From positions 4,415,501-4,479,500 of the forward strand of contig NZ_CP066783.1 of the NCBI RefSeq assembly GCF_019186805.1: a stretch of 64,000 nucleotides of DNA, in the 5' to 3' direction. The translations under genes were made by a program, and so were the position numbers. The first letter of the stretch is position 1. Each line of letters opens with the position of its first letter. The notes under the pieces were generated by a model that was not told where the DNA came from, ran no database searches, and worked only from the letters and a program-made list of their open reading frames with translations. The stretch is from Comamonas fluminis. Its GTDB lineage: Bacteria > Pseudomonadota > Gammaproteobacteria > Burkholderiales > Burkholderiaceae_C. This document shows positions 1 to 64,000 of the stretch, piece after piece.

Positions 1-529
1 CCGTGGCGTTGACCTCACCCGTCACCGCAGCAAAGGCGATCACGATGCCGAAGTTGAACGCAATGCCCAGAAAGGCCTGGGGCATGGCAAAAAAGCGCTT
101 GGTAAACGGGTAGAGGATGGTGAACAGCACGGCAGGCACCGACCAGGCCACCGCCTCCCAGCGGGTGGAAAGCACCAGCGCGAACGAGATCAGCGTCAGC
201 ACCAGGCCGACCATGGCAGCTTCCTTGACCGAAACCTGCCCGCTGGTGATGGGGCGCTTGGTCGTACGCTTGACGTGCTTGTCAAAGTCGCGGTCGGCAA
301 TGTCATTGATGGTGCAGCCCGCGCTGCGCATCAGCACCGTGCCCAGCACAAACACCACCAGCAGGTGCCAGCCCGGAAAGCCATTGGAAGCCACCCACAG
401 CGCCACCAGCGTGGGCCAGACCAGCACCAGCCAGCCAGCGGGCCGATCAAAGCGAATCAGGTCCAGATACAGCGAAAGACGGCTGCGCTGAGGCGCAGGT
501 GCTGGCGATGTGGGAGTGGAAGCAGTCAT
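1..529 (-). CDS. ubiA: 4-hydroxybenzoate octaprenyltransferase, partial (3' end outside window)
   Basis: Reading the minus strand from ATG at 529 gives an uninterrupted 176-codon frame running off the left edge. It has a short Pro/Ala-rich N-terminus, a first membrane segment near residues 33-48, and the UbiA prenyl-diphosphate/Mg-binding motif NDIADRDFD at about residues 75-83, followed by KRTTKRPI and further hydrophobic helices. UbiA is an inner-membrane enzyme that prenylates 4-hydroxybenzoate in ubiquinone synthesis. It is the last of three minus-strand genes (recG, oxyR, ubiA), but a terminator-like hairpin separates it from oxyR, so it probably has its own promoter in the 140 bases upstream. 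The motif makes the family assignment firm; only the C-terminal half is missing. Confidence 0.93.
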
Positions 530-623
530 GACAGGGGCAAGTTCAAAGTTCGGCGCAGCTCCATTGTGCCGCGCATGGCGGCAATCCTCTCTGGCGTGCG
601 CAACCCACCCCTCTCGCGGCCAT

Positions 624-650
624 GAAAAAAGGCCGCATGCGCGGCCCTTA
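624..650 (-). terminator. Intrinsic terminator after oxyR
   Basis: On the minus strand GGCCGC and GCGGCC form a perfect stem (631-646) followed by six T (625-630). It lies 20 bases past the oxyR stop. Confidence 0.75.
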
Positions 651-668
651 TTCGTGGATGTCTGCCGA

Positions 669-1637
669 TTATTCCGACAGGCGCTGCACGCCGGGCAGCG
701 GGCAGGCATAGACGGCGTTGCGCAGTGCAGCAATCGCCTCATAGCGCGTGAAACTGCGGCGCCATGCCAGCACCACACGGCGCGTAGGCGGGGCGATGCC
801 GTCTTCCTCATGAATGGGCAGATAGCGAATATGTGGCTCATCGCCCTTGCGGCGACGTTCCGTAGGCGCCAGCGCGTCTTCAGGCACGGACAGGCGCGGC
901 ACCAGGGTCACGCCCATGCCGGCGGCCACCATGTGCTTGATGGTCTCCAGCGAGGAGCCTTCGAACGTGCGGCGAATGCCTTCCGAATTGCTGGCGCAGC
1001 GCGCAAATTCGGGGCAGACCTCCAGCACGTGGTCGCGAAAGCAGTGGCCCGCGCCCAGCAGCAGCATGGTTTCGTTCTTGAGGTCTGTGGTGGACAGGCT
1101 TTTTTTCTGTGCCAGCGGGTGACCACTGGGCACGGCGGCCATGAAGGGCTCGTCGTACAGCGGCGCCAGCGCCAGACCGGTGTCCGGGAAGGGCTCGGCC
1201 ATGATGGCGCAGTCAATTTCACCGGTGCGCAGCATCTCCAGCAGCTTGACAGTGAAGTTCTCCTGCAGCATCAGCGGCATCTGCGGCGTGTTCTTGATGG
1301 AGTTGCGCACCAGCTCAGGCAGCAGATAGGGGCCGATGGTGTAGATCACACCCAGCGTCAGCACGCCGGACAGAGGATCCTTGCCGCGCTTGGCAATTTC
1401 CTTGATTTCGTTGGCCTGCTCCAGCACGCTTTGCGCCTGTCGCACAATTTCCTCACCCAGAGAGGTCACCGAAACCTCACCAGCGCTGCGCTCGAAGAGC
1501 TTGACGTCCAGCTCTTCTTCCAGCTTCTTGATGGCCACGGACAGCGTGGGTTGAGAGACGTAGCAAGCCTCGGCAGCTCGGCCAAAGTGCTTTTCACGCG
1601 CCACGGCCACGATGTACTTCAATTCGGTAAGGGTCAT
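669..1637 (-). CDS. oxyR: LysR-type hydrogen-peroxide sensor OxyR
   Basis: A 322-residue LysR-family activator. The N-terminal winged helix (about residues 1-60) begins [20 protein letters not shown], and the substrate/redox domain follows. Two cysteines in [12 protein letters not shown] fall at residues 199 and 208, the same numbers as the disulfide-forming pair of E. coli OxyR, which argues for a true peroxide switch rather than a general LysR regulator. The ATG at 1637 was preferred to an upstream in-frame start at 1754 because it begins exactly at the conserved N-terminus. It follows recG on the same strand with 188 bases between; a recG-oxyR neighbourhood is common in betaproteobacteria. 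No catalase gene is visible nearby. Confidence 0.94.
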
Positions 1638-1825
1638 AGAGACTTTGTGATGGGGGCCATCAATAACAGCAGGAATTGTGCAATTGCGGGCCGCCTGCCT
1701 GCAAGATATATGGAGGCAGACACTCCCAATACAGGCATTCAACCACAAATCCATTCGGCGAAGGATTACAGAAGGTTCGTAAATTGCTTTGGAATTTACG
1801 TTTTAAAACATCCTTTTACAAGACT

Positions 1826-4045
<2,220 letters not shown>

Positions 4046-4210
4046 GCGAAAGGTGTTGTCGGTGCGACCCAGCACAGCTGCATCGCACCTCATCAATAAA
4101 ACAGTGTATGAATATACAGCTCTCCGTGGGGAATTGAGCGTCTGACATAAAGGAATTCTGCGATGCATTTATGATGCTTTTAGTTACATCATGCGTTCCT
4201 TCATCGAATT

Positions 4211-5404
4211 GTGTTAAAGCGCATACGCGTCGAGCAGGCCATAGTGGGCATGTTTGTGCATGAGCTCTGTGGCCCATGGATGAAGCATCCCTTCTGGCGC
4301 AACCGCTTTCTGCTCTCCACCGAACAAGATCTGGATCGGCTTCGCTCCACCCAGATCGAATACCTGTGGATAGATGGCAGCAAGGGACTAAGCGCACCCG
4401 ATTCAGAGCCCGTGCAGGCCATCGTCGAAGCACCTGCGGCTGAAGCGCCACCTGCACCAGAGGCGCCCAAGACAACACCTCTGCTACAAGAACTGGAGCG
4501 CGCAGCCCATATCTGCGCTAGAGCTGGCCTGGTTCTGCAGTCCATGTTCAGCGATGTGCGCCTGGGCCGCCCTGTTGAGCGCGACAGTGCGGACCGTCTG
4601 GTGCAGCAGATGCATGCCTCCATCAAGCGCAATCCGCATGCGCTGATCAGTCTGGCCCGCATCAAAACCGCCGACAACTACACCTATCTGCACAGCATGG
4701 CCGTCTGCGCGCTGATGATGGCTCTGGCCCAGCGCATGCAGATGAGCGAGGAAGAGGTGCGGCTGGCGGGCCTGGCAGGCCTGCTGCACGATGTCGGCAA
4801 ATGCCGCATCCCGCTGCATATCCTGAACAAGCCTGGCGCACTGACTCCCGAAGAGTGGCTGACCATGCAGGATCACTCCCGCCTGGGTGCGCAATTGCTG
4901 CGCCCAATGGATGTGCCCGATCTGGTTCTGCAAGCCTGTCTGCAGCACCATGAAAAAATGGATGGCAGCGGCTACCCCGGCAAGCTCAAAGGCACGCAGA
5001 TTCACCCGCTATCGCGCATGACGGCGATCTGCGACATCTATGACGCGGTGACCTCGGACCGCCCCTACAAAAAAGGCTGGCCGCCCGCACAGGCGCTGCA
5101 GCGCATGGCTCAGTGGTGCGGCGACCATCTGGACAAAGTCATCTTCGAGCAGTTCGTGCAGACGGTGGGGATCTACCCTGTCGGCTCGCTGGTGCGCCTG
5201 AGCAATGAGCAGCTGGCAGTGGTGATTGACGCCACCTCAAACAGCCTGCTGACTCCCAAAGTTCGGGTCTTCTACTGCGCGCAGACACGCCAGCCACTCT
5301 CTCCCGCAGAGCTGGAGCTGCACCAGAGCGAGATTCGCATCATTTCGCGCGAAGACCCTGAAAACTGGGGGCTAGGACCGCTGAATTCGCTGTGGCAGCC
5401 CTGA
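4211..5404 (+). CDS. HD-GYP domain protein with DUF3391 N-terminus, likely c-di-GMP phosphodiesterase
   Basis: 397 residues with a GTG start. The N-terminal 60 residues (RIRVEQAIVGMFVHEL) match the DUF3391 type often found before HD-GYP domains. A Pro/Ala-rich linker (about 62-86) follows, then the catalytic domain with LLHDVGK (His193-Asp194), HHEKMDGSGYP (His246-His247, GYP 254-256) and the downstream AICDIYDAVTSDRPYK helix. All metal ligands and the GYP signature are present, so hydrolysis of cyclic-di-GMP is the expected activity. There is no membrane segment, so it is cytoplasmic. It stands alone between divergent recG and queA and gives no hint of its input signal. Confidence 0.88.
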   Translation: MLKRIRVEQAIVGMFVHELCGPWMKHPFWRNRFLLSTEQDLDRLRSTQIEYLWIDGSKGLSAPDSEPVQAIVEAPAAEAPPAPEAPKTTPLLQELERAAHICARAGLVLQSMFSDVRLGRPVERDSADRLVQQMHASIKRNPHALISLARIKTADNYTYLHSMAVCALMMALAQRMQMSEEEVRLAGLAGLLHDVGKCRIPLHILNKPGALTPEEWLTMQDHSRLGAQLLRPMDVPDLVLQACLQHHEKMDGSGYPGKLKGTQIHPLSRMTAICDIYDAVTSDRPYKKGWPPAQALQRMAQWCGDHLDKVIFEQFVQTVGIYPVGSLVRLSNEQLAVVIDATSNSLLTPKVRVFYCAQTRQPLSPAELELHQSEIRIISREDPENWGLGPLNSLWQP

Positions 5405-5491
5405 CGCCTGCAGCCTTAAAGCCAATTTGAGACAATCGACAACCTGTTTGATTGAACTTGGAACGGGCCTCGTTCGGCCCTCAAGCCCCGC

Positions 5492-6580
5492 ATGTCTTCC
5501 TGCTCTCGTGAATTCACCCTCAGCGATTTCGACTTCAACCTTCCCGAATCGTTGATTGCTCAGCACCCCACCGCAGTCCGCAGCGCCTCGCGCCTGCTCG
5601 ATGGTCGCGAAATGCCGCCCACCGACCGCATCTTCCGCGAACTGCCAGACCTGCTCCAGGCAGGTGACCTGTTGGTCTTCAATGACACCAAGGTCATCAA
5701 GGCCCGCGTCTTCGGCGAAAAAGCCAGCGGTGGCAAGATCGAGCTACTGGTCGAGCGCGTGCTTCAGAACAATGAAGTTGTGGCCCATATGCGCGTGAGC
5801 AAGAAGCCATTGCCGGGCGCCAAGATTCACCTCTGCGGCGGCCTGAAAAACGGCGGCTTTGAAGCCACCCTGCTGGGACGCTGGCCTGACGAAAACGGCC
5901 CCCTGTTCCACCTGTCCTTTCAGGGCAACAGCGGCCAGACGCCTTATGAATTGCTGGACCAGTTTGGTCATCTGCCACTGCCTCCGTATATCGAGCGCCA
6001 GCAAAACAGCGAGCACGATCCGGACGAAAAAGAAGACAGCGAACGCTACCAAACCGTATTCGCCGCCCACCCTGGTGCAGTCGCAGCGCCCACAGCCGCG
6101 CTTCACTTCGATGAAACCGTCCTCGCCGCGCTGCAGGCCAAGGGCGTGGAACGCGCCAGTGTCACCCTGCACGTAGGCGCTGGCACCTTCCAGCCGGTCA
6201 AGACCGAAAACCTCGCCGAGCACAAAATGCACAGCGAGTGGTATGACATTCCCCTGCCCACACTTGCCGCCATGGAACGCTGCCGCCAGCGCGGCGGACG
6301 CATCATCGCCGTTGGCACCACCACTGTGCGCACTCTGGAGTCATGGGCCAAATACGGCAACACCACAGGTGACACCAGCATCTTCATCACCCCAGGTTTC
6401 GAATACCAGGTGGTCGACATGCTGATCACCAACTTCCACTTGCCCAAAAGTACCCTGATGATGCTGGTCAGTGCTTTTGCGGGTTACGAGCACATCATGA
6501 AGCTGTACGATCACGCCATCGCCCAGCACTATCGCTTCTTCAGCTATGGAGATTCAATGTTGCTGCAGCGCAAGCGCTGA
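5492..6580 (+). CDS. queA: S-adenosylmethionine:tRNA ribosyltransferase-isomerase QueA
   Basis: 362 residues. QueA transfers and isomerises the ribosyl group of AdoMet onto 7-aminomethyl-7-deazaguanine in tRNA, giving epoxyqueuosine. The N-terminus [19 protein letters not shown], the internal [16 protein letters not shown] and the C-terminal [19 protein letters not shown] are diagnostic. A stretch near residues 172-186 ([14 protein letters not shown]) carries the usual ERYQTVF motif after an acidic insertion. The common partner tgt is not downstream; a Wzz-like gene follows instead, 77 bases on. Confidence 0.95.
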
Positions 6581-6657
6581 GTCGGCTCGGCGCGACCATT
6601 ACAAATAGCCACACTACCCTTCCTGCATGTCCTGCACTTCAGGGTTAGATTTCGCCA

Positions 6658-7539
6658 ATGCCCAATAACGCTTCCAACGTAACTGTCGACCCTCACAATC
6701 CATCAGATGACGAACTGGATTTACTTGATCTCCTGGTCACGTTTGTCGAGAACTGGAAACTCCTGATTCTGGGTCCCATTGCTGTTGGACTGATCGCTCT
6801 GGGCATCAGCTTCGTCGTACCCAAAACATATCAGAGTGAGTCCTCTGTGCAGGTTGAGCGCTCGGGCTCCGGCTTTTCTGCCCCAGTTGCAGCAAGCCTT
6901 GCGCTGTCTGCAGACGTGTTGCACACGATTGCACCAGTGGCGGGGCTTGATGATGGACTGACGACAGAAGAAATCTATAAGCAACTCAGCAAGCGTATCT
7001 CTGTCAGTGTTGGCAAGCAGGACAAACTGCTCAATGTGGTTACTCAAGCAAAAAGCCCGGAAGCAGCACAAAAACTCAACCAGGCCTTGCTGGACACACT
7101 GTTTCCCTTCAGCAAACCTCGTGGCACTGAAAAAGAACAATTGCAGTTGCAACTGGCAAGTGAAAAGAAGCGCTTGGAGGAATCTCTGAAACTGGAGCAG
7201 GACACCGCAGCCAGTATCGCTGCAGGCAAAAGCGTGACAGAGGCAACCAGTCGCCTTTATGGAGAGTTGCTGTCAGCGAACAGCACAAGACAGCAAACTA
7301 TTCTTGAAATGGAGCGCCGCCTTCAAGGTCTGGACAATGACGACGTGGTTCAGACTCCCACACTGCCCGAGTCAGCCATCAAACCGAAAAAATCGCTCAT
7401 TGCCATCGGCGCAACCATTGCATCAGGCTTTCTGCTGCTCGTGTTTGTTTTTGCAAGACAGGCCTTGCGTTCTGCACAGGAAGCCTCGCCTGAACAAGCT
7501 GAGAAAATTGCCCGTATCCGCAAGGCTCTGCCCTGGTAA
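6658..7539 (+). CDS. Wzz/chain-length-determinant-like inner-membrane protein
   Basis: 293 residues with the layout of polysaccharide co-polymerases: a short cytoplasmic N-terminus (DDELDLLDLLVTFVENWK), a first membrane helix at about 33-52, a large periplasmic domain with predicted coiled coil (EKKRLEESLKLEQDTA), and a second helix at about 247-266. The proline-rich PTLPESAIKPKK just before the second helix is typical of the family. Wzz proteins set the length of O-antigen or exported polysaccharide, but no glycosyltransferase, flippase or polymerase lies in the window, so this is an orphan copy and its substrate cannot be named. It ends at a clear terminator. Confidence 0.75.
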   Translation: MPNNASNVTVDPHNPSDDELDLLDLLVTFVENWKLLILGPIAVGLIALGISFVVPKTYQSESSVQVERSGSGFSAPVAASLALSADVLHTIAPVAGLDDGLTTEEIYKQLSKRISVSVGKQDKLLNVVTQAKSPEAAQKLNQALLDTLFPFSKPRGTEKEQLQLQLASEKKRLEESLKLEQDTAASIAAGKSVTEATSRLYGELLSANSTRQQTILEMERRLQGLDNDDVVQTPTLPESAIKPKKSLIAIGATIASGFLLLVFVFARQALRSAQEASPEQAEKIARIRKALPW

Positions 7540-7560
7540 GCTCAGCAGCATGCATTCATG

Positions 7561-7583
7561 AGCCCGCTGACGCGGGCTTTTTT
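7561..7583 (+). terminator. Intrinsic terminator after the Wzz-like gene
   Basis: AGCCCGC-TGAC-GCGGGCT forms a perfect seven-base-pair stem followed by a T run, 21 bases past the stop. Confidence 0.88.
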
Positions 7584-7621
7584 GCGCCTCATTGCAAAGC
7601 TTTGTCTGACAGAGCATCGAT

Positions 7622-7719
7622 CAATGGCAATGGCAATGGCAATGGCAATGGCAATGGCAATGGCAATGGCAATGGCAATGGCAATGGCAATGGCAATGGC
7701 AATGGCAATGGCAATGGCA
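7622..7719. repeat. Hexanucleotide tandem repeat, 16 copies of CAATGG
   Basis: Sixteen exact, uninterrupted CAATGG units run from 7622 to 7717 and end in CATTGCCAT, which is nearly the reverse complement of the last unit. The array lies between the Wzz-like terminator and the 3' end of ung, outside any supported gene. Reading through it on the minus strand gives only His-Cys, Ala-Ile or Pro-Leu dipeptide runs, which I regard as chance frames. Confidence 0.97.
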
Positions 7720-7762
7720 TTGCCATCGTGCTGCTGACGTGCTTGGCCGGTGACAAAGAGTG

Positions 7763-8491
7763 TCAATAGCCATGCGCGTGCCTGAACTCCCGAGCCTTGC
7801 CAAAGTGCCCATTGCCAATAAATGGCACAGGCGGCCGCAGCGCAGACAGCGGTGAGGGGTGATTGCTCATCAGCACCAGATGCCCTCGGTCCTGCGGAAT
7901 GAAGACCCGTTTGGATTGAGCGTGTGCGCCCCAAAGCATAAATACAGTGGGACGTCCCTGCTCGGCCACATGGCGAATGATGGCGTCCGTCAAGGCTTCC
8001 CAGCCTTTCTTGGCATGGCTGGCCGCTTGGCCTTCTTCCACCGTCAGGCAGGTGTTGAGCAACAGCACACCATGCTGTGCCCAGCCCACCAGGCTGCCTC
8101 CAGGCTGCGGAAACGGTGGAAACGGCGTGCCCAGATCGCGCTGCATTTCCTTGAACATATTCAACAGCGAAGGCGGCACGCGCACGCCGGGTGCTACAGA
8201 AAAAGCCAGGCCTTCCGCCTGCCCGCGTCCGTGATAGGGATCCTGCCCGAGGATGACCACTCGCACCTCTTGCGGCGGTGTCAGCTCCAGCGCACGCAGT
8301 GGCTTGGGGGGGAAGATCACCGCACCATCATTCAGGCGCTGCTGCAAAAAGCCCAGCAATTGCTGGCCGGTCTTGCCCGCAAAGAACTCATCCACCACAG
8401 ACTGCCAGCCAGAAGCCACAGGCCATGCCGCAGGGTCTGCGACTATCAGTTGCGTAGAGGAAAGGTCTTGACTGGGGCTGAAGGAACTCAT
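7763..8491 (-). CDS. ung: Uracil-DNA glycosylase
   Basis: 242 residues from the ATG at 8491 (a further in-frame ATG lies at 8521; the 8491 start has an AGAGAAAA stretch about eight bases upstream). Ung removes uracil from DNA. The catalytic water-activating loop GQDPYHG (residues 82-88, Asp84) and the DNA-intercalation loop HPSPLS (His211) are intact, as is the FMLWGAHAQ strand. A single-copy family-1 enzyme in a monocistronic setting, divergent from the winged-helix gene. The CAATGG tandem array begins 44 bases past its stop. Confidence 0.95.
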   Translation of the reverse strand: MSSFSPSQDLSSTQLIVADPAAWPVASGWQSVVDEFFAGKTGQQLLGFLQQRLNDGAVIFPPKPLRALELTPPQEVRVVILGQDPYHGRGQAEGLAFSVAPGVRVPPSLLNMFKEMQRDLGTPFPPFPQPGGSLVGWAQHGVLLLNTCLTVEEGQAASHAKKGWEALTDAIIRHVAEQGRPTVFMLWGAHAQSKRVFIPQDRGHLVLMSNHPSPLSALRPPVPFIGNGHFGKAREFRHAHGY

Positions 8492-8647
8492 GCGCTTATT
8501 TTCTCTGTGTTTGATGGGCATTTGCGCCCAAATAAAGGGTTAACCCTTAGCCTCTGACACTCAAAATACCTGATTTCAGTGAGTGACCTGAAGTGCCTAA
8601 CTGCAAAGAATTGCAACCAACGCCAACACATGGCGATGGAGGATCTT

Positions 8648-9046
8648 ATGCACAGCACCTATCACACTCAGTCTTCGTCCGTTACCAGCATGTTTGCCAG
8701 CGCGCGCTCGGCCTTCAGCCTGGGCCCCAAAGGCTTTCGGTTTGCCGGCTGGGAACTGCGCCTTCGCTCACGCAGCCTGATCAACTTTGAAGGCAAGGAA
8801 GTGGGCTTGACCAAGACCGAATGTGCGCTGCTGCAGGCACTGCTGCACCGCCCCCGCCAAATCATGAGCCGTGAGCAGATCATGGACATGACCCAGGCCG
8901 AAAGCGATGTCTTTGACCGCGCGATCGATGTGCAGATGCTGCGTCTGCGTCGCAAAATTGAGGCATCCAGCCATGCACCCGCCTTGCTCAAGACCAAGCG
9001 CGGCGCGGGCTACTTTCTGGATGCCGACGTGCAGGTTCTGAACTGA
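8648..9046 (+). CDS. Stand-alone OmpR/PhoB-type winged-helix DNA-binding protein, no receiver domain
   Basis: 132 residues from the ATG at 8648, chosen because GGAGGA lies four bases upstream; an earlier in-frame start at 8579 lacks one. After a roughly 30-residue Ser/Thr-rich leader, residues 35-128 form a Trans_reg_C domain: FAGWELRLRSRSLI, the recognition-helix region DRAIDVQMLRLRRKIE, and the wing strand LLKTKRGAGYFL. The phospho-acceptor receiver domain that normally precedes this fold is absent, so it is not a conventional response regulator. It converges on trpC with 21 bases between. Its targets are unknown. Confidence 0.8.
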   Translation: MHSTYHTQSSSVTSMFASARSAFSLGPKGFRFAGWELRLRSRSLINFEGKEVGLTKTECALLQALLHRPRQIMSREQIMDMTQAESDVFDRAIDVQMLRLRRKIEASSHAPALLKTKRGAGYFLDADVQVLN

Positions 9047-9067
9047 GCCTGCAGCCAGAGCTTGCGC

Positions 9068-9868
9068 TTAGCCAAACAGCTTGGCCAGCGCATCACCTGG
9101 ATCGGCGGCGCGCATAAAGGCCTCGCCCACCAAGAAGGCATTGATGCCAGCATCGCGCATGGTCTTCACATCAGCGGCAGTCAGAATACCGGACTCAGTC
9201 ACCAACAAGCGATCTGCAGGCACATTTTTCTGCAACTCCAGCGTGGTTTCGATATGGACTTCGAAATTGCGCAGATTGCGGTTGTTGATGCCCACTAGCT
9301 CCGTTTTGAGCTTGAGCGCGCGGTCCAGCTCGGCACCATCATGCACCTCGACCAGTACGGCCATATCCAGGCTGCGTGCGATCTGCTCCATCTCGGCCAT
9401 TTGCGCGTCTTCCAGGCAGGCAGCGATCAGCAGGATGGCATCAGCGCCCATGGCGCGCGACTCATAGATCTGGTACGGATCGACCATAAAATCCTTGCGC
9501 AGCACGGGCAGCGTGGTGCTGGCACGGGCCTGCTTCAGATAGTCGGGCTGGCCCTGAAAGAACTGGCGATCCGTCAACACCGACAGGCAGGCAGCGCTGG
9601 TCTTGCCATCACCCACCATATAGCTCTGCGCAATCTCGGCAGGGTCGAAGTTGGCGCGAATCACGCCCTTGCTGGGGCTGGCCTTTTTGACCTCGGCAAT
9701 TACCGCCGCCTGGTTCAGCGCAATCTTGGCACGCAGCGCGCCCACAAAATCGCGGGTCAGCACACGGCTTTCAGCATCGCGGCGCATGTCCTCAAAGGAC
9801 AGCTTTTTCTTCGCGGCCGCTACTTCCTGCACTTTGACGTCGCAGATTTTTTTCAAGATGTCAGACAT
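9068..9868 (-). CDS. trpC: Indole-3-glycerol-phosphate synthase
   Basis: 266 residues, TIM-barrel TrpC, converting CdRP to indole-3-glycerol phosphate. Diagnostic segments are [19 protein letters not shown] (catalytic Lys), [18 protein letters not shown], and [15 protein letters not shown] with the C-terminal phosphate site GEAFMRA. It is the last gene of the trp operon and starts two bases after the stop of the 48-residue membrane peptide, which implies translational coupling. It is monofunctional, with no TrpF fusion as in E. coli; trpFBA lie elsewhere. Confidence 0.95.
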
Positions 9869-9870
9869 TC

Positions 9871-10017
9871 TTATTCCTTGGATTCAGGGGCCGGAGCACG
9901 CACCACCTTCATGATGAAGTGATGCATGGCGATGCCAACCACAATGAACAGCAGCGAGACACCCAGAACAATCCAGGTTCCCGCATCATTCCAGATAGGC
10001 GCGTGCAGCAGGCTCAT
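9871..10017 (-). CDS. 48-residue single-pass membrane peptide inside the trp operon
   Basis: An intact frame from ATG at 10017 to TAA at 9871, encoding 48 residues that start [20 protein letters not shown] and end in a charged tail ([10 protein letters not shown]). Residues of about 14-36 form one hydrophobic helix ([20 protein letters not shown]). Its ATG overlaps the trpD TGA as ATGA, and its stop lies two bases before the trpC ATG, so it is placed exactly as a coupled operon gene. I do not recognise a named family. It could be a genuine small membrane protein co-made with the anthranilate branch, or a structural spacer that couples trpD to trpC translation. The tight fit on both sides is the main evidence that it is real. 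Confidence 0.72.
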
Positions 10018-11048
10018 GCCTGGGCGCTCAGCTTTTGCGTATAGCCCACCAGCTCATTGAGCTTGGCCAGCGCCGCACCGCTGTCAACAGCCTTTTGCGC
10101 ACGCTCCAGCCCGTCTTCGATAGAGCTGGCCACATTGGCCGCATACAGCGCAGCGCCTGCATTCAGGCAAACGATGTCACGCGCCGGGCCTTGCTGACCT
10201 TGCAACACGCCCATCAGCATGGCTTTGGATTCTTCGGGGTTCTCGACCTTGAGCGAGCGCGTACCCGCCATGCGCAGGCCAAAGTCCTCGGGGTGGATTT
10301 CGTATTCGCGCACCACACCGTCTTTGAGCTCGCCCACCAGCGTGCCAGCGCCCAGACTGATTTCGTCCAGACCATCGCGGCCATAGACAACCAGCGCATG
10401 CTCGGCGCCCAGACGCTGCAGCGCACGCACCTGGATACCCACCAGATCTTCGTGAAACACACCCATCAAAATGTTGGGAGCAGACGCCGGGTTGGTCAGC
10501 GGCCCCAGAATATTGAAGATGGTGCGCACACCCAGTTCCTTGCGTACGGGTGCCACGTTCTTCATGGCCGGGTGGTGGTTGGGCGCGAACATAAAGCCGA
10601 TACCCACATCGCGGATGCAATCGGCAATCTGCGCGGCGTTCAAGTTGATGTTGACGCCCAGCGCCTCCATCGCGTCCGCGCTGCCCGACTTGCTGCTGAC
10701 ACTGCGCCCGCCATGCTTGCTGACCTTGCCGCCCGCGGCCGAGATCACAAAGGTCGAGCAGGTGGAGATATTGAAGGTGTTGGCGCCGTCGCCACCCGTG
10801 CCCACGATATCGACCAGATTCTTTTTGTCATGCACGTTCACCTTGTTGGAGAACTCGCGCATTACCTCGGCCGCGGCCGAGATCTCGCCAATCGTTTCCT
10901 TCTTCACGCGCAGGCCGGTGAGGATGGACGCCGTCATGACGGGCGACAGCTCGCCACGCATGATCATGCGCATCAAGTGCAGCATCTCGTCGTGGAAGAT
11001 TTCGCGGTGTTCGATCGTGCGTTGCAGCGCTTCCTGGGGAGTAATCAT
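10014..11048 (-). CDS. trpD: Anthranilate phosphoribosyltransferase
   Basis: 344 residues. TrpD transfers the phosphoribosyl group of PRPP to anthranilate. The PRPP/Mg signature [18 protein letters not shown] is complete, with [21 protein letters not shown] and [16 protein letters not shown] supporting the fold. It overlaps the following 48-residue peptide gene by four bases (ATGA). Upstream, 137 bases separate it from trpG; that gap contains a palindromic copy of a dispersed repeat, unusual inside an otherwise tight operon. Confidence 0.96.
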
Positions 11049-11073
11049 TGCCGTATCTCTCTATGATTTTGTG

Positions 11074-11153
11074 AGCTGCTTGCGCTTGTCATTCATGGGA
11101 TTTGAATAGTTTTCTAAGTAAAACCCATGAATAAGAAGCGCTGACAGCTATCA
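11074..11153. repeat. Dispersed repeat family II, palindromic double copy between trpG and trpD
   Basis: AGCTGCTTGCGCTT at the left and AAGCGCTGACAGCTATCA at the right are inverted copies of one unit. Inside them, ATTCATGGG and CCCATGAAT form a second perfect inverted repeat around an AT-rich loop. The whole could fold into a long stem between trpG and trpD. Confidence 0.7.
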
Positions 11154-11185
11154 GTGAATGAGTGAACCTTGCTGATAAAGCGGAC

Positions 11186-11767
11186 TTACTTTTGCTCAAG
11201 AAAGTTCTTCAGCATGGCATGGCCATGCTCGGTCAGGATGCTCTCGGGGTGGAACTGCACGCCCTCGATGGCCAGCGTCTTGTGGCGCACGCCCTGAATT
11301 TCACCATCTTCGCTGGTCGCGGTGATTTCAAGGCAGTCAGGCAGCGTGTTCTTGTCAATCACCAGCGAGTGATAGCGGTTGACCGTGAACTCTTGAGGCA
11401 AGTCCGCAAACACGCCCTTCTGGTCGGTATGGATCACGCTGGTCTTGCCATGCATTTGCTGGGCTGCACGGATGATGTCGCCACCCAAGGCTGCGCCAAT
11501 GCTCTGGTGGCCCAGGCAGACACCCAGAATCGGCATCTTGCCCGCGAAATGTTTGATGGCAGCGACCGAAATCCCCGCCTCATTGGGCGAGCAGGGGCCG
11601 GGCGAAATCACCAGGCGCTCAATGCCTTCACGCGCCATCAGCGCCTCGACTTCGGCCACCGTGGTTTCGTCATTGCGCACCACGGTCACCTCGGCGCCCA
11701 GTTCACCAAAGTACTGAACGATGTTGTAGGTAAAGCTGTCGTAGTTATCGACCATCAGCAGTTTCAT
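11186..11767 (-). CDS. trpG: Anthranilate synthase glutaminase component
   Basis: 193 residues, class-I glutamine amidotransferase. The catalytic triad is visible as Cys in [13 protein letters not shown] and His/Glu in [14 protein letters not shown]; the oxyanion strand is [12 protein letters not shown]. It supplies ammonia to TrpE. The start lies five bases after the chorismate mutase stop. Such genes can double as pabA in folate synthesis; nothing here excludes that. Confidence 0.95.
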
Positions 11768-11772
11768 GGTCC

Positions 11773-12114
11773 TTACTCCCCGGCGATTTCTGCAAAGCCG
11801 CCAGATCCGCGCAAGCGCGCGAACTCACGGTGTTCATAGGCAATGCACTCTTCCATCAACTGGCGGTACACGGCTTCCATCACGTCGGGCTGGCCGCCCT
11901 CTTGTGCAGTGCGCTCACGCACGCGACTGACGATGGCTTCGATACGCGCTTCATCGCGCACCTGAGTCACGTCGCCCTTGATACGAGCGGCCTGCGTCAT
12001 ATAGCCAATGCGGGTAACCAGCAGCGGCACCAGCACATCGTCCAGCGCATTCACATTGCGGCGCACATCTTCCATGGTGGTGCAGTGCTGAACAAGATCA
12101 ATAGAACGGATCAC
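11773..12114 (-). CDS. AroQ-type chorismate mutase family protein in the trp operon
   Basis: 113 residues from a GTG at 12114, chosen because GGAG lies seven bases upstream; ATGs at 12132 and 12075 are also in frame. The all-helical CM_2 pattern is clear: [20 protein letters not shown], then AARIKGD and [18 protein letters not shown], ending [12 protein letters not shown]. The Arg, Lys and Glu positions fit a monofunctional AroQ mutase, or less likely a PchB-like isochorismate lyase; both families share this fold. Chorismate mutase feeds Phe/Tyr synthesis and so competes with TrpE for chorismate, which makes its place between trpE and trpG notable. Confidence 0.82.
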
Positions 12115-12183
12115 TTCATATCTCCAAAGCATTGGAAATCGCGCATGGCGTCGAATACTGGCAAAGCACTATGCGAGGGACGG

Positions 12184-12270
12184 CCAGCAAGGGCCGCCCC
12201 GCAGCGTGGGCTGCCCCAGCAAAGGCCGTCGTCCCCCTTCAAGGGGGAAGGCGCGCAGCGCCACAGGGGG
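12184..12270 (-). repeat. Dispersed repeat family I, copy A (after trpE)
   Basis: On the minus strand the element begins CCCCCTGTGGCGCTGCGCGC ten bases after the trpE stop and contains the perfect hairpin CCCCCTT/AAGGGGG. It separates trpE from the rest of the operon. Confidence 0.8.
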
Positions 12271-12280
12271 TGGTCATTTT

Positions 12281-13801
12281 TCATTCCAGACCTTCCTCAA
12301 CCAGTTCTGCAGCACGCAGCAAGGCGCGGGCCTTGTGCTCGGTCTCTTTCCATTCCAGCTCGGGCACAGAATCTGCCACCACACCCGCTGCGGCCTGCAC
12401 ATACAGCACGTTGTCTTTGATAACGCCGGTGCGAATCGCAATCGCCAGATCCATATCACCCGCAAAGCTCAGGTAACCGCAGGCGCCGCCGTAGATGCCG
12501 CGCTTGGTGGGTTCGAGCTGGTCGATGATTTCCATGGCATGCACCTTGGGCGCCCCCGTCAGCGTACCGGCGGGGAAGGTGGCCTTGAAGACGTCCATGT
12601 TCTCCATGCCGTCCTGCAAGATGCCTTCCACATTGCTCACGATGTGCATGACGTGGCTGTAGCGCTCCACGGCAAAGGCTTCGGTCACCTTCACGCTGCC
12701 AGTCTTGGCAATGCGGCCAATGTCGTTGCGCGCCAGATCGATCAGCATCACATGCTCGGCACGCTCCTTGGGGTCGGCTACCAGTTCTTTTTCCGTGGCC
12801 TTGTCGCTCTCGGGCGTGTTGCCGCGTGGGCGGGTTCCGGCCAGCGGGCGAATCGTCACCTTCTCGCCATCGGGCGTGCTTTCCTGGCGCACCAGAATCT
12901 CGGGGCTGGCGCCCACCACATGAAAATCTCCAAAATGGTAGAAGTACATGTAAGGGCTGGGGTTGAGCGAGCGCAGCGCACGGTACAGGCTCAGCGGCGA
13001 TGCGGTGAAGCGCTTGTGAATGCGCTGGCCCACTTGCACCTGCATGAAGTCGCCCGCAGCAATCAGGTCCTTGGCCTTTTGCACTGCGCTCAGATAGTCC
13101 TGCTTGTCAAAGCTGCGCTCTGCAGGGTAGCTCTCACCTGCGCGAATCTGCGGTGCGCTGACGGAGTAGCGCAGTTGATCCTTCAACTGACGCAGACGCT
13201 TTTTGGCGCGGGTATAGGCTTCGGCCTCGCCGGGGTTGGCATAGACGATGAGATAGAGCTTGCCCGAGAGGTTATCGATGACGGCGACCTCTTCGCACTG
13301 CAGCAGCATGATGTCGGGCGTACCCAGGCTATCGGGCGGGCAGGAGTTTTCGAGTTTCTTCTCGATATAGCGCACCGCGTCGTAGCCAAAGTAGCCCGCC
13401 AAGCCACCGCAAAAGCGCGGCAGGCCAGGGGTCAGCGCCACTTTGAAGCGTTTTTGATAGGCCGCGATAAAGTCCAGCGGGTTGCCGCTGGCGGTTTCGA
13501 CCACGGCCCCATCGGTCACCACTTCGGTCCTGGCTTCGGCACCGAAGCCAGAAGCGCGCACAAAACTGCGAGCGGGCAGGCCGATAAAGCTGTAGCGGCC
13601 AAAGCGCTCGCCACCGACCACGGATTCCAGCAAAAAGCTGTACTTGCCGTCGCCATTGGCGTGAGCGAGCTTGAGGTAGAGGGAAAGCGGGGTTTCGAGG
13701 TCGGCAAAAGCCTCGATCAGCAAAGGAATGCGGTTAAAGCCTTGGGCCGCAAGCGATTTGAATTCCAGTTCCGTGATCACGGGAGACACTCCGGGAGTCA
13801 T
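12281..13801 (-). CDS. trpE: Anthranilate synthase component I
   Basis: About 506 residues from the ATG at 13801; a GTG at 13813 is also in frame. TrpE aminates chorismate and eliminates pyruvate. The N-terminal region includes the LLES motif (KYSFLLESVVGG) typical of tryptophan-feedback-sensitive enzymes. The catalytic domain shows IRPLAGTRPRG, DLARNDIGRIAKTGSVKV and FPAGTLTGAPKVHAMEIIDQ. It heads the trp operon and is preceded by a candidate leader peptide and two hairpins. A likely ribosome-binding AGGTG lies inside the nearer hairpin, so translation may be controlled by RNA folding. After its stop, 166 bases including a repeat element separate it from the chorismate mutase. Confidence 0.95.
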   Translation of the reverse strand: MTPGVSPVITELEFKSLAAQGFNRIPLLIEAFADLETPLSLYLKLAHANGDGKYSFLLESVVGGERFGRYSFIGLPARSFVRASGFGAEARTEVVTDGAVVETASGNPLDFIAAYQKRFKVALTPGLPRFCGGLAGYFGYDAVRYIEKKLENSCPPDSLGTPDIMLLQCEEVAVIDNLSGKLYLIVYANPGEAEAYTRAKKRLRQLKDQLRYSVSAPQIRAGESYPAERSFDKQDYLSAVQKAKDLIAAGDFMQVQVGQRIHKRFTASPLSLYRALRSLNPSPYMYFYHFGDFHVVGASPEILVRQESTPDGEKVTIRPLAGTRPRGNTPESDKATEKELVADPKERAEHVMLIDLARNDIGRIAKTGSVKVTEAFAVERYSHVMHIVSNVEGILQDGMENMDVFKATFPAGTLTGAPKVHAMEIIDQLEPTKRGIYGGACGYLSFAGDMDLAIAIRTGVIKDNVLYVQAAAGVVADSVPELEWKETEHKARALLRAAELVEEGLE

Positions 13802-13812
13802 GGCGCATGGCA

Positions 13813-13838
13813 CACCTGTGAGAGGTTTGGTACAGGTG
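13813..13838 (-). promoter_or_regulatory. Hairpin enclosing the putative trpE ribosome-binding site
   Basis: On the minus strand CACCTGT and ACAGGTG pair perfectly (seven base pairs, 12-base loop). The 3' arm contains the only purine-rich AGGTG upstream of the trpE start codons. Confidence 0.5.
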
Positions 13839-13878
13839 ACGCGAGAGTGCGTGAGAGATGCGCCGGTTCATTCCAGTT

Positions 13879-13909
13879 GGCCTGAGATATGCAGCAGTGC
13901 ATACAGGCC
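13879..13909 (-). promoter_or_regulatory. Strong hairpin in the trp leader
   Basis: GGCCTG-TATGCA-CTGC-TGCATA-TCT-CAGGCC forms a 12-base-pair stem broken by a three-base bulge. No U-run follows, so it is not an ordinary terminator. The 3' arm could instead pair through CAGGC with GCCTG at the Trp codons of the upstream leader peptide. Confidence 0.55.
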
Positions 13910-13940
13910 GCGGGTGCACGCCGGGCTCGTGCCGGGTGCG

Positions 13941-14024
13941 TTAGCAGTTCAGTTGGGCAGGCTTACGCCAGGGCCAGGCTCCCCGGTCTCCACAACCTGC
14001 ATTGAACGTGCGATGAATGAACAT
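13941..14024 (-). CDS. trpL: Candidate trp leader peptide (27 residues, Trp-Pro-Trp)
   Basis: A short frame from ATG at 14024 to TAA at 13941 encodes 27 residues, with codons 17-19 reading Trp-Pro-Trp (TGG CCC TGG) near the C-terminus (GAWPWRKPAQLNC). It lies 140 bases upstream of trpE, followed by two stable hairpins, which is the geometry of an attenuation leader. Against it: there are only two Trp codons, there is no clear ribosome-binding site, and the downstream hairpins lack a U-tract, so control may act on translation rather than termination. The start codon could also lie further upstream in the same open frame. Confidence 0.5.
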   Translation of the reverse strand: MFIHRTFNAGCGDRGAWPWRKPAQLNC

Positions 14025-14033
14025 GATTCGAAC

Positions 14034-14060
14034 AGTGTAGCGCATACCGCTGCCGCACAA
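14034..14060 (-). promoter_or_regulatory. Possible trp operon promoter
   Basis: On the minus strand TTGTGC (14055-14060) and TACACT (14034-14039) resemble -35 and -10 elements, but the 15-base spacer is short. Transcription from here would start almost at the leader-peptide ATG. Weak evidence. Confidence 0.3.
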
Positions 14061-14240
14061 GGCACTGGCGCATTTTTCAGTGCCATTCACCCACCGAGTG
14101 CAAAGACTCACATGCTGGGGACAGCCCTTATTGCCATAAATATTTACAAATTTAAACATACACCTCCTTCACGCCTGACAGGTGGAAGTGCCAAGGTCGC
14201 CAGCAGAGCGGTCTGGCGAACAACATGAGGAGACATATCC

Positions 14241-14843
14241 ATGCCCAAGCCACACTGGACAACTGCGTTGCTGCTGACCGCTGCGCTTGCCACTTTCGCC
14301 ACCCATGCCCAGGATCGCCCCGCTGAAGCCACCCAGGTACAAGGCGTGAGCTATGCGCCCACCTTGCAGTTGCAAGGAAAAGCCCTGCAACTGAATGGCG
14401 CAGGCACGCGCTACAAGGCGGTGTTCAAGGTCTATACCGCCGGGCTTTATCTGGAAAAGCCCGCGCACAGCCTGCAGGACATTGCCGCACTGCCCGGGCC
14501 CAAACGCATCAGCGTCACCATGCTGCGCGACATTGATTCCGCCGAACTGGGCAAGCTGTTTGCGCGTGGCATGGAGGACAACATGGAGCGCGCCGCTTTC
14601 TCTAGGCTGGTGCCCGGCGTCATGCGCATGAGCGACATCTTCACCCAGCACAAAAAACTGCTGACTGGCGAGACCTTCACCGTGGACTGGATTCCAGGCC
14701 AGGGCACAGTGGTCACCGTCAAAGGCCAGCCACAGGGCGAAGCCTTCAAGGAACCCGAGTTTTTCAACGCCCTGCTGGGAATATGGCTGGGGCCTAAACC
14801 CGCCGATCAGCAATTGAGGAAAGCGTTGTTGAGCACAAATTAA
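14241..14843 (+). CDS. Exported chalcone-isomerase-like protein
   Basis: 200 residues. The N-terminal 23 residues form a signal peptide (TTALLLTAALATFATHAQ) with cleavage likely after Ala22-Gln23. The mature part matches the bacterial chalcone-isomerase-like fold: GAGTRYKAVFKVYTAGLYLE, then PKRISVTMLRDIDSAELGK and GTVVTVKGQPQGEAF. The bacterial family is periplasmic and has no established enzymatic role; it should not be read as a flavonoid enzyme. The ribosome-binding site GAGGAGA lies nine bases before the ATG. The next gene follows after 31 bases, so the two may be co-transcribed. Confidence 0.82.
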   Translation: MPKPHWTTALLLTAALATFATHAQDRPAEATQVQGVSYAPTLQLQGKALQLNGAGTRYKAVFKVYTAGLYLEKPAHSLQDIAALPGPKRISVTMLRDIDSAELGKLFARGMEDNMERAAFSRLVPGVMRMSDIFTQHKKLLTGETFTVDWIPGQGTVVTVKGQPQGEAFKEPEFFNALLGIWLGPKPADQQLRKALLSTN

Positions 14844-14874
14844 TACAAAGCGTTTCCTTTAGACTACGGCCCCA

Positions 14875-16488
14875 ATGCCTAGTCTCGCCCACTCTTTCCT
14901 GAGCCATCGGCTCCGCTCTCTTCCTCTGCTTCTGGGCTCTGCGTTCTTATTGACGCAGGGTCATGCCCAGTCTTTGCCGCCTGCAAGCGCCCCAGCCGCA
15001 GCGCCAGGAATGAAGGCCCCTGAGAAGGTCATTACCGACATCGAAAACTATGGTGCGGCATTTGAGGCGAACTGGTCGCCGATCACCATGCCGACCGGGC
15101 AAAAAACAGCGCTGCTGGGCGCCAGCTACATGGTTGCGCTGGATGAGGACTGGGCCATTGGCCCCGCCGCCTATGGTGCGGCACAGGGCCAGTTTGGCGG
15201 TTTATTCACCGTAGGCTTCAATGTTCAGAAGCGCTGGCGCCTTGCCAAGGACTGGCATCTGGCGACCAGCCTTTATGCCGGGGCTGGGGGGGGCGTAAGC
15301 TCTGACAAAGTCCGCGCAGGCGGTGGACTGATGCTGCGGCCAGAGCTTTCGCTGCGGCGCGAGTTTGGCGACTGGTATGCCGGCGTCGGGGTCTCGCATG
15401 TCACCTTCCCGAATGGCAGAGGCAATATCAAAGACACCGGTGTGACATTTACCGTGGGCATGACGGACCGATTTTTGAGCTTTGCACCCAGCAGCTCTGG
15501 CTCGCTGGGCCGCACGTCTTACAACACCGGCATCGGATTTGATGAAATCGCGCTAAGCGTAGGCGCCGAAAAGCCGCGCAGCGGCAGCTTTACCCGTAGC
15601 GGAGAGCCACTGACCACGCGCAAAAACAAGGCAGGTGCAGACCTGCGCCGCTATTTCGACTCCGGCTCGGCATGGTGGGGCATGGAAGCATCTGGCGCCG
15701 CATCTGGCGGTCACGATGGCTACATGGAAATTCTGGGCAATATCGGCAAAGACTGGGGAATCGGCAGCGAACGCCTGCGTCTGGGCGTGCAGGCATCCGC
15801 AGGTCTGGGTGGCGGCGGCAACATGGATACCGGCAGCGGCTGGCTGCTGCGCGTAGGCCCCACGCTGCGCTGGATCACCCCTTGGGGACCCACATTGCGT
15901 CTGGATGCCGGTTACATGAAGGCCCCCTGGGGGCACTATGACTCTCTGCAGATCCGCGGCTCGCTGGCTGTGCCGCTGGAAAAAGGCTCACGCATCCCCG
16001 GAAGCAACAACCCCATGGAACTGGGCCGCATCAGCACCCAGACCTGGTTTCTCAACACGCCACGATTCAACAACTTTGTATTCAAGGACGGCTCCCGCGA
16101 AAGCGTGACAGGCCTGGGCCTTGGTATGACGCGCAGCTTTGGCGACACCTGGTACGGCGTGGGCTATGCGGGCAGTGCCGCCTTGGGCAAAGCCGGTGCC
16201 TTCTCTTACGGCATGTTTGGCCTGGGCGCACAGACGCCGAAATGGAACGGCATCCGCTTTGGCGCTGAAGCACTGGTGGGTGCAGCAGGCGGTGGTGGTG
16301 TTCAGGTGGGCGGCGGTGCCGTCTCTCAGGGTGAGCTGTGGGCCCAATGGGAAGGCGGCAGTCAGGATCGACTGCGCGTGCGCCTGGGTATCGGCCAGTG
16401 GAAGTCTTTGGGGGGCGACAAACACAGCACCCCCATGGTCAACGTCAACATTGGCTGGGCTTTCGGCACTCTGGGGCCAGCCAACTGA
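14875..16488 (+). CDS. Predicted outer-membrane beta-barrel-like protein, family unknown
   Basis: 537 residues. A signal peptide (about residues 1-31, LPLLLGSAFLLTQGHAQ) is followed by a Pro/Ala linker and then a long series of alternating polar/aromatic strands rich in Gly (GLFTVGFNVQKRWRLAKDWH, WYAGVGVSHVTFP, LWAQWEGGSQDRLRVRLGIG), ending near a strand (NVNIGWAFGTL). This pattern fits an outer-membrane beta barrel. I do not recognise a named family and see no porin or autotransporter motif. It sits directly downstream of the exported chalcone-isomerase-like gene, possibly as a two-gene unit. Confidence 0.6.
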   Translation: MPSLAHSFLSHRLRSLPLLLGSAFLLTQGHAQSLPPASAPAAAPGMKAPEKVITDIENYGAAFEANWSPITMPTGQKTALLGASYMVALDEDWAIGPAAYGAAQGQFGGLFTVGFNVQKRWRLAKDWHLATSLYAGAGGGVSSDKVRAGGGLMLRPELSLRREFGDWYAGVGVSHVTFPNGRGNIKDTGVTFTVGMTDRFLSFAPSSSGSLGRTSYNTGIGFDEIALSVGAEKPRSGSFTRSGEPLTTRKNKAGADLRRYFDSGSAWWGMEASGAASGGHDGYMEILGNIGKDWGIGSERLRLGVQASAGLGGGGNMDTGSGWLLRVGPTLRWITPWGPTLRLDAGYMKAPWGHYDSLQIRGSLAVPLEKGSRIPGSNNPMELGRISTQTWFLNTPRFNNFVFKDGSRESVTGLGLGMTRSFGDTWYGVGYAGSAALGKAGAFSYGMFGLGAQTPKWNGIRFGAEALVGAAGGGGVQVGGGAVSQGELWAQWEGGSQDRLRVRLGIGQWKSLGGDKHSTPMVNVNIGWAFGTLGPAN

Positions 16489-16550
16489 CGCAGGCCCAAC
16501 CGCTCAATCTGATTGACTCATCCCATTTGCACCCCGGTTGAACTGACAAG

Positions 16551-17828
16551 TCAGTTGTGCGGTGCCAGCAGATCCCGGTAGTAGCCTGGCAACGCAAACA
16601 GCGCGCCATGGGTCTGTGCGTTGTAGTACTGCAGCTCTCGCACCCGGCGCTGCTCAATGCGCTGCGCGGCTTGGGCTGCGGTCAAGGCCTTGGCATCCAG
16701 ACTGTCAGACGCCACGGCCAGCCCCCAGTACGCGCCGTAGAGCGGGATATACAGGCCGTAGCAGCGCACCACCGCAAACTGTTCGCGCAAGCTGCGTGCA
16801 AGCTCTGCCACCTGCGGGGCATGAAAGACGGGGCTACCCAGGTGCAGCACCAGTGCCCCGCCTGGCGCCAGCACCCGTTTCATTCGCGCCAGCGATTCCG
16901 GGGCATACAGTGCGCTGGCGGGTGTATCGGGGTCGGTCAAGTCCATGAAGGCCAGGTCAAAGCGCTCATCCGTGCTATCCATCAAGGCCATGCCGTCGCC
17001 AATGCAGACTTGCACGCGCGGGTCGTCCAGCGCGCCACGGTGCACGACTTGCAGGTGCTGGCGCGAGAACTGCACCACAGCTTCATCCAGCTCGGCCAGC
17101 ACCACGCGCTCGATGCTGGGGTGCTTGAGCAACTCTTCCGCTGCGCCGCCATCTCCGCCCCCCAGAATCAAGGCTTTGCGCGGTGATGGGTGGGCCATGG
17201 CGGCGGGGTGCACCAGGGCTTCGTGATAGAAGAATTCCTCTTTTTCAGAGGTCATGAAACGGCCGTCGATGCGCAGCACCTTGCCAAATTGCGACGTTTC
17301 CAGCAGCTCCAGTTGCTGAAATGGCGTCTGTACCTTCTCGCCAGCGGTGGCGCGATAGCCAAAGCGGCTGTGAGGGGTGAGATGTTCTTGCTCCCAGCCC
17401 ATTTCCTGCTCAGGCACAGTGTCCAGCGCAGCCTCATGACTCGCTGTTGCCATGCTGATGTCGCCGCGCATCAGCTGCTGGCGCAGCACGCGCTTGGGGG
17501 CAAAGGCTTCGATGACGCTCTCCATCAGTTTGCGCGCCTTGCCCGAGTTGTCATCAGAGAAATTGCAGACATAGACGTCGATGGTGACGCTGCCTGTCTC
17601 TGGCCAGGTGTGAATGGCCAGGTGCGACTCTGCCAGCAGCACGGTTCCTGTCACCCCGCCAGGCTGGCCCTCATAGGGCGGAAACTTCACCCATGTGTCA
17701 TCCACCAGAGTCAAACCAGAGGCCGCAGTCTGGTCGCGGCATAGCTGGGCGATGGCGTCGGCGTCGAGCATGTAGCGCTCGTGGCCCGAGCATTGGTACA
17801 AGTCAGCGGTCAGGTGCAGTCCGTGCAT
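16551..17828 (-). CDS. S-adenosylmethionine decarboxylase / spermidine synthase fusion (SpeD-SpeE)
   Basis: 425 residues from the ATG at 17828 ([13 protein letters not shown], with GGGGGA upstream); an earlier ATG at 17885 would add 19 residues. Residues 1-125 are a short class-1B Spe[15 protein letters not shown] holds the self-cleaving Ser68 that becomes the pyruvoyl group and His73, and Cys88 lies in VYVCNFSDD. Residues 142-425 are an aminopropyltransferase: GGGDGG (223-228), GDGMAL, and the catalytic DLTDP (296-300), with [13 protein letters not shown] in the substrate region. The fusion would couple formation of decarboxylated AdoMet to its use. Because some SpeD relatives decarboxylate ornithine or arginine instead, the SpeD substrate is inferred, not proven. 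Confidence 0.85.
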
Positions 17829-17965
17829 GTGGCGTGAGTCCCCCTTCGTTCTCTGCCGGGCCTTCAAGGTGATGGGCACCGGCATGGTTCAGACAAAGCA
17901 AACGACTCTAGCAAACATGCTTATCCGCACTCATCTCTGCCAGAAATGCGGATAACGCAACACCA

Positions 17966-18649
17966 TCACGCAATAAGTTGAGCCAAGGAATCCAGGTGCG
18001 CATTCGCCTTCACCAAGGTGATGGGCTGACCGTGGTTGTAGCCATAGCTCACCAGCACCACAGGGCAGCCTGCGGCATGTGCGGCCTGCGCGTCATTGCT
18101 GGAGTCGCCCACCATCAGCGTGCGTGCGGGGTCACTGCCCAGTGCCTTGCAGGTTTCAATCAGCGGCATGGGGTCTGGCTTTTTGCGGGGGAAGGAATCG
18201 CCGCCAAACACGCAGTCAAAAAAGCCATCCAGTCCCTTGGCGGTCAGCAGTGGCTGGGCAAATGACAGGGGCTTGTTCGTCAGGCAGGCCATGCGCAGCC
18301 CCATGGATTGCAGCTGCTTCAATCCCAGCAGCACACCGGGATAAACATCCGCAAACTGGCCATTGATGGCCAGATAGTGATGCTCATAACGCTGCCAGGC
18401 CTGCGGGTACAGCGCGTCGATATCCTGCGCGCCGACATGGGCCAGCACGGAGCGAATCAGGTGCTCGCTGCCTTTGCCCACCATGTTCTCAATGGCCTGC
18501 GGCGCGATGGCGGGCAGTTGCAGATCCGCCAGCATGCGGTTCAGGGCCTCGGCGAAATCGCCCAAGGTGTTCACCATGGTTCCGTCCAGGTCAACCATGA
18601 CGGCATCGATATCCAGAGCTTGGGCGGGTGCAGGCAGATTCAGCTTCAT
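17966..18649 (-). CDS. gph: Phosphoglycolate phosphatase
   Basis: 227 residues, HAD superfamily. Motif I is DLDGTMVNT, motif II LTNKP, motif III the Lys in PRKKPDPMP, and motif IV GDSSNDAQAA. The cap-domain layout and the neighbouring rpe gene point to Gph, which removes 2-phosphoglycolate; rpe-gph pairing is common in proteobacteria. It follows rpe on the minus strand, but a terminator and a repeat lie between them, so the two may be only partly co-transcribed. HAD enzymes are promiscuous, so substrate is family-level inference. Confidence 0.88.
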   Translation of the reverse strand: MKLNLPAPAQALDIDAVMVDLDGTMVNTLGDFAEALNRMLADLQLPAIAPQAIENMVGKGSEHLIRSVLAHVGAQDIDALYPQAWQRYEHHYLAINGQFADVYPGVLLGLKQLQSMGLRMACLTNKPLSFAQPLLTAKGLDGFFDCVFGGDSFPRKKPDPMPLIETCKALGSDPARTLMVGDSSNDAQAAHAAGCPVVLVSYGYNHGQPITLVKANAHLDSLAQLIA

Positions 18650-18661
18650 ACAACTATCAAT

Positions 18662-18706
18662 TCAATAGCTGCATGCGCTTACCATATTGGGCTTGCAGCC
18701 AAAAAC
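18662..18706. repeat. Dispersed repeat family II copy between rpe and gph
   Basis: CAATAGCTGCATGCGCTT followed by GGGCTTGCAGCC matches the family II unit. It lies just upstream of the gph start. Confidence 0.65.
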
Positions 18707-18708
18707 AA

Positions 18709-18740
18709 TAAAAAAGCCTGCATGAGGTTCGCATGCAGGC
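18709..18740 (-). terminator. Intrinsic terminator after rpe
   Basis: GCCTGCATG and CATGCAGGC pair perfectly (nine base pairs) and are followed on the minus strand by a T run, 18 bases past the rpe stop. Confidence 0.85.
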
Positions 18741-18757
18741 TCGTGGTTTGACCGATC

Positions 18758-19441
18758 TCAGGCAGCCAGGTTCTTGCGCATGATGTCGATCACTGCCTTG
18801 TAATCAGGCTTGCCAAAGATGGCGCTGCCAGCCACAAAGGTGTCGGCACCGGCATCGGCCACGGCGCGGATGTTGGCCTCCTTGATGCCGCCATCCACTT
18901 CCAGGCGAATGTCCTTGCCCGATGCCTCAATACGCTTGCGAGCGGCTTCCACCTTGCGCAGCGTGCTATCAATAAAGCTTTGACCGCCGAAGCCAGGGTT
19001 GACGCTCATCAAGAGGATCAGGTCAATGTCTTCAATCACCCAGTCCAGCACGTCCAGCGGCATGGCGGGGTTGAAGGTCAGGCCTGCCTTGCAGCCGCGG
19101 CTCTTGATGTTCTGGATGCTGCGGTGCACATGCTGCGATGCATCAGGGTGGAAGCTGATGTAGTCCGCACCGGCCTTGGCGAAAGCGGTGGCCAGATCGT
19201 CCACGGGCTGCACCATCAGGTGCACGTCGATGGGCACAGGCTTGCCGTCGGGGGTCACGGCATGGGGCTTCAGTGCCTGGCAGATCATGGGGCCGAATGT
19301 CAGATTCGGCACGTAATGGTTGTCCATCACGTCAAAGTGGATCCAGTCAGCGCCAGCAGCGATGACATTTCGCACTTCTTCACCCAGACGGGCGAAGTCG
19401 GCTGACAGGATGGAGGGGGCAATACGGTAGGTGGGGCTCAT
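18758..19441 (-). CDS. rpe: Ribulose-phosphate 3-epimerase
   Basis: 227 residues from the ATG at 19441. Diagnostic TIM-barrel segments are [37 protein letters not shown] with metal-binding His and Asp, [15 protein letters not shown] and LEVDGGIK. The enzyme interconverts ribulose- and xylulose-5-phosphate. Its start lies 31 bases from the divergent apaG start, so the two promoters must overlap. Confidence 0.95.
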
Positions 19442-19472
19442 GGTGGGCAATTGTCGCAGTTACCATTGCGCC

Positions 19473-19880
19473 ATGCCAAAGAACGAGTTTCTGGTCCAAG
19501 TCCAGCCAGCCTACCTGCCCGAGCAATCTGCTCCCTCAGCGGGCGTCTACGTCTTTTCCTACACCATCACCGTGACCAACACGGGCGATGCGCCCGCGCA
19601 ATTGATTGCGCGGCACTGGATCATCACCAACGAGCTAGGCCATGTCGAAGAGGTCAAAGGCCTGGGCGTGGTGGGCCGCCAGCCGCTGCTGCAGCCCGGC
19701 GAATCCTTTGAATACACCAGCGGCAGCCAGCTGCGCACGCCCACAGGCACCATGCAGGGCAGCTACCTCTGCGTGAACCATGAGGGCGAGACCTTCCAGT
19801 GCGAAATTCCTCTGTTCGTGCTGCAGATGGATGAAACGGGCAGCGCCATGCCCGCCAGCGAAAAACGCGTTCTGCACTGA
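19473..19880 (+). CDS. apaG: ApaG-domain protein
   Basis: 135 residues, starting MPKNEFLVQVQPAYLPEQS. The fibronectin-like ApaG fold is recognised by YTITVTNTGDAPAQLIARHW and EEVKGLGVVGRQPLLQPGE, ending GSYLCVNHEGETFQCEIPLF. ApaG was linked genetically to Co/Mg resistance in enterobacteria; its molecular role is unsettled. The frame opens upstream, but ATG 19473 begins at the conserved N-terminus. The next gene starts 13 bases after the stop. Confidence 0.9.
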   Translation: MPKNEFLVQVQPAYLPEQSAPSAGVYVFSYTITVTNTGDAPAQLIARHWIITNELGHVEEVKGLGVVGRQPLLQPGESFEYTSGSQLRTPTGTMQGSYLCVNHEGETFQCEIPLFVLQMDETGSAMPASEKRVLH

Positions 19881-19893
19881 AGCCGTGTCGCGC

Positions 19894-21858
19894 ATGAAGA
19901 AAACCGCCTCAGACCTTCCGCGCCTGCTGCAGGCGCTGGATCCTCATGCCGATCTGGCCCAGCGCCACCTGTGGCTTATCCATCTGGTGGAATGGATTAG
20001 AGCAGCCCAGCCTTCTACCGATCTGGCCGTGCGGCGCGTAGAGGAAATCGTCTCCGCCTTCGAGGCAGACCCCGACGCCCGCCTGCGCCTTTGCCAGTGG
20101 TGGCAAAAGCTGCTGGAGACGATTGACATCACCGCCCTGCTGGCCGACTTTGGCTTTGCACCGCGCACCGCCATGGCCAGCGAGGTGGCCGAGCGCCTGC
20201 GCTACAAGCTGCTGCCCAGCACGCCTGAGACGGTGGATGCCTCCGAGCTGTTCATGCTGGTCTTTCCCGACCGTTTTGACGCTCGCTGGCTGCATGCACT
20301 GGACAGCGCACTCATGGCCCGCATTGCGGCCTTGGTTGCTCCGCCACCAGAAGAAGGCACCAGCTTCTGGGAACGCAATCTGCTGGACGCCATCACTTAC
20401 TGTTCAGGCCAGATTCTGTCCACCGGCTTCGCGCCTGAGCTGCGCATGCGCATGAGCGACGAGGCGCGCGAAGAAAAGCCTTTTCACGCCCTGATTCACG
20501 ACGTGGAAAACCTGCGCGTGGAAGTCATGCTGCCGCTGCGCACCACCGATCGGCGCGATGCCGCAGCGGCGCAGCTGCGCGAACGACTGGAAGCCTGCCG
20601 CTCTGCCATCTCTTCGGTGTATTCCTATGTCGAAGCCGAAGGCATCTCCGTCGGTCTGATCTTCCGCCTGCGCCAGGTGCGTGCCCGTATTCTGCGCATT
20701 CGCCGCCTGCTGGACTGCCTGCTGTCCAACGACCGAGCCTACGAAACGTCCGAGCTGCTGGCCAATCTGGTCGCTGTAGGGCTGGAGCGCCGCAGCGTGC
20801 GCGCCCTGCTGTCCACCAATTCCTCGCTGCTGGCCGCCAAGGTGGCCGAGCGCAGCGCTGAAACCGGCGAGCACTACATCACCCGCGACAAGGGCGAATA
20901 CCGCAACATGATGGCCAAGGCCGCTGGCGGCGGCTTTGTGATGGCCTTCACCACACTGGGCAAGTTTGCGCTGTATGCGCTGGGGCTGTCCGTCTTCTGG
21001 TCGGGCCTGGCCGCAGGCATGAACTATGCGATCAGCTTTGTGCTCATCCAGATGCTGCACTTCACCGTGGCGACCAAGCAGCCTGCAATGACGGCCCCCG
21101 CCATGGCCGCCAAGCTCAAGGACATCCAGTCCGACAACTCGATTCAGGAGTTTGTCGATGAAGTGGCCCATCTGGTGCGCTCTCAGGTGGCAGCCATTCT
21201 GGGCAATGTACTCATCGTTTTCCCAGCCGCCATGGCGCTGACCATGGGCTACGCCGAACTGGTCAAGCACCCTGCGCTCAGCCCCTCGCACGCCACCCAG
21301 GTGCTGCAGTCACTGAGTCTGCTGGGCCCATCCGTGCTGTTTGCCGCCTTTACCGGCGTGCTGCTGTTTGCCAGCAGCCTGATTGCAGGCGGTGCGGAAA
21401 ACTGGTTTGTGCTGCGCAATATCGACTCTGTGATTCGCTACAACCCGCGCATCACCCGGTTTCTGGGCACTCAGCGCGCAGACCGCTGGGCGCGCTTTCT
21501 GCGCAAGAACATCTCGGGGCTGGCGTCCAATATTTCGCTGGGCTTCATGCTGGGACTGGTACCGGCTTTCGCCACCTTCTTCGGCCTGGGGCTGGAGGTG
21601 CGCCACGTCACCCTGTCCACCGGTCAGCTAGGTGTGGCCGTGCCTTCGCTGGGCTGGGATGTGCTGCACTCCAACCTGCTGTGGTGGGCCGTGGCCATGC
21701 TGCCCTTCAACGCCGCGCTGAATGTGGGCGTGAGCTTCTACCTGGCCTTCCGTGTGGCCTTGCGGGCCCACAACGTCAGTGGCGTTGACCGTTCGCGCAT
21801 CTACAAAGCCATACGCCAGCGCTTCTGGCGCAAGCCGTTCAGCTTCTTCTGGCCATAA
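19894..21858 (+). CDS. Gcr/SpecificRecomb family polytopic membrane protein
   Basis: 654 residues. The sequence matches the family annotated as site-specific recombinase (Gcr type), but it carries no serine- or tyrosine-recombinase catalytic motif that I can see. The N-terminal half is helical and soluble; the second half contains at least four or five strongly hydrophobic segments (FALYALGLSVFWSGLAAG, VAAILGNVLIVFPAAMALTM, SVLFAAFTGVLLFASSLIAG, LGFMLGLVPAFATFFGLGLE). It is therefore better described as an inner-membrane protein of unknown function. It follows apaG closely, as a probable two-gene unit. A perfect inverted repeat lies between it and the next operon. Confidence 0.7.
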   Translation: MKKTASDLPRLLQALDPHADLAQRHLWLIHLVEWIRAAQPSTDLAVRRVEEIVSAFEADPDARLRLCQWWQKLLETIDITALLADFGFAPRTAMASEVAERLRYKLLPSTPETVDASELFMLVFPDRFDARWLHALDSALMARIAALVAPPPEEGTSFWERNLLDAITYCSGQILSTGFAPELRMRMSDEAREEKPFHALIHDVENLRVEVMLPLRTTDRRDAAAAQLRERLEACRSAISSVYSYVEAEGISVGLIFRLRQVRARILRIRRLLDCLLSNDRAYETSELLANLVAVGLERRSVRALLSTNSSLLAAKVAERSAETGEHYITRDKGEYRNMMAKAAGGGFVMAFTTLGKFALYALGLSVFWSGLAAGMNYAISFVLIQMLHFTVATKQPAMTAPAMAAKLKDIQSDNSIQEFVDEVAHLVRSQVAAILGNVLIVFPAAMALTMGYAELVKHPALSPSHATQVLQSLSLLGPSVLFAAFTGVLLFASSLIAGGAENWFVLRNIDSVIRYNPRITRFLGTQRADRWARFLRKNISGLASNISLGFMLGLVPAFATFFGLGLEVRHVTLSTGQLGVAVPSLGWDVLHSNLLWWAVAMLPFNAALNVGVSFYLAFRVALRAHNVSGVDRSRIYKAIRQRFWRKPFSFFWP

Positions 21859-21902
21859 ATCAGAAGCTGCGTCTATCAGACAGGGTAGATTGCAATACTT
21901 CT

Positions 21903-21938
21903 AGGGCAGACTTTTTCCATAATCTGGAAGTCTGCCCT
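21903..21938. promoter_or_regulatory. Perfect 11-bp inverted repeat upstream of the signalling operon
   Basis: AGGGCAGACTT and AAGTCTGCCCT are exact reverse complements around a 14-base loop, ending 14 bases before the solute-binding gene ATG. There is no T run, so it is more likely an operator or an RNA hairpin in the 5' leader than a terminator. Confidence 0.6.
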
Positions 21939-21952
21939 ACCGTATTGCTGCC

Positions 21953-23011
21953 ATGCCCACAGCCCCAAATGCTCTCACACGCCGTCAATGGATGGCCTGT
22001 GGCATGACTGCTGCCGCTGCAGGCCTGTGCAGCGCCTGGGCAGCCAGCAGCCCTGCGGCAAAGGTGCAGGCAAAACAGAACAAGCGCTTTCGCGTGCTGA
22101 TGGTGACCTACCGCGGCACCACCGATGTGGACCACGGCTTTCAGGCCAGCCTTCAAGATGCAGGCCTGAATGTGGAGTTCATACTGCGCGACGTCCAGCA
22201 GGATGTATCGCGTGTGGCAGACATCCTCAATGCGCTGCCAGACATTGCCCCCGACCTGATTTACACATGGGGCACCCCCGTCACACTGGCCATGGCTGGC
22301 ACGGTGGAAAAACCCAATCCGCACCCGGCGCTGCGCAACATCCCCATTGTTTTTGCCCTGGTGGCTGATCCGCAGAAGGCAGGCCTGGTGCACTCGCTGG
22401 AAACGCCCGAGCGCAACCTCACCGGAGCCATCCATGTCGTGCCACTGCAGCGGCAGTTGCAGCATATGCGCAGCTACCGGGAATTCGACAAGCTGGGTGT
22501 GCTCTACAACCCTGCCGAGGCCAACTCACAGGCCATTGTGCAAAGCCTGCGCCAGTACGGTCAGGAGCATGGAAAGCAGATTCTGGCCCTTGGCGTATCC
22601 CCCTCTGCGCAAGAGCTTGAAGCGCAGATTGACCAGCTTCACCACAGCGGTGCGCAATGGCTGTACCTGCCGCCCGACACGTTTTTAGGCACCCTCTACC
22701 ACCGCATCACACCACAGGCCATGGCGCGCGGGCTGCCGCTGTTTGCCTCGACCGAGCTGGCCATGCGCACCGGCAACGCCCTGACTGGCGTTGTCAGCCG
22801 CTACTACTCCGTGGGCCAGCTCGCGGGCGTCAAGGCCTCCGACCTGCTGCTGGGCAATAAAACGGTTCAGCAAACGCCTGTGGAGTCGCTCAAGCGCTTT
22901 TCTCTGATGGTCAATATGCAAATGGCGCAGCAGCTGGACATGTTTCCACCGCTGCCGCTGCTCAACTATGCAGAAGTGGTTGCAGGCACCTCCGCAGGAG
23001 CGCAGTCATGA
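21953..23011 (+). CDS. Orphan ABC-type solute-binding protein (ABC_sub_bind family), sensor-linked
   Basis: 352 residues. The N-terminus contains LTRRQWMACG and a hydrophobic Ala-rich stretch, consistent with a Tat or Sec export signal. The mature part has the two-lobe layout of the PF04392 family: RFRVLMVTYRGTTDVDHGF, DLIYTWGTPVTLAMAGTV, IPIVFALVADPQKAGLV and RYYSVGQLAGVKASDLLLG. No ABC permease or ATPase gene is near, and the gene heads an operon of signalling proteins joined by four-base overlaps. I infer that it presents a periplasmic ligand to the downstream sensors rather than to a transporter. The ligand is unknown. Confidence 0.78.
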   Translation: MPTAPNALTRRQWMACGMTAAAAGLCSAWAASSPAAKVQAKQNKRFRVLMVTYRGTTDVDHGFQASLQDAGLNVEFILRDVQQDVSRVADILNALPDIAPDLIYTWGTPVTLAMAGTVEKPNPHPALRNIPIVFALVADPQKAGLVHSLETPERNLTGAIHVVPLQRQLQHMRSYREFDKLGVLYNPAEANSQAIVQSLRQYGQEHGKQILALGVSPSAQELEAQIDQLHHSGAQWLYLPPDTFLGTLYHRITPQAMARGLPLFASTELAMRTGNALTGVVSRYYSVGQLAGVKASDLLLGNKTVQQTPVESLKRFSLMVNMQMAQQLDMFPPLPLLNYAEVVAGTSAGAQS

Positions 23012-23682
23012 ACGTTGATACCTCTCTGCGCCCCCATCACCTTGCACAGCGCGAACTGACACCCGAAGACCTGCCCCAGGTGCTGGCCCTGCACCAGCTA
23101 TGCACACAGGGGCTGAGCGATGACCTCGTTCGCAAAGAGACCATGGCATCGCTGCAAAGCCTGATGCAGCGCGGCCAGTTCATCGGTCTGTTCGACCAGC
23201 AGCAGCTCGTCGCCTACGGGGTGCTGCTCAACAACCTGCAGCCCCATGAACGACTGCCCGAGAGCATTGCGCCAGACTCACAGCGCCCGCAGTCACTGCT
23301 GTGCGGCATTTCCGTCGCCCCGGCATGGCGGGGGCACGGACTACAGCGGCGGCTGATCATGCAACGCCTGGCCATGGCGCCAGCAGATGCGCTGGTGTTT
23401 TCCACTGCCGCACCTGCCAACCGGTACAGCTGGAACAATCTGCTGGAATGCGGCTTTCATGTGCGCGCCATCACCGATCAATATGGCGGCCACACCCGCT
23501 TTCTCATGGTGGCCGAGCCCCTGCCTGCCTACGCCCTGTATCCCGACCTGTCCAAAGAGTTCCACGGGCAGGACCTCAAACGTCAGCAGGAAGCGCTGAG
23601 CGAGGGCTGGCGCGGTGCCCAGCCCGGGCACACCCCTGAATTCCTGCGCTACGTTCCCACGCGGCGAGGCAAAACTGCATGA
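23008..23682 (+). CDS. GNAT-family N-acetyltransferase
   Basis: 224 residues. The N-terminal part (QRELTPEDLPQVLALHQLC) and the acetyl-CoA pyrophosphate loop RGHGLQRRLIMQRL (consensus R/Q-x-x-G-x-G/A) identify the GNAT fold; a beta-bulge strand SLLCGISVAPAW precedes the loop. Its ATG overlaps the preceding stop (ATGA), so it is translated with the solute-binding protein. The acceptor is unknown; within a signalling operon it might acetylate a component or a small molecule. An acetyltransferase between a binding protein and sensors is unusual. Confidence 0.78.
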   Translation: MNVDTSLRPHHLAQRELTPEDLPQVLALHQLCTQGLSDDLVRKETMASLQSLMQRGQFIGLFDQQQLVAYGVLLNNLQPHERLPESIAPDSQRPQSLLCGISVAPAWRGHGLQRRLIMQRLAMAPADALVFSTAAPANRYSWNNLLECGFHVRAITDQYGGHTRFLMVAEPLPAYALYPDLSKEFHGQDLKRQQEALSEGWRGAQPGHTPEFLRYVPTRRGKTA

Positions 23683-24440
23683 GTTCACGCACGCAGATCG
23701 CGGCTTTGATGGCGCTGGGCATGGCCTTGCTACTGGCCACCCTTACTGCTTTGTGCTGGCAATTTGCCAACACGCAAAGCGCCCGCCTCGCCAGCGAGCG
23801 CAACCACTTTCTGCTGACCAGCCTGCGCCGCACGGCAGAAGACTTTCTGGCCACCGGAATGACGCCCGAGCAGATGCCCGCCATGCAGGATGTGATCGAT
23901 CGCGAAAAAGCCAGCTTCACCCAGTTGCTGTCCATTGACTTGTTCACGCCATCTGGCCGCATTACCTACAGCACAGACGCCGGAGCGTTCAACGCGCAGG
24001 TGCCCGCTGACTGGGTAGAAAAGCTGGCCCAGTCTGGCGCCTGGGAAACGCTAGACCCCTTGCAAGACCAGCTGGGCATGCGCTTTGAAAACAATCTGGG
24101 CCGCGCAGCGGGCGGCATTGTTTTGACGCTGCAGCCCCAGGGCAGCAGCCAGTCTCTGGAGCAATGGCGGCAAACCGGCCTGCAACTGCTGCGCTGGATG
24201 GCTCTGGCCGCCATCAGTTGCGGCGCAGTGATGGTGCTGGGCCTGCACCAGCTGCGGCGCAGCCTCAGCCCCTATCAGCAGGTTCAAAGCATTCTGACCG
24301 GGGCTTTGGCCAGCGATGACGCTCACCCCGTCACTGATCTGCAGCAAAGCGCCGCACAGGCCGACATCACGCTGCACCAGCAAGCGGCGCAAGCCCGTAG
24401 CGCACTGCAGCAACTGCAGGATCTGGATCATGGCAGCTGA
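23679..24440 (+). CDS. Two-helix membrane sensor protein without output domain (first of two)
   Basis: 253 residues. The first membrane helix spans about residues 7-28 (IAALMALGMALLLATLTALC), a periplasmic domain of about 140 residues follows (with LLSIDLFTPSGRITYSTDAG, resembling a Cache/PAS-like sensor), the second helix lies near 170-190, and the tail is a Gln/Ala-rich coiled coil. There is no kinase, HAMP or cyclase domain. It overlaps the acetyltransferase stop as ATGA and overlaps the next gene by 11 bases. The architecture resembles the sensory half of the SpoIIE protein encoded two genes on. I infer that it is an accessory sensor subunit. No named family is recognised. Confidence 0.65.
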   Translation: MSSRTQIAALMALGMALLLATLTALCWQFANTQSARLASERNHFLLTSLRRTAEDFLATGMTPEQMPAMQDVIDREKASFTQLLSIDLFTPSGRITYSTDAGAFNAQVPADWVEKLAQSGAWETLDPLQDQLGMRFENNLGRAAGGIVLTLQPQGSSQSLEQWRQTGLQLLRWMALAAISCGAVMVLGLHQLRRSLSPYQQVQSILTGALASDDAHPVTDLQQSAAQADITLHQQAAQARSALQQLQDLDHGS

Positions 24441-25215
24441 CGCCGTGCCCCACACACCACGCAGCCTGCGCACCAGCCTGGCCATGCGCTGCGCGGCCGT
24501 CATGCTGATTGTGGGCATGGTCGCGGCCGCAGCCCTGCTGTGGGCATTGAATCACCACAACCAGCAACTGGCCCAGCAGGGCCAGCAAGCCATTGCCAGA
24601 TCAGTGGCCCAGACGCTGGCAAGCCAGACGGCTCGGGCCATACGTCTGGGGATTCCGCTGCAGAAGCTGCAGGGCGTGGAAACCTATCTTCAGCAGACCA
24701 TGGACAGCACGCCGCAACTGGCCTACCTGGCACTGACCGATACCAAGGATCAGCCACTGCAGGCGGTTTCACGCGGCAAGGCACTGCCCTTGATCAAGCT
24801 GCCGGTTGTGGTCAGAGGCCAGACCGTGGCCATGATTCATGCAGGCGCTGCCAGCACCAAGACGCAGGGCCTGCTGATGCCCGCGCTGGTCTGCATGGGA
24901 GCCGTGCTGCTGATGGCCTTCATGACAGGCTGGTGCATTCATGCCTGGCCCGCCAGCCGCCTGCAGCGCAGGCATGAATTACTGCTCAGCGCGCTGCATC
25001 AGGGGCAGACCTTGCCCGTTCAGGAAGGGCAGGCAAGCGATGCGCTGCAAGCCGCCTTGCAGGCACTGGCCATGCGGCAGCAGCGCAATCTGCAAGCACA
25101 GCAAGCCGTGGCGGACTACGCCGCCGAGCTTCACGCCGTGGATTTCGATCAAAAAATGCGTCAATCCATTGATGAAATTGCGCAAGCAACTATAAAAAAC
25201 GGAGCAAATCAATGA
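24430..25215 (+). CDS. Two-helix membrane sensor protein without output domain (second of two)
   Basis: 261 residues, ATG at 24430 inside the end of the previous gene. Helix one is at about residues 20-40 (AAVMLIVGMVAAAALLWAL). The periplasmic part contains QLAYLALTDTKDQPLQAVSRG, in the same position as the TPSG segment of its neighbour, so the two are likely paralogues. Helix two lies near 160-180, and the cytoplasmic tail is a long Gln/Ala coiled coil. The last codons (25178-25214) lie within a copy of the dispersed family II repeat, so the C-terminus may have been rewritten by it. The next ATG overlaps its stop (ATGA). Confidence 0.65.
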   Translation: MAADAVPHTPRSLRTSLAMRCAAVMLIVGMVAAAALLWALNHHNQQLAQQGQQAIARSVAQTLASQTARAIRLGIPLQKLQGVETYLQQTMDSTPQLAYLALTDTKDQPLQAVSRGKALPLIKLPVVVRGQTVAMIHAGAASTKTQGLLMPALVCMGAVLLMAFMTGWCIHAWPASRLQRRHELLLSALHQGQTLPVQEGQASDALQAALQALAMRQQRNLQAQQAVADYAAELHAVDFDQKMRQSIDEIAQATIKNGANQ

Positions 25216-27275
25216 CTTTGCGGCTGCGCATCATCCTGATCGTGGCTGCGGGGCTGCTGCTGACCTCACTGGCCCTGCTGGGCTCTGGCTGGATTGCGCA
25301 GCAGTTGCAGCAAGAGCGCATTGCCCAGCTGGCACAGCAGGCTCAGTCATCCCTCTGGGAGCAAATTCTGGCGGCGGAAGAGCAGGACATGGATGCCGGG
25401 CTGGACAAGCTGGCCGCAATGCCTGCCTTTGTCAAAGCAGCGAAAGCTCTGGACAGCAATGCGCTGGACGGAAAGGCGCTGGAAAAAGCCCTGATTGCCC
25501 AGAACCTCTACCCCGGCGAAGACCAGCAGATTCAGCTCATCGCCGTGCTGCGCCCCGGGCGCGAGCCGTTCAGCCTGGGTCGCGCCGCCCCGCAGCCGCT
25601 GCTGGACAACAGCAGTCTGGAGCAGTTGTTCAGCGGCGAAGTCATCAACGGCCTGCGCCTTGGCAGCGGCAATATTGCAATGGTGATCTCGGCACGCCTG
25701 TTGGCGGTCGATGGCGAGCCCGTGGCCATCGTTGCAGGTCGCCATATCGGCGGCGCATTGCATCGTCTAGGGCAGCGCGGTGGCTTGCAGGCCAGCCTGA
25801 TTGATCTGCGCGGCAGCCTGATAGCCACCACCAACGCCGACCTGTGGCAGCAGATAGAGCCGCGCATAGCACCGCGCCAGAGCCAGTATTTCGAAGCCGA
25901 TATAGGCCAGCGAATTCACACCGTCACCAGCCACCAGGTACGCGATCTGGCCCAGCATGATGTGGGCTCTCTTGTGACCATCAAGGATCAGACCGAGCAG
26001 TCTCAGGCCAGCCGCTTTCTGAACCGCCTGACTGCAGGCGTGGCACTGGCGCTGATTGCCTGCGGGCTGCTGGGCCTGTCCTGGTATCTGCGCCATAGCT
26101 TCAAGCCCCTGGAGCAGGCCATTGCCGCCCTGCAGGCACTGGCAACGGGCAACACCGATGTGCTGCTGCACCATGCACGCAATGATGAAATTGGCCGCAT
26201 TGCCAAGGCCGTCACCAGCTTTCGCAGCAGCGCCCGTGAACTGGCACGCACCCGCAGCCTGCACGACAGAGTGCGCCGCCGTCAGGAACAGCTGATTCAC
26301 CAGCAACTGCAGCAACTGGCCGACGCCACCGACATGACCAGCCGCGAAGAAGTGCTGCAGCTGCTGCAAAGCGGCAGTGACGCGCAGAGCGCTGGGCCGG
26401 GCGAAGACAACCAGTTGCGCCAGTTGGCACTGGTGATGTCCGACCTCACGCGGCGCATCGTCGATCAGCACCAGCGCCTGTCCAGCATGGTGGTGGAACT
26501 GCGCGAAGCACTGGTCACCAAAACCCGGCTGGCGGGCCTGCAGCAAGAGCTGCAGATCGCCGCCGAAGTGCAGCGCAGCATCCTGCCCCAGCAAATGCCC
26601 GAAGACCCGCGCCTTCAGATGCATTGCCACATCACACCGGCACGCGAGGTGGGAGGCGACTTCTACGACTATTTCATGCTGGACGATGAGCACCTGGGCA
26701 TGGTGGTGGCCGATGTGTCCGGCAAAGGCATTCCCGCCGCACTGTTCATGGCCATCACGCGCACGCTGCTCAAGTCCACCGCGGCGTTTGTGACGGCCCC
26801 CAGCCCCTGTATCCGCAGGCTCAACGACCTGCTGGCGGCTGAGAACGAGCAGATGATGTTTGTCACCGTGTTCTACGGCGTGCTTCACCTGCCCAGCGGC
26901 CAGTTGCGCTATGTGAACGCCGGGCACAACCCGCCTTATCTGCTGAGCGCCAGCAACCAGGTTCAGACACTGGCCCGCACCGGTGGTGTTGCCGTGGCGG
27001 TGAGCGAAGAGTTTCCCTATCAGGAAGCGGTGCTGCAGCTGCACCCGGGCGACCGCCTGTTCCTGTTTACCGATGGCGTGACCGAGGCCTTCAACGCCGA
27101 GCAGCAGGAGTATGGCGACAAGCGGCTTGTCAGCACACTGCAATCGGCCGCCGCACATTGCCAGCAGCCCGAAGAGCTGAACCGCGTGGTGCTGCAAAGC
27201 GTGCGTGACTTTGAAGACGGCGCACCACAGGCCGATGACATCACCTGCGTCAGCCTGCGTTACTGCGGTCCGTAA
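25212..27275 (+). CDS. Membrane sensor with HAMP and SpoIIE/RsbU-type PP2C phosphatase domain
   Basis: 687 residues. Membrane helix one is at about 8-28; a periplasmic sensor region (residues 30-270) contains LIDLRGSLIATTNADLWQQ; helix two lies near 275-295; HAMP follows (SFKPLEQAIAALQALATGNT, NDEIGRIAKAV). After a coiled-coil linker, the PP2C domain (about 440-687) shows EVQRSILPQ, REVGGDFYDYF, VADVSGKGIPAALFM, YVNAGHNPPY and FTDGVTEA, with metal-binding Asp residues intact. RsbU/SpoIIE phosphatases dephosphorylate STAS-domain anti-anti-sigma proteins. A fitting kinase is encoded convergently, overlapping this gene's last 26 bases, and a STAS protein lies 2.3 kb on. Confidence 0.9.
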   Translation: MTLRLRIILIVAAGLLLTSLALLGSGWIAQQLQQERIAQLAQQAQSSLWEQILAAEEQDMDAGLDKLAAMPAFVKAAKALDSNALDGKALEKALIAQNLYPGEDQQIQLIAVLRPGREPFSLGRAAPQPLLDNSSLEQLFSGEVINGLRLGSGNIAMVISARLLAVDGEPVAIVAGRHIGGALHRLGQRGGLQASLIDLRGSLIATTNADLWQQIEPRIAPRQSQYFEADIGQRIHTVTSHQVRDLAQHDVGSLVTIKDQTEQSQASRFLNRLTAGVALALIACGLLGLSWYLRHSFKPLEQAIAALQALATGNTDVLLHHARNDEIGRIAKAVTSFRSSARELARTRSLHDRVRRRQEQLIHQQLQQLADATDMTSREEVLQLLQSGSDAQSAGPGEDNQLRQLALVMSDLTRRIVDQHQRLSSMVVELREALVTKTRLAGLQQELQIAAEVQRSILPQQMPEDPRLQMHCHITPAREVGGDFYDYFMLDDEHLGMVVADVSGKGIPAALFMAITRTLLKSTAAFVTAPSPCIRRLNDLLAAENEQMMFVTVFYGVLHLPSGQLRYVNAGHNPPYLLSASNQVQTLARTGGVAVAVSEEFPYQEAVLQLHPGDRLFLFTDGVTEAFNAEQQEYGDKRLVSTLQSAAAHCQQPEELNRVVLQSVRDFEDGAPQADDITCVSLRYCGP

Positions 27276-27720
27276 CCCCCATCAGCAGGCAATTCCAGCC
27301 GCCCATTCGCTGGTATTCAAAGCGCTGCAGATAGTGGCGCATCAGCCGCAGGCCATGCCCGCCAGCTTCCGCCTCATCAAGACTGTCCACCAGCGCGGCA
27401 GAGGCCTTGGCCGTGGGGTCAAACGCCTCACCGTTATCGGCAATGCACAGGGCTGGGCCGTCATCCATCAGGCCCAGCGAGAGCCAGATCTGCAGCGGCT
27501 CACCAGCAGGCACCATGGCGTGGGTTGCGATATTGGTCAGCGCCTCATCGGCAGACAGGCTGAGCGCAAAGACCTGCTTCATGGCCCATTGCTGCTGTTC
27601 GCCCACCGCCTCCAGCCAGGCAAGGATGTCGGCAATGGCTTCGCAGCTTGCAGGCATCTGCCGCTGCTCCAGCAAGTGAAGCGCAGGCCACGGCAATGAC
27701 GGGTGATGGGGTTGCACCAT
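27250..27720 (-). CDS. RsbW/SpoIIAB-like anti-sigma serine kinase (HATPase_c_2)
   Basis: 156 residues from ATG 27720, ten bases past the permease stop. All three GHKL boxes are present: N-box SADEALTNIATHA, G1 IADNGEAFDP, and G2 GGHGLRLMRHY, so ATP binding and Ser-kinase activity are expected. In partner switching such kinases phosphorylate a STAS protein and hold an output protein, usually a sigma factor, in check. It is co-oriented with and directly follows the NCS2 permease gene. Its 3' end overlaps the convergent phosphatase gene by 26 bases, tying the two transcription units together. Confidence 0.87.
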   Translation of the reverse strand: MVQPHHPSLPWPALHLLEQRQMPASCEAIADILAWLEAVGEQQQWAMKQVFALSLSADEALTNIATHAMVPAGEPLQIWLSLGLMDDGPALCIADNGEAFDPTAKASAALVDSLDEAEAGGHGLRLMRHYLQRFEYQRMGGWNCLLMGVTDRSNAG

Positions 27721-27730
27721 GGGATGAAAT

Positions 27731-29491
27731 TCAGTGGGCAAAGTGAAGCTGCAGGCCAGAAGGCTGACCCGATTGCGCATCATAGGTACTCACTCTATCC
27801 GCAATATGTCGCAGCAGCTGCGAGGAGACCTGGGACAGCGCGGCTTCGAAATCTGCATCATCAGCTTCCAGCAGCTCCTCGGGCGACAAGGCTTTGCTGC
27901 TGCCCTTGGCCGCCAGCGGCAGGGCTGCGCCACTGTGCAGCAACTCCAGATCGAAATTGAATTCGTCAAAGCTGCCGCGAATTTCCATGAGCTTGCGACC
28001 CGCCGCCTCTATGCCCTCTGCTGCTTCCAGCGCCGCAAGCGCTGCACGCTGCACCACATCACGGCGTGCGCCCCAGGCCGCACCCTGCATTTCTACAAAG
28101 CTGGTGATGTCCTGATGCAGATTGCCGCTGCCGCCGGCGGTCAGATCGAGATGCGCCTTGCGCGAGGTTCCCAGGCGAAACAGCAGATTCAGCGCAATGA
28201 CCAGCAAGCCCGCCACCACCAGTGCGTTGCCAAACAGCGAACGCCAGTAGGCAGGCACCGAATTCATCATCTGCGGCATGGCCATGACGGCAATGCCCGC
28301 ACTCATGGCCAGGCCCACGGCAAAGGTGGAGCGGCTATCCATGGCGCGTGAGGCAATCAGCTCCATGCCCGCGACGATCAGAAACGCCGAGGCATACAGC
28401 TCCACCGCGCCCAGCACGGGCACGGGTATCTGCATCAGGCTGACGGTGATCTTGGGCACAAATGCGGCCAGCGCCAGCACCACTGCAGTCACCAGACCGA
28501 TGATGCGCGACGTGGCATGGGTTGCATGGGCCAGCGCGATATTGGTGGAGCAAGTGCAGGTCGGAAACCCGCCAAACATGCCTGCCACAAAATCGCCCAG
28601 CGCATGGGCACGCATGCCGCCCGATACGGCGGGCATATTGATGCGGCGCCAGTCAGCGTCTTCCAGCTTGTCCATCATGCTGACGTTGCCCAGCGTGTCC
28701 AGCTGGGTCAGCATGGCAATCAGGCCAATGGCCACCAGCGTACCCACATCCCCCTGAAAGCTGGGCATATGCAGCGCGGGCAGTTGCAGCCAGGCGGCCG
28801 CGCCTATGGCCTGCGCCCCTTGAAGCTGGCCCAGCCATGCAGACACCAGCAAACCCGCAGCAATACCCAGCAGCAAGGCCATCAGGCTCAAGCGCTTGCC
28901 ACCCCAGACCGAGGCAACCACGATGGTCAGCAGGGTGCAGGCCGCCACCGCCGCGCTTTCACCATGGATCTGCCACTGCGCATTCAGCCCCAGCGAATGG
29001 CGCACCGCGCTCTCCACCAGCGCCAGCCCACCCATGGCCACCACCACACCCACCACGATGGTGGGAAACACCGAACGCATTCGCGTGACCAGCGGCGCCA
29101 GCCCCAGCGTAATGGCGCAATACACCAGCGCAATCAAGGGCATTCCGCCAGGCCCGAAAGCTGCCAGCGTGGTCGCCACAAAGGAAATGACAAAGGGGTT
29201 GGGTACATGGGATAGCAGAAACCCGCTACCCCAGCGCCCGCCCCAGGCCTGCAGTGCCGTGCAGATCGCCATGCCAATCAGGGTCATGGCCAGCATGCTC
29301 TGCGTCCCCTCGGCATCCAGCCCCGCAGCCCGTGTGGCAACCAGTACATAGGACAGAAAGGCAATCGCCGTGGCACTGTGCTGCGCAGCCAGCAGCAGCA
29401 ATGTGCCCAGCGGCGGGCGCTCGTCAGCCCCATAGATCAGCGCAGGGGAACGTCGTCGAACCACGGAAGGAGGAAAACGAAGAGTGGGCAT
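27731..29491 (-). CDS. NCS2 (uracil/xanthine-type) permease fused to a degenerate GHKL-like domain
   Basis: 586 residues from ATG 29491; a longer frame from 29536 is possible. Residues 1-450 are a polytopic NCS2-like transporter, with FLLSHVPNPFVISFVATTLA, LTQLDTLGNVSMMDKLED and GFPTCTCSTNIALAHATHAT, the last standing where the NCS2 signature Asn-x-Gly motif falls. Residues 457-586 are a soluble domain whose order resembles the neighbouring RsbW-like kinase: a helix RDVVQRAALAALEAAEGIEA in place of the N-box, SFDEFNFDLELLHSGAALPL in place of the G1 strand, and SSQLLRHIADRV near the end. The ATP-binding Asn and Asp-x-Gly residues are absent, so it would be a non-catalytic docking domain. The substrate is unknown. 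Confidence 0.75.
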   Translation of the reverse strand: MPTLRFPPSVVRRRSPALIYGADERPPLGTLLLLAAQHSATAIAFLSYVLVATRAAGLDAEGTQSMLAMTLIGMAICTALQAWGGRWGSGFLLSHVPNPFVISFVATTLAAFGPGGMPLIALVYCAITLGLAPLVTRMRSVFPTIVVGVVVAMGGLALVESAVRHSLGLNAQWQIHGESAAVAACTLLTIVVASVWGGKRLSLMALLLGIAAGLLVSAWLGQLQGAQAIGAAAWLQLPALHMPSFQGDVGTLVAIGLIAMLTQLDTLGNVSMMDKLEDADWRRINMPAVSGGMRAHALGDFVAGMFGGFPTCTCSTNIALAHATHATSRIIGLVTAVVLALAAFVPKITVSLMQIPVPVLGAVELYASAFLIVAGMELIASRAMDSRSTFAVGLAMSAGIAVMAMPQMMNSVPAYWRSLFGNALVVAGLLVIALNLLFRLGTSRKAHLDLTAGGSGNLHQDITSFVEMQGAAWGARRDVVQRAALAALEAAEGIEAAGRKLMEIRGSFDEFNFDLELLHSGAALPLAAKGSSKALSPEELLEADDADFEAALSQVSSQLLRHIADRVSTYDAQSGQPSGLQLHFAH

Positions 29492-29590
29492 AACTACAAT
29501 GCAGCTGAAGTGCCCTGCAATGACATAAGCATTCACTGCGGGCCTGTTATTCTCGAAAAGTTCGTCCAGATTTCATCACAAGTGCTCTCT

Positions 29591-29923
29591 ATGACTATTG
29601 CAATCGAGCCCTCAGAAAAAGCCCAGATCATCAGCCTGCAAGGCCAGGTGAACAGCTCCAACGCGGCCACGGTCGAAAGCGAAGTGCTTGCCGTAGTTCA
29701 GGGCGGCGCCAAAAACGTCCTGCTCAATATGACGGAGCTGAGCTACATCTCCAGCGCAGGCCTGCGCGTGGTGCTGGTGCTGGCCAAGCGCCTGAAGCAG
29801 GCTGGCGGCAAGCTGGTCATCTACGGCATGCAGCCCCATGTGCGCGAAGTGTTCGACATCAGCGGCTTTCTGGCCATCCTGAACGTTGCCGCCAGCCGCA
29901 GCGAGGCGCTGGAACAGTTTTAA
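29591..29923 (+). CDS. STAS-domain anti-anti-sigma factor (RsbV/SpoIIAA-like)
   Basis: 110 residues, a single STAS domain: MTIAIEPSEKAQIISLQGQV, then LLNMTELSYISSAGLRVVL with the Ser-Ser pair that carries the regulatory phosphoserine, and a C-terminal helix. The D-x-S-S-x-G pattern (here LSYISSAG) is that of bacterial anti-anti-sigma proteins such as BtrV. It diverges from the NCS2 permease gene, with only 100 bases holding both promoters. It is the obvious substrate for the RsbW-like kinase and the SpoIIE phosphatase encoded just before it. Confidence 0.9.
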   Translation: MTIAIEPSEKAQIISLQGQVNSSNAATVESEVLAVVQGGAKNVLLNMTELSYISSAGLRVVLVLAKRLKQAGGKLVIYGMQPHVREVFDISGFLAILNVAASRSEALEQF

Positions 29924-29979
29924 CCACGGTCGCGCTGTAGCGGCCCATAGCGCCGCCCTGTGTGCGGCCAGTGATCTTC

Positions 29980-30957
29980 ATGGGTGAATTTGATCTGATC
30001 CGCCGCTATTTCCAGCGGCCTGTGCAACGCGCTGCGCTGGGCGTGGGCGACGACTGCGCACTGCTGGCCCCGGCACCCGGCATGCAGCTGGCCATCTCCA
30101 GCGACATGCTGGTGGAAGGCCGCCACTTCTTTCCCGACGTCAACCCGCGTCTGCTGGGCCACAAGGCTCTGGCTGTCAACCTCAGCGATCTGGCCGCCAG
30201 CGGCGCCAGGCCCCTGGCCTTCACACTGGCCCTGTCGCTGCCGCGTGCCGATGAAGCCTGGATCAGCGAATTTGCGCAGGGCATGTTCGCCCTTGCTGAT
30301 GCGCATGAATGCGAGCTGATCGGTGGCGACACCACGGGCGGCCCTCTCAATATCTGCATCACCGTGTTTGGCGAAGTGCCTGCCGGACAAGCCCTGCTGC
30401 GTAGCGGTGCACGCGCAGGCGATGAAATCTGGGTCAGTGGTCAGCTGGGCGATGCGCGCCTGGCGCTGGAAGCTATGCTGGGCCATGTGTCACTGCCCGC
30501 CGACTTGCTGCGGCAAACACGCCAGCGGCTGGAAGCCCCCTCCCCGCGTGTGGCACTGGGCCTGGCCCTGCGCGGCATTGCCAGCAGCGCACTGGATGTA
30601 AGCGATGGTCTGCTGGGCGACCTGGGCCATATTCTGGAGCTGTCTCATGCAGGCGCCACGGTGGACAGCCGCCTTACTATGCCTTTGATAGCTGCCAGTG
30701 CATATCCATCAAGCGCTGCATGGCAGTTAGATGCAAAACTCCAGCAGCTGTGCACGCTGGCGGGCGGCGATGATTACGAGCTGTGCTTTACCGCACCCGC
30801 CGCACGTCATGCCGATGTGCTGGCCGCCGCTCTGGCCAGCCACACACCTGTGCACTGCATTGGCCGCATCGATGCACAGCCAGGCCTGCGCGTGCTGGGG
30901 CCCGATGGTGCGCTGATGCCCAACGACTGGAAGTCTTTCGACCACTTCGGCGCCTGA
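29980..30957 (+). CDS. thiL: Thiamine-monophosphate kinase
   Basis: 325 residues from ATG 29980. ThiL phosphorylates thiamine monophosphate to the diphosphate. Motifs: GVGDDCALL, ISSDMLVEGRHFF (metal-binding Asp), LAVNLSDLAASGARP, LIGGDTTGGPLNI, and ALDVSDGLLGDLGHI. Near residues 236-249 the sequence PLIAASAYPSSAAW is encoded by a copy of the dispersed family II repeat that keeps the frame open. This falls in a surface region between conserved motifs, so activity is probably retained. It heads a run of plus-strand genes to pncC. Confidence 0.94.
   Translation: MGEFDLIRRYFQRPVQRAALGVGDDCALLAPAPGMQLAISSDMLVEGRHFFPDVNPRLLGHKALAVNLSDLAASGARPLAFTLALSLPRADEAWISEFAQGMFALADAHECELIGGDTTGGPLNICITVFGEVPAGQALLRSGARAGDEIWVSGQLGDARLALEAMLGHVSLPADLLRQTRQRLEAPSPRVALGLALRGIASSALDVSDGLLGDLGHILELSHAGATVDSRLTMPLIAASAYPSSAAWQLDAKLQQLCTLAGGDDYELCFTAPAARHADVLAAALASHTPVHCIGRIDAQPGLRVLGPDGALMPNDWKSFDHFGA
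30684..30726. repeat. Dispersed repeat family II copy inside thiL
   Basis: TTGATAGCTGCC ... ATCAAGCGCTGCATGGCAG lies within the thiL reading frame, in frame, with no stop. Confidence 0.6.
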
Positions 30958-31030
30958 CCCCCCGCACAGAGGCAGCCAGGCGACTGGGTTAAGCTCAAAC
31001 TCTGTTCACCAGAGACGAAAGCTGCCCACC

Positions 31031-32662
31031 ATGCACCCTCGCCGCCTTCTGCCTGCACACTGCACCCCACTGCTGCTGGCCAGTCTTGCTGCAGCACTGC
31101 CAGCGCTGGCAGCGGCAGACAGCACCCGCCTCAGCGTCTCGGGCAGCCGCGCTCCCATCACGGAAGTGACGCTTTACCCCGGCATTGCCGCCGTGCAGCG
31201 CGAAGCGCGCATTGAAGCCCAGACGCGCCAGCTCAGCTTTGAATGCCTGCCTGCCAGCGTGGATGCGCAAAGCCTGCAGATCACCAGCGACGAAGGCGTG
31301 CGCATCGGTGAAATCAAAACACTGATGCAGGCCCGCCACATGGCCAAAGACTGCGCCAGCCCGCTGCATCAGCAGATACGCACACTGGAAGACCAGCTGG
31401 CCGCCATCGAAGCCGAAGAAAACGCCGCCAAGCTGGTGGGCGAGTTTCTGCAAGGCGTCAGCAAACCGGGCGATGAAGCCAGAATCAGCGCCGCGCAGAT
31501 TGCCAGCACCAGTCAGGCCCTGCGCCAAAGCAGCCGCGACAACAGCGTGCGCACCCACCAGATTCAGCGCCAGAAGCAAGACCTGCTGACCCAGCTGCAG
31601 CCCCTGCGCGAGGACCGCGACCGCACAGGAGCGCAGCAGGCGCAGGTGATGAAAGTCACCGTTCAGCTGGCCAGCGCACGCGCGGCCAATGTGCGGCTGA
31701 GCTACCAGGTGCGCGGCCCCAGTTGGCAGCCCAGCTACCGCGCCCAGCTGAGCACCGTCAAAAGCCAGGTGCAGCTGGAACGTCAGGCCCTGGTCGTGCA
31801 AGCCAGTGGCGAGGACTGGAGCAATGTAAGCCTGCGCCTGTCCACAGGCCAGCCCACCCGCAGCACACAGGGCGCACTGCCACGCCCATGGGTGGTCGAT
31901 GTTGTCCAGCCCCACCCGCCCATGGCGCCCGCCCCCGCACCTCTGGCTCGCGCAAGCAGAACTGTTGAAAAAAAGATGAACGCGGAGATTGCCATGGCCC
32001 CCGCGCTACCGGAACTGGATGTCTCCAGCATCGATACCGCCTACGCCACGCAGTTTGTCGTGCCCTACAAGATCACCGTGCCCTCCAGTTCGGAGCGCAT
32101 CACCCTGTCACTGGGTCAGGAGCGGCTGGGCACCAGCCTGCTCACCCGCACAGCCCCCGCCATGGAAGAGGCTGCCTATCTGATTGCCACGCTGCAAGCG
32201 CCGCCCGGCATCTGGCCCGCAGGCCCGGTCACGCTGTTTCGCGATGACGCACTGGTTGGCACCGGGCGGCTGGACTTTGGCAATGCACAGGCGCTGGCCC
32301 AGGGCCTGTCTTTTGGCCGCGATGACAAGGTCGTTGTGCGCCGCCTGCCTGCACAAAACAACACTGGCAGCAGCGGCTGGGCCAGCAGCAAGACGGAGCG
32401 CACCATCGTGCGCAGCTACGCCGTGGAAAACCGCCATGACAGCGCCATTGCCCTGCAGGTGCTGGATGCATCGCCCACCTCCAGCAACGAGCAGATCAAG
32501 GTGCAATCGCAGTTCAGCCCCACGCCCAGCACCACCCGCTGGAATGCGCAAAACGGCATGATCGCCTGGGAGCAAAACCTGGGCGCAGGCGCCACCGCAC
32601 AATTCCAGGCCACGCACCAGATTCGCTTCCCGGAAAACCTGCCCATTCAGGGGCTGCAGTAA
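31031..32662 (+). CDS. Exported MuiA-like protein (DUF4140/DUF4139)
   Basis: 543 residues. A signal peptide (about 1-29, LLLASLAAALPALAAA) precedes a DUF4140 region (RAPITEVTLYPGIAAVQREA), a coiled coil (residues 110-215) and a C-terminal DUF4139 domain (VRLSYQVRGPSWQPSYRAQL, ASGEDWSNVSLRLSTGQPTR, LVGTGRLDFGNAQALAQG). This arrangement defines the mucoidy-inhibitor-A-like family, named from a genetic effect in E. coli; the biochemical function is unknown. A shorter Pro/Ala-rich segment sits near residue 300. It lies 73 bases after thiL and 23 before pgpA. Confidence 0.82.
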   Translation: MHPRRLLPAHCTPLLLASLAAALPALAAADSTRLSVSGSRAPITEVTLYPGIAAVQREARIEAQTRQLSFECLPASVDAQSLQITSDEGVRIGEIKTLMQARHMAKDCASPLHQQIRTLEDQLAAIEAEENAAKLVGEFLQGVSKPGDEARISAAQIASTSQALRQSSRDNSVRTHQIQRQKQDLLTQLQPLREDRDRTGAQQAQVMKVTVQLASARAANVRLSYQVRGPSWQPSYRAQLSTVKSQVQLERQALVVQASGEDWSNVSLRLSTGQPTRSTQGALPRPWVVDVVQPHPPMAPAPAPLARASRTVEKKMNAEIAMAPALPELDVSSIDTAYATQFVVPYKITVPSSSERITLSLGQERLGTSLLTRTAPAMEEAAYLIATLQAPPGIWPAGPVTLFRDDALVGTGRLDFGNAQALAQGLSFGRDDKVVVRRLPAQNNTGSSGWASSKTERTIVRSYAVENRHDSAIALQVLDASPTSSNEQIKVQSQFSPTPSTTRWNAQNGMIAWEQNLGAGATAQFQATHQIRFPENLPIQGLQ

Positions 32663-32685
32663 ACCGCCACGCGTATCATTGAGCC

Positions 32686-33285
32686 ATGACGGATTCGGAA
32701 CAAAACAACGCTGTAGCGCTTGAAAATAAAGCGCTTTCAGCTATCAATAACAAAGCAAAAGGCACCGCAGCGGCGGGCAGCATCGCCCACCCCAGCGTGA
32801 AATTCATGCTGCAGCACCCCGCGCACATGATTGCACTGGGCTTTGGCTCGGGCCTGCCTCGCATTGCGCCCGGCACCGTGGGCACACTCTGGGCCTGGCT
32901 GGCCTTTCTGGTGCTGCAGCTGTGGCTGGATAAAACGCAGATCGGCTGGCTCATCGCTGCCAGCATTCCCATAGGCTGGTGGGCCTGCACCGTCACCGCC
33001 CAGCACATGCGCGTGGCCGACCCCGGCCACATCGTCTGGGATGAAGTCGTTGCCATGTGGATCATTCTGTGGCTGTGCATGCCCATGGGCTTCTGGGGCC
33101 AGTTGGTGTGCTTTGCGCTGTTTCGCTTCTTCGACGCAGCCAAGCCCCAGCCCATCAAATGGGCCGACCAGTTATTCAAAGGCTTTGGCCCGCGCGGCGG
33201 CTGGGGCATCATGTGGGATGACCTGGTGGCGGCCTTCTGCTCGCTGATGGTGATCGCGCTGTATAAGCATTTTGTAACCCCCTGA
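32686..33285 (+). CDS. pgpA: Phosphatidylglycerophosphatase A
   Basis: 199 residues. PgpA dephosphorylates phosphatidylglycerol phosphate in the inner membrane. The family signature is present: GFGSGLPRIAPGTVGTLWAW, then PGHIVWDEVVAMWI with catalytic acidic residues, and FRFFDAAKPQPIKWAD. The first 30 residues (ENKALSAINNKAKGT) are encoded by a family II repeat copy and are not conserved in the family. The stop codon TGA at 33283-33285 lies inside family I repeat copy B, so both ends of the gene are shaped by repeats. Confidence 0.93.
   Translation: MTDSEQNNAVALENKALSAINNKAKGTAAAGSIAHPSVKFMLQHPAHMIALGFGSGLPRIAPGTVGTLWAWLAFLVLQLWLDKTQIGWLIAASIPIGWWACTVTAQHMRVADPGHIVWDEVVAMWIILWLCMPMGFWGQLVCFALFRFFDAAKPQPIKWADQLFKGFGPRGGWGIMWDDLVAAFCSLMVIALYKHFVTP
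32711..32748. repeat. Dispersed repeat family II copy in the 5' coding part of pgpA
   Basis: CTGTAGCGCTTG ... AAAGCGCTTTCAGCTATCAA, the inverse orientation of the family II unit, is read through as pgpA codons 9-21. Confidence 0.62.
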
Positions 33286-33353
33286 GTCGCTTCGCGCCTT
33301 CCCCCAAGGGGGGACGACGGCCTCGCTGCGAGGCGGCTCTTGCTCGCCGCCTC
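33278..33353 (+). repeat. Dispersed repeat family I, copy B (supplies pgpA stop)
   Basis: CCCCTGAGTCGCTTCGCGCC, the hairpin CCCCC/GGGGG, then GACGACGGCCTCGCTGCGAG. The TGA in CCTGAG is the pgpA stop codon. Confidence 0.82.
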
Positions 33354-33396
33354 TGACCTCACACACGCGACGATGCACACGCTGCAAGGAACACCC

Positions 33397-33888
33397 ATGA
33401 TGTCCACAGAGCCGCACAACATTGAAGAACTGGTCAAACAACTGGCGGCCAAGCTGATGGAAAAAGGCTGGATGCTGGCCACCGCCGAAAGCTGCACCGG
33501 CGGCATGATCGCCGCAGCCTGCACTGATCTGGCAGGCTCCAGCCAATGGTTTGACCGCGGCTTTGTAACCTACTCCAACGAAGCCAAAACCGAAATGCTG
33601 GGCGTGCCCGCTGAGTTAATTGCCAAGCACGGCGCCGTCAGCGAAGAAGTCGTGCGCGCCATGGCCGAAGGCGCGATTCGCCACTCACGCGCTCAGGTCA
33701 GCATTGCGGTGACGGGGATTGCCGGGCCTGGGGGCGGATCGAAGGAAAAGCCTGTGGGGACGGTTTGGGTGGGGTGGTGTGTGGATGGCAACACCCTCAC
33801 CAACTGTCTGCACCTGGATGGAGGGCGAGCAACCATACGCACAAGCACCCTGACCAACGCTTTGCAATATTTGCTGCATCGCATCTAA
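33397..33888 (+). CDS. pncC: Nicotinamide-nucleotide amidohydrolase (CinA C-terminal domain)
   Basis: 163 residues from ATG 33397, with CAAGGA six bases upstream. The stand-alone CinA C-terminal domain shows ATAESCTGGMIAAACTD (catalytic Ser and neighbours), FVTYSNEAKTEMLGV, and AVTGIAGPGGGSKEKPVGTV. PncC deamidates nicotinamide mononucleotide for pyridine salvage. It lacks the N-terminal molybdopterin-binding-like domain of full CinA. Repeat copy B fills the space between pgpA and this gene. It converges on tadG with 13 bases between. Confidence 0.92.
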   Translation: MMSTEPHNIEELVKQLAAKLMEKGWMLATAESCTGGMIAAACTDLAGSSQWFDRGFVTYSNEAKTEMLGVPAELIAKHGAVSEEVVRAMAEGAIRHSRAQVSIAVTGIAGPGGGSKEKPVGTVWVGWCVDGNTLTNCLHLDGGRATIRTSTLTNALQYLLHRI

Positions 33889-33901
33889 GCGATGCACAGC
33901 C

Positions 33902-35809
33902 TCAGAACACCAGTTCTGGATGAACCCCACAGGTCATCCTTGCACCCACTTCCGTCTGTGCCAGGTCAATGCCCAGGGCTTTGAGCAACACATTGATCAG
34001 TGGGTCCAGCAACGGCGACAGCAACCCTTGAATAATGCCCTGCACCAGGGCCAGCAGGCTGCCAAGAATGCCCTTGATCGCGTTGAAAAGCGCCTGAAGT
34101 CCACCCGGGCTTGCACGAGGATCCGGTGACAGCGTCTGCAGTGCATTCAGACTGTTCACCGTATCCGAAAGACTTCCAATAATGTTCTGGGCCGACATGG
34201 CTTGCCACAGCGGATCCTCATCCAGTCTAGGAGGATTGGAGAACGTAAATTGAGGATTGGTATTAGCAGCCACAGGCGTATTCACCAGAACCCCGAGACC
34301 TCCAAAATACTGCGGCGTGCGCTTGCCAAAGCCATCGCACCCAATGCAATCGAGCCGCAATATCGGCAATGGTGACATTTGAACCGGCGCCCTGGTTCCA
34401 AAAGCCTGAGCCTTGGCTGCAGCCAGCGAATCACCTAGTCGCCCCAGCCGAATATCAGCAAGCGCAGTGCGCGTGTTGGTGACCAGTTTCTTGCTCCCCG
34501 TGTTGCAATCGTAGTCCGTGACATAAGACTGCCCTCCACCAACATCCAGACTCAAGTCAATTCTGGTTGGCGATGGAAGAATCGTCATGTCGGCATAGCC
34601 ATCCACATTGCCCAGCAGCACATTGAGCAACGCAATCGCAGGAGACAGCGGCTTCAGCAAAGCATCCACCGTCTGGAATAGCCCGCCAAGAACAGGGGCC
34701 TCAATCGACACCAGAACCCGCACCTGCGCTGTACGCACATAGATGCGATTGGGCCCCAAGGGGTCAATCTTTGCCAGTTGCGGATCACCCACGGCAGATA
34801 GCTGAGGAGGCTCAATGACCTTGAGAAACACATTCAGGTTCACCAGCCCTGGAATAGGCACAGCAACAGCCCCCGCCAGCGCACTATTGCCATTGCCGAC
34901 CTGAATCGCGCCCTGCACCAGGTCAAAGACATTCAGGCCAAGGTCTAATGCCGACGAATCCAGCCCAGTCTGCAAATTCAGAAGCTGAGACAGCTTGAGC
35001 GTCAAGGCGGGAACACCTAAAGCCGCTGTCACCAACTGATTCAACGCCTGCACCGCCACATTGGCAGTGTTGCCGCCTTGCTGAACAGCATCAACCATCG
35101 CCTGCAGCAATACGCCCACCGAGACATCGGCATTCACCAGTTGGTCGTAATTACCCACATTGACGCCCACACGGGGAGCCAGAAAATCCAGGAACTGCAG
35201 CAGATTGATCTGCGTGTTCACCAACCCGTTCCAGCCCACCGCGTCAAGGCTGAGGTTCGAGCCAAGCAAGCCTCCCAGAACAGCATTGAGAATGGGAGAG
35301 TTTTTCGAATCCACCTTGAGCAGCGTTGTGCGAATGGACAGCGCTGCCGCAGGCTGAGGACGCCATGCAACCGCTTGGGCCTCCACCGTTCTGGAGGAAT
35401 TGCCAGAGGTCTGCCACACAAAAAGAAATGGGACTGCACGCGTCATCCGCACCCGGCTTGCATTGAAAGGGTCTTGGCCCGCTACAAACATATCGCTGGC
35501 GGTAGTGCCTGCACGAGACTTGCTCCAGTTACCGCATTCCGCATTCACTTCACTGGTCAGGGCCCCATTGCGCACTGCATTCTGCTGAGCACTCGGGCCG
35601 CACTCCTGCCGCGTTGTAACGGAAGCCCCCGCCAGCGCCGCCAAATCCGCGATCTTCTGCAATTCCCGCTTTTGCCAGAACACATTGCCAATATCAATGG
35701 TGGCCAGGCAAATCACCGCCACCATCAGCCATAGCGCGCCCAGCGTCGCCACAGAGCCGGACTGGCGATGGATGCGTTTGCGGCTCAAGCCCTTTGCAAA
35801 AGACTGCAT
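33902..35809 (-). CDS. tadG: TadG-like pilus assembly protein
   Basis: 635 residues. A basic N-terminus precedes one membrane helix (about 22-44, GSVATLGALWLMVAVICLAT) and the TadE/TadG signature QKRELQKIADLAALAGA. The rest is a large extracytoplasmic region with many Leu/Asn-rich segments (LLKVDSKNSPILNAVLGGLL, NLQTGLDSSALDLGLNVFDL) and several cysteines (DCNTGSKK, LDCIGCDGFG). TadG-like proteins act as minor pseudopilins or surface components of Flp pili. It is the last gene of the tad locus and is larger than most TadG proteins, with no von Willebrand domain that I can recognise. Confidence 0.8.
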   Translation of the reverse strand: MQSFAKGLSRKRIHRQSGSVATLGALWLMVAVICLATIDIGNVFWQKRELQKIADLAALAGASVTTRQECGPSAQQNAVRNGALTSEVNAECGNWSKSRAGTTASDMFVAGQDPFNASRVRMTRAVPFLFVWQTSGNSSRTVEAQAVAWRPQPAAALSIRTTLLKVDSKNSPILNAVLGGLLGSNLSLDAVGWNGLVNTQINLLQFLDFLAPRVGVNVGNYDQLVNADVSVGVLLQAMVDAVQQGGNTANVAVQALNQLVTAALGVPALTLKLSQLLNLQTGLDSSALDLGLNVFDLVQGAIQVGNGNSALAGAVAVPIPGLVNLNVFLKVIEPPQLSAVGDPQLAKIDPLGPNRIYVRTAQVRVLVSIEAPVLGGLFQTVDALLKPLSPAIALLNVLLGNVDGYADMTILPSPTRIDLSLDVGGGQSYVTDYDCNTGSKKLVTNTRTALADIRLGRLGDSLAAAKAQAFGTRAPVQMSPLPILRLDCIGCDGFGKRTPQYFGGLGVLVNTPVAANTNPQFTFSNPPRLDEDPLWQAMSAQNIIGSLSDTVNSLNALQTLSPDPRASPGGLQALFNAIKGILGSLLALVQGIIQGLLSPLLDPLINVLLKALGIDLAQTEVGARMTCGVHPELVF

Positions 35810-35842
35810 GCAGATACACCTTCAGACAGCGACTGTGGCGCT

Positions 35843-36289
35843 TTAGCGGCCACCGCCGGATTTGTTGCCGACCTGCGTTTCCGAGCTTTCGGGAATCTTG
35901 TGGGTGAAGCTTTCCAAGTAGCGCTGATAGGTGCGCTGCGCCACGTCGCTGGTCACGGGGTAGTTGTTGCGCGATGCGTACTGGCCGCTGGCCTGCAGCG
36001 CCAGCAGGTAGCTGGTGGCATCACCCACGCGGTTGGTGGCGGGCGGGTTGAGCGTGGCTTGCGTTGGCGCGGGCGTCTGCGTGACTGCGGCGGAAGCTGG
36101 TGCGGTAGCGGGTGCAGGCGTTGCGGCAGTGCCTTGGGGCACTGAAACATTGGTGACCTTGCCGCTTGCGCCCGCATTGCTTGCGGGGCTGCTGCTCTGT
36201 GCCACCGCGGCAGTGCTCAGCACCAGCATCATGATGACGGCCATCATTGCCTTGGTTTGCGTGGCGGTGGAAATTCGGGTGTTTTTCAT
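35843..36289 (-). CDS. Small exported DUF3613 protein of the tad locus
   Basis: 148 residues from ATG 36289, with AAGGAA five bases upstream. A signal peptide (AMMAVIMMLVLSTAAVAQ) is followed by a low-complexity Ala/Pro/Thr region, then a compact C-terminal domain GDATSYLLALQASGQYASRN ... QRTYQRYLESFTHKIP that resembles DUF3613. Proteins with this domain recur at tad loci of betaproteobacteria; their role is not defined. It lies between tadD and tadG in the same orientation with 29- and 33-base gaps. Confidence 0.68.
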   Translation of the reverse strand: MKNTRISTATQTKAMMAVIMMLVLSTAAVAQSSSPASNAGASGKVTNVSVPQGTAATPAPATAPASAAVTQTPAPTQATLNPPATNRVGDATSYLLALQASGQYASRNNYPVTSDVAQRTYQRYLESFTHKIPESSETQVGNKSGGGR

Positions 36290-36318
36290 AAAAATTCCTT
36301 GAGGTTCACGCAAGCAGA

Positions 36319-38094
36319 TCAGGGCCAGACACGCTCTGAGGCCGTGGCTTTGAATGCGGTGGCAGGTTTGCTGTCTTCCACATCCGGGGTTTCAAAAAAC
36401 AGGCCGCCAGCAGCGGCAGATCGCGGCAGCATGGCTTGCACCTGCTTGTTGCCTGCTGCGGCCCCTACCTGGCGTACCGCAGCGGGGCTTGCGACAGCCA
36501 TCACGACAGCCCCCTCCTGCAGAGAGCGCGCAGGCCCTGTGGGCTGGCGTGGCACTGCAGCAGGAGGCGCGGGTTCTACGCGCTGCACGGGAACGGCCTG
36601 CACCGGTGCGGGCTGAACTCGCTCCACAGGCTCCTGCTTCACAACAACGGCTTTACGCGCTGGTGCAACTGGTGCGGGCTCTGCCGCCTTGGCTGCGGAA
36701 GCCATTGGCATCGTTTCCAGCGGCACCTGCTTTGCTACAGATACAGGAGCTTCTTGCGTAAGCTGAATACTGGGTTGAGGCAGCTTATTCTGCAAATCAG
36801 GCTGAGGTTTCCCGGCCTCTGCCCTTGGCACAGCTCGCGGCTGAACGGAGGCCACAGCCGGGGCCGTCAATGAGGGCTGCGGGGCTTCGACAACCGCAAC
36901 CGCAGCGGGCGCCGGTGCAACAGGCGCCGCATAGGCATAGCTGGAAGAAACGCTGGGGGCGAACTGCCCAGGAAAACGCGGGCGGGCAGAGTCAAAGCTG
37001 CTGCCAGACACCATCCACTGACCGCCACCGGCTGCCCTCTCCACATTCTGCGGCAGCGCAGGCGGCGACAAAGTGACGGGCTGCGGAAGTGGCGCTGCGA
37101 CGGCGACTTCTGCTGCAGGTTTTGGCGCAGATTCAGCGACGAGCGCTGCAACAGGTGTTGCTGCAGATGCCTGCACCGCAGCAAGGGCTGGCGCCTTGGC
37201 CACCTCAGGCTCTGGCGCGGGCTTTTGAGCTGCGGGGGCTGGCTTTGCAGGCTCAGGCTCTGCCTGCGCAGCAGGGGTTTCCGCCTTGGCCACTGATGCC
37301 TGAGGCGCTGCACTGGCACGAGACACGTTCACCACCTTGCCCGTGGCCTGGGGGGCCGGCTCGGCAGCCGCCTGCCTCGATTTTTGCTGCCACTGCGCGG
37401 CCTGCTCTCTGATGGCCTGCTGGGTCTGGGCATCCATCTTGCGCTGACGCATGAAATTCTCGGCCTCCGCACTCTGGCCGCTGACCATCATGAACAGGCC
37501 CAGATTCACATTGGCCTGTGCATCTTCAGGATTGAGCTGTGCCGCCTGCATCAATGGAAGGCGCGCCGCATTGAGGTCACCTGCACGCAGATAGGCATAG
37601 CCCAGATCGCTGAGCAGCCGTGGATCTACAGGGTTGGAGACACGGGCCTGCTCCATCTGCTGCGCGGCTCTGGGAAAGTCACCCAGCTCTGCCGCCACAC
37701 GGCCCAGCCCATAACGTGCAGCGCCATCCTTGGCACTGCCCAGAAGCCCCTGATAAATGGGCACTGCCGCATTGAGCTGGCCGACCTGGCGCAGCGCATC
37801 CGCACGCAGCAGGCGCGAATCGCTGGAGGCGCCCCATTGCTTGTCCAGCGCATCGAGGTGAGCGATGGAGGCGTACCACAGCGACTTGCTCTGCATCTGG
37901 CGCACCAGCGCCAGATAGGTTTCCTGAGTGTTGACGACGGGGTCTTTTTCCAGCGGCATTTCCGCAGCAGCCTTGGCCGCTGGCGACAGCACTGGCTGGT
38001 TCTGTCCCATCAATGAACCCATGCCGGAGCAACCCGAAAGCATGGAGACGGCCAATGCGGCCAGCGGCAGCATGCGAGATGGCTTGTTTTTCAT
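36319..38094 (-). CDS. tadD: TadD-like TPR lipoprotein with long Ala/Pro-rich C-terminus
   Basis: 591 residues. The lipobox LSGC (Cys22) follows a signal peptide. Residues 75-225 contain tetratricopeptide repeats (DSRLLRADALRQVGQLNAAV, GAARYGLGRVAAELGDFPRA, DPRLLSDLGYAYLRAGDLNA). From about 240 to the end the protein is extremely rich in Ala, Pro, Gln and Val, with repeated AAxPxA phrases. TadD is an outer-membrane-anchored lipoprotein of Flp pilus assembly. The long disordered tail is far beyond the usual TadD length and may span peptidoglycan. Its ATG overlaps the tadC stop (ATGA). Confidence 0.83.
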   Translation of the reverse strand: MKNKPSRMLPLAALAVSMLSGCSGMGSLMGQNQPVLSPAAKAAAEMPLEKDPVVNTQETYLALVRQMQSKSLWYASIAHLDALDKQWGASSDSRLLRADALRQVGQLNAAVPIYQGLLGSAKDGAARYGLGRVAAELGDFPRAAQQMEQARVSNPVDPRLLSDLGYAYLRAGDLNAARLPLMQAAQLNPEDAQANVNLGLFMMVSGQSAEAENFMRQRKMDAQTQQAIREQAAQWQQKSRQAAAEPAPQATGKVVNVSRASAAPQASVAKAETPAAQAEPEPAKPAPAAQKPAPEPEVAKAPALAAVQASAATPVAALVAESAPKPAAEVAVAAPLPQPVTLSPPALPQNVERAAGGGQWMVSGSSFDSARPRFPGQFAPSVSSSYAYAAPVAPAPAAVAVVEAPQPSLTAPAVASVQPRAVPRAEAGKPQPDLQNKLPQPSIQLTQEAPVSVAKQVPLETMPMASAAKAAEPAPVAPARKAVVVKQEPVERVQPAPVQAVPVQRVEPAPPAAVPRQPTGPARSLQEGAVVMAVASPAAVRQVGAAAGNKQVQAMLPRSAAAGGLFFETPDVEDSKPATAFKATASERVWP

Positions 38095-39050
38095 TTTGTC
38101 ATCGCTCCCAACGCGCGGATCACGGCCAGAAAGCCGGGCCCCGCCGTAATGATGATCAGGGCTGGAAGCAGGGTCACCACCATGACGCCTGTCATCTTCA
38201 CCGAGATCTTCCCTATCAGCTCTTTCATCTTGGCCTTGCGCTGTTCACGCAGGCGCTCGCCAAACACGCGCAAAGGCTCCTGCACGGCGCCACCGTATTT
38301 GTCGATCTGCGTCATCAGAGAGGTCAGTGCAACCAGGTTTTCGTTCTGATAGATCTCGCTCATGCGACCAAACGAGCGCTCCCGCGTGCCGCCCCGGCTG
38401 TATTGCAGATTGGCCAGCTGAATCTCCCGCGAAAGCACGGGCATGACGTTGCCAAAATCCTGACCAATCACCTGCAGCGTCTGATCCAGACTCATGCCGG
38501 TGCCCTGCAGCAGGCCCAGCAGGTCAATCAGCAAAGGCAGCTCCTTGGCCACGCTGGCACGGCGACGCGAAGCCACGCTGCGCAGCACCCATTTGGGCAG
38601 CAAAAAGCCAATCGTGAATGCTGCAAACAGCCACAGCAAAAACTGTTTGCTGCCGGAAAAAACCATTGCGGCCAGCACAGGCAACACCAGCGCACACACA
38701 CAGCGGGCCACCAGGTATTGCAGCTGCGCACGCGGGGTTCCCCAGCCGCATTTGCCCAGCAAGGCACGGTCTTCATCAGCCACCAGTGCTTTGCCGAATG
38801 AGGTGTTCAGCCAGTGCACAGGTGCTTCTTCTTCCCCGCTGAAACTGCGCAGCAAATCCACGGGCTTGATGGGTGCAGGGCGGTTTGCAGCCCCTGCCTG
38901 ACCTGCGCCAGCGCGATCCAGCGCAGACTGCAGCACCTGGCTGCTGCGCTCGCGGCGCTGGTGCGCATAGGCAATGATGCCGGCAGCAATCAGCGCTGCC
39001 AGTGCCAGCAGAGCCACGCTGATGAGCAATAGAAGGCGTGAGGTATCCAT
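38091..39050 (-). CDS. tadC: TadC, inner-membrane platform protein (T2SS F family)
   Basis: 319 residues. An N-terminal helix (LLLLISVALLALAALIAAGI), two central hydrophobic segments (CALVLPVLAAMVFSG, FLLWLFAAFTIGFLL) and a C-terminal helix frame the GspF domain with KELPLLIDLLGLLQGTGMSL and QNENLVALTSLMTQIDKYGG. It pairs with TadB to form the platform that couples the TadA motor to pilin. The start codon overlaps the tadB stop (TAATG). Confidence 0.9.
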   Translation of the reverse strand: MDTSRLLLLISVALLALAALIAAGIIAYAHQRRERSSQVLQSALDRAGAGQAGAANRPAPIKPVDLLRSFSGEEEAPVHWLNTSFGKALVADEDRALLGKCGWGTPRAQLQYLVARCVCALVLPVLAAMVFSGSKQFLLWLFAAFTIGFLLPKWVLRSVASRRRASVAKELPLLIDLLGLLQGTGMSLDQTLQVIGQDFGNVMPVLSREIQLANLQYSRGGTRERSFGRMSEIYQNENLVALTSLMTQIDKYGGAVQEPLRVFGERLREQRKAKMKELIGKISVKMTGVMVVTLLPALIIITAGPGFLAVIRALGAMTK

Positions 39051-40018
39051 TACTCAGCCCCCTCATCGAGTTTCGACATGCGGTACAGCAGCACCACGCC
39101 CACCATCTGCAGCGCGGCAGCGGCCCAGATGATGTTGCGCCCGCTGGGGTCTTCCCACATGCGCAAAAAGTATCCTGCGTTGAACGAGATGATGAGGCCG
39201 CACACCGCGATGGGCAGCAGACTTAGCACCCAGGCCGACATGCGTGTTTCCGCCGTCATGGCAGACAGATCCTGCTCGGCCTGCTCACGGTCGCGCATGA
39301 AGTTGGCGACGCGCTCCATCAGCACATCCACACGCCCGCCATAGCGCACGCTGATGCGCAGAATGGCCGCCAGCAGATGCAGCTCATCCAGCCGCGTCTG
39401 CTTGGCCACGTGGGCTACGGCGTTTTCCAGATCCATGCCTGCGCGGGTCAGGCTGGCAGCGCGCTCCATCACCGGTTGCAGCGGCGCCTTGCTGCTGGCC
39501 GCAGCCAGCTGAAACGCAGCCTGCACCGCATTACCCAGCGTGACCAGGCGCACCATATTGTCCAGAAAGCCTGGCAACTGGCGCGAGAGCTGGCGGCGAT
39601 ATTTCTGCGCCCGTGTCATCAGCAAAAAGAAGAAAGCAATGCTCAGCACCACCACGGCTGCGCTGGCGGCCAGCCAGCCAGCGGTGAAGCCTACCACCAG
39701 AAACACCAGCGCAATCGCACCCAGCCCGCCATAGAACAGCTTGTCGCTGACCGTACCGACCAGGAACGCTGGCACGGGCAAGCCCGCTTTTTTCCCTTCA
39801 GAAAGCAGCGCATCGGCCACCGAGGTATCAAAGGCAGATCCAGCGGGGTCGCGCACATTGAAGCCTGCTGCCGCCGCAGCGCTTTTTTCCAGGCTTTGCT
39901 GCAAGTGGTCGGCCATCTTGCGCGTTTGCTGCTGCTTTCCAGCAAACACCCACAGGGCCACAGCGCCCGCTGCCAGCAGCAGGGCCAGGCTCAGCATCAG
40001 AAATGCGTTGCTAGCCAT
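39050..40018 (-). CDS. tadB: TadB, inner-membrane platform protein (T2SS F family)
   Basis: 322 residues from ATG 40018, which overlaps the last eight bases of tadA. Helix one is at about residues 7-27. The GspF domain contains RQLSRQLPGFLDNMVRLVTL, GMDLENAVAHVAKQTRLDEL and SVRYGGRVDVLMERVANFMR. C-terminal helices close the protein. It functions with TadC and TadA in Flp pilus assembly. Confidence 0.9.
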   Translation of the reverse strand: MASNAFLMLSLALLLAAGAVALWVFAGKQQQTRKMADHLQQSLEKSAAAAAGFNVRDPAGSAFDTSVADALLSEGKKAGLPVPAFLVGTVSDKLFYGGLGAIALVFLVVGFTAGWLAASAAVVVLSIAFFFLLMTRAQKYRRQLSRQLPGFLDNMVRLVTLGNAVQAAFQLAAASSKAPLQPVMERAASLTRAGMDLENAVAHVAKQTRLDELHLLAAILRISVRYGGRVDVLMERVANFMRDREQAEQDLSAMTAETRMSAWVLSLLPIAVCGLIISFNAGYFLRMWEDPSGRNIIWAAAALQMVGVVLLYRMSKLDEGAE

Positions 40019-41333
40019 GGCGAGCCCCCGCAGGGCCGCCCGCGTGCTGCAACACCGAGCGAAAGCGTGCCAGCTTGGGGGTGTGCGGCGTGATGCCCAT
40101 GGTGCTCCAGCGCTCCAGGTCTTCCCCGTTGGGCTGCGGCAGCAACTCGTGGCGATACAGCTCCTGCGTGGCAATCACGCTGTCGATGATGCCGGTGACT
40201 TCCGTAATCGATGTGATGCGCCGCTTGCCATTGGGCAGGCGGCTGATCTGCACGATAAAGTCCAGCGCATTGGCGATCTGGCGGCGCAGGCTGACTTCGC
40301 TGCCTTGAAAGCCTGCAAAGCCCGCCAGCATCTCCATACGGTGCAGGCATTCGCGGGCCGAGCTGGCGTGAATCGTGGCCATCGAACCATCGTGGCCGGT
40401 GTTCATGGCCTGCAACATTTCCAGCACTTCTGCGCCACGCACTTCCCCCACAACAATGCGGTCCGGGCGCATGCGCAGGCTGTTGCGCAGCAGGTCACGA
40501 ATGGAAACCACACCCGCGCCTTCAAAGCCACCGGGGCGGCTTTCCATGCGCACCACATGGGGGTGCGGCAGGGTCAGCTCAGCCGTGTCTTCAATCGTGA
40601 CCACGCGCTCATTGGGCGGGATGAATCCCGCAATGGCGTTGAGCATGGAAGTCTTGCCGCAGCTGGTGCCGCCGCTAATGAGGATATTGCAGCGCTCACG
40701 CACCGCCAGCTCCAGCAAGCGGGCCATGCCCTCGTCCATGGTGCCGAACTCGACCAGGTCCTGCACGCGCAGCGGGTCATTGCGGAACTTGCGGATGGAC
40801 ACTGCCGGGCCATCCAGTGACAGCGGCTCAATCACCACATTGATACGGCCCCCATCGGGCAGACGCGCATCCACCATGGGCGTGGATTCGTCCAGCCGAC
40901 GCCCCAACGGCGAGATGATGCGACGCACGATGCGCAGCACATGGGCGTTGTCGGTGAAGTGCATGGTCTCCTGCTGCAGCACCCCCTTGCGCGAGACAAA
41001 TACACGCTGATAGCCGTTGATCAGAATGTCTTCTACTTCGGGGTCGGCCATCAGGTCATCCAGCGGTCCCAGTCCCGACAGCTCCTTGTTCAGCGCCTGT
41101 GCAATCCACTGCACTTCCTCGTCATTGACGGGAAAGCGCTGCTGGCGCACAAACTGCTCCAGCTCCTGCTGCACAAACTGGCGCACACGCCCTGCAGACC
41201 ACTTGGCAAAGATGGAGCCCAACTCTTCCACGCGTGTGAGCAAATGCTCGTGCGCTACGTTTTTGATGAGCAGCAGCTGCTTGGAATCAGAAAAATCGTT
41301 GCTCTTCTCGGCAAAAACAATATCCATGCTCAT
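40011..41333 (-). CDS. tadA: TadA/CpaF secretion ATPase
   Basis: 440 residues from ATG 41333, overlapping the cpaE stop (ATGA) with GAGGAGAGG upstream. A VirB11/GspE-type ATPase: Walker A GGTSCGKT (221-228; the usual sequence is GGTGSGKT, so a Cys replaces the middle Ser/Gly), the Asp box TIEDTAEL, the His box MNTGHDGSMATIHA and VGEVRG. It powers pilin extrusion and, in some species, retraction. The essential Lys227 is present, so the Cys substitution need not impair activity. Confidence 0.95.
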   Translation of the reverse strand: MSMDIVFAEKSNDFSDSKQLLLIKNVAHEHLLTRVEELGSIFAKWSAGRVRQFVQQELEQFVRQQRFPVNDEEVQWIAQALNKELSGLGPLDDLMADPEVEDILINGYQRVFVSRKGVLQQETMHFTDNAHVLRIVRRIISPLGRRLDESTPMVDARLPDGGRINVVIEPLSLDGPAVSIRKFRNDPLRVQDLVEFGTMDEGMARLLELAVRERCNILISGGTSCGKTSMLNAIAGFIPPNERVVTIEDTAELTLPHPHVVRMESRPGGFEGAGVVSIRDLLRNSLRMRPDRIVVGEVRGAEVLEMLQAMNTGHDGSMATIHASSARECLHRMEMLAGFAGFQGSEVSLRRQIANALDFIVQISRLPNGKRRITSITEVTGIIDSVIATQELYRHELLPQPNGEDLERWSTMGITPHTPKLARFRSVLQHAGGPAGARHG

Positions 41334-42682
41334 TCGCCTCTCCTCAGGCGCTTGGCCCACTGACTCAGAATTCCAGGTGCCGGGGCTGCAGGGGCCGGGC
41401 CCGCCATGGGCTCGCCCAGCAATGCACGCGCCATGGTGCGCACCGATGTAACGTAGGGGTCTCCGCGCAAGGTCTGCGACAGCAGCTGCCCTGAGCTGGC
41501 CGCCGCAAGCAGCGCTGTGCCGCGGTCTGGCACCACATGCAAAAGCTCCAGCCCCAGACGTTGCGCCACTTCCTTGGCTGGCAAACCCGCCTGAGCGTTG
41601 AAGCGGTTGAGCACCAGCTTGAGCGAGCTGCGCTCAATGCCTTTGGACTCCAGCTCGCGAATCATCTGAGCGGTAGAAACAATGCCGCCCAGTGACTGAT
41701 CGCACACCACCCACGCCTGGCCACATTCACGCAGCACCGGCGCCAGAAAATCCGCCTGCACCATGCCGCCCAGATCAATGACCTGGGCCTTGAGCAAAGC
41801 CTTGAAAGTACGAATCACATTGGCCGCCGCCGTAGGGCTGACTTCCCGCAGCAGGCTCAGATCAGCGGGCCAGGCCAATGCCGCCGCGCCTGTGAAGTGC
41901 TTTTCCACCGCCGAGTCCAGCAGCGTTGCATCCAGACGGCGCAAGTTCTGAACCGCATCCACAAAGCTATAGCTGCCCGCGACGTCCAGATACAGCAGCC
42001 CATCGCGGGCTGGCAGCCCAAGATCGAGCAGCGCCGCATGTGCAGCCTCTTCAGGCGGCAGTTGGCTCGCACCGGCCTTGCGCGCAACCTGATGGCGACG
42101 CACCGCACCGCGTACATCATGGGCCTGCATCTCCTGCAGCATGACGGCCAGATGCACTGCCAGCGTTGTCACCCCCATACCCACGCGCCCGCCCAGCAAG
42201 GGGATGGCAACGCTGGTGTCTTCCACAGAAACAGCCGCAGGCACTGGTGCGGCAGCAGGTGCTGCTGGGGCATACAACTGCCGCTTGAACGCAGTGCGTG
42301 CATCGGCTTCGCTGGCATCCCAGTTCACAAATTCCGTCACCCCGCAGCGCAAGGCGGCGAGCATGGATGCGGCGTCCACCGCAGAGCCAGCGCCCATCAG
42401 CACAACGCCGGGCCAGCCGCTACGCAGATCGGCCGCCAGCAGCGCCGCTGCCTCTGTCGCAGGTGCAGAGAAATCCACCATCACCACGCCCAGACCAGAC
42501 TCCGAGAGATGCGGCTCCAGGTGCAGCATGTCGAGAGCAACGGGGACTACTTCAGCTTCATCGCCCAAAGCACCTGCCAGCCAGAAGGCATGGGCCGATG
42601 ACTGGGTCAGCAGCAGAACGCGCACAGATCCGCCAGAGCTATCCGTCTGTGCAGCTTTCAGATGAGAAGAATCCATGCGCAT
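41330..42682 (-). CDS. cpaE: CpaE/TadZ, MinD-like polar localisation ATPase with degenerate Walker A
   Basis: 450 residues from ATG 42682 (AGG seven bases upstream; ATG 42688 also possible). Residues 15-125 form an atypical receiver-like domain (RVLLLTQSSAHAFWLAGALG, LGVVMVDFSA). The C-terminal part is MinD-like, but the phosphate loop reads GGRVGMGVTTLAVHLA: the signature Lys of KGGxGKTT is missing. TadZ proteins with altered P-loops are known to localise tad machinery at the pole. LLDLGLPARDGLLYLDVAG and IDLGGMVQADFLAPV follow the ParA fold. Confidence 0.88.
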   Translation of the reverse strand: MRMDSSHLKAAQTDSSGGSVRVLLLTQSSAHAFWLAGALGDEAEVVPVALDMLHLEPHLSESGLGVVMVDFSAPATEAAALLAADLRSGWPGVVLMGAGSAVDAASMLAALRCGVTEFVNWDASEADARTAFKRQLYAPAAPAAAPVPAAVSVEDTSVAIPLLGGRVGMGVTTLAVHLAVMLQEMQAHDVRGAVRRHQVARKAGASQLPPEEAAHAALLDLGLPARDGLLYLDVAGSYSFVDAVQNLRRLDATLLDSAVEKHFTGAAALAWPADLSLLREVSPTAAANVIRTFKALLKAQVIDLGGMVQADFLAPVLRECGQAWVVCDQSLGGIVSTAQMIRELESKGIERSSLKLVLNRFNAQAGLPAKEVAQRLGLELLHVVPDRGTALLAAASSGQLLSQTLRGDPYVTSVRTMARALLGEPMAGPAPAAPAPGILSQWAKRLRRGE

Positions 42683-42703
42683 GGTCATACCTCATGGCCT
42701 TTC

Positions 42704-44107
42704 TCAACGCGAGAATCCTGGTGCCACGCTGCGGGACAAACCACCCGCCAGCCACGGCCCCCAGACAGTGCCGTTGCGCTGTTCTGTACGGCCTGGCAGC
42801 AAGGGTTCCACATCCACATCACGCGCCAGCGGTTTGACCAAGCGGGGCGTGACAACGATGGCAATTTCCTTTTCTTTCTGGCTGTATTCCTGCTGCTTGA
42901 ACAGCACGCCCAGAATCGGGATATCGCCCAGCAGCGGTACCTTGTTCGTGTTGGAAGATGTTGTGCGGCTCACCAGCCCACCAATCACAAAGCTCTCGCC
43001 GTCACCCAGCTCTACCGTCGTATCAGCGCGGCGCGTAGAAATAGATGGCACGGATGCGCCATTGAGCGTCAGTACATTGGCATAGTCCAGCTCGCTGGCC
43101 TCAGGCGCAACCTTCAGCACAATGCGGTCGTTTGACAGCACCGTCGGCGAAACAGTCAAGCCAATACCGTATGGCTTGTACTGAATCGCCACCATGCCTG
43201 TACCTGCAGGCACAGGAACAGGCACTTCGCCCCCCGACAGGAAGTTGGCGCTCTGCCCGGACAGTGCCACCAGCGTAGGGGCAGCCAGCACGCGCGCCAG
43301 ACCGTTGCCTTCCAGCATGCCCAGATTGAGACCAATGCCCGCTTTGTCAAACTGCATCAGCAGATTGAACGCCGCACTCATGGGTGACGTCGTTGCATTA
43401 GCGCCGAAGCCGCCACTGGTAGTGGTAGTTGTGCCGGTGCTGGAGTTGGAGCTGCTATCAACCTTGTAAGCGCCCTTGCTCAAAATTCCAAAGCTAAAGC
43501 CGTGACTGTTGGCAGCCGTGCTGAACAGGTTGATGCCAACGTTTTTCATCAGCGTCTTGTTGAACTCCACCACCTTCACATCAACCTGCACCACATTGCT
43601 TTTGAGCTGCACGCTGGACAGATCCACGGTCTTGATCTTGTCGCCAGACTGCGCATTCGCCAGCTCGTTAGAGAACTGCTGCTCAATCAGGCTGCTGGAT
43701 TTGGCGGTGCGCAGCTCCACACGCTGCTGCACATTGAGCCAGTAGGTCTTGGGGTGAGCCTCGCCACGCGGCCAGACCATAAAGCTGGTCGCACCAGGCT
43801 TGAGCGGGTTGAGCAAAATCTTGGCCGCCTGGCCCTTGCCTACGCGCTTGATATGCACACCTGCCACCGTGTCGTCGCCAATGGCAATGCGCTCCACGCC
43901 CGCAGGCAGGTTCAGCTCATGCTGGGCGCCCATGACCAGCTTGATCTCCGTCGCGCCGCTGGGTTGAGACGCTACATTTTCCGAAGCAGAAGCCGTATTA
44001 CTTGTCTGCGCTACGGCGCCAAAAAGCATCAGAGAAACACCGCAAGCCACCGGCAGTTTCAGCACAGAGATTGCGCGGCCAGAGATAGAGAACATCTTGT
44101 TTTTCAT
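42704..44107 (-). CDS. rcpA: Outer-membrane secretin RcpA/CpaC
   Basis: 467 residues from ATG 44107, one base after the cpaB stop. A signal peptide (VLKLPVACGVSLMLFGAVAQ) leads into an N-terminal pilus/BON-like region (VMGAQHELNLPAGVERIAIG, RVGKGQAAKILLNPLKPGAT) and a C-terminal secretin domain with LSGGEVPVPVPAGTG and the closing signature VPLLGDIPILGVLFKQ. It forms the outer-membrane pore for the Flp pilus. Confidence 0.93.
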   Translation of the reverse strand: MKNKMFSISGRAISVLKLPVACGVSLMLFGAVAQTSNTASASENVASQPSGATEIKLVMGAQHELNLPAGVERIAIGDDTVAGVHIKRVGKGQAAKILLNPLKPGATSFMVWPRGEAHPKTYWLNVQQRVELRTAKSSSLIEQQFSNELANAQSGDKIKTVDLSSVQLKSNVVQVDVKVVEFNKTLMKNVGINLFSTAANSHGFSFGILSKGAYKVDSSSNSSTGTTTTTSGGFGANATTSPMSAAFNLLMQFDKAGIGLNLGMLEGNGLARVLAAPTLVALSGQSANFLSGGEVPVPVPAGTGMVAIQYKPYGIGLTVSPTVLSNDRIVLKVAPEASELDYANVLTLNGASVPSISTRRADTTVELGDGESFVIGGLVSRTTSSNTNKVPLLGDIPILGVLFKQQEYSQKEKEIAIVVTPRLVKPLARDVDVEPLLPGRTEQRNGTVWGPWLAGGLSRSVAPGFSR

Positions 44108-44108
44108 A

Positions 44109-45113
44109 TCAGTACCGCACGGTTTGGCTGTTAGCGCCGCGCACAAATTCCACGGCCAGAGAAGAGTCAGAAGATGCGGTACGCACCCGAGGGGCGGCTG
44201 GCTTTGCAGTGCCTGCATTCATGGGCGCAGCAGGCCTTGCACCCAGATTGCTGCGATTGACGCCCGTGGCACCTGCCAGGCTGCTCATGGCTACACCAGC
44301 CTGCGCAGCATCAGCGCCTTCAAGCGGTGTATTGGCAACCGCCCCCTTGGGCAGCGATACCGCCAGCACGCCGGGCAGTGGCGAGAACTTTTCCATATCC
44401 GGCTCGCTGGTGTCTGCAGGGTTGCGCAGCGCCAGCAGCAGACTGCCATTGCTGCCACCCAGTGCAAGGCGGCTGACCTCTGCCACAGGCACAGACAGCA
44501 CCGCAGTGCGAGCACTTTCAGGACTATTGGCCTGCTGCTTGCCATCCGCCTTGTCCTGCTGGCTGGTCAAAGCATCCACCGATGCCGCACCATAGGCCAG
44601 CACACGCTTGCGCGACAGCAACAAACGCGCCTGGCTCTGGTCAATCTCATTGCCATCGCGGCGCAGCACAAAGAACACATCGACAAAATCACCGGGACGA
44701 ATGCGGTTGCCCGCGCCCACGCTTTCATCGACCTTGACTGCAACGGCACGCTCACCTTCTGGCACCTTCAGCGCCAAACCAGTCACCAATTGGCCTTTCA
44801 AAATCGGAGCGCCTTGGGGAATATCGACAGCGGGGACTGAACCGACAGCCGCAGGTACATCGTCATACGCCCCATCGGGGCGAGCCGTCAGACCCGCCAT
44901 TTGCAGGTCTTCAGCCTTGAGCGCCTGACCAGCCACCAAAGCCTTCGCAGCCACCACTACATTGATCGTGGAGGCTGGCTGGCCTTCACCCGCTGCAATC
45001 TGCGCCTGGGGGTCTGCCGACTTGGGCGCTTTGGCCAGCATCCACCCATAAACACCTAAAGCCAGCGCTATGGCCAGCAATGTCCCAACTGCTATTTTTG
45101 CGATATTGACCAT
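44109..45113 (-). CDS. cpaB: CpaB/RcpC pilus assembly protein
   Basis: 334 residues from ATG 45113, with GGGAGAG upstream. A single N-terminal membrane helix (IAVGTLLAIALALGVYGWML) is followed by an SAF/AFP-like beta-clip domain (NVVVAAKALVAGQALKAEDL, GAPILKGQLVTGLALKVPEG) and the RcpC region (VKVDESVGAGNRIRPGDFVD). CpaB stabilises the secretin and may bind peptidoglycan. The C-terminal 60 residues are Ala/Pro-rich. Confidence 0.9.
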   Translation of the reverse strand: MVNIAKIAVGTLLAIALALGVYGWMLAKAPKSADPQAQIAAGEGQPASTINVVVAAKALVAGQALKAEDLQMAGLTARPDGAYDDVPAAVGSVPAVDIPQGAPILKGQLVTGLALKVPEGERAVAVKVDESVGAGNRIRPGDFVDVFFVLRRDGNEIDQSQARLLLSRKRVLAYGAASVDALTSQQDKADGKQQANSPESARTAVLSVPVAEVSRLALGGSNGSLLLALRNPADTSEPDMEKFSPLPGVLAVSLPKGAVANTPLEGADAAQAGVAMSSLAGATGVNRSNLGARPAAPMNAGTAKPAAPRVRTASSDSSLAVEFVRGANSQTVRY

Positions 45114-45169
45114 CTCGCTCTCCCTTCCTGATACCAAGCTTTTTTCAACCTGGCTTTATTAATATTTAT

Positions 45170-45667
45170 TCAGTCCAGCAAACTAATCTGTGCAACCGCC
45201 TGGCCTTGTAAAAGACTGGGGGTGGGCAAGCTCATTAACGGCCCTAGTAACTTTGGTACTAGTGGCGCTTTGTCGTAGTCATAGGTCACTAGCACCTTGA
45301 TACAAGTGACTCCGTTTAAAGCAGAGCACAAGGTGTTATCCGCAGTAACCACTGTTTTTGTCGTACCAGTTGCACAAGAGCCAGACGTACCTGCCTGTCC
45401 TGAACCTGTTTTCATCAACCATGCCAGCACTTGATTGGACATATCACATGCAGCAGCAATACGGGCATTTTGTCGATCCACTTCATTGCTTCCACTTTGA
45501 TAGCGAACAGCCGCCCGGGCACCTTCTGCTGCTGCCAAAGTAATAGTTTGCTGCGCAGCAAAAATTAATCCATAAGTCACTACGGCATAAAAAATAATAA
45601 AAAATATAGGAAAGATGATGGCAAATTCAATGGCTGCTGCGCCTTTTTGTTTTATTTGAATTTTCAT
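45170..45667 (-). CDS. tadE: TadE-like minor pseudopilin
   Basis: 165 residues from ATG 45667, with AGGAGG five bases upstream. The N-terminus QKGAAAIEFAIIFPIFFIIF is the TadE signature: a short basic leader, Gly, and a Glu followed by a long hydrophobic helix, processed by the prepilin peptidase. The rest is a small extracytoplasmic domain with several Cys. It is more AT-rich than the downstream tad genes. Confidence 0.88.
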   Translation of the reverse strand: MKIQIKQKGAAAIEFAIIFPIFFIIFYAVVTYGLIFAAQQTITLAAAEGARAAVRYQSGSNEVDRQNARIAAACDMSNQVLAWLMKTGSGQAGTSGSCATGTTKTVVTADNTLCSALNGVTCIKVLVTYDYDKAPLVPKLLGPLMSLPTPSLLQGQAVAQISLLD

Positions 45668-45678
45668 ACATCCTCCTT

Positions 45679-46152
45679 TCATTGATTTTTATAAAATCCT
45701 AAAACAATCACTGTTGCCACACTCAAGTAAGTAACATAGGGAATAAATTTTGTATTTCCTGCTTCTGTTCCATCTTTCATGGATGAAGTCGTCACAAAGA
45801 AATATTTCAGAGCACTACGAGAAAAAAGACCATGAGCTATCGCAAACAGACAACTCAATGCCCAGATTGGTAACAACAGCTTCCAACCAACCCATAGACC
45901 CAATACGACTGCGAACTTGACGTCTCCCGCCCCCATCATTTTCATTTTATAAAAAATTAATAATACAAAAAATGCGATTGCGGCACCAAAAAACGAATCA
46001 ACAATTTTAATATTTAATGGATGCGAATTGGGATAGACTGAAATAGATAAAATCGCAATCAATCCACCCAATATCGCAAGCCAGTTAAAAAATTTTCTAT
46101 ACGTAACATCGATCGCTCCCGCCACGCACAGAAAAATCAAAAATAACAACAT
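45679..46152 (-). CDS. tadV: Prepilin peptidase CpaA/TadV (A24 family)
   Basis: 157 residues, almost entirely hydrophobic. The two catalytic aspartates of aspartic prepilin peptidases are seen in AGAIDVTYRK and in the GxGD motif MMGAGDVKFA. The protein is at the short end of the family and lacks the methyltransferase domain of PilD, as is usual for TadV. Codon usage is markedly AT-rich (many ATT, AAA, TTT) compared with tadA-tadD. Confidence 0.92.
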   Translation of the reverse strand: MLLFLIFLCVAGAIDVTYRKFFNWLAILGGLIAILSISVYPNSHPLNIKIVDSFFGAAIAFFVLLIFYKMKMMGAGDVKFAVVLGLWVGWKLLLPIWALSCLFAIAHGLFSRSALKYFFVTTSSMKDGTEAGNTKFIPYVTYLSVATVIVLGFYKNQ

Positions 46153-46160
46153 GACTTTGG

Positions 46161-46334
46161 TTATTTTGCGCCCTGCAAAGAGGCCAAAACCAATCCAAAA
46201 ATTCTCTTCAATTCTGAGCCAACACTGGTCAGCGTTGCCAAAATACCAACCGCAATCAACCCCGCAATCAGCCCATACTCAATAGCCGTTGCACCTTCTT
46301 CATCGCGCCAGAATTTAACGATTTGGTCTTTCAT
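46161..46334 (-). CDS. flp: Flp-type pilin
   Basis: 57 residues from ATG 46334, with AAGGAG seven bases upstream. After the leader, EEGATAIEYGLIAGLIAVGI is the Flp motif: cleavage after Gly, then Glu-Tyr at mature positions 5-6, then a hydrophobic helix. It is the major subunit of the Tad pilus and the first gene of the locus. Confidence 0.94.
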   Translation of the reverse strand: MKDQIVKFWRDEEGATAIEYGLIAGLIAVGILATLTSVGSELKRIFGLVLASLQGAK

Positions 46335-46689
46335 GGTCAGCTCCTTCAACAGTCAGGTTTAAGAATCGCTGTGGCTGCTTTTCGACCACCGCGGAACTGA
46401 TCTTACGGACACAGATACAATTTGAAATATTTGAAATAACTATCAACAACAAGTGCAAATAGCCAATCTCTAGATCTTTTTTAAGAAATGCCGGCACTCA
46501 CTAAAAATAATTCATTTGAAAACAATGACTTACATTTCAACTTGATTAGTGAATCATTTTTCAAGACTCATTTCACGCTCATCACTGCTCTTTGGTTTAC
46601 AGAATAATCATTCTTTTCCTACACGTTAATGGAATTTGTCCTACAGGCATAAATCGGGGAAACCCTTGAATTGAAATGACAGACGTAAA
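46335..46689 (-). promoter_or_regulatory. AT-rich upstream region of the flp/tad operon
   Basis: No gene is seen in these 355 bases. On the minus strand TTGCAC and AAATAT lie 17 bases apart about 120 bases before flp, a plausible sigma-70 promoter. Two head-to-tail copies of ATTTGAAAT (46420-46437) fall at the candidate -10 and could be an operator. I found no sigma-54 site with correct spacing. Confidence 0.4.
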
Positions 46690-46714
46690 AAAGGCCTGCC
46701 ATTGGCAAGCCTTT
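46687..46714 (-). terminator. Intrinsic terminator after the XRE regulator
   Basis: On the minus strand AAAGGC..GCC / GGC..GCCTTT pair around AAT and are followed by a T run, about 45 bases past the gene's stop. Confidence 0.75.
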
Positions 46715-46759
46715 ATGCAACACAAGGAATAGTGGCTATTGCAGCCAGCCCTCAGATCA

Positions 46760-47074
46760 TCATTGCAGCGCTTTAATCAGTTTCAGCGCAATATCTCTGA
46801 GTGGAAAGTCCAGATTTCGATAGCATTCCAACAAGCGCTGCTCATCGTTTGGCAGCGTTATGGTTTCGGTTTGCAAACCCGCCATCAGCTCCAGTGCCGT
46901 GATATCCAGCGCCTGGGCCAGGCGGCCCAGTGTGTCGTTCTTGAGAGTGCGTATCGCACCCGATTCAATCTGCGAGATCGCCGATGCGGTGAGTTCCGCC
47001 ATCTGCGCCAGCTTGCCCTGACTCAACCCCAGCTCTTTCCGCCTTGCGCGTATGCGCTCACCCAAATCTGTCAT
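46760..47074 (-). CDS. XRE/Cro-type helix-turn-helix regulator
   Basis: 104 residues. Residues 5-62 form an HTH_3 domain: GERIRARRKELGLSQGKLAQ, then the recognition helix TASAISQIESGAIRT and LGRLAQALDITALELMAG. The C-terminal 40 residues are short and helical (ECYRNLDFPLRDIALKLIKA), seen in small stand-alone repressors. It is separated from the SEC-C gene by a terminator-like hairpin and lies upstream of the tad pilin region, but on the same strand as flp and behind its own terminator, so a link to tad control is only a guess. Confidence 0.82.
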   Translation of the reverse strand: MTDLGERIRARRKELGLSQGKLAQMAELTASAISQIESGAIRTLKNDTLGRLAQALDITALELMAGLQTETITLPNDEQRLLECYRNLDFPLRDIALKLIKALQ

Positions 47075-47103
47075 CTAACCACTGACCAAACTATCGCTGC
47101 ACG

Positions 47104-47121
47104 AAAAAGCGGCCTAACCGC
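47104..47121 (-). terminator. Possible terminator downstream of the SEC-C gene
   Basis: On the minus strand GCGG-TTAGG-CCGC is followed by TTTTT. The stem is only four base pairs (extendable by AGCGGC context), so evidence is modest. Confidence 0.5.
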
Positions 47122-47206
47122 CGCTGGAAGCCCAAGCCAAAGAAAAAACCATCCCGAGACCCGCCCCATCAGGAGCAAAGCCTACGTCACCGCTCAAAAA
47201 CGAGAG

Positions 47207-47294
47207 GCAGCCAGCAAGAGCCGCCTCGCGGCAATGCTGCCGTCCCCCTCAGGGGGCGCCCGGCTAGGGGAAGCTGCAAAGCCGCTCAGGGGGA
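47207..47294 (-). repeat. Dispersed repeat family I, copy C (after the SEC-C gene)
   Basis: Read on the minus strand: CCCCCTGAGCGGCTTTGCAG, then CCCCTAGCCGGGCGCCCCCT and GCCGCGAGGCGGCTCTTGCT, starting about five bases after the stop at 47300. Confidence 0.8.
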
Positions 47295-47299
47295 GACAG

Positions 47300-48148
47300 T
47301 TACGCTCCGTGGCACTTCTTGAACTTCTTGCCGCTGCCGCAGTGGCAAGGGTCGTTGCGGCCCAGTTGTTCTCCCTTGACGATGGTTTCCTGGCGGGGGC
47401 CCATGCTCTTCCACAGGCGGTACAGGTCATACACGGCCCAGATGGCTTCGCCGAAGGCGTCCACACGTTCCTGGCTGGTCGATGCGGGGCCCGATTCTTC
47501 GTACAGGTTCAGAGCGGGCTCGTCGGTGTCGTCTTCGGTCAGCTTGACGATGAACTCCATGGCGGCGTCCAGCAACTGTGCAGCTTCCTTGTCGCGGGGG
47601 GCAGCCCAGTCGTCCGACCAGTTTTCCACCACAAACATAAAGCCCAGCGCCCAGACTTGCGAGAAGGAAGGCACTTCTTCGCCTTCCAGCTCGGCCTGCT
47701 CTGCTTCGGGCAGCATGGCAATGGCGCCACGGGTATCCAGCGCTTCGGGCTGGAAGGCCATGTCGTCGGCCAGAGACTTGACGTCCGTGTCCAACTGCTC
47801 GCGCACTTCGTTCAGGCGCAGCTCGAACAGTTCCATGAAGCGGGCCTGCTGGGCTTCGTCCTTGAAGGCTTCCAGCTTGGGCAGGGGCTGACCGGCGGGC
47901 ACTTGCAGCGCTTCGCCATCGCCCAGCAGCATGGGCATGTATTCGGCCGCTTCGATGGGGCGGCGTGTGCAGACCAGAGCGGTCAGGAAGCCGTCGCAGA
48001 ATTCCCACTGAGGGATTTCATCGCCACGGGTACGCAGCTCGTCCAGCATCGCGTCCAGCTCTTCCAGCTGGTCGTTGCTCAGTGCGCCCTGAGGCATGTC
48101 GGAGAGGGCCGCATCTTCGGCTGCGGGAGTGCTTGTTGGGTCTTGCAT
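47300..48148 (-). CDS. UPF0149 (YecA/YgfB) family protein with SEC-C zinc motif
   Basis: 282 residues. The N-terminal and central part is the UPF0149 helical fold ([40 protein letters not shown]), and the C-terminus ends in [19 protein letters not shown], the Cys/His zinc-binding SEC-C motif also found at the end of SecA. YecA-type proteins bind ribosomes or SecB-like partners in some species; function here is unproven. A single gene with a family I repeat immediately downstream. Confidence 0.88.
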
Positions 48149-48310
48149 GGGGAAAGGCTTCTATGATGGCCCGGACTGTTTTTCATCACTATCGATGTGC
48201 AGGGCCGATGATGGAACGCGGGAGACTGTTGCATCCAGTCAGGATGCTCCCGTACTGGTTCGAATTTTAGCGGGCCACCATCAACATACCCTGCCAGGGG
48301 AGTATCTGCA

Positions 48311-50041
48311 GTGCGTCGCTTTCTGACCAGTTTGCCTTTGCGCTACAGCGCACTGGCCATTTCCGCCGTGGTGCTGTGCATCTCGCTCTATTCCTTTGTG
48401 ACCGTCGGCAAGGGCCTGTGGTGGCTGATTGCCGCAGCACTGCTGGTGCTGCTGGGCCTGTGGGATATGGCGCAAAAGCACCATGCCATCTTGCGCAACT
48501 ACCCCATCATGGGGCATTTCCGTTTTCTGTTTGAGTTCATCCGCCCCGAGATTCGCCAGTATTTTATCGAGGGAGATACCGAGGCCCAGCCCTTCTCGCG
48601 CGCCCAGCGCTCGCTGGTCTATCAGCGCTCCAAGGGCCAGGTGGACAACCGCCCCTTTGGCACGCAACTGGATGTGAGCCAGCAGGGTTATGAGTGGGTC
48701 AACCACTCCATGCAGCCAACCAAGCTGCCATCACACGACTTTCGGGTCTGGATTGGAGGCTCGCCCGATGAAACCCAGCAGGGCACAGATCCCTGCACCC
48801 GCCCCTATCACGCCAGTGTGTTCAATATCTCGGCCATGAGCTTTGGTGCGCTGTCTGGCAATGCCATTCAGGCGCTGAACCAGGGCGCCAAGATGGGCGG
48901 ATTCATTCACGACACGGGCGAAGGCTCCATCAGCCAGTACCACCGCATGCATGGTGGTGACCTGATCTGGGAAGTGGCCTCGGGCTACTTTGGCTGCCGC
49001 AATGCGGATGGCACGTTCAGCGAAGAGAAATTCATCGTCAACGCCACCGATCCGCAGGTCAAGATGATCGAGCTCAAGCTCAGCCAGGGCGCCAAGCCCG
49101 GCCACGGCGGCATGCTGCCGGGCGCCAAGGTCACTCCTGAAATTGCAGCAGCACGCGGTATCCCTGTGGGGGTGGACTGCATTTCGCCATCCAGCCACAG
49201 CGCGTTTTCCACGCCGGTCGAGCTGATGCATTTCATCGCCAAGCTGCGCCGTCTGTCGGGCGGCAAGCCCACAGGCTTCAAGTTCTGCGTGGGCCACCCC
49301 TGGGAATGGTTTGCCATGGTCAAGGCCATGCTGGAGACGGGCATCACACCCGACTTCATCGTGGTCGATGGCGCTGAGGGCGGCACGGGCGCTGCCCCTG
49401 TGGAGTTTGTTGACCATGTGGGCGTGCCGCTGCAGGAAGGCCTGCTGCTGGTGCACAACACGCTGCTGGGCGTGAACCTGCGCCACCGCATCAAGATCGG
49501 CGCGGCGGGCAAGGTCATCACAGCCTTTGACATCGCCCGCATGATGGCTCTGGGCGCCGACTGGTGCAATTCTGGGCGTGGCTTCATGATGGCGCTGGGG
49601 TGCATTCAGGCGCAAACCTGCCACACCGGCACCTGCCCCACAGGCGTGACCACGCAGGACACCGTGCGCCAGCAGGCGCTGGTGGTACCCGACAAGGCCA
49701 CACGCGTGGCCAACTTCCATAAAAACACGCTGCATGCACTGCAGGAACTGGTGCAGGCGGCGGGCCTGAAGCACCCCAATGACATCTCGGCCCACCACAT
49801 TGTGCGCAGGCTGGATGACAATCAGGTCAGCCTGCTGTCCAACCTCATTCTGCGCGTAGAGCCGGGCAGCCTGCTGCAGTCGCTGGAGCCGCAGCACCAG
49901 GTCTTTCGCAGCTACTGGCCGCTGGCCGACGCCCACAGTTTCCAGCCGCTGCACCAGCCCATCCTCAAGCCATCAGCCCCGGCTGCGGCAGAAGCGGCAC
50001 AATCGCAGGCTTTGCCTTCGCGCAGCGGCATCTGGACCTGA
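48311..50041 (+). CDS. FMN-binding glutamate-synthase-family membrane protein
   Basis: 576 residues, GTG start with GGGGAG about nine bases upstream. Two N-terminal membrane helices (residues 8-30 and 36-52) precede a glutamate-synthase-type TIM barrel: FNISAMSFGALSGNAIQALN, PGHGGMLPGAKVTPEIA, FIVVDGAEGGTGAAP and the Cys cluster CIQAQTCHTGTCPTGVTTQD that in GltB ligates the 3Fe-4S centre. It lacks the glutaminase and GOGAT beta domains, so it is not a complete glutamate synthase. The family is widespread and its reaction is unknown. It is likely followed by the kinase-like gene 47 bases on. Confidence 0.85.
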   Translation: MRRFLTSLPLRYSALAISAVVLCISLYSFVTVGKGLWWLIAAALLVLLGLWDMAQKHHAILRNYPIMGHFRFLFEFIRPEIRQYFIEGDTEAQPFSRAQRSLVYQRSKGQVDNRPFGTQLDVSQQGYEWVNHSMQPTKLPSHDFRVWIGGSPDETQQGTDPCTRPYHASVFNISAMSFGALSGNAIQALNQGAKMGGFIHDTGEGSISQYHRMHGGDLIWEVASGYFGCRNADGTFSEEKFIVNATDPQVKMIELKLSQGAKPGHGGMLPGAKVTPEIAAARGIPVGVDCISPSSHSAFSTPVELMHFIAKLRRLSGGKPTGFKFCVGHPWEWFAMVKAMLETGITPDFIVVDGAEGGTGAAPVEFVDHVGVPLQEGLLLVHNTLLGVNLRHRIKIGAAGKVITAFDIARMMALGADWCNSGRGFMMALGCIQAQTCHTGTCPTGVTTQDTVRQQALVVPDKATRVANFHKNTLHALQELVQAAGLKHPNDISAHHIVRRLDDNQVSLLSNLILRVEPGSLLQSLEPQHQVFRSYWPLADAHSFQPLHQPILKPSAPAAAEAAQSQALPSRSGIWT

Positions 50042-50088
50042 TGAGATCCTGATGGTGCGCGCAGACGCTTGACGAACTTCAGCCCAAC

Positions 50089-50928
50089 GTGCAATCACAG
50101 GATTTTTCAGCTCCAACCCAAGCGCAGCATGCGCAAACAGCTATCGATTACGAAGCGTTTTTGCAGCAGCATCTGCAGCAGCCCCACAACATCATGCGCT
50201 ACCCGCTGGCGCATGAAACGCTGTGGGTCAAGCGCGCCAGCCAGGGCAACCCGGCCCTGAACTACTGGCTGCTCAGCACGCTGGCGGGCCTGTTTGGCAC
50301 GCCTGTGCTGCGCCCTGTGCCCAACCCCGGCGGCGCCGCCACCCTTCAGACGGAAGTGCGACGCCTGCGCAGCTTTCATGCGCACGGCCTGCGCGTGCCA
50401 GAAGTGCTGGCCAGCTGCGATCAGGCGTTTGTGATGCGCCACCTGGGCCGTCCCGGTGAAGAGTCTCCGTCTCTCAGCAACGCCATTGAAGACGCCATTC
50501 CTCGGGGCGCAGACGCCACGCTGACCCTGTGGCTGCGCGGCCTGCAGGCACTGCAGACGGTGCATGCCAAAGGCGAGGTGCTGAGCCAGGCCGTGGCCCG
50601 CAATATGGTGGTGTGCGCCGATGGGGAAATTGGCTTTATCGACTTTGAAGACGACCCCGCAGCCCACCTGCCCCGCGCCGTGTGCATGGCGCGGGACGCG
50701 CTGAACTACGCACAATCGACCGCCTTGTTCTTGCAGCAGGCGGGGGCCATGCCCGCTGCGCAGCAGCACTGGGCCGCGTTTGTGCGGCAGCTGCCCGATG
50801 ACGCCCGGCTGGTGTTGCAGCGCACGGTGAAAAAACTGGGCTGGGTGCGCTTTCTGCCCCGCAGCCCCCGCCTGGGGCGCGACACGCTGCGCGTGCTGGC
50901 AGCCTATGATTTGCTTCAAGCCATCTAA
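50089..50928 (+). CDS. Kinase-fold (aminoglycoside-phosphotransferase/Kdo-kinase-like) protein
   Basis: 279 residues from a GTG at 50089; an internal ATG at MRYPLAHE is an alternative. LWVKRASQGN may hold the ATP-binding Lys. A degenerate catalytic loop reads LSQAVARNMVV, where a kinase would have His-x-Asp, followed by GEIGFIDFEDDP, a fair match to the metal-binding Asp-Phe-Glu segment. The usual catalytic Asp is not evident, so activity is uncertain. I do not recognise a specific family. It is downstream of the glutamate-synthase-like gene in the same orientation and ends at a bidirectional terminator. Confidence 0.65.
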   Translation: MQSQDFSAPTQAQHAQTAIDYEAFLQQHLQQPHNIMRYPLAHETLWVKRASQGNPALNYWLLSTLAGLFGTPVLRPVPNPGGAATLQTEVRRLRSFHAHGLRVPEVLASCDQAFVMRHLGRPGEESPSLSNAIEDAIPRGADATLTLWLRGLQALQTVHAKGEVLSQAVARNMVVCADGEIGFIDFEDDPAAHLPRAVCMARDALNYAQSTALFLQQAGAMPAAQQHWAAFVRQLPDDARLVLQRTVKKLGWVRFLPRSPRLGRDTLRVLAAYDLLQAI

Positions 50929-50930
50929 AA

Positions 50931-50975
50931 CCATAGCTTGCAGCGCTTGATAAGCATAGGCTACAGGCCAAAAAC
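50931..50975. repeat. Dispersed repeat family II copy after the kinase-like gene
   Basis: CCATAGCTTGCAGCGCTTGA ... CTACAGGCCAAAAA matches the family II unit and precedes the terminator. Confidence 0.65.
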
Positions 50976-50980
50976 ACCAT

Positions 50981-51019
50981 AAAAAAGCCCCGATCTGAAT
51001 CACTCAGACCGGGGCTTTT
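50981..51019. terminator. Bidirectional terminator between the kinase-like gene and dctA
   Basis: GCCCCG.TCTGA pairs with TCAGACCGGGGC, flanked by an A run on the left and TTTTG on the right, so it can serve both converging genes. Confidence 0.88.
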
Positions 51020-51047
51020 GTTTGAGCTTTGCCGAAGCAGAACTCAA

Positions 51048-52370
51048 TCAGGCATGTGTATGCGCTACGGCAGGTTCATCCACCGACTTGCCGGCCAGTG
51101 CAGCGTCCAGCGCGTCGTGGTCCAGCGCGTTTTCCCACTTGGACACCACCACGGTGGCCACGGCGTTGCCGATGAAGTTGGTCAGCGAGCGGCACTCGGA
51201 CATGAAGCGGTCCACACCCAGAATCAGGGCCATACCGGCCACAGGCACTTCAGGCACCACAGCCAGCGTAGCAGCCAGGGTGATGAAGCCAGCGCCCGTC
51301 ACGCCGGCAGCGCCCTTGGACGACAGCATGGCAACCAGCAGCAGCGCAATTTGGTGACCCAGCGTCAGGTGCGTATCCGTAGCCTGAGCGATGAACAGCG
51401 CAGCCAGCGTCATGTAGATATTGGTGCCGTCCAGGTTGAAGGAGTAACCAGTAGGAACCACCAGACCCACCACAGACTTGCTGCAGCCAGCCTTTTCCAT
51501 CTTGTGCATCAGCGAAGGCAGAGCCGACTCGGAAGAAGACGTGCCCAGCACCAGCAGCAACTCGTCCTTCAGGTACTTGATGAGCTTGGTGATGGAGAAG
51601 CCGCAGAAACGTGCCACCGCACCCAGAATCACCAGCACAAAGATGGCGGAGGTGATGTAGAAGGTCAGCACCAGCTCGGCCAAATTGACCAGCGAGCCCA
51701 GACCAAACTTTCCGATGGTGAACGCCATGGCACCAAAGGCGCCGATGGGAGCGAACTTCATCACGATGTTCACCAGCTTGAAGATGGGCTTTTGCAGCGC
51801 TTCAAAGAAGTTCAGCACGGGCTTGCCAGCCTCACCCACCATGGCCAGAGACACGCCGAACAGCACGGCCACCATCAGCACCTGCAGGATGTTGTCACCC
51901 ACGAACGGGCTGATCAGCGTCTTGGGGATGATGTCCATCACAAAGCCGGTCAGCGTCATCTCGTGCGACTTGGCCACATAGCCCTTGACGGCAGTCTGGT
52001 CCAGATCGGCAGGGTTGATGTGCATGCCAGCGCCCGGCTGCATCACGTTGGCCACCACCAGACCAACGACCAGCGCCAGTGTGGAGAAGGTCAGGAAGTA
52101 CGCCATGGCCTTGCCGAAAACACGGCCCACGGCGCTCAGGTGCGTCATGCTGGCAATGCCGGTCACGATGGTCAAAAAGATCACCGGGGCGATGATCATC
52201 TTGATCAGCTTGATGAACGCGTCACCAAACGGCTTCATCGCTTCGCCGTAAGCAGGCTCGAAGTAGCCCAGCAGCACGCCGATGATGATGGCGAACACCA
52301 CCTGAAAATACAGCTGGCGGTAGAAGGGCAGATGCTCGCGAGGAGCAGTTTCAGTAGGCAGAGCTTGCAC
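51048..52370 (-). CDS. dctA: C4-dicarboxylate:cation symporter DctA
   Basis: 440 residues from a GTG at 52370 with CAGGAGACG upstream; a longer ATG frame reaches 52406. DAACS family: eight membrane helices with [34 protein letters not shown], the serine-rich hairpin [36 protein letters not shown] and [12 protein letters not shown]. It takes up succinate, fumarate and malate. It diverges from a dCache hybrid histidine kinase across 283 bases that hold candidate regulatory repeats. Confidence 0.95.
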
Positions 52371-52484
52371 GCTACGTCTCCTGGTACAAAGGTATGACTG
52401 CTGCAAATCAGGTGCGGGCAGAGCCCTCGCCTCAAGGAAGCCGTCTCGGCGCCACCTTGTTCACATCAGTCTTGAAAAAGAAAA

Positions 52485-52604
52485 CGCACCACGGTGGTGC
52501 GCTGTGTTGTGTCCGTTTGTACCGCTGGCCTTTTTTTGTGCCGATAACCTATTGGTATTAGATGCGCTGCCGTCCCTATAGGGTAAAGACAAAACCTAGG
52601 GTAA
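52485..52604. promoter_or_regulatory. Operator-like repeats between dctA and the hybrid kinase
   Basis: CGCACCACG/GTGGTGCG is a 17-base perfect palindrome (52485-52501). Further on, TAGGGTAA occurs twice 18 bases apart (52579-52586 and 52597-52604), the first overlapping the palindrome CCCTATAGGG (52574-52583). The second group lies 50-80 bases before the kinase gene ATG. These could be binding sites for the LuxR-type regulator encoded nearby. Confidence 0.45.
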
Positions 52605-52653
52605 GCACCTAGACTTCATCACCACGACCGCAACCGCTTTCACGCACCCCGCC

Positions 52654-55338
52654 ATGCGTTTTATTCGCCACCGCCTGTTCTGGACTGTTCTGATCATCCT
52701 GCTTGGCACGCTGCTGAGCATGCTGGCCGCCAGCCAGATTGCCCTGCGCACCTCGCTGCAGCAGGAGGGCCAGAGCGTGCAGCGCCAGCTCAATCTGTAC
52801 GCCCAGGCGCTGCTGCAGCGCATTGACCGCTACCGCACCCTGCCCGAGGTGCTGGCACTGGACGCCCAGCTCAAGGATGCGCTGAGCCACCCCTTGAGCG
52901 CCGTCGAAGTGGACCGCCTCAACCGCAAGCTGGAGCAGGCCAACGGCGCCAGCCAGGCCTCCACACTGACGCTGATTGACCTGCAGGGCAAAGCCATTGC
53001 CGCCAGCAACTGGCGCGACAGCCACAGCAATGTGGGCGAGGACTACAGCTTTCGCCCCTATGTGCAGCAGGCGCTGGCCAGCGGCTCGGGGCGCTTTTAC
53101 GGCATTGGCATGACCACCGGCGTGGCAGGCTATTTTCTGTCCAAGGCAATTTTCGCCAATGACGGCAAGGTGCTTGGGCTGATAGCTATCAAAATTGCAT
53201 TGCAGGAGCTGGAGAGCGAGTGGCAGATATCGCCCGACACCGTGCTGGCATCCGACTCTCACGGCGTGGTGTTTCTCGCCAGCAGCGATGCATGGCGCTA
53301 TCGGCTGCTGCACCCGCTGACAACGCTGGATCTGCAGGAGCTGGAGGCCACGCGCCAATATGCGGATCAGCGCCTGCAGCCGCTGCAATACCGCATAGAC
53401 CGCGTCACCAGCGACCACGCCCGGCTGACGCAGTTCAGCGAGCCACGCCTGCAGCGGCCCGTGCTCTGGCAAAGCCTGGCCCTGCCCGATCTGCAGTGGC
53501 AGCTGCACCTGCTGCACAACACCGACAGCAGCCTCACCGCCAGCCGCTGGGCCGGGCTGGCCGCCGCTGCACTATGGCTAGCCTTGTCCCTGCTGGTGCT
53601 GTTTGTACGCCAGCGCCAGCGCATGGCCACGCTGCGCCAGCGCAGCCGCCTGGAGCTGGAAACCGTGTTGCACCAGCACGCGCAGGAACTGCGCACCGCG
53701 CAGGACGGCATTGTGCAAGCCGCCAAGCAGGCGGATACCGGCCTCTCGCGCAGCCTGCAGCACTTGCCGCAAGGCGTGGTGGTGGTGGATTCGCACCTCA
53801 GGCTGGTGGCCTGGAATTCACGTTATGTGGAGCTGTTTCGCTACCCGCCAGAGCTGATGCGTGTGGGCCAGCCCATCGAAGTACTGATGCGCCACAACGC
53901 CCGGCGCGGCCTGCTGGGCAAGACGGATGTGGAGCAGGCCATTGCGCGCCGGCTAGAACATCTGCGCAATGGCAACCAGCACCTGCACGAAAGCGCCAAG
54001 GGCGATGGCACGGTGCTGGAAATTCGCGGCAACCCGCTGCCCGATGGCGGCTTTGTCACCAGCTACGCCGACATCACCAGCTACAAAAATGCCGCGCGGG
54101 AACTGCGCTCCTTGGCCGATACGCTGGAGCAGCGCGTGGCCGAGCGCACCAGCGACCTGGACGCCGCACGCCGCGAGGCCGAGCGCGCCAACCGCTACAA
54201 GACCCGCTTTGTCGCATCTGCCGTGCACGACTTGCTGCAGCCGCTGAACGCAGCACGCATCTTCACCAGCCTGCTGCCCGGCTATCTGCAAGATGACGAA
54301 AGCCGCCAGCTGGTGCAGCGTGTGGACAAGGCGCTGGCTTCGCAGGACGCCATCCTCACCAGCCTGCTGGACATCTCGCGCATGGAATCCGGCCAGCTCG
54401 AAGTCCATATCCGTGACTTTGCCCTCAGCTCGCTGCTGGAGATCGTGCACAACAACTTCGCGCTGCAGGCCCAGAGCGAGGGACTGACGCTGCGCTGCAT
54501 TCCCAGCCAGCTCATCGTGCGCAGCGATGAGGCTCTGCTGCGCCGCATCTTGCAGAACTTTGTCTCCAACGCCATCCGCTACACCCGCAAAGGCCGCATC
54601 GTCGTCGGCTGCCGCCGCATGGGAGAGCATGTGCGCATCGAAGTGCACGACCAGGGCCCCGGCATCCCGCCCGGTCTGCAAAAAGAGGTGTTCGAAGAGT
54701 TCCGCCGCCTGGACGAAGGCCATGCCGACGACCGTGGAACCGGCCTGGGGCTAGCCATTGTGGAGCGTCTGGGCAAGCTGCTGGGCCATGAAATCGGCCT
54801 GCGCTCGCACATGGGCAAGGGCACGGTCTTCTGGGTCGTCGTCCCCCTGGGTCAGGCCACGGCCATGGTGCCTGCATCGCAGGAGCCCTCACCCAGCGCC
54901 CGCAGCGACAGCCCCCTGCATGGCGGCACCGTCTGGTATGTGGAAGACGACCCGGCCACCCGCGACGCCACCTGCGCCCTGCTGCAGCGCTGGGGCTGCG
55001 AAGTGCCGCTGGCCGCCAACGCCCCCGAAGCCCTGGCACACGCCGCGCCCGGCAATGCCCCGCAACTGGTGCTGCTGGACGTGCACCTGGGCCAGCTCTA
55101 CGGCCCCGAGGTCTATACCCAGCTGTGCGAACGCTGGGGCCAGCAGCCGCCAGTCATTCTGCTCACCGCCGAAGGTGACAGCACCCTGCGCCGCCAGGCC
55201 GCCGAGCGCGGCTGGGGCTTTCTGGCCAAGCCCGTGCGGCCACCGGCGCTGCGGGCGCTGATGAGCCAGACGTTTTTGCGCGGGCAAGAGGCAAGTCAGC
55301 CCAGCAAGGAACCTCCCGCAGAAAATAGCAATCGCTGA
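52654..55338 (+). CDS. Hybrid sensor histidine kinase with dCache, PAS and receiver domains
   Basis: 894 residues. N-terminal helix (about 8-28); double-Cache periplasmic domain (TLTLIDLQGKAIAASNWRDS, AGYFLSKAIFANDGKVLGLI) resembling that of the dicarboxylate sensor DctB; second helix near 300-320; PAS_7-type domain (LPQGVVVVDSHLRLVAWNSR); DHp helix with His525 in ASAVHDLLQPLNAARIF; HATPase with GLGLAIVERLGKLLG; and a C-terminal receiver domain with phospho-acceptor Asp809 (LVLLDVHLG) and GFLAKPV. The HDLxQPLNAA signature is that of NahK/MxtR-like hybrid kinases. Its divergent neighbour dctA suggests it senses C4-dicarboxylates; the receiver may be an internal phosphate sink. Codons near 53178 lie in a short family II-like sequence. 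Confidence 0.88.
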   Translation: MRFIRHRLFWTVLIILLGTLLSMLAASQIALRTSLQQEGQSVQRQLNLYAQALLQRIDRYRTLPEVLALDAQLKDALSHPLSAVEVDRLNRKLEQANGASQASTLTLIDLQGKAIAASNWRDSHSNVGEDYSFRPYVQQALASGSGRFYGIGMTTGVAGYFLSKAIFANDGKVLGLIAIKIALQELESEWQISPDTVLASDSHGVVFLASSDAWRYRLLHPLTTLDLQELEATRQYADQRLQPLQYRIDRVTSDHARLTQFSEPRLQRPVLWQSLALPDLQWQLHLLHNTDSSLTASRWAGLAAAALWLALSLLVLFVRQRQRMATLRQRSRLELETVLHQHAQELRTAQDGIVQAAKQADTGLSRSLQHLPQGVVVVDSHLRLVAWNSRYVELFRYPPELMRVGQPIEVLMRHNARRGLLGKTDVEQAIARRLEHLRNGNQHLHESAKGDGTVLEIRGNPLPDGGFVTSYADITSYKNAARELRSLADTLEQRVAERTSDLDAARREAERANRYKTRFVASAVHDLLQPLNAARIFTSLLPGYLQDDESRQLVQRVDKALASQDAILTSLLDISRMESGQLEVHIRDFALSSLLEIVHNNFALQAQSEGLTLRCIPSQLIVRSDEALLRRILQNFVSNAIRYTRKGRIVVGCRRMGEHVRIEVHDQGPGIPPGLQKEVFEEFRRLDEGHADDRGTGLGLAIVERLGKLLGHEIGLRSHMGKGTVFWVVVPLGQATAMVPASQEPSPSARSDSPLHGGTVWYVEDDPATRDATCALLQRWGCEVPLAANAPEALAHAAPGNAPQLVLLDVHLGQLYGPEVYTQLCERWGQQPPVILLTAEGDSTLRRQAAERGWGFLAKPVRPPALRALMSQTFLRGQEASQPSKEPPAENSNR

Positions 55339-55638
55339 TGGATTGTGCCTCTAGCGCACGATGGACAAGCGCATCGCGCTATCAAATCAAAAGCATCCTC
55401 CACGCACTCTTCTTTTGAGGCTGGCCGGTTGCATCCGCAAAGAACGGTTGCCGCCTGCGGGGGGGGACGGCACTACACCAAGTCACCCCCATTCGCAACG
55501 CGAGTGACCGCTAGTTCTCAACAGCTCTCCCATGGGCTGCCATGGAGCGCCTTCTAAAATGTATCTTCTTGAAACAACTGCGCCGTCTTGCCTGCGACCT
55601 CTTGTACCAGGTTGCAAACCACACAACGGCCTCTCTCC
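55339..55638. other. 300-base region without a gene
   Basis: I see no supported coding frame. It contains a G-run (55460-55467), a CGCATCGCGCTATCAAATCA string that may be a decayed family II unit, and no convincing terminator for the kinase gene. Confidence 0.4.
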
Positions 55639-56214
55639 ATGAAGACTCAAGTGCGAAACGCATCCTGGCGCTATTGCGCATTGGCATTGATCTCTGCAGC
55701 CGCACTGACTGGCTGCGAAACCATCTCTCAGCAGCCTGCTGCCCCACAGGGTGCGCCGTCCCGCGCCCCGGCAGTCAGCCCGCCAGCCAGCGCACCGGCA
55801 CCAACTGCGGCAGCACCATTCAGCGGCCCAATCCCGCTGCAAACCTATGCCTCATATCTGTCTTACGGAATTGCTTTTTCATACCAGCTGCAACCTGGTG
55901 GCAAGCTCATCTTCCGTGACTACAACGAAGGCAAACTGGTAGAGCGCCGCAACGGCACCTGGACGCAAACGGGCAACCGCATCACGCTGTCCCTTCCCCG
56001 CGCCAAGTCCCAAAAGGCACTCAGCTATGTTTACGAATACCGTAATGAGTTGCGCTCTCCAGACCCCGACTTTGAAGGTTGCAGGCAATTCGCTCCCGGC
56101 CTCTACCCCATCAGCGACAACGGCAAGCCCATCAAGAAAGAGTTCTTCACGGCCTTGTTCCTCTGGCCAGACCGTTACACCCTGGCCAAAGGCCCCTGCC
56201 TGTCGCGGCGCTGA
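55639..56214 (+). CDS. Small predicted outer-membrane lipoprotein
   Basis: 191 residues from ATG 55639. The signal peptide ends in a lipobox (AAALTGC, Cys near residue 22). A Pro/Ala/Ser-rich linker (residues 29-60) follows, then a compact domain with GIAFSYQLQPGGKLIFRDYN and EGKLVERRNGTWTQTGNRIT, resembling a small beta-sheet fold. No family name is recognised. It lies between the hybrid kinase and the LuxR-type regulator but shows no sequence link to either. Confidence 0.72.
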   Translation: MKTQVRNASWRYCALALISAAALTGCETISQQPAAPQGAPSRAPAVSPPASAPAPTAAAPFSGPIPLQTYASYLSYGIAFSYQLQPGGKLIFRDYNEGKLVERRNGTWTQTGNRITLSLPRAKSQKALSYVYEYRNELRSPDPDFEGCRQFAPGLYPISDNGKPIKKEFFTALFLWPDRYTLAKGPCLSRR

Positions 56215-56324
56215 GACAGCTTCAACCTGAAAGGGTACGAACCATTTGCATCAGCAGCAACGCCGATTGCGCAGGAAAGCACCTTTGACAATCGCCGCCT
56301 CGGTGTCGAGGGGCGTCAGAGTCG

Positions 56325-56963
56325 TCACACCTCATGATCGTTTTCCAGGCTCTTGACCAGCACCGCAGCCTGGGTGCGTGAATAACATTCGAGCTTTTTG
56401 AGAATCGCCGTCACATGCACTTTGACGGTGTTTTCAGCTAGGCCCAGTTCGTGCGCGATCTGCTTGTTGAGCAAGCCATCGGCAATGCACAGCAGCACAC
56501 GGAACTGCTGGGGTGTGAGCTGGGCCAAGCGTGCAGCCAGCGCCGCATCAGCCTCAGATCGCTCTGCCACCATCGATGGGAAGCTGATGTCTCCATTGAG
56601 CACATCATCAATGGCGGCGCTCATGTCTTCGGCCGCGGCCGACTTGGAAATAAATCCCGCCGCGCCAAACTGCTGGGCGCGGCGAATAATGCGCGGATCA
56701 TCGTTAGACGAAATGATGATGACCGGCACCTGTGCATATTCCCCGCGCAGATGCAGTAGCGAGGAAAAGCCACGTGCGCCGGGCATGGCCAAGTCCAGCA
56801 GCACCAGCTCTATCTCCGGATGCTCCTGCATGGCTGCACCCACCGTCTGGGCGCTGGCGGCCTCAACAATGCGGAACTGCGGAAAGCGGTCGTGCAGTAC
56901 CTGAATCAGCGCTGCGCGAAACAGCGGATGATCGTCAGCAACGAGAAGAGTGGGGGCAGACAT
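56325..56963 (-). CDS. LuxR/NarL-type response regulator, probable partner of the hybrid kinase
   Basis: 212 residues. The receiver domain has LVADDHPLFRA, phospho-acceptor Asp in VLLDLAMPGARG and Thr/Ser-Lys residues VIIISSN and GFISKSA. The C-terminal HTH is LTPQQFRVLLCIADGLLNKQ, then AENTVKVHVTAILKKLECYS. Such regulators commonly work with NahK/MxtR-like kinases. It lies convergent to the kinase with the lipoprotein between, 1 kb away, and is the only response regulator gene close enough to be the partner. Confidence 0.88.
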   Translation of the reverse strand: MSAPTLLVADDHPLFRAALIQVLHDRFPQFRIVEAASAQTVGAAMQEHPEIELVLLDLAMPGARGFSSLLHLRGEYAQVPVIIISSNDDPRIIRRAQQFGAAGFISKSAAAEDMSAAIDDVLNGDISFPSMVAERSEADAALAARLAQLTPQQFRVLLCIADGLLNKQIAHELGLAENTVKVHVTAILKKLECYSRTQAAVLVKSLENDHEV

Positions 56964-57011
56964 GGGCCGAGTCTGCCATGCCAGCGCTTTACCGGGGGCG
57001 AGCGAGGATTC

Positions 57012-57890
57012 TCACGACTGCGCTCTGAAACCCAGACTGGCGCTAACCGTACGCGCCTCGGCACACAAGGCCTGGGCCACAGCGCCCTGCGGGTCAGGGT
57101 CGAAGCCGCCGCTGGCCCCCAGCGCGCACAGCACGGCCACCACATGACCGGTGTAGTCGTACAGCGGCGCAGCCACGGCGCTGATACCTGGCAAATTGGT
57201 GTCTCGTATGGAGGCGCAGCCAGCCGCACGAATCTCGGCCTGCAACTGCTCCAAGGGCTTTTTGCCGGGAAGCTGGGCGCGACGTGAAGGGCTGGCCTGG
57301 GCCAGTTCCTGCTGCACCAGGCTTTCGACTTGCGGGCTGCTGTCCATAAACGCCAGGAAAGCTCTGCCCGTCGCCGACCAGAGCATGGACATGACCGAGC
57401 CCACGCGCACATTGACGGTGACCGGCAAGCTGGGTTCCTCAAAGCGAACAATCACCGGCCCCATATTGCCCATGACGGCCACAAAGCTGGTGACCTGCAA
57501 GGCTTCTCGCAAATGAATGAGAGCAGGCTCGGCCACCCGTATCGGGTCGCACTGGCGCATGGCCGCCAGCCCCACGCGAATGGCTTCGCTGCCCAGCGCG
57601 TACTGCGTGCCACCACGGTCTTGCTCCACCAGCCCCTCAGCCATCAGGCTGGCCAGATAGCGGTGCACCTTGGCCGGACTTTCATCAACGGCTGCGCCAA
57701 TGGCCGTCAAGCTGGCCCGCCCGCCTAGATTGGCCAGCGCCTTGAGCACGGCCAGACAGGTCTCCGCCGCCTGCACGCGCTGACGGCGCTGATCCGACGC
57801 GGGCTGACTCTCTTCAATCACAGCGCTATCTGCCACTTGAAAGACGGCAGATTTCGATGCTTTAGAGGCGGTTGTTTTATCAATTTTCAT
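57012..57890 (-). CDS. IclR-family transcriptional regulator
   Basis: 292 residues. A 35-residue extension (KTTASKASKSAVFQVADSAV) precedes the IclR winged helix (AETCLAVLKALANLGGRASL, ESPAKVHRYLASLMAEGLVE) and the GAF-like effector domain (MGPVIVRFEEPSLPVTVNVR, ISAVAAPLYDYTGHVVAVLC). It diverges from the Bug binding-protein gene over 197 bases, the common layout for an IclR regulator of aromatic or carboxylate uptake. Codon 1 lies in a CATAGCTG sequence that may be a fragment of family II repeat. The effector is unknown. Confidence 0.9.
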   Translation of the reverse strand: MKIDKTTASKASKSAVFQVADSAVIEESQPASDQRRQRVQAAETCLAVLKALANLGGRASLTAIGAAVDESPAKVHRYLASLMAEGLVEQDRGGTQYALGSEAIRVGLAAMRQCDPIRVAEPALIHLREALQVTSFVAVMGNMGPVIVRFEEPSLPVTVNVRVGSVMSMLWSATGRAFLAFMDSSPQVESLVQQELAQASPSRRAQLPGKKPLEQLQAEIRAAGCASIRDTNLPGISAVAAPLYDYTGHVVAVLCALGASGGFDPDPQGAVAQALCAEARTVSASLGFRAQS

Positions 57891-57976
57891 AGCTGATTAC
57901 GTATGAATGACCTAGGCAGAAGGCCATTTTCATTGAAATTCTTATCGCAGTCTGGGGAAATCCCTTGAGTCAAAAT

Positions 57977-58001
57977 TACGCTATGCGTATAAAAATTACG
58001 C
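57977..58001. promoter_or_regulatory. Candidate IclR operator
   Basis: TACGCTATGCGTA is a perfect 13-base palindrome with an odd centre (57977-57989); a further half-site TTACGC follows at 57996. Both lie in the shared IclR/Bug intergenic region, about 90 bases before the Bug gene. Confidence 0.5.
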
Positions 58002-58087
58002 AAATCAATAAAGCGTATTTGAGCGCATTCACCGCAGGTCTTGCACCTCGGATACCCGCAAACAACACCCGCCAAGGAGACAACCCG

Positions 58088-59074
58088 ATGAACAAACGCC
58101 TTTTCACCGCCTCGGTTCTGGCCACCAGCATGCTCTGGCTGGCTAGCGCCCCCACAGCCGCAGTGGCACAAGACAAGTTCCCCGCCAAGAGCGTGCGCTG
58201 GATCGTGCCCTATGCAGCAGGCGGTGGCTCGGACTTTCTGGCCCGCACCATTGGCCAGGCCTGGAGCGCCCAGGTGCATCAGCCCGTCGTGGTGGACAAC
58301 CGTCCGGGCGGCAACACCGCGATTGGCGCATCGGAAACCGCACGCGCACCGGCTGATGGTTACACCATTGTTTCGGCCGACAACGGCACGCTGATCTTCA
58401 ACCCCGTGCTCTATAAAAACCTGAGCTACAACCCCAGCAAGGACCTGACCCCGGTCACGCTGATGGGGCGCTTCCCCATGATTTTGGTGGCCGGCCCCGG
58501 TGAAAAAGCCAAGACCGCCAAGGAGTTCATTGCCGAAGTCAAGGCCAGCAAGGACGGCGTGAACTACGCCTCTGCCGGTGCAGGCAGCCCCCACCATCTG
58601 GCCATGGAATTGCTCAAGAGCGAAGCCGGCCTGAAGCTGACCCACGCTCCCTATCGCGGTGCGGCCCCCGCACTGGCCGATGTGGCGGGCGGCCAGATCC
58701 CTGTGATGATGGTGGACATGGCCGCTGGCGCCGGTTTCATCAAGGGCGGCAAGGTGCGCCCCCTGGCCGTAGCCAACGCCACGCGCCTGCCGCAACTGCC
58801 CGATGTGCCGACCTTTGCTGAACTGGGCCTGCCCAGCGTACAAGCCGCTGCACTGGTCGGCATGGTCGCCCCGGCCAAGACGCCTGCCCCCATCATCGCA
58901 GCGCTCAACAAGCAAGTGGTGGCAGCCATCAACGAGCCAGCCGTCAAGCAAAAGCTGATCGACTTTGGCGTCGAGCCCGTGGGCAATACGCCAGAGCAGT
59001 TCCAGGCCCTGATCAACAGCGAAAGCACACGCTGGCACAAGCTCATCAAAGACTTGAACATTACGCTGGATTAA
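58088..59074 (+). CDS. Bug/TctC-type periplasmic solute-binding protein
   Basis: 328 residues from ATG 58088, with AAGGAGA eight bases upstream. A signal peptide (RLFTASVLATSMLWLASAPT) is cut near Ala-Gln-Asp. The family marks are SVRWIVPYAAGGGSDFLART, VVVDNRPGGNTAIGASETAR and YASAGAGSPHHLAMELL. Such proteins deliver carboxylates or aromatic acids to tripartite tricarboxylate transporters. No tctA/tctB is adjacent, as is typical of the many orphan Bug genes in Comamonadaceae. A family I repeat begins six bases after the stop. Confidence 0.93.
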   Translation: MNKRLFTASVLATSMLWLASAPTAAVAQDKFPAKSVRWIVPYAAGGGSDFLARTIGQAWSAQVHQPVVVDNRPGGNTAIGASETARAPADGYTIVSADNGTLIFNPVLYKNLSYNPSKDLTPVTLMGRFPMILVAGPGEKAKTAKEFIAEVKASKDGVNYASAGAGSPHHLAMELLKSEAGLKLTHAPYRGAAPALADVAGGQIPVMMVDMAAGAGFIKGGKVRPLAVANATRLPQLPDVPTFAELGLPSVQAAALVGMVAPAKTPAPIIAALNKQVVAAINEPAVKQKLIDFGVEPVGNTPEQFQALINSESTRWHKLIKDLNITLD

Positions 59075-59080
59075 ATAGCT

Positions 59081-59168
59081 CCCCCTGAGTCGCTTCGCGC
59101 CTTCCCCTAGCCGGGCGCCCCCAGGGGCGACAGCCTCGCGGCGAGGCGGCTCTTGCTTGCTGTCCCTC
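59081..59168 (+). repeat. Dispersed repeat family I, copy D (after the Bug gene)
   Basis: CCCCCTGAGTCGCTTCGCGC, then CTTCCCCTAGCCGGGCGCCC and GCCTCGCGGCGAGGCGGCTC. The following stretch to 59314 holds no gene but two further hairpins: AACAACTG/CAGTTGTT and GCAGAGG/CCTCTGC. Confidence 0.82.
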
Positions 59169-59314
59169 GTCTTAAGACAGGGGGCCGCTAACAACTGCCA
59201 TGCAGTTGTTCAACACATGGATTTGAAAAGCAGAGGCTGGCGGCAGGCCGCCTCTGCACTCTGTTGTGATGGCAAGCCCGCCATCGCCCTGCCACCCGAG
59301 TTAGCGAGAGAGTC

Positions 59315-61666
59315 ATGACTGTTTCCACCGCCGCACGTTGCCCCATCGATCACAGCCAGTTCACCCAACCCACTGACGCCAAAGGCCCGACCGGCTGCCC
59401 CATCAGCCATGGCGCTGCCGCTTTCGATCCGTTTGGTGATGGCTACCAGCAAGACCCGCCCGAATATGTGCGCTGGGCACGCGAGCAGGAGCCTGTGTTC
59501 TACAGCCCGCAACTGGGCTACTGGGTGGTGGCACGCTTTGACGACATCAAGGCGATTTTTCGCGACAACATCACCTTCAGCCCCTCCATTGCGCTGGAGA
59601 AAATCACACCTACCGGCGACGAAGCCAACGCAGTACTGGCCAGCTATGGCTTTGCACTGAACCGCACGCTGGTCAACGAGGACGAGCCTGCCCATATGCC
59701 GCGCCGCCGTGCGCTGATGGAGCCGTTCACGCCCGAAGCGCTCAAACACCACGAGCCCATGGTGCGCAAGCTGGCGCGCGAATATGTGGACCGCTTCATC
59801 AACGATGGCCGCGCCGATCTGGTCGACCAGATGCTGTGGGAAGTGCCACTCACCGTCGCCATGCACTTCCTGGGCGTGCCCGAGGACGATATGGACGCGC
59901 TGCGCGAATACAGCATTGCCCACACCGTCAACACCTGGGGCCGCCCCAAAACCGAAGAGCAGGTGGCCGTGGCCCATGCCGTGGGCAACTTCTGGCAATA
60001 CGCGGGCAAGGTGCTGGACAAAATGCGTGCCAACCCCGAGGCCGATGGCTGGATGCAGTACGGTATCCGCAAGCAAAAGGAAATGCCCGAAGTCGTCACC
60101 GACTCCTATCTGCATTCCATGATGATGGCCGGCATCGTCGCCGCGCACGAAACCACGGCCAACGCCACAGCCAATGCGATCAAGCTGCTGCTGCAGCACC
60201 CCAAGGTCTGGCAGGAAATCTGCGACGACCCTTCGCTGATTCCCAATGCCGTGGAGGAATGCCTGCGCCACAACGGCTCGGTCGCTGCATGGCGACGCCT
60301 GGCCACCAAGGATGTGGTGATTGGCGGCCAGGCAATTCCCGCTGGCAGCAAGCTGCTGATCGTCACCTCCTCGGCCAACCATGACGAGCAGCATTTTGTG
60401 GATGCCGACCTGTTCGACATTCACCGCGACAACGCCAGCGACCACCTGACCTTTGGCTATGGCTCACACCAGTGCATGGGCAAGAACCTGGCGCGCATGG
60501 AGATGCAAATCTTCCTGGAAGAATTCACACGCCGCATGCCGCATATGAAGCTGGCCGAGCAAACCTTCAGCTATGTGCCCAATACCTCCTTCCGCGGCCC
60601 CGAGCATCTGTGGGTTCAATGGGATGTGAACCAGAACCCCGAGCGCAGCAACCCAGCGGTGCTGCAAGCCCAACAGCCCGTGCGCATTGGCGAATCGTCC
60701 CAAGGCGGCGTAAGCCGCAGCATGCTGGTGGACAGCGCCGAGCTGATTGCGCAAGATGTGCTGCGCGTGCGCCTCAAAGCGCCCGATGGGCGCGATCTGC
60801 CGCGCTGGACACCCGGCTCGCACATTGATCTGCAATGCGGCGACACCGGTATCTCGCGCCAGTATTCGCTGTGCGGCGACCCAACCCAAGCCGATGTGTA
60901 TGAGGTCGCCGTGCTGCGCGAAGAAGCCAGCCGTGGCGGCTCGGCCTGGGTGCACAGCGCACTTCAGCCTGGGATAAAAGTACAGATGCGCGGCCCGCGC
61001 AATCACTTCAAGCTTGATGAAACAGCAAAGCACCTGATTCTGGTGGCTGGCGGCATAGGCATCACGCCCATTGCCGCCATGGCTGCCCGCGCCAAGGCGC
61101 TGGGAATTTCCTATGAAATTCACTACAGCTGTAGCCAGCGCCAGCGCATGGCGCTGCTGAATGCATTGCAGGCTCTGCATGGCGACAAGCTGCACACCTA
61201 TGTGGGCGCGGAAGGCCAGCGTGCCGACTACTTTGCCCTGCTGGCCACCGCCCAGCCCGGTGCACAAATCTATGCCTGCGGCCCGCAGCGCATGCTGGAC
61301 GGGCTGGAGCAGGCCAGCAGCCACTGGCCCGAGGACAGCCTGCGCGTGGAGCATTTCTCCAGCACCCTTGGCGCCCTGGACCCCAGCAAGGAGCATGGCT
61401 TCGAGGTGGAACTGCGCGAGTCAGGCATCACGCTGCAGGTGCGCAATGACGAAACCCTGCTCGACGCGCTTCGAGGCGCCAATATCGATGTTGAATGCGA
61501 TTGCCGCGAAGGTCTGTGCGGCTCCTGCGAAGTACAGGTGATCGAGGGCGATATCGACCACCGCGACATGGTGCTGACCCGCGCCGAACGCGCGGCCTGC
61601 ACCAAGATGATGAGCTGCTGCTCTCGCGCCAGAAACGCAGAACAAAAAATCGTGCTGGCCCTGTAA
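59315..61666 (+). CDS. Self-sufficient cytochrome P450 of CYP116B type (P450-FMN-NAD(P)H-2Fe-2S fusion)
   Basis: 783 residues. Residues 1-435 are a P450: I-helix AGIVAAHETT (272-281), K-helix ExxR (315-318) and the haem loop FGYGSHQC (ligand Cys387). Residues 455-680 are a phthalate-dioxygenase-reductase type module: FMN site RQYSLCG (514-520), NAD(P)H loop GGIGITP (578-584) and CGPQRML. The C-terminal 85 residues are a plant-type ferredoxin (CDCREGLCGSC, with further Cys in MMSCCS). This order defines CYP116B monooxygenases, which hydroxylate without separate redox partners. The substrate is unknown. It lies downstream of the Bug gene and a repeat, and is convergent with ureD. Confidence 0.93.
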   Translation: MTVSTAARCPIDHSQFTQPTDAKGPTGCPISHGAAAFDPFGDGYQQDPPEYVRWAREQEPVFYSPQLGYWVVARFDDIKAIFRDNITFSPSIALEKITPTGDEANAVLASYGFALNRTLVNEDEPAHMPRRRALMEPFTPEALKHHEPMVRKLAREYVDRFINDGRADLVDQMLWEVPLTVAMHFLGVPEDDMDALREYSIAHTVNTWGRPKTEEQVAVAHAVGNFWQYAGKVLDKMRANPEADGWMQYGIRKQKEMPEVVTDSYLHSMMMAGIVAAHETTANATANAIKLLLQHPKVWQEICDDPSLIPNAVEECLRHNGSVAAWRRLATKDVVIGGQAIPAGSKLLIVTSSANHDEQHFVDADLFDIHRDNASDHLTFGYGSHQCMGKNLARMEMQIFLEEFTRRMPHMKLAEQTFSYVPNTSFRGPEHLWVQWDVNQNPERSNPAVLQAQQPVRIGESSQGGVSRSMLVDSAELIAQDVLRVRLKAPDGRDLPRWTPGSHIDLQCGDTGISRQYSLCGDPTQADVYEVAVLREEASRGGSAWVHSALQPGIKVQMRGPRNHFKLDETAKHLILVAGGIGITPIAAMAARAKALGISYEIHYSCSQRQRMALLNALQALHGDKLHTYVGAEGQRADYFALLATAQPGAQIYACGPQRMLDGLEQASSHWPEDSLRVEHFSSTLGALDPSKEHGFEVELRESGITLQVRNDETLLDALRGANIDVECDCREGLCGSCEVQVIEGDIDHRDMVLTRAERAACTKMMSCCSRARNAEQKIVLAL

Positions 61667-61677
61667 GCCTCGGCAAC

Positions 61678-62508
61678 TCACATGCTCCAGATTCTGGGGG
61701 CTGTGCCCTCCAGCCCCCAGAGTTCTTTTCTCCAAAGCATCCACAGTTTTTTCCACAGTATCATCACAGGCTCAACCACAGGTGATACACCGCGCAAAAC
61801 CAGCATGTTTTCATTCGGGGAAGTCACACCACTCCACACACCTTCCGGGGCTGCGCCCAGCAGTTCATGCGATGCCTCCAGCAAGGCTTCGCGCTGAGCG
61901 CGTGCAATAGGAGTACCGCTGGCAAAAATAAGGCTGGCCAGGCAGCGATGTCCCGCCAGCCCCAGGTCACCGTTGAGCAGCAAATCATCCTGTGCATTGA
62001 CCACGCCACGCTCCAGAAAACGACCAGGCCACTCGATATGCTGCTCGAACACTCCATCCTCAAAGGGCTGAGCAGCCAGTGGCAAACCCAGCGCAGTCAC
62101 ATCCCAGGTCAGCAGCTGCGCATCTTCGGCAAGGTCAAACTCCAGATGGTTGACGGCATCGCAGGCGTTGTACGCAATCGCCTCCAGCGGTAGCCACTCC
62201 AGCCTTGCACCTTGCAACAGCTTCAGCTTTGTGCGCTGCAGTGCCTGCTTGCCATTGCTCTTGTAAAAGCGCGTAGCACCAGGCGTGGTCACCAGCGCGT
62301 GCGCGCCTGCTTCGACCTCGACGTCAATGTCGAGTACATCCCCCCCCACCAGCCCACCCGGCGGATGCACCAGCACGTTGTGGCAGATACCCGGGCCTTC
62401 TGGGTACAGGCTTTTGAGAATGCGCAGCGGCCCATCATGGGTGAAATGCACCGAAGTCTTATCCGCCTGCAGCGCGTAATTCAGCGCCAGTTTTGCGTGC
62501 CATGTCAT
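61678..62508 (-). CDS. ureD: Urease accessory protein UreD
   Basis: 276 residues from ATG 62508. UreD is the scaffold on which UreF and UreG assemble to deliver nickel to urease. Typical segments are LALNYALQADKTSVHFTHDG, HPPGGLVGGDVLDI and VTTPGATRFYKSNGK. It is co-oriented with urtE and urtD, with 10 bases after urtE, the usual urea uptake-urease arrangement; the structural ureABC genes would be expected further along the minus strand, but here the P450 gene follows instead, so they are not directly downstream. Confidence 0.93.
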   Translation of the reverse strand: MTWHAKLALNYALQADKTSVHFTHDGPLRILKSLYPEGPGICHNVLVHPPGGLVGGDVLDIDVEVEAGAHALVTTPGATRFYKSNGKQALQRTKLKLLQGARLEWLPLEAIAYNACDAVNHLEFDLAEDAQLLTWDVTALGLPLAAQPFEDGVFEQHIEWPGRFLERGVVNAQDDLLLNGDLGLAGHRCLASLIFASGTPIARAQREALLEASHELLGAAPEGVWSGVTSPNENMLVLRGVSPVVEPVMILWKKLWMLWRKELWGLEGTAPRIWSM

Positions 62509-62518
62509 AGCGGCTTTC

Positions 62519-63211
62519 TCAAATCGCCACCAACGAACGCACGTTCTTCTCCTGCATCTCGCTGCCAGGGCCGGATGCAATCACCTCGCCGCGTTCCATC
62601 ACTACGTAGTGGTCGGCCAGTTCTTCGGCAAAGTCGTAGTACTGCTCGCACAGCAAAATCGCCATGTCACCGCGATTGGCCAGCATGCGGATGACGCGGC
62701 CGATGTCTTTGATGATGCTGGGCTGAATGCCCTCGGTGGGCTCGTCCAGAATCAGAATTTTGGGCTGAGGCGCCAGCGCACGCGCAATAGCCAGTTGCTG
62801 CTGTTGACCACCCGAGAGATCGCCGCCACGGCGGTGCAGCATTTGCTTGAGCACCGGGAACAGCTCGTACAGCTCAGCCGGAATTTTGGTGCGCGCTGAG
62901 CAGTAAGACAGCCCCATACGAAGGTTGTCTTCGACCGATAGCCGCGAGAAGATTTCACGCCCCTGGGGTACAAAGCCAATGCCGCTACGTGCACGCTCAT
63001 AGGGCGTGCGCTTCGCAATATCTTTGCCCTGCCATTCAATGCTGCCGCTTTTGATGGGCACTAGGCCCATCAGGCTTTTCAACAAGGTGGTCTTGCCCAC
63101 GCCATTGCGGCCCAGCAGCACCGTGACTTTGCCAATCTCCGCCGTGATGTTCACATCCCGCAGGATGTGCGAGCCGCCGTAGTACTGGTGCAGGTTTTGA
63201 ACTTTAAGCAT
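62519..63211 (-). CDS. urtE: Urea ABC transporter ATP-binding protein UrtE
   Basis: 230 residues from ATG 63211. ABC motifs: Walker A LLGRNGVGKTTLLKS, signature LSGGQQQQLAIARAL, Walker B LILDEPTEGIQPSI and the final ERGEVIASG. UrtE is the second ATPase of the high-affinity urea importer UrtABCDE. A 183-base gap containing one copy of each dispersed repeat family separates it from urtD. Confidence 0.92.
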   Translation of the reverse strand: MLKVQNLHQYYGGSHILRDVNITAEIGKVTVLLGRNGVGKTTLLKSLMGLVPIKSGSIEWQGKDIAKRTPYERARSGIGFVPQGREIFSRLSVEDNLRMGLSYCSARTKIPAELYELFPVLKQMLHRRGGDLSGGQQQQLAIARALAPQPKILILDEPTEGIQPSIIKDIGRVIRMLANRGDMAILLCEQYYDFAEELADHYVVMERGEVIASGPGSEMQEKNVRSLVAI

Positions 63212-63231
63212 TTTTGAACTCCGACGCTTAC

Positions 63232-63262
63232 ACATCAAGCGCAAGCAGCTACATTTTTCATA
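63232..63262. repeat. Dispersed repeat family II copy between urtD and urtE
   Basis: ATCAAGCGCAAGCAGCTACA is the inverse form of the TGTAGCTGCTTGCGCTTGAT unit; it lies just upstream of the urtE start. Confidence 0.7.
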
Positions 63263-63303
63263 GTACACATCTGTCGCACAGGCATATCCCAACCCAGGAC
63301 ACC

Positions 63304-63394
63304 GAGCAAGAGCCGCCCCGCGGCGAAGGTGTCGTCCCCTTTCCGAAGAGAAGGGGGAAGGCGCGGAGCCGCCTAGGCGAAGCGGCTCAGAGGG
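63304..63394 (-). repeat. Dispersed repeat family I, copy E (abuts urtD stop)
   Basis: On the minus strand CCCTCTGAGCCGCTTCGCCT directly follows the urtD TAA, then CGCGCCTTCCCCCTTCTCTT and GCCGCGGGGCGGCTCTTGCT. Confidence 0.82.
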
Positions 63395-64000
63395 TTAACG
63401 TCCCAGATACACCTCAATCACCCGCTCATCCGCCTGCACCTGCGCCAGCGTTCCCTCGGCCAGCACCGATCCATCGCACAGCACGGTGACCTTTTCGCTG
63501 ATGGTGTCGATAAAGCTCATGTCGTGCTCCACCACCATCAGCGAATGCTTGCCTTTGAGGCTCAGAAACAGCTCGGCCGTGCGCACGGTTTCTTCATCGG
63601 TCATGCCAGCCACGGGTTCGTCGAGCAGCAGCAGCTTGGGCTCTTGCACCAGCAGCATTCCGATCTCCAGCCATTGCTTCTGGCCGTGGCTCAGCAAGCC
63701 TGCCTGCCGCGTCACACTGCCGGCCAGGTGAATGGTGTGCAGCACCTCAGCGATGCGGTCCTTTTGCGCGCCGCTGAGCTTGAACAGCATGGAGGCCGCG
63801 ATGCCCTTGTGCGTCTTGAGCGCCAGCTCCAGGTTTTCGAACACACTGAGCTCCTCGAACACCGTGGGCTTCTGGAACTTGCGGCCAATGCCCATGGCGG
63901 CAATCTCGGGCTCCTTGTAGCGCAGCAGATCAATGGTGGAGCCAAAGAACACTGTGCCGCTGTCGGGCCGCGTCTTGCCGGTGATGATGTCCATCATCGT
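63395..64000 (-). CDS. urtD: Urea ABC transporter ATP-binding protein UrtD, partial (5' end outside window)
   Basis: The final 201 codons are in the window. They include GIGRKFQKPTVFEELSVFEN, the modified signature LSHGQKQWLEIGMLL, Walker B LLLDEPVAGM and the switch region VVEHDMSFIDTIS. The LSHG variant of the ABC signature and MTDEET are characteristic of UrtD/LivG-like ATPases. The Walker A lies beyond the right edge. Confidence 0.9.
   Translation of the reverse strand, partial: TMMDIITGKTRPDSGTVFFGSTIDLLRYKEPEIAAMGIGRKFQKPTVFEELSVFENLELALKTHKGIAASMLFKLSGAQKDRIAEVLHTIHLAGSVTRQAGLLSHGQKQWLEIGMLLVQEPKLLLLDEPVAGMTDEETVRTAELFLSLKGKHSLMVVEHDMSFIDTISEKVTVLCDGSVLAEGTLAQVQADERVIEVYLGR

What the first reader, a model, noticed from the sequence alone, without database searches (positions are those of the whole stretch)
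21953..29923. Partner-switching pathway built around an orphan solute-binding protein, with no sigma factor in view
The region holds a HAMP/SpoIIE phosphatase, an RsbW-like kinase with all ATP motifs, and a STAS protein with the regulatory Ser-Ser-Ala-Gly, that is, all three parts of a partner switch. The phosphatase gene is the last of five overlapping genes starting with a PF04392 binding protein, a GNAT enzyme and two output-less sensors. The usual input for RsbU-type systems is a stressosome or a single receptor; here a periplasmic binding protein and three membrane sensors could report a ligand. No sigma factor is encoded nearby, so the output is unknown.
Basis: partly seen in the sequence, partly recalled or inferred. 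Interest (0 to 1): 0.75.

Follow-up and report, generated by a model that had tools for sequence, protein, structure and literature searches.

The report
Signalling switch wired to a transporter
A bacterial on/off protein switch of a kind that elsewhere controls gene expression or secretion is here genetically tied to a nucleobase-type membrane transporter that carries a built-in, apparently dead copy of the switch's own kinase, which suggests that the switch controls, or listens to, the transporter.

The parts
21953..23011 (+). PF04392 solute-binding protein (SBP), N-terminus with a Tat-like RR motif (by eye); by position the counterpart of BtrN (inferred)
   Evidence: Pfam 98.5 bits; TrpX model 115.5 bits, below its 390 cut-off; solved relatives 6hni, 3lkv, 3lft
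23008..23682 (+). GNAT acetyltransferase
   Evidence: PF13527 30.6 bits; stop/start overlap with SBP
23679..24440 (+). SEN1: two TM segments with a probable periplasmic loop, short cytoplasmic tail, no output domain
   Evidence: no Pfam match; TM at 7-25 and 170-188 by hydropathy
24430..25215 (+). SEN2: membrane sensor with probable periplasmic loop, no output domain; some relatives are fused to MFS parts
   Evidence: no Pfam match over cut-off; TM by hydropathy; MFS fusion in L125
25212..27275 (+). Sensor-HAMP-SpoIIE (PP2C) phosphatase, RsbU/BtrU/SiaA type
   Evidence: SpoIIE 172.8 bits, HAMP 30.9 bits; SiaA model 78.8 bits (cut-off 700); TM at 5-23 and 273-291
27250..27783 (-). RsbW/BtrW-type serine kinase; catalytic motifs intact; true start uncertain
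   Evidence: PF13581 56.8 bits; E and N in 18 of 18 aligned; only match of its kind in a short frame in the genome
27731..29536 (-). NCS2 permease with C-terminal pseudokinase tail; likely start ATG at 29491; directly upstream of the kinase, ORFs overlapping or nearly so
   Evidence: PF00860 123.7 bits; model pLDDT 83.5 matches UraA/SVCT1/UapA, then SLC26
27731..28180 (-). Permease tail (residues 453-601): RsbW/SpoIIAB-like fold with degenerate ATP site
   Evidence: AF2 pLDDT 86.1; PDB matches; hhalign with null; residue counts
29591..29923 (+). STAS protein (RsbV/BtrV type), regulatory Ser55 at 29753-29755
   Evidence: PF01740 73.5 bits; S55 in 18 of 18 aligned; divergent from the permease, about 99 bp between the likely starts

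Best explanation
A btr-type partner switch wired to a transporter. SHOWN by sequence or model: an SBP, a GNAT enzyme and two membrane proteins are co-encoded with a membrane HAMP-PP2C phosphatase; a kinase of RsbW type with intact motifs and a STAS protein with its phosphorylatable Ser55 complete the switch; directly upstream of the kinase, on the same strand, lies an NCS2 permease whose C-terminus is predicted to be an RsbW-fold domain that has lost ATP-site residues; the set recurs, in varied orders, in several Burkholderiales families and in G521 from outside the order. INFERRED: the periplasmic parts sense a solute and turn the phosphatase on; it removes phosphate from STAS Ser55; unphosphorylated STAS leaves the kinase and docks on the permease's pseudokinase tail, which cannot phosphorylate it, so binding lasts until the kinase re-phosphorylates free STAS; the bound tail then gates or stabilises the permease. 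The sign (open or shut) and the transported substrate are unknown.
Against: No binding, phosphorylation or transport evidence exists. The small alignments gave no sequence similarity between tail and kinase (hhalign 0.5%; only unrelated weak PDB hits), and PF13581 does not match the tail. Foldseek TM-scores are moderate (0.45-0.64 over the tail for the 20 best). Kinase and STAS occur without the tailed permease in 7 of 57 tail-less relatives, among them a compact PP2C-STAS-kinase set in G027 (L117), so the switch does not need it there. Ten of the 32 loci have neither gene nearby. The Glu of the kinase N-box is kept in 145 of 153 tails, which is more than a pure relic would need and is unexplained. 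A predicted fold does not show a binding partner. In B. bronchiseptica phosphorylation of BtrV is reported to promote BtrW binding (PMC8256260, passages), the reverse of the canonical cycle, so the direction proposed here may be wrong.
Confidence: 0.45

Rival explanations
1. The permease is an input, not an output: a transporter-like sensor (transceptor) or membrane anchor. Substrate state changes the pseudokinase tail, which takes up or frees STAS or pairs with the kinase (RsbW-type kinases are dimers, recalled), and the switch output lies elsewhere.
For: Two genomes of one genus (G137, G213) carry a GAF domain in front of the tailed permease (L072, L073); the kinase ORF adjoins the permease ORF, so a tail-kinase pair is natural; BtrU/V/W act on secretion in Bordetella, not on a known transporter.
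Against: The cassette already has an SBP, two membrane sensors and a sensor-phosphatase as input. I noticed no other conserved output candidate beside the tailed loci, but did not look systematically.
Confidence: 0.27
2. Classical partner switch with a distant output (a sigma or anti-sigma protein, a cyclase, a secretion part); the permease is cargo or a second, optional client.
For: A diverged form of the same cassette without the permease sits beside type III secretion genes (L118, L119, L120, L136); 7 of 57 tail-less relatives have a kinase.
Against: No sigma-B/F/G over cut-off and no second FHIPEP in G000; 9 of 9 genomes with a lone tailed permease have kinase and STAS homologues. Other output types were not searched for.
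Confidence: 0.18
3. The tail is a relic or dimer module with no link to STAS; the linkage reflects shared ancestry of one cluster.
For: Related lineages share synteny, and the Fisher tests ignore kinship.
Against: Different gene orders and fusions in separate lineages (KIN-STAS-PERM in L056, KIN-STAS-PERM-PP2C in L071, PERM-STAS-KIN in L076, PP2C::KIN-STAS-x-PERM in the Roseateles-type loci) and strong conservation of the tail (F523, D524 and E525 each in at least 149 of 153).
Confidence: 0.1

Closest known systems
Bordetella btr locus (BtrU/BtrV/BtrW with alr, BtrO, BtrN)
   Same: STAS, kinase and PP2C clustered, with an ABC-transporter-type protein beside the phosphatase; listed order btrV-btrW-alr-btrO-btrU-btrN (PMC7498569, passages). 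L124 and L128 read STAS-KIN-alr-sensor::MFS-PP2C-SBP; L045 and L051 share KIN-alr-sensor::MFS-PP2C-SBP (alr and MFS Pfam-checked in L045 only). Regulatory Ser55 as in BtrV (PMC8256260, passages)
   Different: A tailed NCS2 permease is linked to STAS and kinase; the window has no alr or MFS gene in the set but a GNAT, SEN1 and SEN2; one FHIPEP gene only in the genome. That BtrN is a PF04392-type SBP is inferred from position; sequences were not compared; btrS/btrA homologues were not searched for
RsbU/RsbV/RsbW and SpoIIE/SpoIIAA/SpoIIAB
   Same: Phosphatase, STAS and kinase with intact kinase motifs and phosphorylation residue
   Different: No sigma-B/F/G over cut-off; a second RsbW-fold domain is fused to a transporter
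SiaABCD (Pseudomonas aeruginosa)
   Same: HAMP-PP2C / kinase / target-protein trio (PMC7647112, passages) with a non-sigma output, the diguanylate cyclase SiaD (PMC8457831, abstract start in listing)
   Different: Output here would be a permease; the site is Ser55, not SiaC Thr68
MlaB-MlaF (STAS protein on an ABC transporter)
   Same: STAS protein acting on a transporter ATPase through the face with its phospho-site-like Thr52 (PMC7367683, passages)
   Different: Phosphorylation of MlaB has no experimental evidence in that paper; here a kinase and phosphatase are encoded and the partner domain is RsbW-like
SLC26/SulP transporters with STAS domain
   Same: Related 7+7 transporter fold (PMC6497670, abstract start) with a C-terminal domain from the partner-switch world
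   Different: The fused domain has the fold of the STAS partner, not of STAS itself: a mirror image

Membership tests
RsbU/V/W-type partner switch | PP2C (SpoIIE) phosphatase | tested here: met
   PF07228 172.8 bits
RsbU/V/W-type partner switch | RsbW-type kinase with E, N, DxG and GxG motifs | tested here: met
   PF13581 56.8 bits; motif conservation
RsbU/V/W-type partner switch | STAS protein with phosphorylatable Ser | tested here: met
   PF01740 73.5 bits; S55 in 18 of 18
RsbU/V/W-type partner switch | cognate sigma factor of the B/F/G type | tested here: not met
   no TIGR02980 match over cut-off in G000; other sigma types not excluded
RsbU/V/W-type partner switch | kinase phosphorylates STAS, phosphatase reverses it | not testable with these tools
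   needs biochemistry
Btr system | STAS, kinase and sensor-PP2C clustered, with a substrate-binding-type gene | tested here: met
   btr gene list read in passages of PMC7498569
Btr system | alr and MFS (btrO) genes in the cluster | tested here: not met
   absent from the window set; present in L045
Btr system | orthology with the Bordetella proteins by sequence | not tested
   no Bordetella btr protein was compared
Btr system | type III secretion system in the genome | tested here: not met
   single FHIPEP in G000, about 2.5 kb from a 248-aa sigma-70-type frame, probably FliA (inferred)
NCS2/NAT permease | PF00860 and UraA-like fold | tested here: met
   123.7 bits; UraA first match
NCS2/NAT permease | transports a nucleobase | not testable with these tools
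   substrate unknown; NCBIfam pbuX 167.6 bits, below its 414.15 cut-off
RsbW/SpoIIAB family (permease tail) | RsbW-type fold | tested here: met
   predicted model only:
RsbW/SpoIIAB family (permease tail) | PF13581 profile match | tested here: not met
   no match at E 0.1; hhalign 92.1% only with 267 tails
RsbW/SpoIIAB family (permease tail) | ATP-site residues (Asn of the N-box, Asp of DxG) | tested here: not met
   0 of 153 tails keep either; Glu kept in 145 of 153

The most novel reading that the evidence does not exclude
A family of transporters is switched by partner switching: a kinase-derived pseudokinase domain, fused to an NCS2 permease, is the docking target of a phospho-controlled STAS protein. 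This is the mirror image of SLC26 transporters, which carry the STAS domain itself. Permease control would be an old role of the btr cassette, and type III secretion control in Bordetella and relatives a later rewiring.
Probability: 0.35. Interest if true: 0.88.

Novelty: new variant of a known kind. Interest (0 to 1): 0.72.

Why it matters
Partner switches are known for sigma factors, a diguanylate cyclase and secretion. A transporter bearing a dead copy of the switch kinase would be a new class of output and gives a concrete, testable partner for STAS proteins whose targets are unknown. It also offers a lead on the btr system, whose control of type III secretion a 2020 review calls 'a yet unknown mechanism' (PMC7498569, passages). 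The tail is widespread but unrecognised: 267 distinct tails were drawn from the proteins and loci in hand, and the permeases listed carry PF00860 as their only Pfam domain.

Tried and rejected
Sequence-only tests of the tail failed at first: hhalign of 26 tails against 19 kinases gave 0.5%, and a profile search of PDB sequences gave only unrelated weak hits. Only the fold prediction and larger profiles (153, then 267 tails) showed the relation. A sigma-B/F/G output was looked for and not found. A type III secretion output in the window's own genome was rejected. The idea that tailed permeases always sit beside the switch was rejected (10 of 32 do not). The reverse, that the switch always comes with the permease, was rejected too (7 of 57 tail-less relatives have the kinase). 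No Rfam family at gathering score and no tRNA was found in the window. Substrate and ligand were not resolved: the SBP scores below the TrpX cut-off. Papers: nine searches were answered; two found nothing and most others list only part of their hits (for example 15 of 274, 15 of 70). No listed title or abstract start reports an NCS2 permease with an RsbW-like domain or a partner switch acting on a nucleobase transporter. In one search the Pfam names lost their underscores, so that search is weak. The library lacks most subscription journals. Papers opened, passages only: PMC8256260, PMC11633122, PMC7367683, PMC7498569, PMC7647112.

Rows dropped and limits: L053 (broken tail frames) and L070 (permease split over frames) were left out; L128 (reached through STAS/kinase) and the window itself were left out of the 32-locus test. 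A first test that included both (24 of 34 and 22 of 34) is not used. Kinases fused to the phosphatase count as kinase. The profiles used for the tally were built from these same loci and then used on the controls. The 20 control loci were picked by me from tail-less NCS2 hits and are not random. Flank lengths differ, and short contigs (L031, L037) can hide neighbours. The tail searches of whole genomes scored at most ten candidates a genome, so the counts are lower bounds. The structure tool folds single chains; no tail-STAS complex was modelled. In one search the best of five models has pLDDT 83.5, the other four 72-75.
Full report
What is there. Window 21953-29923 holds five + strand genes that overlap end to start (SBP, GNAT, SEN1, SEN2, HAMP-PP2C), then on the - strand a permease followed by an RsbW-type kinase, then a divergent STAS gene. 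The phosphatase and kinase genes converge and overlap by 26 bases. The permease ORF (27731-29536) overlaps the kinase ORF as listed, though the kinase start is uncertain; the probable ATG start of the permease (29491) lies about 99 bases from the STAS start (29591).

Is the tail related to the kinase next door? With 26 against 19 sequences hhalign saw nothing (0.5%). With 153 against 153 it gave 86.3% (60 shuffles: maximum 11.7; reversed 0.1), and with 267 tails 92.1% over 113 columns (60 shuffles: maximum 5.3). In these alignments (printed) the kinase motifs E-x3-N, DxG and GGHGL face E-x3-A, HxG and nothing recognisable. Of 153 tails, 0 keep the Asn (2 gaps) and 0 the Asp (4 gaps), while 145 keep the Glu; of 153 kinases, 153 keep Glu and Asn and 152 the Asp. 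The tail is therefore best called a pseudokinase domain. That it cannot bind ATP is inferred from these losses, and the kept Glu is unexplained.

Does the tailed permease belong to the switch? With G001, G003 and G046 and seven intact loci from order- and phylum-wide tail searches, 32 intact loci outside the window were read, after dropping L053 and L070. The kinase (alone or fused to PP2C) lies in the fetched stretch in 22 of 32, STAS in 20 of 32, a PP2C domain in 17 of 32 and a PF04392-type SBP in 7 of 32. Of 20 tail-less NCS2 loci from relatives, 0 have kinase or STAS and 1 has a weak PP2C match. Fisher p is 2.6e-7 for kinase and 3.2e-6 for STAS, ignoring kinship. The ten loci with neither partner lie in nine genomes; all nine have homologues of both elsewhere (STAS E 2.3e-24 or better, kinase E 3.2e-22 or better), as do all 17 of the genomes searched. 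In 61 genomes, the window's own included, the tailed permease is in 4, all 4 with kinase and STAS; of the 57 others, 7 have the kinase and 8 the STAS at E 1e-10 (Fisher p 6e-4 and 9e-4). So the permease seems to need the switch; the switch does not need the permease.

Gene orders differ by lineage. Comamonas-type: SBP-GNAT-SEN1-SEN2-PP2C plus KIN-PERM-STAS (window, L054, L055). Simplicispira, a Comamonas MAG, Paenacidovorax and Giesbergeria add a second tailed permease (L033-L036). Roseateles, Paucibacter, Rubrivivax and two unnamed Burkholderiales fuse kinase to phosphatase: PP2C::KIN-STAS-x-PERM (L040-L044, L052). G391 has KIN-STAS-PERM-PP2C (L071), G521 PERM-STAS-KIN with PP2C some 4.5 kb on (L076), G046 KIN-STAS-PERM with PP2C and an SBP nearby (L056). 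The family is sparse: 7 of 399 Burkholderiales genomes and 3 of 398 Pseudomonadota genomes, the window's own included in each (lower bounds). A search with the tail of the G046 permease gave 169 database proteins.

Closest known system. Some Alcaligenaceae loci have kinase, alanine racemase, a sensor::MFS protein, PP2C and SBP in this order (L045, L051, L124, L128; alr and MFS confirmed by Pfam in L045 only). STAS is next to the kinase in L124 and L128, about 5 kb off in L051 and about 31 kb off for L045. The tailed permease adjoins kinase or STAS in L045, L051 and L128 and is elsewhere in the genome of L124. This corresponds to the Bordetella btr gene list btrV, btrW, alr, btrO (MFS), btrU, btrN ('ABC transporter') (PMC7498569, passages); that btrN is an SBP is inferred, and sequences were not compared. 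There all three switch proteins are needed for type III secretion, by a yet unknown mechanism (same passages). In the relatives G026 and G031 and in G798 and G802 a diverged form of the cassette (SBP, GNAT, SEN1, SEN2, PP2C, kinase, STAS) lies beside injectisome genes (L118-L120, L136): FHIPEP next to STAS in G026, G031 and G798, and FHIPEP and the needle protein by Pfam in L120; L136 was judged by eye. G798 and G802 also hold a tailed permease elsewhere (L032, L031). The window's genome, G001 and G003 have one FHIPEP gene each; in G000 it lies about 2.5 kb from a 248-aa sigma-70-type frame, as a flagellar gene would. So the cassette looks modular: one input side, different clients.

How it most likely works. 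Inferred: a periplasmic ligand acts through SBP, SEN1/SEN2 and the phosphatase's own sensor part; PP2C activity sets the phosphorylation of STAS Ser55 against the kinase; free, unphosphorylated STAS docks on the pseudokinase tail, as SpoIIAA docks on SpoIIAB, and changes the permease. The tail would not phosphorylate STAS, so it would be a receiver rather than an eraser. Against this stands that BtrV is reported to bind BtrW better when phosphorylated (PMC8256260, passages), so the sign is open. The main rival is that the permease is a sensor; GAF-permease-tail fusions in G137 and G213 fit either reading.

Verdict. Each element is of a known kind; the combination appeared in no title or abstract start listed by nine paper searches, which does not prove it unpublished.

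Noticed in passing
L118, L119, L120, L136 (G031, G026, Diaphorobacter caeni, a Comamonadaceae MAG): A diverged SBP-GNAT-SEN1-SEN2-PP2C-kinase-STAS cassette sits beside type III secretion genes, without the permease; SEN2-like proteins there have extra MFS-like membrane parts by eye.
   Followed up: partly
L072:9584-12100 and L073:9533-12106: GAF domain fused in front of a tailed NCS2 permease.
   Followed up: partly
L033-L036 downstream of the kinase: Second, diverged tailed permease after the kinase, so two clients may share one switch.
   Followed up: no
L074 and L125 (both G727): Two tailed permeases side by side in opposite orientation, with kinase and STAS on another contig at the head of a long run of sensor, MFS, SBP and PP2C genes.
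   Followed up: partly
L045, L051, L124, L128: An alanine racemase gene lies between the kinase and the sensor::MFS gene, as in the btr gene list (Pfam check in L045 only).
   Followed up: no
L117 (G027): Compact PP2C, STAS and kinase genes without tailed permease; output there unknown.
   Followed up: no
window 16551-17885 (-): S-adenosylmethionine decarboxylase fused to spermidine synthase.
   Followed up: no
window 19891-21858 (+): PF10136 'site-specific recombinase' (752.6 bits) directly upstream of the SBP operon; also next to it in G001 and G003.
   Followed up: no
window 33902-44218: Tad/Flp-type pilus genes (TadG-like, TPR protein, secretin).
   Followed up: no
window 52654-55338 (+): Hybrid histidine kinase with dCache, PAS and receiver domains.
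   Followed up: no
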